From Tomocerus qinae (lineage: Eukaryota > Arthropoda > Collembola > Entomobryomorpha > Tomoceridae), in assembly GCA_020055645.1 (NCBI GenBank), contig CM034546.1, forward strand, positions 38,378,001-38,442,000: a DNA stretch of 64,000 bases, in the 5' to 3' direction. This document shows, piece by piece, positions 1 through 64,000 of this stretch. Every line of letters starts with the position of its first letter. Position 1 is the first letter of the stretch. A program made the position numbers and the translations under genes. The notes beneath the pieces were generated by a model. That model ran no database searches. It was not told the origin of the DNA and worked only from the letters and a program-made list of their open reading frames with translations.

Positions 1-911
1 TCAATTTATCACGTTTCTATAAAAACAAAGTTTTATCGGAATTATTGACCTTAGCATAGTTTCGAATTTTTTTATTGGAGGTTGGAGACATGGAATATGT
101 GGAAATGGGAGATTTGTATACCAAGTTTGCAGTTATAGTTTTCTAAGTAAATAATATATTCATCAAGTGATCGTTCTCGTCGATATCAACGTCGTTTTCC
201 AACTACAGTACCACGCAAATAAACACATGCAATTAGATTAGAGCCTTCTTATATATCCATTTGCAGGGAATCTTTTTGAGCCTCTAATGAGCTCAATCAC
301 GTTAAAATAGGTGAAAAAATATTGTAGTAACTTCTGTCCGCATCCCTAGCATTTCGAACTTGTTATTTTCTAATACTAATAAGAATCGCAAATGTCTTAT
401 TAAAATCGGATATGTCTGATTTTTCAACTTGTTCGAGATTTATTTTAATTCGAGGAATCCACAAAGTAGTTTGCTTGGGTCGCGACCTTAGACCGGCCTA
501 TAAATTTTCCGTTGCCACATAAAAATTGTAAATGGTAATTTTCATGGTCTGACAACCAAAATAGAGATGGAGCTCTCATATGTTGTGGAGATATTGAGGT
601 CCTACTTCTCATTTTTAATAGCATTGAAATATACATTGGTTTGGTGCAGAAAAAATTCCGTGACATTTAACAATTTTATTTTTTGTTATTACTAGAATGG
701 TATACAGGTTTCGTACAGATATAGGCAATGAGGAGTGCAATACTAGGTAGGCAGTAGGGCATCAAGACCGGGTTCCAGACGGGTTGAAAACCCGTCTGTC
801 ACGTTCTAAATTTACCACATGGAGGTATGCGTTGGAGTACATTATTGAAAATTTCTCTTACTTTGGATAGTTCATTGGCGAAGACATAACTGTAGCGAAA
901 TCCGTGTTAAA
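1..911. other. Intergenic, no gene seen
   Basis: I see no convincing coding region; the open frames here are short and featureless. Positions 776-798 form a short perfect inverted repeat (10-bp arms, 3-base loop). Positions 817-856 match one arm of the hairpin repeat at 33327-33422, so this is probably a fragment of the same small repeat family. The IR pseudogene follows on the plus strand. Confidence 0.5.
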
Positions 912-1611
912 ATGTATTCCAAGTACCCAATTGTGTCATTTTTAATTTCTATAATTATTAACAGCATCAACTGTAGAAATTTGTTGTTCTATAGTAATTG
1001 TGATTTTAACATGATTACTTTCCATCAATCCAAATGGCAGACAGATTTTATCCAGTCTAACCAAAATGGCCAACCATGGACCTTGGCAGCATCAGACTAT
1101 AATAAAACTCTCTACGGTCGTCATGAAGATCATCCACGGGATCTCTCTAGAAGTTTCTGCACTGTAAATATTCTAATGGAGCCAGACCCTGCTTTGAAGT
1201 ATCTCAACACGACTTTTGGAAAAGAAATAAATCGTCGCGATTCGAGATTCATAATCGTCATCAAAGATGAATTGAAATGGATGAATCCAGAGTGGCAATC
1301 AAGCCTCATTCAAGATGTAGTGGCTCCTCTATTGGCAATAAGACATGGATATGAATATTCTATTTACGCGACGATTCCGAAAGGTAAATCTGTAAATCCA
1401 ATTGAAACTGAAGACTCCGAAGAAGAATAGAAAAAAAGTTTGGAAAACTTTAAACGGGAATCTTCATGGCATTCAAATTGGCGGAAGATATGACAGGATT
1501 TCTTTCCGTGGTCGTAGAGAAATGCCAGAGTGTAGAATGAAGCCCTATTCAATAGTAAGGTCTATTCGCTTAAATAAAAATTGTCGAGATTCAGTGAGTT
1601 CGTTACCATAG
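912..1611 (+). pseudogene. Ionotropic receptor fragment (N-terminal part), broken
   Basis: The translation from 912 closely matches the first third of the intact IR at 35000-36985 (minus strand): hydrophobic signal peptide, the block FYSNCDFNMITF, then FGKEINRRDS and IKDEFKWMNP-like blocks. A TAG at 1428-1430 replaces a tryptophan codon of the paralogue, and a one-base change in the A7 run at 1431-1437 shifts the frame. Homology resumes at 1441 (TLNGNLHGIQI) and stops near 1600 at the point equivalent to residue ~235 of the intact copy. The channel domain is absent. The family forms dendritic ligand-gated cation channels in chemosensory neurons; this copy cannot. A GTGAGT near 1592 could look like a splice donor, but the paralogues have no intron there. 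Confidence 0.85.
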
Positions 1612-2120
1612 TACAGTATATTAATTTGTGTGGCTTGCGGCCCTGATTCATTTCATTGAATTAATTGACATTATATAATGCAATGAATATCATATAATCA
1701 CTACTGCAAGGTCCAGCTCCTATAAGGAAATATAATATCTGCAATTCAATGACATTGACCAAGACCTCTAAGTTGACCATAACCTAAGTTTGTTGTGCCA
1801 AAATAGTAGACAAAATATTTTAACACTTTGGTTTAATTTCGAAATATTATGTTAAAACCAACCCATAATGTCTCCATTGTTTAATGTGAAATATGCATTG
1901 CATTATAGCAATTGTTTACGTATTTTGCATTTTGGCACACCCTGCCACATATATAAGTAGGTAGGAAAATTTATACTATGCCATTAAAAGGATATTTAAC
2001 GAGGAACACACAAGTGTACTTATACTCTTTTGGAACTATAAAAAGTTCAACTGATTGGGCTGAGAAAATAATATTTGACTATTATTTTTATTGACGATTT
2101 AGCAATTGTTACAATTTAAA
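1612..2120. other. Spacer shared with the second GFRP-like copy
   Basis: No gene. From about 1925 the sequence resembles 55020-55227 upstream of the other GFRP-like gene (for example the stretch TTTTGGCACACCCT and the bases leading to the start codon). The duplicated unit therefore includes the upstream region and probably the promoter. Confidence 0.6.
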
Positions 2121-2527
2121 ATGTCTTTTGCAACGATTACGTAAGTTCTAAACTCTTTAAAAAATGGAAAATCCATCTTTAACCATTTTTGGTGCGATAA
2201 CCATTTTTGAAACACATTATAATTTTTGTAGTTTGAGCACTGGAAAAAAATCAACATAGTACTGGCACTGACACTAAGGAACTATGGTACATCTATGTTG
2301 AAGGATTGACTCAACATGAATATGAAAGCTTGGAATATAAACTTTCGCAACGACTCAACGATTATAAAGTATATTCAAAGATGGCTAAGCCCCCATTCCA
2401 GCCCATAATTTCGATATTAAATCATTTTGGGAAAGTCTTTAAGTACATGCTTATTTCCAATAGTTCTTGTATGTCCGAAGGCGTTCAAGTTCATGTATGG
2501 AATATATATAAAAGTCCGACCAAATGA
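2121..2527 (+). pseudogene. GFRP-like small protein, frameshifted copy
   Basis: Exon 1 is 2121-2140 (MSFATIT, ending in codon phase 2) followed by a GTAAGT donor. Exon 2 starts at 2232 after TTTTTGTAG. It has the same exon structure as the intact paralogue at 55228-55636. In exon 2 an A7 run at 2244-2250 puts the frame one base out, so a TAG follows after about ten codons. The downstream frame from 2306 keeps the family block (PPFQPIISILNH, then EGVQVHVW). Either a recent pseudogene or an assembly error in the homopolymer. See the intact copy for the functional argument. Confidence 0.6.
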
Positions 2528-3769
2528 TGTTTTTTTCCTAGTAAATAGTTCTATTATATTTTGGGAATTTTATAAAATCTACATTGAACGATTAGACTAT
2601 GTATTAATTATTTATAAAATATACTTTTATTAAATATATACAACTTCCAATATTTTCCATCCAAGTTTACAATACGATAATTCTTTAAAAGTTAGTCATT
2701 TTTGAAACTGCATAATTTTTACATCTAGGTTAAGAAATAGCTACTAGCTGCACGCAGATTACTAAACAACTTACAGATATTTGGAAGTGAATATAAATTT
2801 CCATATTAAGTGACTACTCACATTTAAGTTATTGTATGATTTATACAGCACAGCATTATTGTATCCAACTTCATGTTTGAAAGAGATAAACATAATTTAC
2901 TAATGTATGTATAATACAGCCATTTTAATCTTAGTTGAGGAAATTTAAACGAAATATTTCAATTTGTTGGTCATGGGATCTTGCATAAAAAATAAGCTGA
3001 TCTCCTAAGCTGCACTCTTAAGCATTTTAGTCTCGACGGTTTCAGCTCTGAAATGATTTTGCTTTTCTTCTATCAACTACAAATATCGGTTTTACAGAAT
3101 CGTATGGTTTTAAATTAGGTGGAACATATTTAGATTATTAATAACCTAAAAGACGTAATTTATAAACTTCATTAGATTACATGTATATTAATATACTTAT
3201 TGTGAGCTTGAAAATTCTTACTTTTGTTCAATTCATCAATGTCTTCGGTTGTATTGGTTATTTCATGACTGTCATAAATCAAATCTATTTCATCCTTGCC
3301 TTGTCGACTTTTGTTCGTTTATAAATGTCAAATCCACATCTACAATGACATCTGACTATATAAGAAATGCAGAATTAATTTTAAAATACCTTAGTTTAGC
3401 AATCCTCTGTTGATGCTAATGCTATACACTATTTTTGACAAGCTGAAACGTCCAATTCGATACTTTCGTATCTATTCCTCATAAAATATCATAGTCTTCC
3501 GCTTGAAATGGTAGTGTTATCTGGATCCATTCGAAAGTTATTGTGACCATATTAATAACACCATATTTAGGGGACATTAGGGCTAAATGGCCCCACTAAA
3601 ATCCAAGAAAAAAGAAAAATTCTTTCAAAACACCAAAAAATTTGAGCGATTTTACGTGATTTGTAGACTATTTCGGCTCATTTTAAGCAAAATAAACCAA
3701 AATTTTTAGCGCTTTGTGCTAACATGCTTTATACATATTGTAATATGACGTCATTGCCCCCTCTCAAGG
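2528..3769. other. Intergenic, no gene seen
   Basis: AT-rich sequence with no supported exon, RNA gene or element end. Confidence 0.5.
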
Positions 3770-3843
3770 TAAAATTGTCATTGTCAAGGTAAAAATTAAA
3801 TTGTCATTGTCAAGGTAAAATTGTCATTGTCAAGGTAAAATGG
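3770..3843. repeat. Short tandem repeat, about 21-bp unit
   Basis: Three to four imperfect copies of ATTGTCATTGTCAAGGTAAA in direct orientation. It looks like a small minisatellite and has no coding content. Confidence 0.8.
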
Positions 3844-3952
3844 AAAGGGCTGTAAAACCTCTTTTCTAAACCAGTAGGGAATTTTATAGGTTAACAGTGA
3901 GAAAAAGTTTTTTCCACCAGTCCATATAATAGTCACTCACCCACAAACATAG

Positions 3953-4303
3953 CGCACCTTAAGGTATCAAAAGCGCAATATGCATTTTCAGATTGGTAGT
4001 GAAAATGCGCAATATGCATTTTCAGGCTGGTATAGTGAAAATGCGCAATATGCATCGGCGGCAATCTTACAGGAGAGAGGATGAGACACAAGTGAGACAA
4101 CATGTTTGGGTGGAAAAGTTGATCTTACAAATTCACTAGCTCACCTATTTGCAGCTAAAAAAATATAAAATTTGGGAATCGTACATATAATTTTATGTTT
4201 TCTCATTTTATCATAAAATCTCACTGTGTCCCTTATATGCATATTGCGCATTTTCACTACCAATCTGAAAATGCATATTGCGCTTTTGATACCTTAAGGT
4301 GCG
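3953..4303. repeat. Inverted repeat with perfect 66-bp arms
   Basis: The left arm 3953-4018 is the exact reverse complement of 4238-4303, with a 219-bp spacer. The left side carries extra partial copies of the unit GCGCAATATGCATTTTCA up to about 4055, so the arm is internally repeated. This is foldback-MITE architecture. No target-site duplication is obvious and there is no coding sequence. Confidence 0.85.
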
Positions 4304-4879
4304 AATTAGACAGACTGAAGGGGCGAAATGATAAAGCTTGGAAATCAATGCTTTCGGTTCTATATCACACTCCATGAAATTAATGTGTAATATTTATGGT
4401 ATTGTATGCAGTAGGTAGGCCATATTCATAAAATATTGCATAAAAGGCTGGTCTTTTTTCGAAAAAGAGCTATTGCACAATATTTGTAAAGTACATTAAT
4501 ATTATATAATGTGTTACCCTCTTCTCTTGATATGGGATGAAAACTGGAGTATACTTCTCTAAACTACTTAGTTTAACTTACTTAGTTCTCTAAACTACAT
4601 TTTTTTAAATTCTAAGAAATATATCGGGCATGTGTGTCATTTTCTTGAGGTCGAACGGCGCGCGGGTGGATGGGGACAATGTTTTCACAATCCACCAAAA
4701 TTAAAACTTTTGAATTACCCATTCAAAATGTTTTGATAAATGTAATGCTGTAGAAGTAGATGAATCTTATGGAGATCTGCATCATCACAGATTTGGAATA
4801 TTAAAACAGGTCTTTTGTTCAAACGATGCATTTATGATCGACAAAACATCGTCTTTGATGCTTAGACTTAATGGATCCA
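4304..4879. other. Intergenic, left flank of the nested elements
   Basis: No gene or RNA seen. I looked for a target duplication shared with the right flank after 24489 and found none of 8-9 bp. Confidence 0.5.
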
Positions 4880-5120
4880 GGAATTTTCACATCTAAAGTT
4901 TTACATCCTGGGGAAGTGAAGTTTTACAACCAGCCACTGCAGTTTTAAAACCAGCCACTGCAGTTTTACAACCACACACTGCAGTTTTACAACCAGCCAC
5001 TGCAGTTTTACAACCAGCCACTGCAGTTTTACAACCAGCCACTGCAGTTTTACATCCAGCCACTGCAGTTATACATCCACAAACGGCAGTTTTACAACCT
5101 TACAAATGTAATGAACTCAA
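4880..5120 (+). repeat. Left TIR with eight 21-bp minisatellite units
   Basis: Units of GTTTTACAACCAGCCACTGC plus A run from 4921 to 5088, with a partial ninth. The inner units diverge (ATCCACAAACGG variant) and the last variant units are also present in the right TIR. Confidence 0.85.
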
Positions 5121-5300
5121 GGTTAAACATGGTCAATGTCAAATAAGGATAAGTAATATGTAAACGTTAATTCAATCTTATAATTTATGATGTTTTATGT
5201 TTTCTTTCTCCGATATGTAGCCTGACTCGATAATTTTGTTCGACATATTGGACGAATGGTTTTAGTGAATCATGTAACTTTAATCTCAAGTCAGCAAATC

Positions 5301-5558
5301 TTACCTAAACATCAAATGGTGGAACAAACCATAGGGCCAAAAAAAAGGATCTAACTTGAAGACTGATGTCTGAGGAAGGATCATTGTAAACGTTCTACAT
5401 ACGTAGTTAGTAGAATAATTAACACTTCCCTTACAATTAGGTCTTCTCTCACAAACCCAATAAGAACCACCATGTTTATAATCCTTCACATGACAATAAA
5501 CGAAACCGCGGAAAGCTAACTTATCTTTTCCTCTTACTGATTTTACAAAACTAGCCAT
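5301..5558 (-). pseudogene. FLYWCH zinc-finger domain remnant
   Basis: The 85-codon frame reads SVRGKDKLAFRGFVY, then YWVCERRPNCKGSV, which matches the first part of the FLYWCH zinc finger (conserved F, RGK, L, G, Y, YW, C, C). The C-terminal His pair is missing and the frame runs into unrelated sequence, so it is probably truncated or frameshifted. FLYWCH domains bind DNA and are often found in Mutator-like transposons. It lies just inside the left TIR, which supports the MULE reading of the outer element. Confidence 0.6.
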
Positions 5559-5817
5559 GCTGCTTTTTCAAAACTGCTACCGCTTGCATCAAGTGTCTAA
5601 ACTGTACTCTGCACTTCAGTTCCGATTTCTCTTCTACAAGTTTATATATCATTGTTTTCGTTACGACCTCCTCTTCATTTTGTCATTGAAAATTCTGAAT
5701 TTTACCGTTGGAACTGGAGGATCTTTTACTTAAAATGATCTGTTATGAGCTGATTATTCAATTTTTTCCTTTCGATTTTGATCTAAATCTTGTTTAATTA
5801 CTTGGATAATCATTGTC

Positions 5818-6771
5818 ATGGATCCAATTAGTACTATTGGTAATACTACAGCTTCTAGTACTGAAAATTCAAAGCGAAGAGATCCTGATACACCTTGCCC
5901 TCCGTGTGGATTCTTATGCAGAGGACCAATTGGGGTAGCCACTCATACTAGAAGTAGACATCCAGCTGAAAGTCGAAAAGCTAAAGCGTCCTTGCATACA
6001 CAAAGTGCAGATTCCTCACCTGTAGTTAATGATGATTTGGAATGTCCAAATGATAAAGATGAATCCAGAAGAAAATTAAATCATGCTCTTCTAAATATAA
6101 ATAACTTACTGAAATCAGTTATCGATATACAGCCTACTTTGGAAGAATTAGATGTTGTGGTTGGTAAACTAATTGACATTTTAACTAAAGGAAATGACAA
6201 TCTCCCTGGACCAAAGCACCCAGCCAAGAAATATTATAATGCCAGAAAAGGTAATAACTTCACTCAGAATGAACGGAAATATTCGGAAACAACAAATCCT
6301 CAAAGAAAATCTAAACGTGATAGACAACGTCGACGTGAAAAATACCGATATGACCACATTCAATATCTCTACTACAATCAAAGAAGAAAATGTGTGAGAA
6401 ATATTCTTTCAAGCGATTCTAAGAAATGCAATATTAATCTCGACTCTTTGCATCAATCATTCACTGCAAGATGGACTACCGAAAATAACAATTTCTTAGA
6501 TTCCTATGCAAAGGTGGATTGTAATACACAACATTACCTTGACATGAATTTTGATGTGACTATTTCAAAGAAGGAGATCCAGGAGTCCATTAACAGTATT
6601 TCCTATGATAGCTCACCCGGTCCTGATCGCATTCTCACACGTACCGTAAAATATCTATAATGTTCTCAAGTTTTAGCTACTTTGGCTACTATTATGATTA
6701 AATGGAATATTGTGCCATCTCAATTCAAAGAAGCAAGGACAGTTTTAATATACAAAAGTGGAAACGAAGAA
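5818..6771 (+). pseudogene. R2-like non-LTR retrotransposon, N-terminal part
   Basis: The ORF starting MDPISTIGN carries a C2H2 finger at residues ~24-45 (CPPC, then H-x4-H), a basic region (~160-185), and the start of the reverse-transcriptase domain (SPGPDRI at ~270). An in-frame TAA at 6658-6660 interrupts it. The same frame continues to 6771 (NIVPSQFKEARTVLIYK), where the BEL/Pao LTR starts. The rest of the RT resumes at 22114. An N-terminal C2H2 finger with a C-terminal restriction-like endonuclease is the layout of the R2/R4/NeSL group, which makes target-primed insertions. The element was already damaged or was only one of many dead copies. Confidence 0.8.
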
Positions 6772-7370
6772 TATTTATGTATATAATAGTTCATTTCTAT
6801 TTGCCATATAGTTATAACCATAATATATACGTAGTATTTAGTCTTATTTTATCCTTATGTATTTATAGGCTTATAATACTTATATATGTAGGTACGAATA
6901 CTTTTCCGCTTGTAACCACATTCTTATTGCTAGCATAATATACACACTAGAGTTAAGCATAATATTTACGTTATGATTTTTCTGGGTACGAATAAGTACG
7001 TATACACTTGCATGTGTATGTAAAGCCCTATTGGCAGCTTTTTCTTAATGTATCCTAGTCTACTCACATTTATATGGAACTCTGTTCCAGATTATTAGTT
7101 ATTAACTAGGTTAGTACTCCAGATTATTGTTTACTTTTAAGTTCATCTAACCTTAAGACATCCTTATGTAAGCATATATAAAGATGTAATTCTGCACAAA
7201 TAAAACACTTTGTAATCCACTTCTACATAGTCATAACTCTCTTTTCTTTCTCATTTTTAATTTTCATAAGACTTAGGACAGGAGTCTGTAAGACTCACTC
7301 ATAGATTGGAGGAAACTTCATAGGTATTTTTCAGCAGTTATTTTGCAAGTTTCCAGGCCAAACCAATCCA
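6772..7370 (+). repeat. 5' LTR of the BEL/Pao element
   Basis: The ends are TATTTATG... and ...CCAATCCA, without the usual TG start. A TATA-like TATATAAAG lies at 7175-7183 and an AATAAA at 7199-7204, so U3/R/U5 can be placed: start of transcription should be near 7205-7215. Confidence 0.93.
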
Positions 7371-8166
7371 TTTGGCTCCCACCATAGGAATCGAACACGA
7401 TTTTCAATTACGTTGAAATTTTCGTTTCATAGTACTATTCGCCCCGGGAAAGAATCACCGTTCTTCTCGTTTGCGGTGAATTTTCAGTGTTATAGACTGA
7501 GACTCAGCTACGTGTCTATTTAGCCGGCTCCCACAGACACCTACATAAAAGTGTATAGTGCATACTGCTAATGTGCGCTTTTCGTCTCATCCACTTTCAC
7601 ACATTAGCCTAAGTTGTGCTGTGTGTAATTCGTACAGTTTTTGTGCTCCACTCCTGGACAAGTTATTCTCGTCTCACGTCAGGCCTGCTTGCCTGAATCG
7701 TTCCACTCGCAACCACAAGCGTACAGTCTACTCGTTCACTACACTGTTTGCCCATTTCACTCACGATTGGGCTACTTACTACTATTAGTGCCTACCCTAC
7801 GTTGAGCTCAGCTCTTTTTCCCTCTGTGCGATTTTGTGCCATTTTGCACAGTGTGTGTATTAATTCATCGATTCGTTCTTCACTTCAGCGTCGGTCTCAC
7901 CCCATTTCCTATACCTACACTTATTATTGTCTGCCGCTGCTGCTTCTCTCCTCTCGCTGCACGGACTCTGCTGCATTTCTGCAACATTTTGTACTTGAAT
8001 CTTGAACTTGCGTTCCGATTCCGTACCAACGTTAAGGTCAGCTACTTTTTGGTATTTTCCCCTGTTAGTCGTCCACTTTTTCGGTGGCCAGGGCTTGTCT
8101 TCACGACAATAGAAAATTAACCATATTAATGTTAGAGACACATAGTTTAACTATGATGTCTAACAA
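7371..8166 (+). promoter_or_regulatory. Primer-binding site and untranslated leader
   Basis: Two bases after the LTR, TGGCTCCCACCATAGGAA (7373-7390) plus TCGAA reads as the complement of a tRNA 3' end: CCA, discriminator, acceptor strand, T-stem and the conserved TTCGA of the T-loop. I cannot name the isotype. The rest of the 796-bp leader has several small open frames on both strands without recognisable domains. It probably holds the packaging signal and a splice donor for the downstream genes, which I cannot pinpoint. Confidence 0.7.
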
Positions 8167-11100
8167 ATGAGCACTCAAGATGACCAGCAACCCACAAGTA
8201 GTAGATCCACTAGACAGCAAGGTCCAGCCAAACTTCCCCCCAGTTACCACCCCGCAAAAAGTCCGTTTAGAACAGCAAAGCAAGGTCACCAACAAGCGGC
8301 AAAAAGTACCCCCACAGTTGTTTCTGACCAAGAATTTGAGAAACAATTTAGAAAAACTCAAAGAGAAATCCTCACACCTCAACCAGGAACCTCAGACCCC
8401 CTCGCTAGAATCCCAGGTAGACGTGGTACCCAACCAAGGTCAAGAAGCGACCGTACCACAATCTCCGAACCATCAACTAGCCAATTTCCTGAGACTTCAC
8501 CGCCAAGACCGGTGCCCGTATTGTCAGGCCACCCGACACCAAGTTTGCCTCAAGACGAGCGGAAGTCACTCCTCACACAAGTCAGGCATACGCTATTTGG
8601 GGCCCCCGAGCAGTCACAGCCAAAGCAATTAGTAGCCTACGATACAACACCTCCAAGATCATCTCAAAAGCGACGAAGATCTAACACCCCCTCAGATATG
8701 GACGGTTCTAATCACGGAGATGAAGATCAAGACAACAATGGCCTCGGAGGCGGAGGAGGAGGCGAAGGAGGTAATGGAGGACGCAACAATGGCAATGGAG
8801 ATCGAAATGGAAGAAACCGAGACCAAAGATTGCCAAACGATCGTTCTAGAAGGAATTCCGGAGATCAATCAGTTATTCTCCCTCAACTGGATCATCAGGA
8901 GGCTCATGAAGCTATTGAATCCTCTCTATTAAAAATAGAAGCAGCACTAGAACGACATAACCAGAAAACTGAGATCCTAACTGCTATTGATACAGAAATC
9001 TATTTAGAAGAATTAAAAACGCTAAAGATAGATTTAAATAAGCAGCATAAAAATTGCTTCAAGTATTTTTCCAATGAAGAACAAAAAGATTATGTAGACC
9101 TAACAAATCAAGAAATAGCTCTAGTAGCATACAATAATTTAGAAGACAGATATATGAAAGTACTAAAAGAGTTAATGGCCATATCAAAAGTATTATCCCC
9201 CTCAATATCAGCTTCGGCTGGAGCGGTAAACAAACTCAAAATACCAAAGTTCAGTCTACCAAGGTTCTCGGGAAAACCAGAGCATTGGACAACTTTCAAG
9301 GATAATTTTGAGTCTGTTGTCATAAAACAGGCCGCCTTTTCCCCAGCAGAAAAATTACGGTTACTAAATGACGCGCTTAAAGACGGCACTAGAAAGTACA
9401 TCAACAGTGATCTGAAAGTCACTGATGAGAACTGGCCAATTGCTTGGAAACGACTGATTTCCAGGTATGACACGCCAAGAGAAATGGCACACGCCGCTTT
9501 AAGACCGGTATTACATTTACCGACTCTCTCTATACAGACAGAAGAAGGCATTAATCGCATAGTAGATATAGCACGGGCATCTGAGGCCCAACTCAAAGAG
9601 ATAAATACAACGGTACCATTATACCATGTATTTTACATTCATTTCATTCTCGCAAGGTTAGATAGCAAAACAGCAAAAGCATTTAACGATTCAATTAAAA
9701 CAGATGAAATTCCAACATTCGAATCATGTTTAGAATTTCTAGCGAAAAAAGCAAAGGCTATAGGGTTAAATACGCAAATTCGAAGTACAGTTCAAGGATC
9801 ATCCTCAAAGCCAAAGGATGTTAGATTTAGTCATAAATCACGAAGAGAATCCCGTATCATGGTAGCGACTCAGGATACGGATGGAAACACTACAGATGCA
9901 AATACAGACTATAATTCCGATACAAATATTTCTGACACCAGCTACACTACTAATAGCATCTTCAGCGTGTCAAGCGAGGCAAAGAAGCGAAAAAAGCCTA
10001 ACAAAAAGAAAACAGATAGAAAAAAGGCAATCAATTTCGCCAGTTCAAGGCAACCCAATTCACAGAGAAGGGAACGGCCAAGAAGTCCGTCCCCAGCCGC
10101 AAATCACAGAAATCAGAAAAATGGGAAAAATGCAAATAGCCAGGCTCCTAGAGCCCCTTGTCCACTTTGTAAAAGCAGTAACCATAGGGTCCAAGCTTGC
10201 TCTAAATGGGAAGCAATGTCCCCTAGAGCAAGGACCGAATGGGCTAAAGTTAACAGCCGCTGCTTTAACTGTTTAGCTAGCCACCGAGTAGCTAATTGCA
10301 CTAGTAAATACACATGCATGGTGTGCCGAAGACGTCATCACACGTCTTTGCACATCCCCAATGATGGGCCTGGGCCAACAAGGCCCAACAGTCCCAATCG
10401 TGGTACTCGACAAACCACACCTGTATTAAATCATTCAAGGATATTTTTAGACGAAACAGAAGAAGAAGTAGGACTTCTCCCAACCGCAATTGTACTCGTA
10501 CAGAACAACGGAAAATCTTGCAAGGTCCGTTGTCTCTTAGATTGCGGCGCGCAAAATTCATTCATAACAGAAAAGACTGCAAGGCAATTGCAGCTTGAAA
10601 ATATAGGAGAAGTAAAACGATTTACTGTAGCAGGAGGAAAAACAATCCCATCTCTGGGAAAAACCTCATTCTGGATACAATCCATTGTGCATCCACATAA
10701 CTCATACCGTATAATGGCTTATATTCTTCCCGACATTACGTCACCATTACCCAATCAATCCTTTGATAAAAAGGAATTGAAACATTTAGAGGGATTACCA
10801 TTAGCCGATCCTTCGTTCAATGAAACTCAACCCATTGAATTGCTGCTCGGATCCGCAATTTATGACAAGGTAATGGAAGCTAGAAAAATCACTGGCGTTC
10901 GTGGTACTCCAAGCGCATATCGTACAACTTTAGGTTATGTTGTACTTGGAGAAACTACAGATGAAACAGCTAAGTTATGCTGTGCTGCCATGAAAAGGAA
11001 GGATGTTGTTCCCATTCCATTGGCACCATTCAACATGGAACAATTCTGGGAATTAGAAGAACTGCCCTGCAAAAGGCAGCTAACTGAAATGGAGAAATTC

Positions 11101-14100
11101 TGCGAAGAACATTACGTGAAAAATACGATCCGTCTGCCCAACGGACGTTATCAAATTCGATTTCCAATGATTGACAGTCCGGAAAAATTAGGTGACTCAC
11201 TTTCTGCTGCCGTCAGACGATGGATAGGCACAGAAACTAGATTAAAGAAATTTCCAGAATTGAAGCAAGAGTATAATGATCAACTGGAAGATTATCTAAA
11301 ATCTGATCAGATGGAAATGATAAGGGACGAAAATCCACTAGGTAGGCCACATCACTATTACATACCTCATCATGCGGTATTTAAGCCAGACTCCACAACG
11401 ACTAAAGTTCGTATTGTTTTCGATGCATCAGCCAAAACTGCATCTGGAGTATCTCTAAACGACATTTTAGCACCAGGTCCCACAATCCAACCAGATTTAT
11501 TCGATCAATTACTATATTTCCGGTTAAAACCCATTGCGATAGTGGCAGATATAGCAAAGATGTATAGACAAATTCTAGTACATCCAGAGGAACAGGATTT
11601 TACTAGAATAGTTTGGCGAAAAAAGCCAGGAGAAATCTTAGAACACTATAGGATGAAGACTATTCCGTTTGGAATCAACGCATCTCCTTTCCTAGCATGT
11701 AGAACCCTTCGGCAATTAGCCATAGACGAAGGAGAACGCTATCCTTTAGCAGCACAAGCTATAAAAGTCCATTTTTACGTTGATGACTACATGGCCTCGT
11801 ATGAGAATCTAGCCACTGCAAAACAAGTGAAAAATGAGTTAATTCAAATCATGTCCACAGCCCATTTCGAGCTGAGGAAATGGAGCAGTAATTCCAAGCA
11901 ATTATTGCTATCTCTACCAGCACATTTGCGAGAGACACCTGAAATCCCCATGCAAATGGATAATACTGCGACAATCAAAACTTTAGGATTAAAGTGGCTA
12001 CCCTCTGCAGACAAATTCATGTTTACTGTCAATTTAGATCCCTTTAAATCACATACGAAAAGGACAATTCTGTCAGATATTTCAAAAGTTTTTGATCCAC
12101 TAGGACTTTTAGCCCCAGTAATCACTAAAGCTAAAATTTTAATGCAAAAGATTTGGATGGAAAAAGTAGAATGGGATCAAGCTATTCCTGATTCTCTGCT
12201 AGCAATTTGGCTTCACTATGCCAAAAATTTGAAACAATTAGAAGATATACGAATTCCCAGGTGCTTAAATTATGATAAAACATATTCTTGGGAACTTCAT
12301 GGGTTCTGCGACGCTAGCGAGAGTGCATTTTCAGCAGCTATATACTTGAAAGGCATAAAAGGGGACAAGGTCACTGTCAATTTGATTGCTGCCAAGACTA
12401 GAGTGGCCCCTATCAAAACAGTTACAATTCCAAGGCTAGAACTGCAAGGCGCAGTATTACTAGCTAACCTAACTAATCATATCAAAAAGTTATGGGATAT
12501 CCAGTATACTGCTACCCATCTATGGTGTGACAGTACGATCGCTCTGAACTGGATTCACTCCGAACCGAACCGCTGGAAAATTTTTATAGCTAACAGAATT
12601 ACTCAAATTCAGGAACTCACTACTAAAGAGCAATGGCATCATATTGCCTCAGAAGACAATCCCAGTGATTGTGCTTCACGTGGTCTGGACCCAGAAGAAT
12701 TACGTCATCATCCTTTATGGTGGCATGGTCCAAAATGGCTAGCTCAGCCAAAATTTCGAGTCCCTAGATTTAACCCAACGACTTGCACAAATGAATTCAC
12801 TGAAATAGAAGAAAAGAAACCAGCCATTTGTGCAGTCACAAAATCAGACCCAACAGACGTGTTGACTAGCCTAGCAAAATTTTCATCATGGAAAAAGGCT
12901 ATTCGAGTAATGGCATACATTCTTCGATTTACAAATCGAAAGGCGAAAGGAAAATCAGTAATCTTATCGCCATCAGAGTTAGACTCAGCTGAACGCAAAC
13001 TAGCTAAATTAATACAGGAAAAAATATACCCAGATTTAGGCTATATTGTTCACAATAGTAAAAATCATCCGTTTAAAAATTTGGATATATTTAAAGACGA
13101 TGAAGATATTTTTCGAGTTGGGGGAAGATTAAAAAATTCGCCCCTACCCTTTGAGGCTAAACACCCCATTTTGTTACCAGGAAATCATCCACTAGTAAAA
13201 GCCATGATTTTGCACACTCATGTCATATTAGCACATGCAGGAAAACAAACAGTAAACGCTCATATTAGACAGCGTTACTGGATTCCCAATGGCGCTAAAA
13301 CCATTAAAAGTGTCATAAACAAATGCTTAATTTGCTTTCGATATAAAGCAAAACCCGCAACTCAACTCATGGGGCAACTGCCACCGGCCAGATTCAGCGA
13401 TATCCGCCCTTTCTTACATTGTGGGGTGGACTGTACCGGACATTTTGAACTAAAAAATTTTACCGGCCGTGGTGGACCATTTAAAGTATGGATACTACTT
13501 TTTGTATGTATGAGCTCCAGAGCTATACATTTAGAAATATTATCATCTATGTCCGTAGATGGATTTTTACTAGCATTCAGGAGATTTATATCTCGACGTG
13601 GACGTCCTTCCCACATGTATTCTGACAATGGCACTAACTTTGTCGGAGCTAGTAATCGCATGGAAGATTTCCATAAACAAATGTGGACAGCTATCATGTC
13701 CAGAAATAAAATTCTCCCAGACATAGAATTTGAAAAGATGACTTGGCAGTTCAATCCACCAGCCGCGCCTCATAAAGGAGGGTCCTGGGAGGCTGCTGTC
13801 AAACTGATAAAAGATCATTTGAAAAAACTAATTAATTCAGATGTTCACAAATACACCTGGGAAGAATTTGAAACTATAACTACATTTGTAGAAGGAGTGG
13901 TCAATTCACGACCACTTACAGCAATATCGGAGGATCCCCGGGACTTAGAAGTTCTGACTCCTGGACATTTTTTAATTGGACATTCACTAACAATGAATCG
14001 TGAACATGATGTCAGAGAAAATAGGCTAGATAAATATCAGCGCATTTTACGGCGACATCAAGAAATTTGGAGACGATGGGAAAAAGAATACATCACTTCT

Positions 14101-14466
14101 CTCCAAAAAAGGCCTAAGTGGATGACCAAGCAACCTAATCTTCAACCTGGAGATTTAGTTCTAATACTAGACGATAACCAACCGCCATTACAATGGCGGA
14201 CTGGACGAATCAAAGCAGTTCATCCTGCCAAAGACGGGCTAATTCGAGTTACAACTGTAGAAACTCAAACTACATATGATGAAAGAAAGAATAAAATCCA
14301 GAAAACAATGAAAGAATTTCTTAGGCCAATCTCCAAATTAGCAAAACTACCTGGACCAGACGAGGACGATTTCGACGTTCCAATGCTACTAACTGGAATA
14401 GATGAGCATCCCAAAGACACAATGTCACAAATCACTCACGTAGCTTGGAATAAAGATTTTTACGAC
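8167..14466 (+). CDS. gag-pol: BEL/Pao Gag-Pol polyprotein
   Basis: One open frame from ATG 8167. In order: a low-complexity N-terminus with a Gly/Asn/Arg-rich stretch (~residues 190-225); the DUF1759-type Gag core (~356-520, KLKIPKFSLPRFSG); CCHC-like knuckles (CPLC at ~665, CFNC at ~699); an aspartic protease with LDCGAQNSF at ~791; reverse transcriptase with FYVDDY at ~1203-1208; RNase H with GFCDAS at ~1379; integrase with an HHCC zone near 1683 and catalytic D ~1754, D ~1820 (SDNGTN) and E ~1875 (GGSWEAA); and a DUF5641-type C-terminus (GDLVLILDDNQ). All catalytic residues are present and no stop interrupts it, so the copy could be competent for reverse transcription. There is no stop at its end either: the frame continues into the GPCR segment to 14883. 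Particles assemble in the cytoplasm and integration is nuclear. Confidence 0.95.
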
Positions 14467-15496
14467 ATGCCAAAATTACGTCCACATCAAGGGTTAAAAA
14501 CTACTGTCTGGCTATGGATTTATACAGCAGTAATAATGCTGATAACAAATCTCCCAGGAAGTAATGCTTCGCAAATCGATAATAATGCAAAAACTAAAAA
14601 TTGGTGGACCACTACAATGGTCTTTTACTGCGTTGTAATTTTTGCAATTCTTGGAACCTTAGGAAACACAATGACCATTATGGCCATCAGAAAAAGCCCA
14701 CATTTGAGAAAAAATAAATTCAACTGGCTAATTACCAGTCTATGTTTTTCTGACTTACTATTTAGTAGTATTACTCTGCCATTGACTGCCATAAGATATT
14801 ATTATGATGCTTGGATATTGGGAAAATTTCTATGCCAAGCACATGCCTTTCTATTGTATGGATTACTCAGGCAAATATCTTAATTATATCGATCAATCGA
14901 TATATCTGTATTGTTTATCATTGGCGATATCCTGACCTTTTTACCAATTATAGAATTTGGTTTATGATAATAACTACATGGGTTCTAAGTTTTCTGATGG
15001 TTACCCCGCCCGCCTTTGGGATTTGGGGTAGATTAGGTCCAAAACCAACAAATTCAGCTTCTTGCTCCATTATTCATGATGAACGTGGACAATCACCCAA
15101 AAAAGCAATTTGGATTTGCGGAATTTGTCTCCCTACTATGATAATCCTATTTTGCTACGCTCGTATTTATGCCTACACTCGAAAAGTAAGAAGACAAATT
15201 GGGTCACACTCCACTAGAGCAATAACAGGGTATGAAGAAAGATCAAGAGAAGAAAAGCAATTATTTCGTATGATTTGTTACGTTTTCCTCGGATTTCTTG
15301 TCAACTTTCAACCGGTAATTATTTTGAATTTATATGACCCAAAACGTGAAAAAGCCTCGAAAATAGTACACATTGGAAGTGCACTATTGGCTTGGGCATC
15401 GTCGTGGACGAATGTCTTGATATATGCAGTAGCGAACAAACAATATATAACTGCATTCAGAAAAATGTTGACACCAAGAAATCACCGTATGAGGAA
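14467..15496 (+). CDS. Captured rhodopsin-type GPCR, Moody/Tre1-like, with signal peptide
   Basis: ATG 14467 lies in the pol frame and opens a signal-like segment (TTVWLWIYTAVIMLITNLPG). Seven-TM features follow: GN in TM1; SLCFSDLL in TM2 (the Asp 2.50 position); the TM3 cysteine (FLCQ); NRY at the end of TM3 in place of DRY; TPPAFGIWGRLG and a loop cysteine (ASCSII) before TM5; a proline in TM5 (CLPTMIILFCYARIY); NFQP in TM6 in place of CWxP; NVLIY in TM7 in place of NPxxY, then a short basic tail. The GIWGRLG and CSII...GQSPK stretch is what I know from arthropod Moody/Tre1 receptors. The frame changes in TM3: the pol frame stops at 14881-14883 while the rest is read in another frame open from 14811. 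The spacing from the TM3 Cys to NRY suggests a few residues are missing there. It probably needs a spliced mRNA and sits in cell or particle membranes. Function unknown. Confidence 0.88.
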
Positions 15497-18400
15497 TCAG
15501 TCTTCAACCACAGCGATAACATTGACAATAATACTGTTGCTAATTGGATCTGGTATGGCGAACTTTCATCAGCCACAACCAGACTTATCACACTTAGCTC
15601 CCCAGTGCGAAGCAGAGTGGTCACCGCACCATGACATCCCAAGCTGTGCAGACACCATATCATGGTTGCACGTCAAAAATAATGGCACTTTATGCCATCG
15701 AAAATTATCTTGCGGCGAAGGAAAAATGATTGCCATTGAAGGCAGCTCTTGTATGCCAATCAACAATTCGTCACTTTGTAGAAAAATGAAGTCATTGACC
15801 TTGGATGATTTGGAATGTCAAACCCACTACACTGACCCAGACCTTGCCATTTTCTATCAAGATGGAATGAGGTCTCCCTTATGTGCAGCAGGCGATTACA
15901 TACTAAAACACTGTCAATATTCTACAGAACAATATGAAAATGTACCGGTAATACTTCACAATAAGCGCATTTTCCCTATATCACAACTAAATATACAAGA
16001 AGACGCTCGTACCAGTTTATACGAGTCATACACCTGCACAGGATCTTGCACTAAAGAAAAATGCACTGCCCGACAATGCAAAGGTGATAGAATATTCTGT
16101 GAAAATTTTGGATGCTCAAATGAGATCAGAGAAAATTGTGAATGCAATTATAATTCATCATCCATTCTACATCGCATAGTAACAGATCTAGGCGATTTTT
16201 ACCCTCAATGCTGGGGCACTATGCGACTCTTAACACGAAAAGAAGATTTAAGTCACTCACAAACTATTTATCCGTGTGCTACATGTACTATTGAATGCAC
16301 AAGAAATGGCTTACTCATTTCTACCCCAGGGACAGTAGCGAAATATATCAAGGCTCAGAGAAACCCCCAGTTTGTAGCTGCAATACCCAGCTCTTCTGAA
16401 ACACGGCTACAATTGTCAAAAAGTATGTTAAGCTCCTCGGGACCAATCAAACTAGAAATGTATTTTTTAGATTATGATTTTCCTACAGAACGTGTAATAA
16501 CATGCCCTAGAGTCCCAATATGCGATTTAATTACTTGCAACATTTGTATGGAAAGATGGAAAAATATTTCTTGTTACACCTACATACAGTATAGTATTTT
16601 AACCATTCTTGGTGTGACTGCATGTTCAGTCATTTTTACGATTATATATGTCTACAAGATTCTTTATACATTGTTTTGGTGCGTTTCTTGGCCATTACGA
16701 ATCTTTATAAGATTCATGAGGGCGAGGAATAAGAGACCCAAACCAATGACCAGGGAATCGGAGGAAGATGTTGGCCCTCCCCTTGTGGAAGTAGCCCCCC
16801 ATCATTCCGTTTCCACTCCATCAATAGCTACAGTACGAGAAACTAATAGGCCCCACAGCGACAGACGCAACTCATCCAGAGTAAGACGACGAGATTATTT
16901 ACCAACACGAATAATCTCACTAGTAACTTTATGTCTCTGTTTATGCATTTGTAACAGCTGCTCTGACTTTGCTTCTATCTCGGCACAGTCAAAAGAATGT
17001 CACTACTCATCTGATACCACCGCTACCTGCACAGTACGAATAAACACTCGACTGTCACTAGCCGCTTTGGATCAGAAAACTTGTTTTCGGATTATGGACG
17101 CCAAAAACAATATTTTGGGTTCAATTGTTATCGAAACGAAGTCAGTGGCTCTTACTTGCATGAAAGAATTACTGTACTATGTCCCAAAAGCAGTTCCCCA
17201 TTGTAAAATGTTATAATCTCTTTAATTCTGCAATGTGTCATGGCACCCATTGTGAAAATTTCGGAATTAACAGTACGATAAAAGAATTTAAACCCACTGA
17301 AAATAATCTTGGGTGGAATTTTTGCCGTAACTTTCACCATAGATGGTGCTTTCTCCCAGTAAATTCCGATTGTGCTTATACTCGTGTAGCCCTGACTAAT
17401 CCGACAAATCAGGTTTATAAAGTATGGAAATGTGATGAGTGGCGTAATTCAGTTAAATTAAATATTACTCATCATCTTGGTAAAATAACCACGACCAATT
17501 TAACTACCATTCATGCGGGAATACCCGTAAAAATTGGGAAAATGGAATTTACTCTAGTTTCAGTAACCCAACCGTATACCCCTATTTTGAACCAATGTTT
17601 ACTGTCACGCAATAACCAATTCAGCCTGTCAGCATGTTTAGAACGTGGACAAACCGAAATTGGTAGTTTAGGAGAAGTTTCCTGCCCTAATGAAAAAGAT
17701 GCCAAAGAATTAAGTAAACATTGTATGGCTAATTTGAATATCATTCGCACAATCCCAACGCAGGATGGTGTACGATGTAAGGCTGATCTGGTAGACCCAG
17801 AAAAAGTTCTGGAAGAGAACAGACTACCTTTAAAATTGGAAAATGGCATGCTAATAGCTGACCATGAAAATATCAGTTTTATTACTTCATCCACCACTGC
17901 TTTGGAGATTCAAATGACTACGGATGATCTCCAAATAACTAAAGAAATACAAGATATCTCTTGTTCTATTGAAATGATCAATTTGTTTGGCTGCCATAAT
18001 TGCAAACCAGGTGCGACATTAGTCCTTGTTTCTAGAGTTGATTTTGGTACAGAAACAGGCACCCTTGAATGCCCTGAAGTTGGATTTTTTAGTCCCATCC
18101 CATTAATTGATAAGTTTGTGAAACATGAAATTACTATGAAATTAAACCAACCAGATATACACCTAAACTGTACATTTAAATGTGCTAAAAAAGTAATTCC
18201 GTTGACTATCTCAGGCCATTTACATTATTTAGAGGATACTGACGTTCGAAATGAAATCACAGACACGTCATTTAACCTACCAAATGGTACGAATACCACT
18301 GACTCTAATTCATTTGGAATTAGTTGGGAAAACATAGGATTTAACTTGGCTAACCTTGCCAGTTCAATCCTCAATTTTCCTTCTTGGATAGGTTCATTAT

Positions 18401-18504
18401 TTTGCTCATGGCTCTTCAAAATATTAGGAATAATAATCCTAATCCTATGTATTATTGGGTTCGTATACTTATGTACCCAAAGACTTGTAAAGAAAATGAT
18501 TTAA
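15497..18504 (+). CDS. env: Phlebovirus-like envelope glycoprotein precursor (Gn/Gc type), one frame break
   Basis: It continues in the GPCR's second frame without a stop. An internal signal-like segment (TAITLTIILLLIGSG, ~15510) leads into a Cys-rich Gn-like ectodomain, a long hydrophobic anchor (~16590-16720), a polar cytoplasmic stretch with a multibasic RVRRR site (~16880), and a second signal-like helix (~16905-16985). The first frame stops at 17216. The Gc-like remainder is in another frame open from 17179, with the pattern WNFC...WCFLP...WKCDEW typical of the phlebovirus-type class II fusion protein, then a C-terminal anchor (IIILILCIIGFVYLC) and short tail. BEL/Pao elements such as Tas and Cer7 are known to carry such envelopes, which mediate membrane fusion. 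The break means this copy probably gives no complete protein unless the assembly is wrong there. Confidence 0.82.
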
Positions 18505-18775
18505 CCTAAAGGAAAAACTTATAAAAATTAATACGACAAAATTGTACTTTAAACTATGTCACCTTAATATTTAGTTTCTAAAAATAAGATTTAAGTTTTA
18601 GTTTTACCTTAAATAAATAGGTTAGGGTACGTACCAGCCACAACAGAATCTTATGGCAATTAATACACTAAAAATTTAGTATATATAGAGATAATAATTA
18701 GCAATTGAAATCAATCTCTGTCTGCACGCCAAGTTAAGCTAAACATAAGTCTCCCATCCTTAAACAATCTACAGC
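18505..18775 (+). promoter_or_regulatory. Gap between envelope and third ORF with a TATA-like motif
   Basis: 271 bp without coding potential. A TATATATAGAGATAA stretch at about 18678-18692 lies 80-100 bp upstream of ATG 18776 and could be an internal promoter. A splice acceptor is equally possible. This rests on the motif only. Confidence 0.3.
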
Positions 18776-19699
18776 ATGGACTCAACTGGACCTTATTTCG
18801 ACGGAACTGCAGAAGAATTAGATACACTCTTAAATCAAGCAGTAGAAACCCACATGGACGACCTGGACGAAATTTTAGACCTCTCAACGGAAAATCCCGA
18901 CCTACCTTTCTCTCTGCCAGAAGAAAGACAATTAGAAACTCCACCACCACCGGCCGAAATTCCTGAACAACCAACCTTGCCCACCGATGGAGAATTGTTG
19001 ACTGAGCTCTCCACCATTCTCTCCAATCCCCCTTTAGGCAGTGTGGCTTTCACACTAAACGATGTCAACTTTTGGGAAATACCGATTCCGGATGAAGTTT
19101 TTGCTACCCTGGAAGAAGTGCAACCAGAGTCTAACAGTCATTATCAACAACTCTACAACCAACAGTTGCAGGACAATATGGAACTCCGACAAAAAATCTT
19201 GACTTTGGAGACCAAAATAGGCCAGCAGGCTCAAGATAACCATCTACGAGCACTTCGTATCCGTCATCTGGAACGTCAGACTAACCAGATGATGCAACAG
19301 GTGTTCAATGCCGAAAACGTGGTTAAACAACTGTATTCCCCAGATCACCCTGTTCTGCATCCATTAGCAAATAAACATATACCACTGTCTGCTCGAGAAA
19401 GACTCCTCCACAATGACGTCCGATACTGGGCCGACAGATCCATGGCACTTAGTCATCAAATTAGAAAAAAGAATAATGACCTACAAAAGGCCGAATTGGA
19501 CTTCGGAAGGGAAAATCAAAAGCATCTCGAAGCCCGAGATACGATTGTTTTACTCAAAAAGCAAATCCAAAGCATGCGATTACGAGTTGTGCCAGCACTT
19601 CGAAAGAAAACCACAAAACCCCAAGCTAAAAGAGTTGTAGGAAAGAAAACCGGCATCCCGACGAAAAGAACCAGGCCAGTGAGACAAACCACAACATAA
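18776..19699 (+). CDS. Unrecognised accessory protein with acidic N-terminus and coiled coil
   Basis: 307 aa, intact. Residues 1-60 are acidic with bulky hydrophobics (DDLDEILDLSTENPDLPF), the look of a transactivation domain. A Pro-rich linker follows (~60-75). From ~118 to ~185 and ~215 to ~270 there is heptad-rich coiled coil. The last ~40 residues are strongly basic (KKTTKPQAKRVVGKKTG), suitable for nucleic acid binding or nuclear import. It is read on the same strand as pol and env and lies inside the LTRs, so it is an element gene. I recognise no family. A regulatory protein of the complex-retrovirus kind is a guess from composition only. Confidence 0.8.
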   Translation: MDSTGPYFDGTAEELDTLLNQAVETHMDDLDEILDLSTENPDLPFSLPEERQLETPPPPAEIPEQPTLPTDGELLTELSTILSNPPLGSVAFTLNDVNFWEIPIPDEVFATLEEVQPESNSHYQQLYNQQLQDNMELRQKILTLETKIGQQAQDNHLRALRIRHLERQTNQMMQQVFNAENVVKQLYSPDHPVLHPLANKHIPLSARERLLHNDVRYWADRSMALSHQIRKKNNDLQKAELDFGRENQKHLEARDTIVLLKKQIQSMRLRVVPALRKKTTKPQAKRVVGKKTGIPTKRTRPVRQTTT

Positions 19700-19950
19700 A
19701 CAGTGTTATCGACTCCAGACAGTTTGTGTACCTTTCAAGGAAATCACACCAGAGAGGATAATAAACATAAAATTATTATACACATTAGTGCACCGCTACT
19801 AAAAATAACTAATACAAAAAAAAGGGTGAAACTATCTCTAAAACTCTTTTGCTTAGTTTAAAACTAACCTCTGCTCTCGATCTACCTCAACATTCTTGTC
19901 TTATCTCTTTCGTTTCTTTCATTTTACAAAGATAATTCTTTCTTCTAAAA
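19700..19950. other. Gap between the two accessory ORFs
   Basis: 251 bp. Nothing is seen except a pyrimidine-rich stretch (~19880-19940) just before the next ATG, which would suit a splice acceptor region. Confidence 0.4.
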
Positions 19951-21387
19951 ATGGAAGATCTATCTAATTCCAACTCAATGGCTGAAACCGCGGATAGTGA
20001 TACTGACTATAGTAGTGACGACTGTGTAAGAATTGTGGAAGAAAAAGACTTTATTCCATATATTGACTACAAGGAACTATACCACAATTTGTTAGATAAA
20101 CACGAGGCTCTCCATAAGTGGAACCAAATATATCGTGCCAACTACAAAGACATCGTTAAAACCACTACTAAAGAAAGTCACGATCTATCCTCCTCCAAAT
20201 TTTCTGCGTTACTCCAAATAGCTCAGCAAGATTTGCGTAATGCAAATGCTGCAGTGCTCCAGAAAGAAGTACGGCGACACAACGCTCAAACCCAATTGAA
20301 TAAGGCTAGAGCTACAATTGACCAATTGAAACAAACAATTAAAGCAAAGGACGAAGAGATAATAAACGCGACAAGTGGCAGAGAGTTCTACAAATATACT
20401 GTAGACTCCTTTACGAAGACTAGTGATGATCGAATCAAACAAGTTGAAGAAATAACGGCCCGCCTCGATGCCTCCAAACGTGAGTATGACATTTTGCGTC
20501 AAGCCAATGATGCTTTATTACGCATTATTGCGACTAAAGCAAAATTAGAAAATCAAATTGAAACAGAACTAGCCACTGTTACGGAAGAACGGAATGAACT
20601 GCACAAGAAAAATCTTGAGTTAATCAGTGAACGTGATTTGTTAAACGACGAACTTCAACAAGTTAAGTTAGAAAACGCTCGTTATAACAAAAATTCGCAC
20701 GAAAAAGACTTATTGGTGAATAATCTTCATCAACATATTTCAACCTTGGTTGAAAAAGTGCAACAACAAATTTCTAACATGATCCCTTCTGGCCAAGAAG
20801 GTTTCCGTGCACAGTTCGAGGCTGCCTTAGCCGAGAACAAACATCTTGCCAAATCGTTACATTCTAACGAAAAGGACCTTTGGTCAACTCATGATGGGGC
20901 TGACTACCTCCGCTCTGAAATTTTGCGGTTAGAAAATGACAAGGCTGCTCTCCAGGATCAGCTCGATTACTCTGACCGTCTCTACCAACAGAACCGGGAG
21001 GAGATGAATTTCGCCGCAGATCAGCAGGAAGGAATCATGGACTTCTACCATGAGGCCTGCCAAAGGCACGTAACGGCCCAAGAGGAACTAGAAAAAGTGC
21101 AGACTTCCTACTTGAAGGAGAAAACTCGACGTTTGCAACACAAAAGGTATGTCAACAACCTTAAAGGGCTCCTACAGGATGAGGCGAAATATCCAGGCAC
21201 CCGCCTGCGATATGTGGAACACCAACTTACGATCGCCCGCACTCTTCAGTCTAGAGTTCGCCAACAGAGAAGAATTTCCCACTTAACCCACAGAAACCGC
21301 AACATGAACCAACTCATTCAGCGGCTAGCTCTTCCTATCACCACGGTCTTCCCTCCACCTCCAGCTCGTCGTAATTCTATTTCATAA
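19951..21387 (+). CDS. Unrecognised long coiled-coil accessory protein
   Basis: 478 aa, intact. The acidic N-terminus (DSDTDYSSDDCVRI) is followed by nearly continuous heptad-rich coiled coil from ~residue 70 to ~400 (runs such as EEITARLDASKREYDILRQA) and a basic tail (RVRQQRRISHLTHRNRN) ending in Pro/Arg. No signal peptide or TM segment. It shares an overall plan with the ORF before it (acidic start, coiled coil, basic end), so the two could be paralogues or partners, but I see no clear sequence match. Last gene before the polypurine tract. Function unknown; a cytoskeletal or assembly role is only a possibility. Confidence 0.8.
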   Translation: MEDLSNSNSMAETADSDTDYSSDDCVRIVEEKDFIPYIDYKELYHNLLDKHEALHKWNQIYRANYKDIVKTTTKESHDLSSSKFSALLQIAQQDLRNANAAVLQKEVRRHNAQTQLNKARATIDQLKQTIKAKDEEIINATSGREFYKYTVDSFTKTSDDRIKQVEEITARLDASKREYDILRQANDALLRIIATKAKLENQIETELATVTEERNELHKKNLELISERDLLNDELQQVKLENARYNKNSHEKDLLVNNLHQHISTLVEKVQQQISNMIPSGQEGFRAQFEAALAENKHLAKSLHSNEKDLWSTHDGADYLRSEILRLENDKAALQDQLDYSDRLYQQNREEMNFAADQQEGIMDFYHEACQRHVTAQEELEKVQTSYLKEKTRRLQHKRYVNNLKGLLQDEAKYPGTRLRYVEHQLTIARTLQSRVRQQRRISHLTHRNRNMNQLIQRLALPITTVFPPPPARRNSIS

Positions 21388-21514
21388 ACACAGGTTCTGT
21401 CGTCTGTTTTCTTTCTCTTTCCTACTCGTTTATCTATTAATCTTATCTTGTCAAACTCTTGTCTTTGCAATTTATTATTATTCCTTTACCCGCAGTAAAT
21501 GAACGGCGGGAGAA
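21388..21514 (+). promoter_or_regulatory. 3' untranslated region and polypurine tract
   Basis: Pyrimidine-rich DNA ending in GGCGGGAGAA next to the 3' LTR. The purine run is the likely plus-strand primer. Confidence 0.6.
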
Positions 21515-22113
21515 TATTTATGTATATAATAGTTCATTTCTATTTGCCATATAGTTATAACCATAATATATACGTAGTATTTAGTCTTATTTTATCCTTA
21601 TGTATTTATAGGCTTATAATACTTATATATGTAGGTACGAATACTTTTCCGCTTGTAACCACATTCTTATTGCTAGCATAATATACACACTAGAGTTAAG
21701 CATAATATTTACGTTATGATTTTTCTGGGTACGAATAAGTACGTATACACTTGCATGTGTATGTAAAGCCCTATTGGCAGCTTTTTCTTAATGTATCCTA
21801 GTCTACTCACATTTATATGGAACTCTGTTCCAGATTATTAGTTATTAACTAGGTTAGTACTCCAGATTATTGTTTACTTTTAAGTTCATCTAACCTTAAG
21901 ACATCCTTATGTAAGCATATATAAAGATGTAATTCTGCACAAATAAAACACTTTGTAATCCACTTCTACATAGTCATCACTCTCTTTTCTTTCTCATTTT
22001 TAATTTTCATAAGACTTAGGACAGGAGTCTGTAAGACTCACTCATAGATTGGAGGAAACTTCATAGGTATTTTTCAGCAGTTATTTTGCAAGTTTCCAGG
22101 CCAAACCAATCCA
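21515..22113 (+). repeat. 3' LTR of the BEL/Pao element
   Basis: The same 599 bases as the 5' LTR except one substitution. It is preceded by the purine-rich GGCGGGAGAA (21505-21514), the likely polypurine tract. Confidence 0.93.
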
Positions 22114-24093
22114 AAGAAGATTGCAGCAATTGGAGACCAATATCAATTTGCAGTGTACTAAGAAGAATAATTGAGAAAGTGATTGATAAGAAACTCCGAT
22201 CATTCATTGATTTTAGTCAACACCAAAGAGGTTTTACAAATAAACCGGGGACTCTCCTAAATTGTGAAATTTTATCAAAATGTCTTACAAAGGCAAAGAA
22301 AGATAAAAAGGATATTTCCGTTCTCTTTCTTGATGTCACCAAAGCTTTTGACCAAATTGGACATCTACACCTAATAAATGTACTCAAGTCGTGCGAGATT
22401 CCGTCATTATTGCGTAATTTTATCATTTCTTTATGCAGAGAAAATTGGACAAGGATTGAAACTCAATTTGGGCGAAGTGGAAAGATATATTTTGAACGAG
22501 GAGTTTTTCAAGGGTCGCCGATCTCGCCTACGTTATTCAACCTTTCAATTGATTTTATTTTGCGTTCTCTTTCCGAAAATGAAATCTCTGCCAAATATGG
22601 TTTTCAATTGCACGAAAATTCGCCTAATGTCTCAGTATTAGGTTTCGCAGATGACACCACCTTGGTCGGAAATTCTATCTTGTCGGCATCTGAGTTGTTT
22701 ATCATTGCACAAGACTTATTTTTACAAATTGGATTATCTCTTAACATTGAAAAATGTAAGGCAATCTTATTACAGAAAGGGAAAATCGTTTACGACGACA
22801 TTAAGATGAATAGCTACACAGTTATTCCTGGTATAACTAAAAATGAACATGTCCGCTACCTTGGAGTTCCTTTTAAAGAAGAACTGCAATTTGATGAAAA
22901 ATCTGTGATGGCTACTTTTCATGCGGATATGGAAATTTTAGTATCTTCACCTTTGCTGAATTCTCATCAAAAATTGACAATTCTGAATCAATATATTTGG
23001 CCACGACTAATATACCCATTTCAAAATGCTCCCTTAAAAAAACTTACCCTAAATTTTCTCCGCAATGTAGATAAAATTATCAGAAGTTGTGTGAAGGAAA
23101 TTATCAATCTTCCTGTATGTTATACTGTAGTAGAAGTGATAGAGGACTTCAAATTATCAATGCTGAATGGGAAGCCTTTATTCAGAAATATGGATCTTAC
23201 CAATTACTATTTAAATCCAACTGTGAATATCTTCAACCATTTCATGAATTATATGAGCGTGAATCTAACTCTTGTTTGGAGCACCTTGGTATTACAATCC
23301 AAGAGAAATTCAATTGTCCACACACTACAAAAATAAAAATTTGACTATTTTGCAAAGAATGAGAGCCCACCTACGCGATATTAGTTTTAATGATTGGAAG
23401 AACCTAAAACAGAAAGGTCAAGGTGTGGACACTTTTCAAGACTATGGCAAAGGAAATAAATTTATTTTATCTAAGAGTGGACTTTCGGATTCAGAATGGA
23501 CTTCCATTTTAAAGATGTCATGTAATGTTGCTGCGGTCAAAGTTATTCCCGGGAGGACATTAACCAACACTTACCAATGCAGATTTGGATGCATTGAGCC
23601 TGAAACCCTTTCTCACGTGTTGGGAAAATGTCCAAGAGGGGAACTCTTACGCAACAATCGACATAACCAAGTCCGCTCGTTGATTGCTGAAAGTTTTGAC
23701 AAAGAAAACTGGGATATAAAAGAAGAATTGCACTGCATTCTTGATAATGGGTCCACCGGTAGAATTGATATTCTCGTTATAAATAGGAAAAGTCGCAAAG
23801 GTTATATCCTTGACCCTACAGTTAGAATGGAGATCGACAAAAATCAAGCTATGACTGTCCATAATGAAAAGTGTGAGAAGTACACCCCAGCTATAAAATT
23901 CTTCCAGGATAATTTCCAAACTCAAAATATTGAGATAATCGGTCTTCTCATTGGAGCCAGAGGAACGATTTTCTCATTTTTCTTAGATTTTGTTAATAAA
24001 TTTAAATTAAGTAAGTCTCTGATTGATGACATAATAATAACTGTCATTAGAGGCTCCGTAAATATTCTACATAATCACATTCACAACAATTAA
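22114..24093 (+). pseudogene. R2-like non-LTR retrotransposon, RT and endonuclease part
   Basis: It continues directly from the frame interrupted at 6771. RT motifs: FLDVTKAFDQ (~22330), VFQGSPISPTLFN (~22505), LGFADDTTLVG (~22645). Two further frame changes are needed: near 23130, after which SRSDRGLQIINAEW fits the family better in another frame, and near 23335. The C-terminal part from ~23340 has a CCHC finger (CRFGC, then H and C, ~23579-23635) and a restriction-like endonuclease with RIDILV (~23764) and ILDPTVRME (~23810). This gives the full R2/R4/NeSL layout, inactive. The stop is at 24091. Confidence 0.82.
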
Positions 24094-24352
24094 CGAAAGT
24101 TGATATTATGTATTTACAATTCATTATGTTTCTTAAATTCTAATTTGGTATTCTGAGTCCTTGTGGCTATCATAAATGTATGACAGATACTTTTAATAAA
24201 AGTGTTCTCCTCATTGTATGTAAATACGATCATAATCTCCACCTACCTTTTACAATTGAATGGAGCATTTACCATAATACATCATTCCTTCGGCTATTAA
24301 CCAAACTTCGTTTTAATATAATTATTAAGCATTTATTTAGGTTTTACCAAAC
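24094..24352. other. 3' flank of the R2-like element
   Basis: It holds an AATAAA at about 24195 that could be the element's 3' end signal. The exact 3' boundary is not visible because no poly-A or target duplication is clear. Confidence 0.4.
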
Positions 24353-24489
24353 TTTGAGTTCATTACATTTGTAAGGTTGTAAAACTGCCGTTTGTGGATG
24401 TATAACTGCAGTGGCTGGTTGTAAAACTGCAGTGGCTGGTTGTAAAACTTCACTACCCCAGGATGTAAAACTTTAGATGTGAAAATTCC
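24353..24489 (-). repeat. Right TIR with three minisatellite units
   Basis: Reverse complement of the left TIR but with only about three 21-bp units instead of eight. The terminal and inner unique segments match almost perfectly. Confidence 0.85.
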
Positions 24490-24518
24490 CAATACCAGAC
24501 CTAATACCGCTGTTATAA

Positions 24519-24620
24519 ATGTCAGATAAAAAGTCATTGGAGCAAAATTATTGTTGCTATAAAGTCACAGGTGAAACAGAACCTCTAAATCGATACGACA
24601 CGTATTATAAACTAAAGCAG
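24519..24620 (+). CDS. Possible first coding exon
   Basis: ATG 24519 opens 34 codons (MSDKKSLEQNYCCYKV..., ending YYKLKQ) that stop exactly at a good donor (CAG then GTAAGA at 24621). No downstream exon was identified and no family recognised. It could be chance, or an exon of a gene cut by the outer element, which ends 30 bp upstream. Confidence 0.2.
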
Positions 24621-25199
24621 GTAAGAAAAGTAAAGAAAATATTGCTTGAATAATAATTATTATTATCAGTATGTAAAACCATAAAACATAGGGAATGGTG
24701 TGAATGCTCTATTTGAATACCTAAGACATAATCATACGGGAATCACACCCGTTTAATTACAATTAGACGTAAACATTGCTTGACATATTTAAAATGTAAG
24801 TATAATCTTAAAACTTAATGAGAACTTTAGGGACATAGCTTATTATTATTCACTTAACCATTACAACAACGTTAATAGATAAAGTAATTGAAAGATACAA
24901 TTAAGATTAAGATGCAAGTAATTTTCTGGAAAATACGTAATATAGTATATTTTAATCGAGTTATAATGACAATCAAATCTACTACTATGATTAAGTAGAA
25001 AACAGATATATACTTACTTAAATATTGTTTGAACATTTCTAGATTTACTGAAAGCCTATTTACTAATATATTTTTGCTGGTATAAATACTCCACATATGG
25101 TCCATAACCTTATGCTTAACAAGTTAAACAGAAGCCTAGATCCAGACTCCCAGACTCTTTAATATTTCTTCCACAAAATTTCAGAAACACCATTTCAAA
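24621..25199. other. Intergenic with TATA box for the next gene
   Basis: No coding region. TATAAATA at about 25081-25088 is placed 110-120 bp before the ATG of the secreted peptide gene, a plausible core promoter given a short 5' UTR. Confidence 0.4.
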
Positions 25200-25907
25200 A
25201 TGAACATTTTCTTTAAATCACTATTTGTTTTGATAGCTTCGATTGCTTTGGTAGAAAAAGCAGGTAAGGAATTATTTATATTATACTATATTTCTATATA
25301 GGCAAAGAATATATAAAGAAATAAAAATGTGCACGTGAACTATATTTCCTATTGATGGAGTATGTCGTACAATGTACCTGTGCACATAATATTATGTCAT
25401 ATACATGGTTAGATTAGAAGAAACGGGCCTCAAATGGCCAACAGGACCATTATAACTGAGAATATTTAAACGTTAATCCCAATGTTTTAACAGATGTCTA
25501 CCGGACATGATCTGGAGGCTTCGTTCCCACCCACGACACCCAAGGGGGAAAACATGGGCAAAATTCCTTTTGTTTTGAATATAACAAACAGCCTAATAAT
25601 TTTCATAAAAACTGTTAATTGGGGGGGTAGGGAGGGGGCGAACATAACTTTTAGGCCATGTCCAGTAAAGATCGGCTGAAGTATTAGATAAAATAGTTTT
25701 ATAGCTTTCAAATGTGCATTCTTCCAATATAAATATTGAAATACAATTTCAGATGCATGTTAATGTGAATACCAACAAGGATACTCCCCACCCTGTATAG
25801 TCAAAATTCCGGCTCCTCAAGGGAGAACATGTATGTGCGTAGAAACGGAAGGCTGGACATGTCTGGGCTACGAAGCGACCTGTGATCCAGGTACAATCTG
25901 TCCATAG
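25200..25907 (+). pseudogene. Two-exon secreted cysteine-rich peptide gene with an in-frame stop
   Basis: Exon 1 (25200-25263) encodes a clean signal peptide (MNIFFKSLFVLIASIALVEK plus A) and ends at a GTAAGG donor. The intron ends ...CAATTTCAG at 25752 in matching phase. Exon 2 (25753-25907) reads D-A-C, a TAA at 25761-25763, then an open Cys-rich stretch with CEYQQGYSPPC, CMC, C, C and C before a TAG; eight cysteines in total. TATA at ~25081 and AATAAA at ~25976 complete a gene structure. Small secreted 8-Cys peptides serve as inhibitors, defence peptides or signals; I cannot assign this one. The in-frame TAA makes it a probable recent pseudogene, or a polymorphic or misread allele. Confidence 0.55.
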
Positions 25908-26568
25908 AGAATTACATTCAATTATTTCGTAATAATACGAGTCAAAAAGATGGTGGATGATATCCATATGAATTCAATAAATAAAACTGAATATTTGTAA
26001 ATGTTTCTTGATGTCAATTTACAGTAAATTTTTAAAACGCTCCAATTAAATATAATATGCCGTGGTTAATGTTTCATTTGACTAATAAAATCAGTAACTG
26101 ATAACTATGCAAACTCTTTAATTGGTTGTTTCTTGTCTGCTAAATGTATTCCAGACTGTTTATTGGGTAAAAACTTATATGGTAAATCTTTTATTATATA
26201 AAAATTAGAAAGTTCATTTCAGTATTAAACACCATGTAGAAAGTTTATAATCATTTTTTCATTTAAACGAAAATTTCACGAAAGCCTTTAGTGCAGTGCA
26301 TAAAAAACACAAAAACCTGGGTTTTTGGGTTGTATTTTTACTTACGAAAAGCAAAAACTCATGGGTTTTTCATATCCTGCTTTAGTGGTAGAAGGCAAAG
26401 CGATTTCCTACCATCGCGATGGTAGGAAATATTTTCGTAATCTTACAATTAATTTACTATCTGTTAATTACCCATACATTTAGACGAAGTTTTTCCATTA
26501 ACATGTAATTTATGTACAACAACGATTGAGTGGCAGTACAACCATAATTGTAACGACATTGTTTCTGA
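25908..26568. other. Intergenic with a 28-bp perfect palindrome
   Basis: No gene. 26403-26430 is a perfect palindrome centred on TCGCGA. The stretch ~26310-26400 (GGGTTTTTCAT-type) resembles 37790-37860 and 52620-52720, so it belongs to a dispersed repeat. Confidence 0.6.
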
Positions 26569-29076
26569 TTACGATTGATTTTTGATTGAGTGCATTCTTA
26601 CAATATATTTTGTTTTAGAGAAGCAACAGGGATAATTAGACATTGTGTAAATAAAGACCAACAAAGTCGATAGCTTGAAATAGAAGAAACTTCCACAGAA
26701 AAACTTCAATGGTCGAGTGGCTCCAGCCATTTTTTTCAAATGCAAACTATCACTCATGCTACAGAATCGAAGTACATCATTGGAGTATACAAAAACTCTT
26801 GACATTAAATAATATGCGGTGGAAATGAATAACATATCCAAGAAGGAGACAAACGGCAGAAATAAATATGCAGGCATTGTAATCACCCCATGCATCTTCA
26901 AACTGCAGTAGTTGCACATCACGCCAATTATGGTCGCCACCAGAAGCGAAATAGGAGAGATGATCCAAGCCACTGAATTCGTCCACGTGACAATCAACTG
27001 CAACCCTCTGACCTGGTAAATCACTTTTAGGCATCTCTGACTAGTCGGCAAGTTCTTCCTTCCCTGGAATTTTGAACGCAGTTTTGAAATCCATATCAAA
27101 ATCACAAAGATATTGTATATGAAGAAATTGAAGATATAGCCGATGTTTCCCATTGCTGAGACTAGAAGACAAATTAACATCATGGATGATAATATTTCGA
27201 TCCATAGACTGGTTTTCATCGTTGGAAATAAATCCATGAAAAATCTGTGCATGGGTTCAATTCCACCAGAATCCAGTAATGGGAATAAGCCAAAGAAGAT
27301 GCACGATAGGATTCCGGTTGTCAGGAGCAGCTGGGCCAGTTTCCGTTCTTTATCAAATCCGATGGCGTTTCGGGCATTGTTTTTAGACTTGTATAATTCT
27401 AAAAAACCACAAAATTAAGGATAAACAAGCACTAATAATCACATTAACAAATATGTTACTTTTATACAGAAACATGCAGTAAAACACGATGACTTGCTTG
27501 TATTCATAAATAACAAAACAATAACGCTATCCTTATCAAAAGTAAGTACCTCCATATAACGCTAGTAAAACATAAAATAACGTAAAAAATTTTTGTGGAA
27601 AACAGTTTTGATATCAATTCTTAGTGTAAAAATTTGAAAACTATTTATGTGTACCATTTGACCATTTAAATAGCATTATTTTTACGCAATCCGATGTGTA
27701 TAGGTACATACAAACCTAATCAGTTTCAATCGACAACACATTTCAATAAAATAAACATAACAGACAATTAATAACAGTGCCCTAAGTTGCTTGTGGCTTG
27801 TGAGTTAGGTAGGTAGCTATAAGTGTGGTAACTGTTAGGTTGTTGGGAAAAACTACTATTAAGATGTTTGTGACTATATACGTGTTTAGGTATATTATTT
27901 AATTTAAATGACAGCATGATTTTATGTTAACATACATACATTTTGTTTTACTAAATTACAATACAAAAGAAAACACTTATTGAATTAGGAAGCTTCTTCA
28001 AGTATTAGTGCTTTTAACATTTATTGTTTACTTCATGGTTATTTACGTGTCTCTTCAAAACTGGCCATGAACAATTTTAAATTTACGTAGTCCTTACTTT
28101 TGCAATAATATTAAAATGCACTACATTAGATTAGGCGCCGGCATATCCATGAATTTGTTTAAAGGAGCGCATTAAAGTGATGACAAAACAGGATATATAC
28201 GAGACTATTTGCGACCTTTAACTTTTCTATTGTCAACTAGAGACATAATGATAAATACGTCCTCTCGCTCTCTGCCTACATCACATGCAATGCACATATA
28301 CATTGACTACATTATTTGATTATTATTAATCATGTGCTGAGGATTGTACTAAGGATTATTGGTAGTGGAATTAATATTTTAATTCAAATATTAATTTAAT
28401 AGTAACTATTTATTGCTGCTACAAATATTAAAGAATATAAAGAATATTTAAATTGCAATTTTTATATTTACAAAATCCTTCCTATTTGCAGTTGCTTTTG
28501 TATATTATTATAGTTTTCTATAATATTTTTTCCTTCTCAGCATTCTTATTTCCGCAATAATAATTGACACCGAATAATAATGAATTATAATAATAATATC
28601 TCCTTTTTAATTCTTAAGGGGTAATATCCAATATGCTACTTATCAATTTTAAACTTACGTTGGTAATTGATGTCTACACTTTTAGCCCGGCTAAAAATAG
28701 CTGAAAAGTCTTTGTCGAAGACGAGGCTAATCTGATAGATTATGGTCAAAAGTGAACCACAGAAAAGGAGAACGTGAATTATGATGTGGTGGATTTGTAG
28801 GACTGCTTGAGATGAAAATAATTCCACATGAATACGACCGCCGAGAAGAACTAAATACGGTCAAGGTCCCCAAAGAAATAGAAATCCGAAAATGAAACGT
28901 TTTCTTTTGTTGTTAGTTAACTTAACCGTTTTCTTGATTGGGTCATAATCGTAGGGAATGAGACTATACTTGGAGAATATAATAAGACTGATTTCTAAAG
29001 CCTTAAATAGTTGGCTTTCAGCAGAGATTGATCTTGGATTAACTTTTGGTTCCATTTTTTGAATATTAACCTTCAC
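26569..29076 (-). pseudogene. Gustatory receptor A, two exons, single in-frame stop
   Basis: Exon 1 is 29076-28659 (Met 29076 or 29055) with donor GTAAGT. Exon 2 is 27398-26569 after TTTTTTAG. The phases join exactly, giving 416 codons with stop, normal for a GR. Hydrophobic segments are spread along the chain and the C-terminal part reads ATRPLKFFCGSFFYFKLS, the TM7 zone of the insect GR/OR superfamily (inverted-topology ligand-gated channels in taste neurons). The single defect is TGA at 28863-28861 (codon 72, after FLFLWGP); everything downstream is open. A paralogue at 39808-44418 is far more damaged. It could be a polymorphic pseudogene or a base error. The intron (27399-28658) holds no other feature. 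Confidence 0.72.
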
Positions 29077-29815
29077 CGAAAAACTCCACAGTCGTTATTC
29101 CGTAAGTGCCAATGTAATAATGTGATGAGTAGACAGTAAAGTTCTAAATAAAGCAAAGTATACCAATATACATATATAAAGCAAAATCGTTGTAAATAAT
29201 TTTCTAATACAATACACCTGACTAGGGCGTGGTAGGAATCGGCGACTTTGAGAGTTTCTGTATTTAACTTATAGACAGTTTAATATATAATATGCTAGAG
29301 CAATACAGAATTACAAATAGCAAAGGTAGGTTATTCCAATGCACATTAGTACTATGGACAGCCAGGTGGATAAAAATCCAATTGAGTTAATGTTGATTCT
29401 AACAGTGGTTTGAAAGCGTGCAGAAGTCTACAGGTATTGGTATTAACACAATATTATTTTTCATTAGTTATATCAATATCGGTTAGTGTAATTAGTTCTT
29501 CTTACTGCCAGCTACCTGAACACTGATTGAATACTTTATAGCCACATTTCCCTTGTAATTATACAGTATAATTTATATTATACGTACATTGTACCATTCG
29601 CCATGTAAGTATTTTTGACTTCGAGACATAATCATACATAGTTAAAGTTAAATATGGCTTTCACCAGCCTTATTTTAATTGGCATTTGCCAACGGTATGA
29701 AAAAACTATAAAAGCAGATTTATGCCCAATATAAAAGTACTATTTTGTGCGATTATATTTCTGACCATTGGTTACAAAATCCTTTTACAATTTTGTGATT
29801 TCCATATTTATTGTT
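29077..29815. other. Intergenic, duplicated in the second block
   Basis: No gene seen. It aligns by eye with 44440-45060 (for example GGCGTGG[TC]AGGAATCGGCGAC and the ATTGGCATTTGCC stretch), part of the two-receptor segmental duplication. Confidence 0.6.
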
Positions 29816-31919
29816 TATTTATTTTATAGCTTGTTGTTCTATATTCCGTTGCATATTTACGTGGTATTTCAGTATTTCCACGGATGCTGCTCTTCATCAA
29901 TATACTGCTCGCACGGAATGTGCTCTCAAAAGTAATCAAATGGCTCTTGGCATTTTCCTCGATATCGAGGGGGCATTTAGTCATGCCACTTTCGAATCAA
30001 TTCATTTAGCTTTAGAAAGAGAAAGAATAAATGTAGCCATCATTCGTTGGATAGAACGAATGTTAAGGGATCGTACCGTAAACGTAACAGTTGTATCCGC
30101 TATTCAAAGTATTAACGTTGAAAGAGGGTGCCCTCAAGGGGGGGTACTATCGCCTTTATTATGGAATCTAGTCATCCATGAGCTCTTAGAGAAACTGTCC
30201 AACGTCAGTTCTATCTATAGACAAGCATTTGCAGATGATCTTGGCCTTCTTCAGGTTGGTATAGACGAAGATACGATGAGAGCTTTAGGGCAAAGGGCAC
30301 TTAATATCATAGTAAATTGGTGTAGTCAGCGGGATCTTTCCATTCACCCTGACAAAATCGAAATTATTATATTTCATACACGGCATAAAAAACCCAAAAT
30401 GAAACCTCTCAGATTAAGAGGTAAAAATATTGCATTTGTCAACAATGTGCGGTACCTAGGTGTTCATTTGGATAGTGGACTGACTTGGAGTACCCACTGT
30501 AATGTTAAAAGTGGCAAGGCTAAAGCAGCTCTTATGCAATGTAAAAGAGCTGTTGGCCAAACGTGGGGTCTTTCACCAAAAATCACCTTGTGGCTATATA
30601 CAGCTGTAGTCAGATCAACTTTATCTTACGCAGCTTGTTCGTGGTTAACGGCTGTTCACAACAAAACTAGAATATCAACTTTGGCTAGTGTTCAACGACT
30701 AGCCTGTTTAATGACTACTAGTGCAATGCATAGTTCACCCTCTGCAGCGTTAGAATGTATAGTAGGTATTGAGCCTATAGATATATTCCTTACTAAGACC
30801 GCTATTTCAACAGCACATCGAGTTGGAATTTCCAATGGACTCAACTCCCTTCACTGCCCTCATGGGTAAAAATTTTATTGTACTTGACACAGAAAAACCT
30901 GCCATTCTTCAACCTTCAAACCAGAGACTGGTCTGTTATACAGACGGGTCGAAAATGGACAATTTAGTAGGATGTGCTGCTACAATTACTAGCACTTATA
31001 GTCATATCATCATACAACAGTGGGACAATATGCTACTGTGTTTCAAGCGGAATTGGTAGCTATACTTATGGTCATATCTAAAATCACAGATCTGGACTGG
31101 AGAGATGAAGTAGTCATCTATAGCGACTCTCTCAGTTCTTTAAAAGCCCTTGAGGCTAATTACACGGACTCGGCCTTGATACTTGAATGTTTCAGAGCCT
31201 TGCACAAACTTTCAGAAAGTGCATCCGTTACTCTACAATGGGTTCCCAGTCATACTGGTATTATAGGAAACGAAGAGGCTGATTTACTAGCCAAAGAATC
31301 CACAAAAATGGCAGTTTTTGGTCCTGAACCAATACTGCCATTTTCTTCGCAATGCGCATAAACTGTTATCTCCAAAGCTTTTAACAAATTAAATATTCAA
31401 AATTGGAAAAGACGTTCAGATTGTAAAACTACAAAATTATTTTTACCTTCACCCTCATATACCAAAAGCAAATATTTCACAAGTTTGAGTAGAAGAACGC
31501 TCAGGGTCTTCACTCATTTAATTACTGGTTTCTCCTCCTTGGCCAAGCATCAGAATCTATTGGGGAATCATTCGTCTCCGCTCTGCCCATTGTGCGCACT
31601 AAGCGTTGAGACGTCGGTCCACCATGTGGCTGAATGCCCAGCTTTGAGCGAGTTGAGATTCAAACACCTGAGTAAGTTTTTCATTCACGTGGATGAGTTA
31701 CCGGGGTTGCCCTAGTCGTCTCTGCTTTCATTTCGTATGTCTGCAGGACGAATGAGTGGCTTCTCCGAACAGTAAAGCTGTTCAGGGAGCAACTGCAAGT
31801 AAGTCCTCGCGGCTTGAGCGGTAGTGTGTCTTTACTCCTCAATAGTATTGATCATACTCTCCCACTAACACACTCTATATTCCGTGAAAATGTAATTTTC
31901 TGTGCTATAATTTCTTAAA
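29816..31919 (+). mobile_element. 5'-truncated I/Loa-like non-LTR retrotransposon
   Basis: The RT starts within the fingers (LGIFLDIEGAF at ~29950), then GCPQGGVLSPLLWN (~30128) and AFADDLGLL (~30227). An RNase H follows with YTDGSK (~30940), QAELVAI (~31048), IYSDSLSSL and VPSHTGIIGNEEAD. It ends with a C-terminal Cys/His cluster (LCPLCALSVETSVHH, ~31590). Frame changes near 30850 and 31030 and a stop at 31359-31361 kill it. RT plus RNase H of this type belongs to the I/Loa branch of endonuclease-bearing LINEs. The boundaries come from comparison with the empty site in the duplicated block (~45410-45425): homology stops near 29815 and resumes near 31920. Typical 5'-truncated dead copy. Confidence 0.8.
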
Positions 31920-32197
31920 ATCTCATCATACCAAATTTAAGACTGTATTCTTTTTGCACATTAAATTGTCCTATTATTTGCTATTCCTACGTTCTTTCTC
32001 CTATAGTACTTGAACATGGGAAATTGATATTCAATTTTTTTAATTCCTTTTTTGTATTTAAAAACGAGAATTTATATTACATAATAATAGAAGAAGCACG
32101 CTGTGCAGCTAGCTACAACTATATAACGTGCAAACAATATTCTGTCAAAGAAGCTAGCTGGACCGTTACTCGTATATGTAATAGAAATTGTTAGCAC
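31920..32197. other. Spacer downstream of a receptor exon
   Basis: No gene. It resembles 45425-45845, the 3' flank of the intact GR-C, including the shared GTGCAGCTAGCTA stretch. Confidence 0.6.
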
Positions 32198-32691
32198 TTA
32201 TATAATATAGGCACTGAAGCCAAATGTTAAAATACATTCCATTGTCCCTAAACTAATTGAATATATATACTTAATTATTTTGTTGATTTGGATAACACAA
32301 AATCGACCGATACAAATTTGGCATGTTGGGCAGGATTTCACAAATTTCTTGAATTGACCTTTACAAAGCCTTAGATATTCACGAATGGTACCATTTTTCC
32401 AAGATTCGAGGCATGAGAATGATGATTCAAAGACCATAGACGTGATGAAGAGAGTCATATGAGCCAAATGCTAGCCAGTAAGACAGCCCAACAGGAAAAT
32501 ACGAAAGTCATGATGCTGCCCAATTGAGACCGGTAGAGAATGAGGAGGAAATTGACCAGATACAACTGTCTTTTGAAGATAAAGTTCAACAAGAACAGCG
32601 ACGTACCGTACACAGCATTGCATTGCTTAACTATTATTTGAGACAGTCGGTAGACTGCAATGCCGTCAATCATGTACGGATGGTTACACAT
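32198..32691 (-). pseudogene. Gustatory receptor D, last exon only, broken
   Basis: It matches the last exon of GR-C at 45846-46344: YRLSQIIVKQCNAVY, SSFSCLESWKNGT, SCPTCQICIGRFCVI, SLGTMECILTFG. The frame breaks at about 32455-32467, where the upstream part runs into a stop. The first two exons are not found upstream. It is the decayed equivalent of GR-C in the first copy of the duplicated block. Confidence 0.82.
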
Positions 32692-33326
32692 TATTTAGCG
32701 TTAAGTTAAAATTATGGCCATACTGTTAACATTTTAACAGTATTTATGGTTAAAATTAACGTGGGATCATGTTAAAAGTTAACATTGCATCATGTTAGGA
32801 ATAATGTCATTGTAACTTGTTAAATGTAGATGGTGGAAAAAAGTGAAACTAGGGAACGATTCCATTTCCCTGCACAACTCAGGCAAACACCCTACAAAAT
32901 GATCCGCATTTACTGCTATAGTGGTTATTGTTGGTATGGTGATATATTTAGCTGTAGGAATTTGACACGACATGACGTTATGGTCATGCCAGGATGACAT
33001 AAAATTAACGTCATGTTTGCCTATAGGACATTTAGTGTTAAACATTAAATGCTGTAACATAAAAAAGTATTACATAGGTACTCTATATAATGCTAAAAAC
33101 GTTAAGTGAATCTGTAATATAATCTCAGACTTGGAAAAAAATTAAATTACCTATCTATGTTTGTCTGGTAGGAGAGCTTGAGAAACCTGCATATGCTATG
33201 TAACGCAAAACCCACTCCCCCATATGTAGCGCAAATGTTGACTGCAACACATTTGAGTACCTCCTCCTCCCATCAATTGCACACATATTATATGCATGTT
33301 CCTTAAAAGCAAATTGCGCAAGCACA
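32692..33326. other. Intergenic, no gene seen
   Basis: A run of related GTTAAAATTAAC/GTTAACATT pieces at ~32695-32800 suggests a short degenerate repeat. Otherwise nothing. Confidence 0.4.
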
Positions 33327-33422
33327 ATTAATGTTTTCAAAAATGTACTCCAACGCATACCTTCATGTGCTAAATTTAGTACATGGAGGTATACGTTAGG
33401 GCACATTATTGAAAACATTAAT
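33327..33422. repeat. Hairpin repeat, about 42-bp arms
   Basis: The two arms (ATTAATGTTTTCAA... and its near inverse) match at most positions around a 12-base loop. One arm also occurs alone at 817-856. It is a small foldback repeat or MITE remnant. Confidence 0.75.
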
Positions 33423-34195
33423 TCTACTAAACAGCCGTAATGAGTCGTTTCATAATATTATTGCAAATTGCAACATTAAAATAATAATAGAAATTTACAT
33501 AAGAAGGTTGAATGATGGTGAGTCGTGATTAATAAATGGAAATGATTAGCGAAAAGAGACATTTCGTAATGACCGCAATGTGTCTTATTAAATAGCATTT
33601 CAAAACTTTTAATACAAATTGGTACTGCTATATCGACAAATTTATTTAACATTTTTTATTGAGCTGAGCTTACTTTTTTACTACCCTCTTGATTCCTTTG
33701 GCAATTGGCACACCTTTTAGAAGAATTAAATAACAGTCTGGGTAAGTAACTATTTATTCTTTAAAAATATTTATTCTTATTAAGTTGACTCATGCGGTTT
33801 GTACGTTTATCTAATTAAATCCCACGGGGAATCTTATTTTTTTGGTTTCAAAAGAGATCTTTTTGGTGACTTTGTAGGATTTTTTTTTCAAAAATGGAGT
33901 CTTTTATTGTTCCCTGTATTCGGCGCTAAGATCTACAGTTATTATTTTGGTTTAGGAAATTCTTTTTTAGCAGGAAATTGGGGCTGCAGCTAATTTTTCA
34001 ACCAAAAATATATTAATTTAAATAAACTTTGTATTATTTCCAATGTTAACATAATAACGTAAGGGGTCCTTTCGAAATTGTTTTTATTACTGTATTGGGT
34101 GGCCTGCTGAATTTCTCTTGAGTGCTAGGTTTCCCCCTTAGCTGGGTCCACTAGTAATGTATAATCACGTTGAAAGTATTTTCTAAGTATGTGGA
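33423..34195. other. Intergenic, no gene seen
   Basis: Nothing supported; low-complexity AT-rich DNA with T-runs. Confidence 0.4.
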
Positions 34196-34660
34196 GGCAT
34201 ACGGATCGCAAAGGTGACAAGATTCAGCAACTCTAGGTAAATGAAACATAAATCCAACAACATGCATAAAAGTACCATTCCTCATTGGGGTGTTGTTGTT
34301 ATCAGGATAATCAGGAATCAAGATTTTTTACAATTTTTTCAGAGGAATCCCCTATAACACTACGATTGACAAATACCCATGATCCAAATAAGGATACAGC
34401 CGCAAAACTTTTTTATAGCCCCGCCACTAATTGGTTGATAAACAATTCGAACCGGTAAATTCTATCCAACCTGGTAGTTGAAAAGTCGTGTTGATTGGAC
34501 ATTTAAATCGGACAAACATACCGAATAATGCAACATGAATGAACAAATATGACATAATTATTGAAATATTTGGAACTAGCTCCCAGGATTTAATTTTTTT
34601 CAAAGTTGATAACTGTATGGCCAGGATCGCCACAGAAATCAGATATTCCTATTTAAAAAA
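34196..34660 (-). pseudogene. Remnant of a small multi-TM protein gene (paralogue of 48565-49090)
   Basis: Minus-strand open pieces encode NNNTP and NEEWY near 34240-34310 and a hydrophobic segment (IISMSYLFIHVALFG-type) at ~34520-34580 followed by GTATGT, a possible donor. The copy at 48.6-49.1 kb aligns throughout, but here extra bases after NEEWY disrupt the frame. No family recognised; a short tetraspan-like membrane protein is possible. Confidence 0.3.
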
Positions 34661-34920
34661 ATAAAATTAGTATTTGCTTTATGCAAGTGCATGTTTTATG
34701 TTGACATCACATTCGTCGGAACCACACAATTCCTCTTCGTACATCTCTGAGGACGGCTTTTAGTTTGTTTAGCAGATTGACGACGTGCATTTTCAGCATC
34801 AATTTAGAGTGCCACAACCTTTCCAGAAGAAGAGTAATGAATTTAAATCGGACAAACATACCGAATAATGCAACATGAATGAACAAATATGACATAATTA
34901 TTGAAATATTTGGAGCTAAC
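34661..34920 (-). pseudogene. Extra copy of the IR 3' end
   Basis: 34707-34840 encodes FITLLLERLWHSKLMLKM and VVNLLNKLKAV, the last TM and tail of the IR at 35000-36985. 34849-34920 repeats the sequence at 34500-34575. A local tandem duplication has therefore placed a second IR tail behind the intact gene. Confidence 0.75.
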
Positions 34921-34999
34921 TCCCCAGGATTTAATTTTTATTCAAATTTGATAGTTGTAGGGCCAGGATTGCCACAGAAAAAATCAGATATCCCTCTGT

Positions 35000-36985
35000 T
35001 TACAACAAAAAAAGTATTTGCCTTATAAAAGTGGATGTTAACATCATTAGCCATAACCGCACAATTCTTCTTCGTACATTTCTGGCGACGGCTTTTAGTT
35101 TTATTAGAAGATTGACGATGCGCAATTTCAGCATCAACCTAGAGTACCACAACCATTCCAGAAGCAAAGTGATGAATGATCCAAGTAGAAAGTATCCACA
35201 AACAATGAAAATAGTACGGATTTTCATGGTCCGACTAATAGGCAATGTCTGAGATTCTTTATGCTTTAGTTTTGAATGTGATATTATATCTTCCAACTCA
35301 GTAATGAAATACCATTGTTCCTTGAAATATTTTAGAAAACCTCTCTCTTGAAAAATTTTGAAATAGAAATTGAATTCATAGCGGTAGCAAAGGGCGAAAA
35401 TGTAAGATATTGGATTAGAGATATCTGCTTCCTTTACAGTCATGCAAACTCCGGCAGAAGATACTAAAGATGGTATTAAGGGCACAATGTGATGACTTGA
35501 CTCTTTAGGATGTGTGGTAAACAGTTTCATTGAGTAGTTGGTCAACATTTTGCTAGTAAATGTCCAGGGGTCCATTTTAATGTGCTCTGCATTGGATTGC
35601 CAATCAAATATGAAGACACTTGAATTTATTTTGTCCAGAATTTTATATTTTTCGAAAATATTTGTTTTTTGATCGTTCCTTAATCGCCGTTTGTCTCTCT
35701 GCAACAACAACTTATATCCATTTTCCACGAGATCTTTAAAGTCCTTAAATTGCTTTCTGTCTGGCGGAGCAATAATCTCGCTTGTTATCCACGTTTCATA
35801 TAGATTAGCAATTACAAATCCCATGGACACAATTACCAAATACAAAATGTTTCTCTTTTTATTGGAAACATCCTGATTTAAAAGGACGGCTATTGTGGAT
35901 ATAAAAATAAACTCTAATTTCTTGTAGAAAGTAGAAATTCTAAAGCCTAAAGCATAAAATGAAATCGGGAATAGCGAAAATATCAGCCACCAGCAATAAT
36001 CATCAAATGTATTTTGAATCAGAACTGACAAAGGGATGTCCGCCAATCGAGGGTTAGCTTCACAGTAATATGGAATGATCTCTTCAAAGTATTCAATGAA
36101 ATGTGTTACATACCATTGTACATCGTAAGTTCCTTTGTAATAATGGTTTAACATCCAAATGATTCCACATCGACGATGTTTTTCTTTTAGAACAAATCTT
36201 TGCCTTGCATATATGGCAGTGAAGTTCAATCTTTCAGCCATTAATTCCACCACTCTAACTGAATTAAGGCAATTTATGTTAAAACGATTAGCTTTTACTA
36301 TTGAATAGAGCACCATTTTACATTCTGGCATTTCTCTAGCGCCCCTGAACAAAAATTTTCCATCAAGGCCACTAATTTGAATGCCATGAAGATTTCCGTT
36401 TAAAGTATTCCAAATTCTTTCCCACTCTTGTACGGAATCTTCTGCTTCAATTGGATGAAGAGTTAAAGACTCACTCTTCGGATTGTAGAGAATTGTCGTG
36501 TAAATCGAATGTTCGTTTCCAACCTTCATTGCAAATATCAAGAGAGGAGCCACCAAATGTTTGATGAGATATGATTGCCATTTTGGATTCATCCATTTGA
36601 ATTCATCTTTGATGACGATTATGAATATCGAATCGCGACGATTTATTTCTTTACCAAAAAACGTGGCAAGATACTTGTAACCAGGGTGTGGCTCCATTAG
36701 AATATTTACAGTGCAAAAACTTCTAGAGAGATCCCGTGGATTATCTTCATGACGACCAAAGAGAGTTTTATTATATTTGGATGTTGCTAAGGTCCATGGT
36801 TGGCCATTTTGGTTAGACAGGATAAAATCTCTCTGCCATTCGGATTTATAGAAAGTAATCATGTTGAAATCACAATTACTATAGAACGACAGATTTCGAA
36901 AGCAGTTGATGTTGTTTATAATTATAGAAATTAAAAACACTACGATTGGGTAGATTGAATACATTTTAACACGAATTTTGCTCAA
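35000..36985 (-). CDS. Divergent ionotropic receptor, intact single exon
   Basis: 661 aa without introns. Start at 36985, or Met8 just before the signal peptide (IYPIVVFLISIIINNINC). A variable N-terminal domain (~30-230) leads to an S1-like half, TM1 ~328-349 (WWLIFSLFPISFYALGF), a pore segment, TM2 ~375-400, the IR-like ETWITSEIIAPP after TM2, an S2 half, and TM3 ~590-612 (TIFIVCGYFLLGSFITLL). This is the iGluR-derived IR layout; divergent IRs act with co-receptors in taste or contact chemosensation. I see no glutamate-binding Arg/Asp signature, as expected for divergent members. Paralogues at 912-1611 and 49118-51908 are both dead, so this is the one working copy in the window. A divergent signal-peptide exon lies 185 bp upstream. 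Confidence 0.88.
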   Translation of the reverse strand: MSKIRVKMYSIYPIVVFLISIIINNINCFRNLSFYSNCDFNMITFYKSEWQRDFILSNQNGQPWTLATSKYNKTLFGRHEDNPRDLSRSFCTVNILMEPHPGYKYLATFFGKEINRRDSIFIIVIKDEFKWMNPKWQSYLIKHLVAPLLIFAMKVGNEHSIYTTILYNPKSESLTLHPIEAEDSVQEWERIWNTLNGNLHGIQISGLDGKFLFRGAREMPECKMVLYSIVKANRFNINCLNSVRVVELMAERLNFTAIYARQRFVLKEKHRRCGIIWMLNHYYKGTYDVQWYVTHFIEYFEEIIPYYCEANPRLADIPLSVLIQNTFDDYCWWLIFSLFPISFYALGFRISTFYKKLEFIFISTIAVLLNQDVSNKKRNILYLVIVSMGFVIANLYETWITSEIIAPPDRKQFKDFKDLVENGYKLLLQRDKRRLRNDQKTNIFEKYKILDKINSSVFIFDWQSNAEHIKMDPWTFTSKMLTNYSMKLFTTHPKESSHHIVPLIPSLVSSAGVCMTVKEADISNPISYIFALCYRYEFNFYFKIFQERGFLKYFKEQWYFITELEDIISHSKLKHKESQTLPISRTMKIRTIFIVCGYFLLGSFITLLLEWLWYSRLMLKLRIVNLLIKLKAVARNVRRRIVRLWLMMLTSTFIRQILFLL

Positions 36986-37169
36986 TGGTCTTTACCAGTT
37001 CGTGAACGATCCAATGTAGTAAGAGAAAGAATGTTCAGTTTTAGATTACGTCCGTATACCTAGTCTCAATGAGGCACCAACGCAGTATTCAAGGCTGGCA
37101 ATTAATAGCAAAATAGCAACGAACGATTGTCAATTGTCAACTATAACCTCAAGTTATAAATCATATACC
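36986..37169. promoter_or_regulatory. Short divergent intergenic region
   Basis: Only 184 bp separate the IR start from the oppositely oriented signal-peptide exon. The same arrangement recurs at 51909-52085. A shared bidirectional promoter is an inference from spacing and conservation. Confidence 0.35.
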
Positions 37170-37594
37170 ATGAAATTCAGAATAGTGCTCACTGTTTTCT
37201 CTATCGGTTTTCCTATTATAACTCCAGCAGCAGTATTACAGGGTAGGCAAAATTTCCGGCTTGAAATTTTTAGGAATGTACTAGTAATTACTTTTTAAGT
37301 TTGAGAAACGGAATTTAGGATGCTCCAAATTACATAAAATCCTTTTTTAGAAGAATATTTGCTTTATGTTAGAAGTCTATGTAAGTGTTTACATTAATGC
37401 ACGCTGTAAATCGTAAAGTATCAACACTTTGTTGTCCAATTCCCTTGAAATCCACACTTGTCCCCTTTTCCATTCCTTTAAGTAGGCATAGAAATCCTTT
37501 AAGGAATCAGAAGTATGTGAAACTATATTACATTATTGAAAAGTGTAGTGTATGATTTATAATATTGATTACAGTAAAAGTGGAGCATAGATGA
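37170..37594 (+). CDS. Possible tiny secreted peptide gene (two exons)
   Basis: Exon 1 (37170-37242) encodes a signal peptide (MKFRIVLTVFSIGFPIITPA plus AVLQ) and is followed by GTAGGC. A candidate exon 2 (37575-37594) follows GATTACAG and reads VKVEHR then TGA in matching phase. The short exon 2 is almost identical at 58176-58195 in the third copy of this unit, and exon 1 is conserved at 52086-52164. The product would be about 30 aa, with fewer than 10 residues after cleavage. No family known. Conservation could be just recent duplication. Confidence 0.3.
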
Positions 37595-39807
37595 TAAGCA
37601 TAAAATATCAAAATAATAGTACTGAAATAGTTCAGAGCTTTACATGTACTAAATTACAACCCCATGACAAAAAAACTTTCTGTTGCTATTCATCAATGTT
37701 TAACTATATACTTTTTTCAAACGTGTATATACACTTTACAACCACACCGAAAATGTCCTTGCCGTGAGAAACCAAAAATTGGCATTTTGGATATAAATCA
37801 GCAAAACCCTATGAGTTTTTCATAAAAAAATGTTCCACCGCCCTATTGACGTAGGAAAGCTAATCAACTTCCGACCCGTCCTACTTCATCTGTTGCTTTG
37901 GAAAGCTGCATTAAATTTGTTTTCGGTTATGTGAAGCTTTTAGTTGACTCTAATTTCGCCTTTGATTCGTCTATAAAATGGAAAAAGAATAAATTTATAA
38001 AACTACAGGGTTAGGGCTTTCTTTGGTAGTTCGGATCGAATTTAATTGATAGTCGCATTTGGCACGAAAAGTCCGCACGGACATTACTTGCAGTATAAGG
38101 CTGCCTCTAGTCACTCATTACCAGAGTTGCGATTTGTCCCGACGAAACTATAACTGTCCAGGATGAAATTAGTTTTTATTACAACTAACTCAACTAACAA
38201 ACTAACATAACTTCAATGGATAAATGTGGTGGGGGTAAAAGAAGTAATAGAAAAAATCATTTTGTCCATAAAATAAAGTCTTTGGGCCGCGGTACAAGGG
38301 ATCATGAAAGTATAAGCGAGTATTTTGTTCCATAGATATATCACCACAATTAAGTAAGCACTTATAAACTAGCCTGTATAAAGCGACTTCACCAACCGAT
38401 GTATAATTCTAGTAATTCTGACACAGATACCAAATCGGTATTAGAACGTAAAACTTTAAACTCTTAAAAATGACATGCTTTTACTAAATTGCAATAATTA
38501 CAAGTGGGTCAAATATTCACTTATTTATATGTAAATTCTCAATGTCCTATTTTCGTCAAAAGATGCGTATGTAAACATCATTGATATTGCTACTATGCGT
38601 GAGTTAGGCACTTACATTTTACAGAAATTCAAAAATATATACATTGCAATTAATTGGAAGTGTGAAATGAGGGATACCACCAGTATTCAAAGCTCGGGTT
38701 AAACCGTGACTTCTTCTAAAAATGATGATCTACCTGCTTATTTTTGGACTTATTGCTACTGATTTTCAACTTTAGTTTTAATTTAGATTTAATTTTTACT
38801 AATAAATAATAAGTTCAAGTTTTATGGAATTTAGTACTACTTATATGACGTTATGTATACTTATCTTTGTAATGCCCATATATTTTTTCAATGGCCCCTT
38901 GCACCCAGGAAAAAATGACCTCTTTTTTGGTTCCATAAACCTTTGCAAATTTAGTTTATTAATATAAATAGTCATTCGTTTCAAACAGATTAACAATATG
39001 AGAAATTAGATCACCATATCGCAAATAAAACTTTATTCTTCCGTGATTATGAATAACTCCCTTTTATGTGATGTCCTTAAAAATTGTTTCCCCTTTATGA
39101 ATAGCCCGTCATTACTATAAGAAATAATTCTATAGACAATGTTTCTGAAGGAGTTATCTATGGTATTATCAAATATTCATATTATTGCTTGTGTGTTTTG
39201 AGTTTTGGCTTGAAGTTGTCCTTGTGAGAAATGAAGAACTTTGCTGACGTAAATCGGTTTCTACAGAATGCAATGTGTTTTCTATACTTCACGGAATGAT
39301 TTGAAGTGAAAACAAAAGAATAGGAAAGTTAAAAGCGTATTTCACAAGCCTTTTTGGCTTATATTGGAATTACTTTTTGATCGAGAAATATGATAACTAT
39401 TTCAGAACGCATCATTTTTGCAATTGAGTAATTTGTCATTATTACTTATCTTAATAATAATCATAATAATTGTGACATTTTTACAGGTGAATATCAAGTT
39501 AAGGTGGGTGGATATTTATGAGTGTAGAATATTTCTTTAATGTGATGCCATTTTCGTTGGTCATAGTCATTGAAATCAGTTGATATTTTCCTTGCATTGA
39601 CACTGTATTTGTACATTAATGGTAGTAAATGTAATGAACTACTGCAAACCCGGAGTCAAAAAATCAAAAACTTCTAAAAAAAATCTTAAACTTATTGCGA
39701 CCTAAGGTAAATATTTTTGTGTTGGAATTGTATTGTGGCTGTCGGCACTTACTCTGGTCACCATTTAGCGTCATATTTTTGACTTGTGGCATAAAGTTAC
39801 ATCTACG
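37595..39807. other. Intergenic, partly shared with 52.6-53.2 kb and 58.6-58.9 kb
   Basis: No gene seen. ~39060-39300 matches 52900-53130 and 58690-58890 (TTCTATAGACAATGTTTCTGA and GCTGACGT[AC]AATCGGTT stretches), so the IR unit was duplicated with several kb of flank. Confidence 0.5.
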
Positions 39808-40677
39808 TCACTCTGACTCACTATTAAATTTTAATGGCCGAGTGGCTCGAGCCATTTTTTTCAAATGCAAACTGTCACTCATGCTACAGAATCGAAGTAC
39901 ATCATTGGAGTATACAAAAACTCTTGCCATTAAATAATATGCGGTGGAAATGAATAACATATCCAAGAAGGAGACAAACGGCAGAAATAGTAAATATGCA
40001 GGCATTGTAATCACACCATGCATCTTCATACCGCAGTAGTTGCACATCACGCCAATTATGGTTGCCACCAGAAGCGAAATAGGAGAGACGATCCAAGCCA
40101 CCGAATTCGTCCACGTGACAATCAACTGCAACCCTCTGACCTGGTAAATCACTTTTAGACATCTCCGGCTGGTCGACAAGTTCTTCCTTCCCTGGAATTT
40201 CGAACGCAGTTTTGAAATCCATATCAAGATCACAAAGATATCGTATATGAAGAAATTGAAGATATATCCGATGTTTCCCATTGCTGAGACTAGAAGACAG
40301 ATCAACATCGTGGATGATAATATTTCGATCCATAGACAGGTTTTCATTGCTGGAAATAAATCCATGAAAAATCTGTGCATGGGTGATTTGATTTTGATTT
40401 GATTTTGATTTGATTTTGATTTGATCTGAGATTTGATTCCGCCAGAATCCAGTAATGGGAATAAGTCAAAGAAGATGCACGATAGGATGCCGGTCGTCAT
40501 AGGAGCAGCATGGCCAATTTACGTTTTTTATCATATCCAATGGCGTTTCGGGCATTCTTTTCAGACTTGTATAATTCTAAATAACGACAATAACGACAAG
40601 ATAAACAAGCACTAATAAGTAATTACCTGAGTAAATAATAATAATAATAATTTGTTTTTTGAAAACAGTTTTGATAC

Positions 40678-41146
40678 TGTTACAATATTTTATGAGGATA
40701 AATATCTGTAATAGGAAGTTATTTGTATTGTAGTAATGTATTGCTCATAATATAAGTATGTCAATGTTTTTCTGTATGTATAAGAGTGTAGGAATGCAAT
40801 AGCAAGATGTAAAAGTGAAGCATGCGGCTATGAATGGAATCTAAGGTTAACTTTGTGTATGAGAGATGAGCTAAGGCCAGGTAGCATTGTAAAATGTACC
40901 TATTACACAATTGTTTTATTAGATGCTATTTCCTGCCGATACGGAAATGAATCTTTTGTATGTGACAAAACATTCTAGTTGTAGGTCAAGTCTTTGTTAC
41001 TCTTAGGTAAATAAAGGCTGACAAAACCGTTGAATAAATCAGTGTGTAAACTAGAAGCAGCAATTGAGAGTTCAATTCATTTCTAGCACTCATCATCAGC
41101 ACCACTGAGCTAATGGACATGAAATCTTTGGGATTTTCATATGACA
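40678..41146 (+). repeat. 5' LTR of the copia element
   Basis: The TATA region reads TAAATAAAGG at 41008-41017, where the 3' LTR has TATATAAAGG. AATAAA lies at about 41033. The second difference is at ~40947 (T or G). Confidence 0.93.
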
Positions 41147-41451
41147 CGTTTTCAGCACTGCTCTAAAAGCCTTTAGAGTTTGAAGGCAGCTTGGCGTTAC
41201 CAACGTAACGACGTGCGAGTAAGAAGTCAACGGAGTTTCCACTCACAACTTTGTGTTCACCGGTCTTATCTAAGACGCTGTAACTACTTGTGTGTATCTA
41301 GCGAGATACATGAGAACCTTGGCAAAAGTGAAGGGACTATCGTCATTCTGGGAATACGAAGTGGACCACTTTAGCAGAAGGGCAAGCAAGTAGTGGACAG
41401 GTTTAGTTTAGCGTGAGTTTCCAGTCAGTTTCTGTAGAGATCTGATTCGAA

Positions 41452-43239
41452 ATGGCACCAAAGACGATGAAAATTGATACCTCGGGGATCAAGAAGTTGG
41501 AGGGAGCGGGTAACTATCCGTTATGGAAGTTTAAAGTCGAGAATCTTTTTTGAGCAGCCGACATCATAGACGTGGTGTCTGGGGCTTCAACTAGGGATCC
41601 GACGGATGCAGCTAAGCAGCGAGAATGGGATGTAGAGAACCGGGGAGCTATGGCGATTATTCTTGCCACGATTGAAGAGACGCTGACACATCACGTGATG
41701 TCTTGCAAGACGGCCAAGACGATGTGGGACATACTGGAGGCTACTTTTGGTAAGTGCACTGTATGGTCCAAGCAGCAACTGTTGCAAGAATTCTATGCAG
41801 CGACCCTATCCAACCATTCTCCGACAGAACTTGTGAACAAGTTGCAGACCATTGCGGGGGAACTGAGACCCCTGGGGTACACTGGTCTTGACGATGATGC
41901 GATCATCGGGAAGGTGATTAATGAACTTAAAGGAATTCAGTATGAGGGTTTCATTTCGACCTGGAATGTATTGGGGACTTCAAGCAAGACAGTTGCAAAT
42001 CTGGTGCAAGGTCTTAAGGCGTTGGAAGCCCGGCAGTCGAATTGGGGATCTGAGGTAACTGAGCGGGCGTTCCTTGTGGATAAGTTCAAAGGGAAGAATC
42101 GACCTAGTGCAGCTTCCGCCGAGAAGGGCACTAAATTCAGAGGTGACTGCTATAAATGTGGGTTAGCAGGTCACATGGCACGTGACTGCAAAGAAGACGG
42201 CCAGGATGTCTCCAACAAACCAAAAGCCGTTGGTTTGGGCTCCAAAGGAAAGGTAGCTGATACTGAGAAGGATCGGGCATTTTTTGTACGTTCACACCGG
42301 ACGAACAATTTGATGGTGGAATGGCCACGACGACACCAATCAAAGCAAGAGAGGTCTGCGCCGAGTACTGATGACGGGCTTGTATGGTTTTGTGACAGCG
42401 GCACAAACCAGCATGTATGCGGCAACCGGGAATTGTTCTCAAAGTATGAGATTTTCCGAAAACTGAGGTACGTCCAAACCGCGTCCAAGGAGATGGCAGC
42501 ATGTCCAGGCCAGGGCACTGTGGTTCTGCGTGCTAAACTAGGCAAGCGTTGGCACAAAATCACAGTGAAGGAAGTGTTGTATCTTCCAGGAGGGGAGAAT
42601 CTGTTCTCCCAGAGTGCCTTGTTGAAGGAGGGATATAAGGCCATAAGCGATGGACAAGGGACGTCATATTTCGACAGGAATGGAGCACCAAGTCTGAGAG
42701 CAAGGACGACTAGGGGAGGACTCCACGAAATGGTATTCAAGCCTTTGCGCCGGTATGGGGAGGTGAATACAATGGACGTCAAGGAGGGATCTACCAAGAA
42801 GATTGACATTCTGGAGGAGAATGTTGGAATGGCAGAGGAAAAAGCCATCAAAACCGATGTGCTAACCACAAAGAAGCAGAAGGATGGTGTCAACCATAGC
42901 GGGTTGGACATTTTCTGGTATACACTCTGCTGGATGCTGAGTTGTACGGTTCTTGGTGTGTGGGGAGCAATTCAAGGCCAGCGGGACTTGAAAAATGAAG
43001 AAGAGAGTTCAAGTGTAAACAAGACACTTGGTATGAACAGAAATATCCGAAGGAGCAGCCTACGGAATGAGCAACCGTGTGTTCATCTGATAGTATGGGG
43101 TATACTATGTATGCTGGGGATATACTGGCTATGTGTGAAGACTCGTCGTTTCAGAAGAGAGCGGAATGAAGAGTTTGCTGACTCGGAAGAAAGAGAAGAC
43201 GATGGTCAAGCGGAATGTAAACGATTGCATATTATATGA
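41452..43239 (+). CDS. gag: Copia Gag-protease with two C-terminal hydrophobic segments, one stop near the start
   Basis: ATG 41452 (MAPKTMKIDTSGIKKLEG) is in frame with the long ORF, but a TGA at 41551-41553 (codon 34) interrupts it; the next ATG is 41572. Counting from 41572: the copia-type Gag core (KTMWDILEATFGK, ~50) to ~170, a CCHC knuckle CYKCGLAGHMARDC (~194-207), and a protease WFCDSGTNQHVCG (~272) ending near 380. A novel tail follows with two hydrophobic segments (IFWYTLCWMLSCTVLGVWG ~452; HLIVWGILCMLGIYWLCV ~505) and a basic/acidic end. No integrase or RT. In Drosophila copia a spliced RNA encodes Gag-PR alone, so this may be a retrocopy of such an RNA. The TM tail is not part of normal copia Gag. 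Confidence 0.85.
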
Positions 43240-43255
43240 TAAGCAATATGGGGAG

Positions 43256-43724
43256 TGTTACAATATTTTATGAGGATAAATATCTGTAATAGGAAGTTAT
43301 TTGTATTGTAGTAATGTATTGCTCATAATATAAGTATGTCAATGTTTTTCTGTATGTATAAGAGTGTAGGAATGCAATAGCAAGATGTAAAAGTGAAGCA
43401 TGCGGCTATGAATGGAATCTAAGGTTAACTTTGTGTATGAGAGATGAGCTAAGGCCAGGTAGCATTGTAAAATGTACCTATTACACAATTGTTTTATTAG
43501 ATGCTATTTCCTGCCGATACGGAAAGGAATCTTTTGTATGTGACAAAACATTCTAGTTGTAGGTCAAGTCTTTGTTACTCTTAGGTATATAAAGGCTGAC
43601 AAAACCGTTGAATAAATCAGTGTGTAAACTAGAAGCAGCAATTGAGAGTTCAATTCATTTCTAGCACTCATCATCAGCACCACTGAGCTAATGGACATGA
43701 AATCTTTGGGATTTTCATATGACA
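43256..43724 (+). repeat. 3' LTR of the copia element
   Basis: It has the canonical TATATAAAGG at 43586-43595. It is preceded by the purine-rich AAGCAATATGGGGAG, the likely polypurine tract. Confidence 0.93.
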
Positions 43725-43729
43725 GATAC

Positions 43730-45845
43730 AATTCTAAGTGTAAAAATTTTAAAACTATTTGTATAAAGTACCATTTGACCATTTAAATAGTATTACTTTT
43801 ATGCAATCCGATGTGTTTAGGTATATACTAACCTAATCCGTTTCAATTGACAACATATTTCAATAAAATAATTAATAACAGTGCTCTAAGTTGCTTGTGA
43901 GTTAGGTAGGTACAATTAGGTAGCTACAAGTGTGGTATAACTGTTAGGTAGTGTTGGGATAAACTACTATTAAAATGTTTGTGACTATACGTGTTTAGGA
44001 ATATTAAATGACAGCATTATTTTATGTGAACATAGATTTGTTTTACTAAATTACAATACAAAAGAAAACACTTATTGATAGGAAGTTTCTTTAAGTATTC
44101 TCTAGAGCTTTCAACATTTATTGTTTACTTTGGTTATTTACGTCTCTCTTCAAAACTGGCCATAAACAACTTTAAATACCTCGTCCTTACTTTTGCAATA
44201 ATATTAAAATGCACTACCTTAGATTTGACGCCGGCATATCCATGAATTTGTTTAAATAAGAGCATTAAAATAATGACAAAACAGGATGTCAGTTGGCTTG
44301 ACCGTTTTCGTGATTGGGTCGTAGTCATAAGGAATGAGACAATACTTGGAGAATATAACACGCCTTAAATAGTTGACTTTCAGCAGAGATTGATCTTGGA
44401 TGAACTTTTGGTTCCATTTTTGGATATTAATTAACCTTTACCCAAAACTCCACACTCGTTATTTAGTAAGTGCCAATATAATAACGGAATGAGTAGACAG
44501 CAAAGTTCTAAGTACAGCGAAGTATACTAATATAAAGAAATAAAGCAAAATCGTTGTAAATAATATCCTAACTCAATACACCTGACTAGGGCGTGGCAGG
44601 AATCGGCGACACTGAGAGTTTCTTTATTTAACTAATAGACAGTTAAATATGTTAGAACAAAGGTGGGTTATGCCAATGCCCATTAGTACTATGGACTGGC
44701 AGGTGGATAAAAATCCAATTGAGTTAATGTTGATTCTAACAGTGGTTTGAAGGCGTGTAGAAGTCTACAGGTATTAGCACTTAGCACAATAAGCCACATT
44801 CCCCTTGTAGTTGTATACAGCATAATACATAATATTATGTACATAATATAATCACCAAGTATTTTTGACTGCCAGACATAATCATACTCATACATAGCTA
44901 ACTATGGTTTTTCCTAGACTTATGTTAATTGGCATTTGCCAACGGTATGAAAAACGAAATCAAAGCAGAATTAATTGCCTAATATCAAAGTACTTTTTAT
45001 GTGCGTGCGATTATATTTATTATTTACCGACCATTGGTTACAAAATCAAAATAATAACAGTTGTTCAGTAAATCAAAATGAGCACAATTAGCCTACATTT
45101 TAAAGATTTAAAGAATCCAGTAATCCAATCAAAAGATATTGAATAAAAACCAAAACTTTTACATGATTTTATGCCATATCTGTTAAATAGAATGTCAAAT
45201 TCTAGATCGTCGCTGTTAAACTTGAGTTGTCTCTCCATTATCAAAACTTAAACATAGTAGATTATTAGTTTCATGTTAATTCTCATTCAAGCCAAATGTC
45301 GGCCTACCACAATAATATTAATAATTGTCTCTAACTAATAATTTAATTTTATCGCGTGGCAATAAAATAATAATTATTATTTTTGTAAATTTGTGATTGC
45401 TGTATTTATCTTTCTACTCTCATCATACCGACTCGCGACTGTACTATTTGTGCACCTTAAATTGTCCTATGTTTACTATCAAAATTAATTACTGATTATT
45501 CAACATTATATTGCAATATACTACAACCTATCTACTTATTTACTTCACTTTATGCTATTTACATTGACCTTCTGTAAAACATCACTATATTATTATCACA
45601 TTATACTACTTTTTACTTTATACATTATACTTAAAAATGGGAAATTGATAGTTAATTTTTTGATTTTTTTTTGTATTTAAAAAAAGTTTTTACATTACAT
45701 AATATTAGGACAAATACGCTGTGCAGCTAGCTATAACTATATAACGTGAAAACATCAATTTAATAATGCAGGCAGCAGGACCGCCAACTCGTAGAATAGC
45801 GATTGTTAGGACTTATATATTATAGGAACTGAAGCAAAAATAACC
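43730..45845. other. Second copy of the receptor-block spacer
   Basis: Apart from the GR-B exon 1 remnant this holds no gene. It matches 27600-28190 and 28890-29815, then 31920-32197, with the I/Loa-like insertion absent. That makes it the empty-site reference for that element. Confidence 0.6.
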
Positions 45846-47162
45846 TTAGCCAAATGTTAAAATACATTCCATTGTTCCTAAACTAATTGAATATATATAC
45901 TTAATTATTTTGTCAATTTTGATAATACAAAATCTACCGATACAAATTTGGCATGTTGGGCAGGATTTTACAAATTTCTTGAACAGAGCATTGTGAAGTT
46001 TTGGAATTTCCCGGTTGGTACCATTTTTCCATGATTCGAGGCATGAGAATGACGATTCAAAGACCATAGACGAGATGAAGAGAACCATGAGCCAAATCAT
46101 AGCCAGTAGGACAGCCCAGAAGGAAAATGCCAGAGATATGATGATACCCATTTGATGTCGGTAGAGAATGAGAAGGAAGTTGAGCAGATATAACTGCCTT
46201 TTGAAGAGGAAGTTGGAAATGAACAACGACGCACAGTACACAGCATTGGCTTGGCTAACTATTATTTGAGACAGTCGGTAGATTCGGGACAATGTGGCCA
46301 TCTCTCGAAATTCATCTTCAGTTCGATATTGTTTTCTTCCAAAGCTGTAAAAATAATTTTTTGTCATGTAAATATAAAATAAGGATAAATTAAAGATTTA
46401 TTCAATAGAGAAATAAATTATCTCGTCTAATTACCTCAACTCTTGGAAAAACACTTTCAATGTTGGACAAATCATGAGTGGGGTAGCAGCGTGAAACATC
46501 GTCACCGCAAACGCACCGAATGAAAACCAAACATGAAATGCTGCCAATAGCTCAAATGCTATATAGTTCAAATCATCAGAATCCAGTAAGGATGTCATGA
46601 ACAAGGATTGGAATGGAAGAATGAATATTCCAGCTCCGAGTCCTAATGGATAGATGACTGCAACCATAAGCACCAAGAAGATGATGACGTCTTCTCCCTC
46701 AATTCTGTTTCGATATTTCTTCTTAAAGTATTGTTCTGTAAAAAAACAGAACATTAACATACCTATATAATAAGTTTTCTAAACTACTTTATTGAACTTA
46801 CTGCGCCATTTGAGGAAAGTCGAAATCAAGACATTCGTAGTAGTTAACAATTCTTCCCTTCTGAAGATGTTAATGTACATCATGAGGATTGGTATGGCTA
46901 CTCCTAATACGTAGACGTATTCCATGCAAGCAGGAACGACATTACCATAAAATGTGTCATATAAAGCCCTCCCCAATAAATAAAACCAAAAAATGTGTGA
47001 ATACAGAACAAACAGCCACCATTTCAACAAAACCCATTTGTTGGTGGACCATTCCAAATATCTACCTGGACAGTCAGATACCCAGCTAAACGGTATTCCT
47101 CCGCTTAGGTTTCCAAATTTCACATGCCACGATAATATGCTTATGGAAATAGCTTTAACCAT
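45846..47162 (-). CDS. Gustatory receptor C, intact three exons
   Basis: The exons are 47162-46802, 46735-46435 and 46344-45846. The donors are GTAAGT and GTAATT, the acceptors TTTTTTTACAG and TTTTTACAG, and the phases join without a stop to 386 aa. Several hydrophobic segments are present (for example WWLFVLYSHIFWFYLLG, VIIFLVLMVAVIYPLGLG, ISLAFSFWAVLLAMIWLM) and the C-terminus has SCPTCQICIGRFC. Length and TM pattern fit the insect GR family, membrane chemoreceptor channels of taste cells. The paralogue at 32198-32691 is dead, so GR-C is the working copy. The frame is open a few codons upstream of the Met to about 47195, so a further 5' exon is possible. Confidence 0.78.
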
Positions 47163-48564
47163 GGCAAAAAATGAGGCTTTCTGGATTCTGTTCTAAGAAT
47201 CAGAACAGAAGGACAGTCAAAGGCAGAATAAATGGATTGGCCTATTGGGAAATGTTTTTTATTAGTATTAGACTTTAGACTGCTGTTGTATGGGCGTCAA
47301 CAAGGCCGCTTTAGTGGAAAAAGGACATTAATACAAGAAACAAGCACTTAAAACGGCTACTACAAAAAGTAATAAATCAAATGGCGTGGCATATCAAAAA
47401 ATGCAATTCGCTAATATAAATTTATTTGTAGTAAACACGGCCTATCTGAATAACTGTTTAACGAGTGGTAGGGGAACATTAGGAGAACTTTCTCGTGTTA
47501 GTTATAGTTCTGATGTTCTTAGAAATCCAAACAGAAAATCTGTATAAGCTGATAATTTGATGGACAGCTCATGTTTTTCTTTTGGGAATAGGAACAACAA
47601 CCTCATTTAATATTTATGCGCATATACTCTTATGCTCTATAAAAGAGAAAAGTATTCATTTCGTAGAAGTCTGCTTTCTCTTCAAACATTACTTTGGTAC
47701 ATGCAATAGTTGGAGAGAATAGATGATATCCATGAATCCATGCCTTTTAAAAATATTAAAATGAAGCAATATTTAATGGGCAATCCGTTTTCTTATGTGG
47801 CAGTTGTTCCCTAACCTTATGCTTGAAATTTACATTATAGTTTAAAAACTTACAGGGTTTAGTAAAGCCATAAAATTGATTTATGGATGTATTATAAATT
47901 AAGGCACTCAATATTTCCGATTTCCATTCTAAGCTAATCATGATGTCTGTAGTTGTACAACCCTTACTAATACAACATAAACCGTTCTCGACGAATAGTG
48001 CCTTGTACAGTTGTCATTTGTCAGTTGCCGAAACCACTAATCTTTCCTGTTGTGTAAGTCGCAGATATAAAACTGCATCTCCCAAACAGGATGATGAAAA
48101 GCTGACTTAAATATGTAGTAATAGTCAAATAGAAGTATTTAATGGGTACAAAATATTAATATATAATATAATATATAATATACTAAAATCTGAACTGAAA
48201 ATTTCAAATATTCTTTTATTAACTTGATTTATTCTTTGGTTACTCGTGACATCTCGTCGTCATGACAATCATTAAATGTGATCCGCCATGTGTATCAATA
48301 ATAGATGTTATTCAAAATAATAATAATAATTATATTCGACCTTATAAATAAATCGGAAAGGATTATTATAATATACAGTTTTACGATTTTTCAATAATAA
48401 CTTCTTAGATTTACCCTTTTACAAGCATTTAATCTAAATATAATTATAATTAAGGGATATAAAACTATTAAGAATATATTTAGGGTAATGCAGCGAGGAG
48501 AACAGTAACCTTCTGAATTAGCGTTGCCACTACCTATCCAAGATATACAAATACGGTTATGATG
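47163..48564. other. Upstream region of GR-C
   Basis: It contains the minus-strand frame 47941-47756, starting MISLEWKSEILSALIYNTSI and meeting a GTAAGT donor after KP at ~47854. It could be a 5' exon of GR-C, but the splice phase does not fit the acceptors I see near 47185. The rest shows no gene. Confidence 0.35.
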
Positions 48565-49100
48565 TTATGAAGTGCAACCGCTTGGTCGGACTTTACAATA
48601 TATTAGGGTATATCTGTATATTACTGGTTTAATGATAATAATGAAGGCAAAGGCGACGAGACTCCACAGCTCTAAGTAAATTAAACATAAACCCAACGAT
48701 AAGTACCATTCCTCATTGGGGTCATATGGGGTGTTGTTGTTATCAGGAACCAAGATACAATTTTTCAGAGCAATCCCCTATAACATTACGATTGACAGAT
48801 ACCCATGATCCAAATGAGGATACAGCAGCGAAACTTGTTTACAGCCCCGCCCCCTTTTGGTTGATAAACCATTCGAACTGGTAAATTATATCCAACCTGA
48901 TATTTGAAAGGTCGTGTTGACTGGACATTTAAATCGGACAAACATACCGAATAATGCAACATGAATGAAAACATATGACATCATTATTGAAATATTTGGA
49001 ACTAACTCCCCCGGATTAAATTTTTTTCAAAGTTGATAACTATATGGCCAGGATCGCCACAGAAATCAGATATTCTTATTTAAAAAAGTTAAATTAGTAT
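48565..49100 (-). CDS. Possible small multi-TM protein gene, exons uncertain
   Basis: 48753-48565 reads MVPDNNNTPYDPNEEWYLSL and then a long hydrophobic stretch (WSLVAFAFIIIIKPV). ~48990-48920 has a second hydrophobic stretch (MMSYVFIHVALFG-type) ended by GTATGT. The same order occurs at 34196-34660. I could not join the pieces into one model and recognise no family. Confidence 0.3.
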
Positions 49101-49377
49101 TTGCTTTATGCAAGTGCATGTTTTATGTTTACATCATATTCGTCCGGAACCACACAATTCCTCTTAGTACATCTCTGACGACGGCTTTTAGTTTGTTTAG
49201 CAGATTGACGACGTGCATTTTCAGCATCAATCTAGAGTGCCACAACCATTCCAGAAGAAGAGTAATGAATGATCAAAGTAGAAAGTATCCACAAACGAAG
49301 ACAATTGTATGGACTTTCATGGACAGACTAACAGGCAATGGCTGAGATTCTTTATGCTTCAGTTTGGAATAGGATAT

Positions 49378-49559
49378 TGTCGCGGTGTTGGTATAATGTG
49401 AGACTTGGAAGTCTCGAGGATAGGCTAGGCTTGTTGATTGTGTAAGAAGGTAATAAGCTCGTGCTTAGCTCAGTTGGAAGAGCATCGGTCGCGTTAACCG
49501 GGTAGGGCGGGGGTTCGAGTCCCTCAGCCGGGCTTTACTTTTTACACAACCACTCGACA
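49378..49559 (+). repeat. 5' LTR of the TRIM
   Basis: Identical to the 3' LTR except in and beside the anticodon arm of the tRNA-like unit, plus the resulting one-base length difference. Confidence 0.9.
49457..49533 (+). tRNA. tRNA-like Pol III unit in the 5' LTR
   Basis: 77 nt. A box TAGCTCAGTTGG (49466-49477), B box GGTTCGAGTCC (49512-49522), T5 terminator at 49539-49543. The D stem (GCTC/GAGC) and T stem form; the anticodon stem TCGGT/ACCGG pairs. The 3' acceptor strand AGCCGGGC is tRNA-Lys-like but the 5' strand GCTCGTG pairs only partly. The loop CGCGTTA lacks the universal T33, so it is unlikely to decode. More like a domesticated promoter or tRNA mimic. Confidence 0.65.
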
Positions 49560-50020
49560 TGGTGGAGATGGGTTTTCGGTCCCCGTATTTTCTCATAGGA
49601 GGAGCGGGTGAGTGCGTGGAAGCACTCTGAATAAAAATGGGAAGTTGTCGCGTGCCGTGAGCCAGCCAATGGCTGCACTAGTGAGTGAAGCCATTGGATG
49701 ACTCTCAGCAGACTTGTGAAAAGAGTCGGGAGAACTAAGTTGGAAGCAGAGGAGAGAAGGTGCGAGTCTAGAGCCAATAAAGAGGTTGTGGGACAGAGAA
49801 ACGAGGTCTTGGCTTGGGTTGAGTTATTGGCATCTTGGTATTGGCATCTTCGGGACTTTGACCTGACACTGACCTGACCGAAAGAAGGACATTCGGAGAA
49901 TACCTCTCCTGGTTGACCCGTGGCTTTACCTAGCGAGCGCATCACCCAAGAGGAGTCTTTTCCGTACGACAAGGAGGAGCGGGTGAGTGCGTGGAAGCAC
50001 TCTGAATAAAAATGGGAAGT

Positions 50021-50201
50021 TGTCGCGGTGTTGGTATAATGTGAGACTTGGAAGTCTCGAGGATAGGCTAGGCTTGTTGATTGTGTAAGAAGGTAATAAG
50101 CTCGTGCTTAGCTCAGTTGGAAGAGCATCGGTCGCGTTTACCAGAAGGGCGGGGGTTCGAGTCCCTCAGCCGGGCTTTACTTTTTACACAACCACTCGAC
50201 A
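50021..50201 (+). repeat. 3' LTR of the TRIM
   Basis: Starts TGTCGCGGTG and ends CCACTCGACA, followed by the ATAT target duplication. Confidence 0.9.
50100..50175 (+). tRNA. tRNA-like Pol III unit in the 3' LTR
   Basis: 76 nt with the same A box (50109-50120), B box (50154-50164) and T5 (50181-50185). The anticodon region differs (GTTTACCAGAAGGG against GTTAACCGGGTAGGG), which weakens one anticodon-stem pair. Confidence 0.65.
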
Positions 50202-51908
50202 ATATTATATCTTCCAATTCAGTGATGAAATACCATTGTTCCTTGAAATACTTTAGAAAACCTCTCTCTTGAAAGATTTTGAAATAGAAATTGAATTTAT
50301 AACGATAACAATGTGCGAAACTGTAAGATATAGGATCTGTGAGATCTGTTTCCTTTACAGTCATGCAAATTCCTTCAGAAGATACTAACGACGGTATTAA
50401 GGGCACAATGTGATAACTTGACTCTTTAGGATGTGTAGTAAACAGTTTCATTGAGTAGTTGGTCAACATTTTGCTAGTAAATGTCCAGGGGTCCATTTTA
50501 AGGTGTTCAGATGTTGCATCAGATTGCCAATCAAATTTGAAGACACTTGAATTCATTTTGTCCAGAATTTTATATTTTTCGAAAATATTTATTTTGTGAT
50601 CGTTCCTAAATCGCCGTTTGTCTTTCTGTAGCAACATTTTATATCCATTTTCCACGAGATCTTTAAAGTCTTTAAATTGCTTTCTGTCTGGCGGAGCAAT
50701 AATCTCGCTTGTTATCCACGTTTCATATTGAGTAGCAATTAGAAATCCCATGGACACAATTACCAAATACAAAATGTTTCTCCTTTTATTGGAAACATCC
50801 TGATTTAAAAGGACGGCTATTGTGGATACCAAAATAAACTCTAATTTCTTGTAGAAAGTAGAAATTCCAAAGCCTAAAGCATAAAATGAAATCGGGAATA
50901 GCGAAAATATCAGCCACCAGCAATAATCATCAAATGTATTTTGAATCAGAACTGACAAAGGGACATCCGCCAATCGATAATTCGCTTCACAGTAATATGG
51001 AATGATCTCTTCAAAGTATTCAATGAAACGAGTTTTATACCATGGTACATTGTAAGTTTCTTTGTAATGGTTAAGCATCAAAATGATTCCACATCGACGA
51101 TGTTTTTTTTGGACTTCAAAATATCGCCTTGCATATACGGCAGTAAAGTTGAATCTTTCAGCCATTAATTCGACAACTCTAACTGAATTTAAACAATTTA
51201 GATTTAAACGATTAGTTTTTACTATTGAATAGAGCACCATTTTACATTCTGGCATTTCTCTAGCGCCCCTGAACAAAAATTTGCCATTAAGGCTACTAAT
51301 TTGAATGCCATGAAGATTTGCGTTTAAAGTATTCCAAATTCTTTCCCATTCTTTTTCGGAATCTTCTGCTTCAATTGGATGAAGAATAAAAGACTCACTC
51401 TTCGGATTGTAGAGAATTGTCGTGTAAATCGAATGTTCGTTTCCAACCTTCATTGCAAATATCAAGAGAGGAGCCACCAAATGAGCAATGAGGTATGATT
51501 GCCACTTTGGATTCATCCATTTGAATTCATCTTTGATGACGATTATGAATATCGAATCGCGACGATTTATTTCTTTACCAAAAGTCGTGATGAGATTTGT
51601 CAAGTTAGGATCTGGCTCCATTAGAATATTAACAGTGCACAAACTTCTGGAGAGATCCCGTGGATTATCTTCATGACGACCGAAGAGAGTTTTATATAGT
51701 CTGATGTTGCCAAGGTCCATGGTTGGCCATTTTGGTTGGACAGGATAAAATCTGTTTGCCATTCGGATTGATGGAAAGTAACCATGTTGAAATCACAATT
51801 ACTATATAATGACAAATTTCGAAAGCATTTGATGTTGTTTATAATTATAGAAATTAATAGTGGTACAATTATATAGACGGAATACATTTTAACACTAATT
51901 TTGCTCAA

Positions 51909-52085
51909 TTGTCTTCACCAGTGACTGATCCAATGTAAGAGAAAGAATATTTAGTTTTAGATTACGTCTGTATGACTAGTCTCAATGAGGCACCAACGCA
52001 GTAGTCAGGGCTGGTAGTTAATAGCAAAATAGCAACGAACGATTGTCAATTGTCAACTATAACCTCAAGTTATAAATCATTTACC
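51909..52085. promoter_or_regulatory. Divergent intergenic region, second copy
   Basis: It matches 36986-37169 closely (ATTGTCAACTATAACCTCAA stretch). It lies between the broken IR and a signal-peptide exon. Confidence 0.35.
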
Positions 52086-52164
52086 ATGAAATTCAGAATG
52101 GTGGTCACCGTTTTCTTTATCGAATTTTCTATTATAACTCCTGCAGCAGTATTAGTATTACAGA
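52086..52164 (+). CDS. Signal-peptide exon, second copy
   Basis: It encodes MKFRMVVTVFFIEFSIITPA and then AVLVLQ, followed by GTAGGC, paralogous to 37170-37242. The region that would hold exon 2 is deleted or diverged here, so the gene is probably incomplete. Confidence 0.3.
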
Positions 52165-53575
52165 GTAGGCAAAATTTCTGTTTTGAAATTTTTAGAAATG
52201 CACCAGTAAATTATGTTTTTAAGTTTGAAAAACGGAATGTCTGATGCTCCAAATTACACAAAATCCTTTTTTAACAGAAGATTTGCCTTAATGTTAGAAG
52301 CCGATGTAAATGTTTACACATTAATACAAGCTGTAATCGTAAAATATCAATACTTTGTTTTCCAATTCCCTTTAAATCCACACTTGCTCCCCTTTCCATT
52401 ACTTTAAATAGGCTTAGAAATCCTGCAAGGTAACAGAAGATATTACTTTAAAAGTAATATCTTCTATATAGGCAGTTAATATGTACTAAATTACAACTCT
52501 ACGACAAAAAGAAATTTTCTGTTGCTATTCGTCAATGTTTAACTACATTTTTCAAACGTGTATGTAGACTTTGTAGACTTTACAACCACAACAACACCGA
52601 AAATGTCCTAGGCGTGAATAACCAAAAAATCCGGCTTGTTGGGTTGGCATTTTGGATATAAATCAGCAAAACCCCATGGGTTTTTCATACAGAAATGTCT
52701 CACCACTCTATTGACGTAGGAAAGCTATATTCAACTTCTGAGACAGTGAAGGACACTGCTCGTAGTAGGCGGGTTCTATAGCCACTCAGGATCAGAGTTG
52801 CGTTTTGTTCCAACGAAATTATAACTCTCCAGGATGAAATTAGTTTTTATGACAACTAACTTATATAGCATAACATCAATAATTCCCTTGCATTGTAATA
52901 CGTGATGTCTTTAAAAATTGTTTCCCCTTTATGAATAGCCCTTCTTTTTTATAAGAAATAATTCTATAGACAATGTTTCTGACAGAGGTATGTATGTTAT
53001 TATCAAATATTCATATCATACATATGTGTTTTGGCTTGCAGGTTGTCCTTGTGAGAAATGAAGAATTTTGCTGACGTCAATCGGTTTCTACAAAATGTAA
53101 TGTGGTTTCTTTACTTCACGGAATGATTGAAGTTAAAACAAAGCAATAGAAAAGTTAAAAGCATATTTCACATTGTCAACTACAAATTATAACCTGTAAT
53201 CGTAAGTTTTCTTCTATTATTATTATAGTATTTGTTATGACAAACAGAGTTATGCTTTTTAAAAATAAAATACCAACAATGTAGTAATTACTTGAACCCG
53301 ACTTTAGACTTTTGTTAACTTTAGTATTAAATATGTTCCGCAATGTGCATAAATTAAAGTTATGTGTCATATAATTGTAATATTCGACCATTTAAATAAA
53401 TCGACACAGGGGAGAGTAATCATAATATTTGATTGGTACATTGTTTTACTAATGGATATAGTAAATAGGAGTAAGGTTAGGTAGATTGGTAATGTTCTAT
53501 CTTCCTGTGTTATTCCAATTTTCATGCATTTTCTATAATGAAAGCTGTGGATTTTGTTTGGTACAAAGTTAAACT
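52165..53575. other. Intergenic with a short palindrome
   Basis: No gene. 52435-52466 is a near-perfect palindrome (AGAAGATATTACTTT and inverse). 52600-53150 matches parts of 37740-37870 and 39060-39300. Confidence 0.5.
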
Positions 53576-53830
53576 ATGAGGATGTCGAAGCCTCTAATGC
53601 TGACTAAAATATTTTTAGTGCTAAGTAAGTTTGTTAAAATGTTTATTCCTCTTTACCTACCCGTTTGAAGGTTCAGTTGTTTTAATGTGCATAATTTCAA
53701 CATTGCATTAATTTCAAGGAATTGGTTGCATGAATAAAACTACGAGATATCATACAAAGTATCGATGCTACACCAGGAAAAACAATAAAATGTAGAGAGA
53801 TGGGAAATGAAAATTGTGACGTTATTTAGT
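53576..53830 (+). CDS. Candidate secreted peptide gene
   Basis: ATG 53576 opens a signal-like exon (MRMSKPLMLTKIFLVL) that ends at a consensus donor GTAAGT at 53625. After ATTTCAAG (~53721) two frames carry cysteines before a stop (GCMNKTTRYHTKYRCYTRK in phase; KCREMGNENCDVI in another). The model is not settled and may be a chance combination. Confidence 0.22.
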
Positions 53831-55227
53831 GAAGCAAATTGGAATAACACAGGCATAAAATATACGACTTATTTAGTCCATAGGAAAAACCAACACATTG
53901 GTAAACCATATAAATATCCTAAACGATAACGCTACTACAAGGTCCAAGTATATAATATATGTGGTAGACTGGGAAGGATATAAGACTTGGAGTAACAATA
54001 ATGCCTTTCTCAGACTAGAGTGATAGGCATATCTGGGGGCCTGTATTTGGAAGTTAACCAATCTACAGCCTGCAGTTCAACTAATCCTTCATATAATATG
54101 AACCAATCACAATGTTACTAGAAACTTAACCACCACTAATGCAATTCACAAAATAATAAAAGCTTTGCCACCAGATTGGAGTATTTCCTGCCATCATTGG
54201 AAATTTGGGCGCAGATTCTGCATATTGGTGTTGCTTTTTCTCTATATGTTGAACAGCCGCCCAAGATCCCATTGAAACCTGGATTCCAAAATTTTAAGTC
54301 CCATAAAAATCGGACTTATCTTTTGGGATAAATAAAGCCAGATATAAAGCATTTTTAACACGCATTTAGATATGCCCATGTGGTTGCTATGCAGGCGTGG
54401 AAGTGGAGAGCGTTCTTAAACCCCAAAACACCTGGGTCAATGGTTTTCCTAAATTACCCGGGTTTTTTGATACCTTGTTAAGGATAAGGGGTACTTTTTA
54501 TAGCAAATCTGTTGATGCTCAACGCTTTGGAAAGTGTAATTCAATAGGAGTACTGGGTACCTAGTATCTATATAACTTCTATGTATTCTACTACAATGGT
54601 TCGGCAATGAAAATGTCCTAATAGTCCTAATAAAGCTCACCTACGATGTCTCATTGCAACATAATATCACAATAAGCAGAATATAGGGAATGTGCCATAT
54701 TGATACTATATGTGTAAGTATGTAGTGAACTGCCTAGATAACTATAATATTATTATGCGGTAAAGCAATAAATATCTACAACAGTGCAAGGTCCCGATAA
54801 CAAAACATGTAATACTGTGTGACCATGTTCAATCCTCTGAGTTCATAACCATGGTTATAACCTGAATAAGATGTGTACATTTATTTAATTAGTTATAATA
54901 TTATTAGGCCAGGGTCAGGAGTATGTTTATATTGAATTTCAAAATGTTACAAACCATTTTAACATTTTGGGTTAATTTCGAAATAATATGTGTGTTCATA
55001 CAATTTGGATTGCATTAGCGCTGACGCATTTTGGCACACCCTACCACATATATATATACAGGTAGGTAAACATATTCTGGTATTATAGAGATATTTAACT
55101 GGAAACGCACAAGTACGGTGATACACTGGCCGAACTATAACAAAAAGTTCAAATTTATTGGACTAGGAAAATAATATCTGATCATTACTTTCATCGACGA
55201 CTTGGCAATTTTTTTGCAACATAAAAT
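53831..55227. other. Intergenic, no gene seen
   Basis: No supported feature until about 55020, where similarity to 1925-2120 (upstream of the first GFRP-like copy) begins. Confidence 0.5.
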
Positions 55228-55636
55228 ATGCCTTTTGCAGTAATTACGTAAGTTTTAAATTCATTCTGAAAAATGGAAAAACTATCTATATGTAAGTCGA
55301 ATAACAATGAATAAAACAAATTTTTATTAATTTTGAAGTTTGGGTACTGGAAGAAAAGACACTAGTGCTGGCTTCAAAGATACTCAGGACTGGTATATTC
55401 GTGTCAGAGGATTAAACAAAGAAGAATATGCAAGTTTAGGGAAGATACTAGATAAAAAATCTCCTCAAGCGTACATAATACAATCATTGATGGCTGTACC
55501 CCCAATGATATCCATCATTTCGGTATTAAACCATTTGGAAAAATGTGGCTACAAGCTTGTTTCCAATACTTTCGGTACGTCGGATGGCGTTCAAGTTCAT
55601 ACTTGGACTTTACAAAAAATATCCGGAAATTATTGA
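55228..55636 (+). CDS. GTP cyclohydrolase I feedback regulator-like protein, intact
   Basis: Exon 1 is 55228-55247 (MPFAVIT, phase 2) with donor GTAAGT. Exon 2 is 55339-55636 after TTTTGAAG. The product is 105 aa. The start MP-[FY] and the C-terminal half PPMISIISVLNHLEKCGYKL, then an S..G..Q...W.L.K pattern (SDGVQVHTWTLQK), match what I know of GFRP, which is about 84 aa in mammals; here there is an extra ~20-residue stretch before the conserved half. GFRP is a pentamer that docks on GTP cyclohydrolase I and mediates tetrahydrobiopterin inhibition and phenylalanine activation in the cytosol. The call rests on a short motif. A frameshifted paralogue lies at 2121-2527. Confidence 0.55.
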
Positions 55637-57190
55637 CAAGATTTCTTTTCTTATAAAATAGTTCTATTATCTTTTCGGTTTTCCTGAAACCTTCATTTAT
55701 CTATTATATTTGTAATTAATATTTATAACATTATGCCTGCATTACCATTGTATAAGCCGCGGCACTGAGAACAGTTTAATCTTTTTCATTATACTATATG
55801 CGGGAATTCCTTAATACCACTTAAAACACTGTAATTTGTTAATGAAGTGTAAAACCTACAACAAGCATTAACAGAAGCTCGCCTGAGTATAGGGGACCTT
55901 TTGTGTGCACATTTTTGGTAGGATAATAGTAGAAATAAATTTATTTTGCTTACTGATCGAACTTAATTAAAGTGATTATTAAAGTCAAATTAAATCAATA
56001 CTGATCATTTTTCAAAATAAAAATTAAAAAAAACAAATTGATATTGTTATTGACTGTGAATATAATATAAGATAGCTTTGTGCCATCCTTTCCCCCTCCA
56101 AAATTGACTTCTAAATACCTTACCTCTTCATACAAACAAACTGTTTCAATATTCCCTTGCGATTTTTCATCGGTCGACAGGATATAAAGTTAACATATTA
56201 CCTATCTAAACGCACTACCATTCTTATTCATGATTATGACGGTTTTATTTAATTATTATTCAGGGACATGTTTAATTATTTCAATGTACCATTAAATAGC
56301 ATTCTTAAAAATTTAAAAATAGGCTATATTTGACTATCATAGTGAACACAAATGTAATGCAGATTATTAGATTAAAAGTTGAAACGACTGTGTACCAAAT
56401 GAAATCGTCATGCTTCGTTAAACAAAAGCACAATTAAATTTTCAATTTAATCTTTAGTGCTCTCTTTTTTGTCAACTGGAAGCAGTATTGAATTAATAAA
56501 ACATCGTATTATTGTCATTATTGAAAAAGGTGTAATTTAGAAACCCTCCAATGATTTTTATTACCATTTTTAATTTCCACTAGGGTCATTTTTTAAGACG
56601 AAACGTTTATTACAATTATAAAATTTCCTATTAAAAGCAAGCAGAATGAAATGGATAATTTGAAGGTATAATATGTTAACCAATAATGTGGTAATTAATA
56701 CTATATTAATGCATGTTATTTAAGAGCAGAAATTTGTTTGAAAAGCATACAGATTTATTTTGGTTCATGTATTACAACAATTTCTAATATTTCTACACTT
56801 TTTCAATAAGCGCGGCATTATTCCAATCAACAGTAAACCCAAAGAAAAACTTACATATTTTTGGAGCCATAATTTGAGAACCGTTGAACATTAATCAAAA
56901 ATCAATAGAAATCGCCAAAAGCCTATATAGACGATGTTTTTGCCACGTTTGGTTAAATTCCATTAATAATGTCGGAAGTTTTAGTGAGTACGGACTTGTG
57001 GTAGTGTCATCGCGAGGACGGACAGACTGATGACAGATGCAAAGTAAGAGAAAGAATGTTTAGTTTGAAATAACGTCGCAGTAAATGTTTTATACCAAAC
57101 CAGTGTGGCATCAACAAGTAATCAAGTCTGGTAGTTAATAAAAAAATAGTAACCACCCACCGTCAACTATAGCCTCAAATTATAAATAGT
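55637..57190. other. Intergenic, no gene seen
   Basis: Nothing is supported up to ~56930. From there to 57190 it is the third copy of the IR upstream flank (CAAGTCTGGTAGTTAATA and the CAACTATAGCCTCAA stretch), but no IR coding sequence is attached. Confidence 0.5.
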
Positions 57191-57780
57191 CAGTGTACAA
57201 AATTTACCACTTTTTAGCCTTTTTTACCATCACAGTGGTAAAAATGCACTTAATGGTAAAAATGCATTTAATGGTAAAAATGGTAAATTTTAGCGATTGA
57301 TTAGACAGCTGAGTACAGATGCACTAGACTTCTTAAAATATAAGTTTTAAAACTTTATTTTGTGTGAAATATTTCTAATTAGTCCCTTAATCAATTAAAT
57401 TAGTCCTATTTATTTGATTGCACACCAAAAGTTATAAAAGAATGAAGAAGGAAAGATTGTATTTGGTATCGCACATTTAAAATTGATGCTAATTTAATTG
57501 CAATTAATTTCTCAATCGGAAAGTGTTGTTAGCGCCCCCATTGGTTGAATCCTACTCTGATTGATGAACACTTATCAATTTGTGACAACAATGATCATCT
57601 GCTAAGCTATTTCATACTTTGGCACCGAAATTTATTCAAAATTCTAACACGAAATTTAAATGAAACTATTTTTTACCATTTATACCACTTACCACTACTT
57701 TTTAGGTAGTGGTATTTAACGTTAAATACCATTAAAAACCACTTACCACTGGTAAGTGGTAAATGGTATTTTGTACACTG
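57191..57780. mobile_element. hAT-type MITE, 590 bp
   Basis: It starts CAGTGTACAAAAT and ends ATTTTGTACACTG, flanked by the 8-bp duplication TAAATAGT (57183-57190 and 57781-57788). An 8-bp duplication and CAGTG ends are hAT hallmarks. Inside are many copies of the ACCAC/GGTAA motif near both ends (subterminal repeats) and no coding sequence. It splits the flank of the third signal-peptide exon. Confidence 0.9.
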
Positions 57781-57788
57781 TAAATAGT

Positions 57789-58195
57789 GCACCATAAAAT
57801 TCCGAATAGTTCTCACTTTATTACTAATAATCGGTTTATCTATTATTACTCCTATATTATGTATTCAAAAAGTTGCGATTTCAACAAATTTTAGAAAGGT
57901 TTTCAGGAAATATATCCTAAAATCCGCTCTCTACATTAGTAATATATTTTGCATATTATTGAATTATTGTTCATATTTTTTGTGTTCCAATATGGAAAAA
58001 TGTATAATTTCGTGTTTATAATGCAATGCAATAGGTTTTATTGTTTTCAATTTACAAAATACTTTCTCTGCAGAAGATTTGGCCAATGTTGGAATACTCT
58101 GCAATTAATTATTGCGATTGGGGTACAGTATATTGTTAAAATTTATAACGTAGGATTTAAAAACTTTTATTACAGAAAAAGTGGAGCATAAATGA
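57789..58195 (+). pseudogene. Signal-peptide gene, third copy, start codon lost
   Basis: 57794 onward reads xKFRIVLTLLLIIG and then SIITP-like residues, matching the exons at 37170 and 52086, but the start is ATA and no donor follows. The small second exon (EKVEHK then TGA, 58176-58195 after TTACAG) is conserved. Confidence 0.4.
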
Positions 58196-62946
<4,751 letters not shown>

Positions 62947-64000
62947 TAGTTGAGCAGCTGTAATTTCCGCACTGCTATTTATATGTCATCATTTTAAAAG
63001 AATTTATTAGTAGTTATATTTTGTAATGACAGGACTATGAAGTCATCGGAAAGGAAGGTTCTCCCCCGAATCGAAATTCTGTTTTTATTTTATGTTATTG
63101 CCATCAGTTTGTAGAGTGGCCAGTCTTAATTATATTATCTGTATTATATAAACGTCAGTAATGACATCTTCATTGTCCAAAGTATATTATTTTACATCTT
63201 CATGCACAGTGTCGACTTAATGCCGCATGCCGTAAATTTACGGCATTTAGTTTACGGCATACTAAAAATACCGCAGACCATTTTTAGCCACAAGAAGCAG
63301 TTAATTTCAAAAGTATTGCAGTAATTATCATTCCTAGCAATAATAAAAACAGGAATAATACAAATAAGTTGTGTTTTCTTTTAATTTTGACGCTAGTTGA
63401 TTTAAGCATTTTTGATTGTAAGAATTTTTAACTAGTAAATCAGTTAATAAATAATATGGTATATTGCAAGAACCCCATAAACACCTTTTTGTCAACCCCC
63501 TTTCGCCAACACAATTATTGCAAGACTTGTTAATTGAATTTGCCCAACCTCTTCGAATCCTCTTGTTGCAAAATTTACTGTTTGAAGACAACAGTTCGCA
63601 ACAGATACAATATGGCATTTTCTGAATGGATATTGAGAGAATAGAACTCGGGCTAGAACGCAACAATGCAAAAGTTAATGCGAGACCCTACTTGGCCGGT
63701 CTGTCGCAACAACTAATGCATGTCGTCGTTCTACCTTTAGTTCTGCGGCTGTGTATGTGTGTTTCTGTGGCCTTGGAACTCTGATTCGCAGCACATTACT
63801 TCAAATGAAGCTTTAGTGCTCTCCACGTGGGTTATTCGGTTCTAAATAGCAGCAACTAACTTATGAACCAAAGTTCATACCAAACACACACATTTACTTC
63901 CTTACAATATATACATTAACGGAAAAATTTTGATTTATATGCACACGGATTTAATTTAACTGATACATTTTTACACTCTTCATCTTGCTTAATACTTGAC
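62947..64000. other. 3' flank, no gene seen
   Basis: 63228-63245 is an 18-bp palindrome (TGCCGTAAATTTACGGCA). The minus-strand frame 63666-63334 is Cys-rich but matches nothing I know and has no exon signals. Confidence 0.4.

What the first reader, a model, noticed from the sequence alone, without database searches (positions are those of the whole stretch)
6772..22113. An LTR retroelement that carries a seven-transmembrane receptor
Between one pair of near-identical LTRs and one target duplication lie BEL/Pao gag-pol, a rhodopsin-type GPCR, a phlebovirus-like envelope and two further ORFs. The sequence shows GN, SLCFSDLL, NRY, GIWGRLG, CSII and NVLIY in order with TM-like helices. GPCR capture is established for herpesviruses and poxviruses; I know of no LTR element with one. 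Tre1 and Moody steer germ-cell migration and glial barrier formation in Drosophila, so a receptor helping infected cells or particles reach the germline, or blocking host signalling, is a plausible inference.
Basis: partly seen in the sequence, partly recalled or inferred. Interest (0 to 1): 0.96.

Follow-up and report, generated by a model that had tools for sequence, protein, structure and literature searches.

The report
Retrovirus-like element carrying a GPCR
A family of virus-like jumping elements in one animal genome carries, between its replication genes and its envelope gene, a conserved cell-surface receptor apparently taken from its host, something known from big DNA viruses but, as far as we could find, not from retrovirus-like elements.

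Summary
Window 6772-22113 is one LTR element (599-bp LTRs, one mismatch; duplication AAGAA) inserted in a LINE: BEL/Pao gag-pol, a rhodopsin-type GPCR, a phlebovirus-like Gn/Gc envelope and two coiled-coil-like ORFs. In this copy receptor and envelope are each broken by a frame change. It is not a chimera: 24 of 33 other fetched regions of the host genome hold pol, both receptor halves and Gn in that order, in lineages with receptors about 40-99% alike. Three have identical LTRs and their own target duplications; in three, pol, receptor and Gc share one open frame (2,933-3,472 codons). 15 of the 24 have stop-free receptors; all 15 keep NRY, D2.50 and TM3 spacing, and have NVxIY instead of NPxxY. 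Receptor codons are constrained about as much as pol. Nearest host genes are intron-bearing Tre1/Moody-type receptors. A sister lineage has one transmembrane segment there instead; a four-copy derivative lost RT and integrase but kept receptor and envelope. Best reading: a spliced host receptor mRNA was captured long ago and is still selected as an element gene; a role near the germline is inferred only. Ten paper searches showed no LTR element with a GPCR.

The parts
6767..6771 (.). 5' copy of the target duplication AAGAA
6772..7370 (+). 5' LTR
   Evidence: 599 bp, one mismatch to the 3' LTR
7371..7383 (+). likely primer binding site (TTTGGCTCCC...)
   Evidence: read; a TTGGCTCC stretch follows the 5' LTR also in L010, L012, L013, L014, L019 and L021; which tRNA is not tested
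8164..14466 (+). gag-pol (DUF1759, aspartic protease, RT, Peptidase_A17, integrase, DUF5641)
14467..14880 (+). receptor, first half (signal-peptide-like stretch, TM1 to start of TM3), in frame with pol
14808..15488 (+). receptor, second half (TM3-TM7), other frame, in frame with the envelope
15489..17213 (+). envelope Gn and start of Gc (Phlebovirus_G1, G2)
17164..18504 (+). envelope Gc, rest, in another frame
18764..19699 (+). accessory ORF 4: acidic N-terminus, coiled-coil-like, basic C-terminus (by eye)
   Evidence: no Pfam match above a cut-off
19936..21387 (+). accessory ORF 5: coiled-coil-like (by eye), fast-diverging relatives in other copies
21515..22113 (+). 3' LTR
22114..22118 (.). 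3' copy of the target duplication AAGAA

Best explanation
An endogenous BEL/Pao (belpaovirus-like) element family with a bunyavirus-type envelope captured a spliced mRNA of a host Tre1/Moody-type GPCR, fused it in frame between pol and env, and has kept it since as a selected gene (shown: order, frame, lack of introns, constraint, recent copies; inferred: capture by way of RNA). The receptor is made as a segment of a gag-pol-receptor-envelope frame or of a shorter receptor-envelope message; a hydrophobic leader before TM1 and a second before Gn would let signal peptidase free receptor and glycoproteins in the ER (inferred from anatomy). At the surface of producing cells, and perhaps on particles, it changes motility or junctions of somatic cells near the germline, as Tre1 and Moody do in flies, so that particles reach germ cells (inferred; the weakest step).
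For: 24 of 33 fetched regions hold pol, both receptor halves and Gn in order. At C1:51.47M, C7:1.28M and C3:9.19M the pol, receptor and Gc matches lie in one open frame of 3472, 3424 and 2933 aa. 15 of 15 stop-free receptors keep NRY, D2.50 and 25-residue C3.25-R3.50 spacing. L009 vs L010: 166.7 of 224.7 synonymous but 54.3 of 807.3 nonsynonymous sites differ, Fisher p 1.3e-92; pN/pS receptor 0.091, pol 0.078, env 0.178. Host gene L035 is the nearest to L009 (37.7%, 4e-64; host receptors not of Tre1 type 25-28%, 1e-18 or weaker, over shorter pieces), and its coding parts lie in separate frames and places, split by introns absent from the elements. LTR pairs: L010 657/657 with TSD AAAAC, L012 541/541 AGTTT, L013 542/542 CAGAT.
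Against: NPxxY is lost in 15 of 15 and the tail before the Gn leader is short, so normal signalling is not assured. 9 of the 24 other copies, and the window copy, have broken receptors. Related envelope-bearing lineages do without the receptor. No expression, protein or particle data. The start Met is not conserved (L021, L022, L027), and a candidate branch point in the window is not conserved even in L009, so how the receptor is expressed is open.
Confidence: 0.6

Rival explanations
1. Decoy: the captured receptor binds and removes a host ligand, or ties up G proteins, without steering cells; the lost NPxxY proline and short tail mark a receptor that no longer signals normally.
For: NVxIY in 15 of 15 and NPxxY in 0 of 15 stop-free receptors, while host L035 keeps NPFIY; short tail before the Gn leader.
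Against: NRY and D2.50 are kept in 15 of 15, and the TM3 and ECL2 cysteines in all six aligned receptors: parts needed for a coupled fold.
Confidence: 0.25
2. Membrane module: the receptor serves only as a multi-spanning linker that sets topology or assists processing and budding of the envelope.
For: A sister lineage has a leader plus one transmembrane segment at the same place (L076, L083, L085, L086).
Against: A mere linker would not be expected to keep NRY and receptor-specific sites across receptors only about 42% alike. In the four divergent pairs compared (L009-L010, L010-L014, L010-L022, L014-L022) receptor pN/pS is near or above that of pol and below that of env; in two close pairs (L013-L014, L014-L019) env is slightly lower than the receptor.
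Confidence: 0.12
3. Neutral passenger captured by chance and carried along.
For: Captured genes can ride along for a while; this copy and 9 of 24 others have broken receptors.
Against: Strong purifying selection between element lineages; receptor kept in lineages of about 42% identity.
Confidence: 0.02
4. Assembly chimera or unrelated host gene between two elements.
For: None found; raw reads were not available.
Against: Same joins at 24 other loci and in single open frames; separate target duplications.
Confidence: 0.01

Closest known systems
Atlas virus and other nematode belpaoviruses (PMC9094657; passages seen)
   Same: BEL/Pao gag-pol with a phlebovirus-like Gn/Gc envelope, one long polyprotein frame, identical LTRs
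   Different: 9,204 nt with a 2,828-residue Gag-Pol-Env polyprotein; no receptor is mentioned in the passages seen. Nematode RT has YVDN; here the RT reads YVDD
Viral GPCRs of herpesviruses (PMC4353375, start of abstract) and poxviruses (recalled)
   Same: host receptor gene captured by a virus
   Different: large DNA viruses; the herpesvirus receptors are closest to chemokine receptors. Here a reverse-transcribing element and a Tre1/Moody-type receptor in the gag-pol-env frame
Bdelloid rotifer LTR elements with captured ORF3s (PMC5408684; passages seen)
   Same: extra genes behind pol, including a non-autonomous family (TelKA2n) that lacks most of pol and has an env-like ORF
   Different: GDSL esterase, DEDDy exonuclease, coiled-coil or TM ORFs; the word 'receptor' has no occurrence in the main text
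Tre1/Moody GPCR family (PMC8540695, passages seen; NRY in Tre1 from title and abstract start of PMC3848830)
   Same: NRY in TM3; an SC-[ST]-[IV]...SPK block shared with host genes L035 and L037; nearest host genes
   Different: No introns, carried by an element, NPxxY replaced by NVxIY, short tail

Membership tests
BEL/Pao (Belpaoviridae) | gag DUF1759, Pao-type protease/RT (Peptidase_A17), integrase H2C2 and rve, DUF5641 | tested here: met
   rve (6.9e-5) is below its own cut-off
BEL/Pao (Belpaoviridae) | LTR pair and 5-bp target duplication | tested here: met
BEL/Pao (Belpaoviridae) | RT tree position among named belpaoviruses | not tested
   only an in-genome integrase tree was built
Belpaovirus with phlebovirus-like envelope (Atlas type) | Gn/Gc related to phlebovirus glycoproteins | tested here: met
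   PF07243, PF07245
Belpaovirus with phlebovirus-like envelope (Atlas type) | YVDN in the RT site, typical of the nematode group (PMC9094657) | tested here: not met
   window reads YVDD; so not filed in the nematode group
Rhodopsin-type (class A) GPCR | full 7tm_1 profile | tested here: met
   positions 1-260/260, 1e-38 to 1e-42 in the four stop-free copies tested
Rhodopsin-type (class A) GPCR | D/E/NRY in TM3 | tested here: met
   15 of 15
Rhodopsin-type (class A) GPCR | NPxxY in TM7 | tested here: not met
   0 of 15; all NVxIY. Not every class A receptor has it (recalled)
Tre1/Moody family | groups with host Tre1-type genes against other class A genes | tested here: inconclusive
   92/97 support, not starred; three host genes, two of them partial; four other host genes, three on long branches
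Tre1/Moody family | NPxxY at helix 7 (PMC8540695) | tested here: not met
   therefore called kin or derivative, not member
Retrovirus (infectious) | enveloped particles that infect cells | not testable with these tools
   no particle data

The most novel reading that the evidence does not exclude
A reverse-transcribing virus lineage carries its own signalling GPCR of the germ-cell-guidance/barrier type and uses it to steer infected cells or open tissue barriers on the way to the germline. It is valuable enough to be kept in an RT- and integrase-less satellite form that has spread with it.
Probability: 0.27. Interest if true: 0.96.

Novelty: new variant of a known kind. Interest (0 to 1): 0.88.

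Why it matters
Viral GPCR capture has been a story about large DNA viruses. A retrovirus-like family with a long-kept receptor in its polyprotein frame would extend it to reverse-transcribing elements. It would also give a natural experiment, with lineages with and without the receptor in one genome, on how such elements cross from soma to germline, and a divergent Tre1/Moody-type receptor whose altered TM7 motif can be assayed on its own.

Tried and rejected
Led nowhere: protein-database searches with receptor part 2 and Gc gave no hit at 1e-3; viral-contig scans with the receptor and pol found no relative, so presence in other species is unknown. A branch point (TACTAAC, 14387-14393) before the receptor was considered and dropped: not conserved even in L009. 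Splicing as the origin of the RT-less copies was rejected: no GT follows the upstream break in the related full-length copies L087/L088. The idea that L015-L018 had a pol from another lineage was rejected: their upstream part reads as zinc-knuckle and protease of the same type. Zebrafish ERV paper PMC8672886 only reports GPCR genes correlated with ERV expression in the passages seen. ORF4 and ORF5 show no clear likeness to each other (E 0.07).

Limits: only the best candidates are scored in genome searches, so copy numbers are lower bounds. The pol tree does not say whether the receptor was gained once and lost, or gained twice; L031 was left out of it for a short match. LTR pairs were sought for 17 loci with pieces placed for full-length copies. 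Clean pairs came from 6 (L010, L012, L013, L014, L019, L021; in L019 the 3' LTR is split, and for L014 and L019 I read no clean duplication). L011, L022, L027 and L029 gave repeats not taken as LTR pairs, and L009, L015-L018, L020 and L028 gave none; L009 has an LTR 98.8% like the window's in its 5' piece only. In one search the pol rows of L013 and L017 and the env rows of L020 compare damaged or non-homologous stretches and were not used. Close pairs carry little weight: L017-L019 gives dN/dS 0.38, and L027 against L028 and L029 0.61 and 0.69 on very few changes. L011 counts as stop-free although a short stretch of it is out of frame. Host exon limits were set by eye, host pieces differ in length, and three of the four non-Tre1 host genes sit on long branches.
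Full report
WHAT IS THERE. Window 6772-22113 is a single LTR element. The LTRs (6772-7370, 21515-22113) are 599 bp with one mismatch, and the flanks carry the 5-bp duplication AAGAA. It sits inside an older LINE: the right flank encodes a reverse transcriptase (RVT_1 7.8e-36 for 22035-23333). Gag-pol has DUF1759, aspartic protease, RT, Peptidase_A17, integrase and DUF5641, that is BEL/Pao. Without a stop the pol frame runs on into a hydrophobic leader and the first helices of a rhodopsin-type receptor (7tm_1 4e-12). TM3-TM7 lie in another frame (7tm_1 1.4e-22), which runs on into a Gn/Gc envelope (Phlebovirus_G1 2.8e-20, G2 7.3e-43). So in this copy the receptor is interrupted by what looks, next to other copies, like a short out-of-frame deletion within the TM3 codons, and Gc by a second frame change. 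Two ORFs without a Pfam match above cut-off follow.

NOT A CHIMERA. The host genome (334 Mb, 115 contigs) gave 41 match rows to the second receptor half, the window itself and some repeated loci included. I fetched 33 regions. 24 of 33 have pol, both receptor halves and Gn in this order; in four of them (L015-L018) only the tail of pol is present. L034 has receptor and Gn without a pol hit, L023 the receptor halves only, and L036 a receptor remnant joined to the end of Gc. L035 and L037 are host Tre1-type genes, L038, L039 and L041 other host class A receptors, and L040 gave no hit. Receptors of 15 of the 24 are stop-free and 9 are broken. In the copies at C1:51.47M, C7:1.28M and C3:9.19M the pol, receptor and Gc matches share one open frame of 3,472, 3,424 and 2,933 codons; gag was not searched separately. 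LTR pairs at L010 (657/657, AAAAC), L012 (541/541, AGTTT), L013 (542/542, CAGAT) and L021 (840 bp, 98.1%, CCAGT) are separate insertions, three of them very recent (duplications read from its printed flanks).

THE RECEPTOR. Four stop-free copies tested match the whole 7tm_1 profile (1-260 of 260) at 1e-38 to 1e-42. A profile of six copies finds melatonin receptors (2e-34, profile positions 37-339 of 344) and GPR84 (5e-33) first among solved structures. PMC8540695 lists 'Humans (GPCR84)' beside the Moody branch in a table. In 15 of 15 stop-free frames NRY, D2.50 and the 25-residue C3.25-R3.50 spacing are kept, and NPxxY is NVxIY. Lineages: A (window, L009-L011), B with the side branches L021 and L022, and C (L027-L029, L031, L033), the last about 42% identical to A.

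ORIGIN. Of the host genes compared, L035 scores best (37.7% to L009, 4e-64); the Tre1-type L037 and L082 are 35-38% alike over shorter pieces, and other host class A genes 25-28% with 1e-18 or weaker for L009, at best 3e-21 for any element receptor. In a genome-wide search with a lineage-C receptor, element copies come first, then L035 exon by exon (34-40%), with L039 close in E-value but 26% alike. Searching with an exon of host gene L037 returned, besides itself, only L035, a third host gene at C4:23.85M and element copies (28 rows). L035 shows RLTKMMLLI, RIHATTWFV and ASAVINP, against the Tre1 motifs RLTXMMLXI, RXHATTAFV and ASSVINP in PMC8540695. Its coding parts lie in different frames and places, apparently split by introns, one of them at the NRY codons (limits set by eye), that the elements lack; capture by way of spliced RNA is the natural reading. 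In the tree the seven element receptors form one group (93/97) and join the host Tre1-type genes (92/97); neither is decisive.

SELECTION. Between L009 and L010, 166.7 of 224.7 synonymous but only 54.3 of 807.3 nonsynonymous sites differ (Fisher p 1.3e-92). pN/pS for pol, receptor, env is 0.078, 0.091, 0.178 there; 0.134, 0.210, 0.277 for L010-L014; 0.236, 0.247, 0.380 for L010-L022; 0.220, 0.218, 0.341 for L014-L022. In two close pairs env is slightly lower than the receptor (L014-L019 0.104 and 0.079; L013-L014 0.129 and 0.118). Synonymous sites are saturated between the divergent copies, so those ratios are upper-end estimates. The receptor has been maintained as an element gene.

WITH AND WITHOUT. 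The Gc search gave 63 match rows, several in elements without any receptor hit. At C1:78.03M (open frame 3,108) pol is followed by a leader, a short ectodomain, one transmembrane segment and the Gn leader; of the four further loci fetched for this lineage, L083, L085 and L086 are the same, and L084 fell in protease/RT and did not show the place. In L077 and L078 pol is followed by one leader with no receptor hit, and only 1,770 bases separate the pol match from the Gc match, against 2,779 in L010. In an 18-row integrase tree the 15 rows from envelope-bearing elements lie on one side of a 100/100 branch from three rows of elements without a nearby Gc match, but the order among receptor lineages A/B, C and the receptor-less ones is unresolved. 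One gain with losses, or two gains, remain possible.

A SATELLITE FORM. L015-L018 lack RT, RNase H and integrase: the protease region is joined in frame to the pol tail, then receptor and envelope. The break points agree, no GT follows the upstream break in related full-length copies, and the 3' LTRs are 99.7-99.8% identical to that of L014 with four different 3' flanks. So this deleted form spread to at least four places, presumably with enzymes supplied in trans (inference), and kept receptor, envelope and ORF5-like gene. Each of the four has some frame damage.

ACCESSORY ORFs. ORF5-like coiled-coil ORFs stand before the 3' LTR in L010, L013, L014, L017, L019, L021 and L022, but only 27-34% alike between lineages. 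A genome search with the window ORF5 found 12 match rows, apart from itself all partial or broken. Such fast change fits a host-facing role, but that is inference.

HOW IT MOST LIKELY WORKS. Shown: receptor in the pol-env frame, intronless, constrained, in recently mobile copies. Inferred: leader-directed entry into the ER, freeing by signal peptidase, display on producer cells and perhaps particles. Inferred and weaker: an effect on motility or junctions, by analogy with Tre1 (germ-cell migration; abstract start of PMC3848830) and Moody (glial barrier; recalled). The loss of the NPxxY proline in every stop-free copy argues that signalling is altered, so a decoy is the main rival.

COMPARED WITH WHAT IS KNOWN. 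Atlas virus is the nearest described element that I saw: BEL/Pao, phlebovirus-like envelope, one 2,828-residue frame (PMC9094657, passages). Rotifer LTR elements show that extra ORFs are captured and that a form missing most of pol has an env-like ORF (PMC5408684, passages). Ten paper searches in an open-licence library showed in their listings no LTR element or retrovirus with a GPCR; most subscription papers and preprints are not in that library. The host is an animal, probably an arthropod and perhaps a springtail; that guess rests on recalled chemoreceptor-like ORFs and was not tested.

Noticed in passing
L015-L018 (C2:14.22M, C2:70.07M, C4:21.80M, C1:125.54M): RT- and integrase-deleted derivative that kept protease, receptor and envelope and sits at four separate places
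   Followed up: yes
L076, L083, L085, L086 (C1:78.03M, 85.19M, 33.63M, 85.00M): Sister elements with a leader plus single transmembrane segment where the receptor would be; remnant or pre-capture state not decided
   Followed up: partly
window 5782-6660 and 22035-23336: LINE with reverse transcriptase interrupted by the element
   Followed up: partly
L012 and L033: Insertions of about 430 and 250 bases inside the receptor, with stops; probably other transposons
   Followed up: no
C3:9.17M-9.19M (L014, L026, L049): Two receptor-bearing elements close together, with a further partial LTR and leader beyond the 3' LTR of L014
   Followed up: no
whole genome: 846 first-look candidates for BEL/Pao integrase, of which 83 were scored; many of the 84 match rows lie in open frames of about 1,700-1,790 codons, suggesting a large, young load of BEL/Pao elements without this envelope
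   Followed up: no
window 849-1430, 35000-36991 (-), 50113-51792 (-): Repeated ionotropic-receptor-like ORFs (label recalled; no Pfam hit for 35000-36991)
   Followed up: no
window 41554-43239: Copia-like gag with zinc knuckle (label recalled)
   Followed up: no
window 49459-49533 and 50102-50175: Two tRNA-Thr (CGT) genes about 600 bases apart
   Followed up: no
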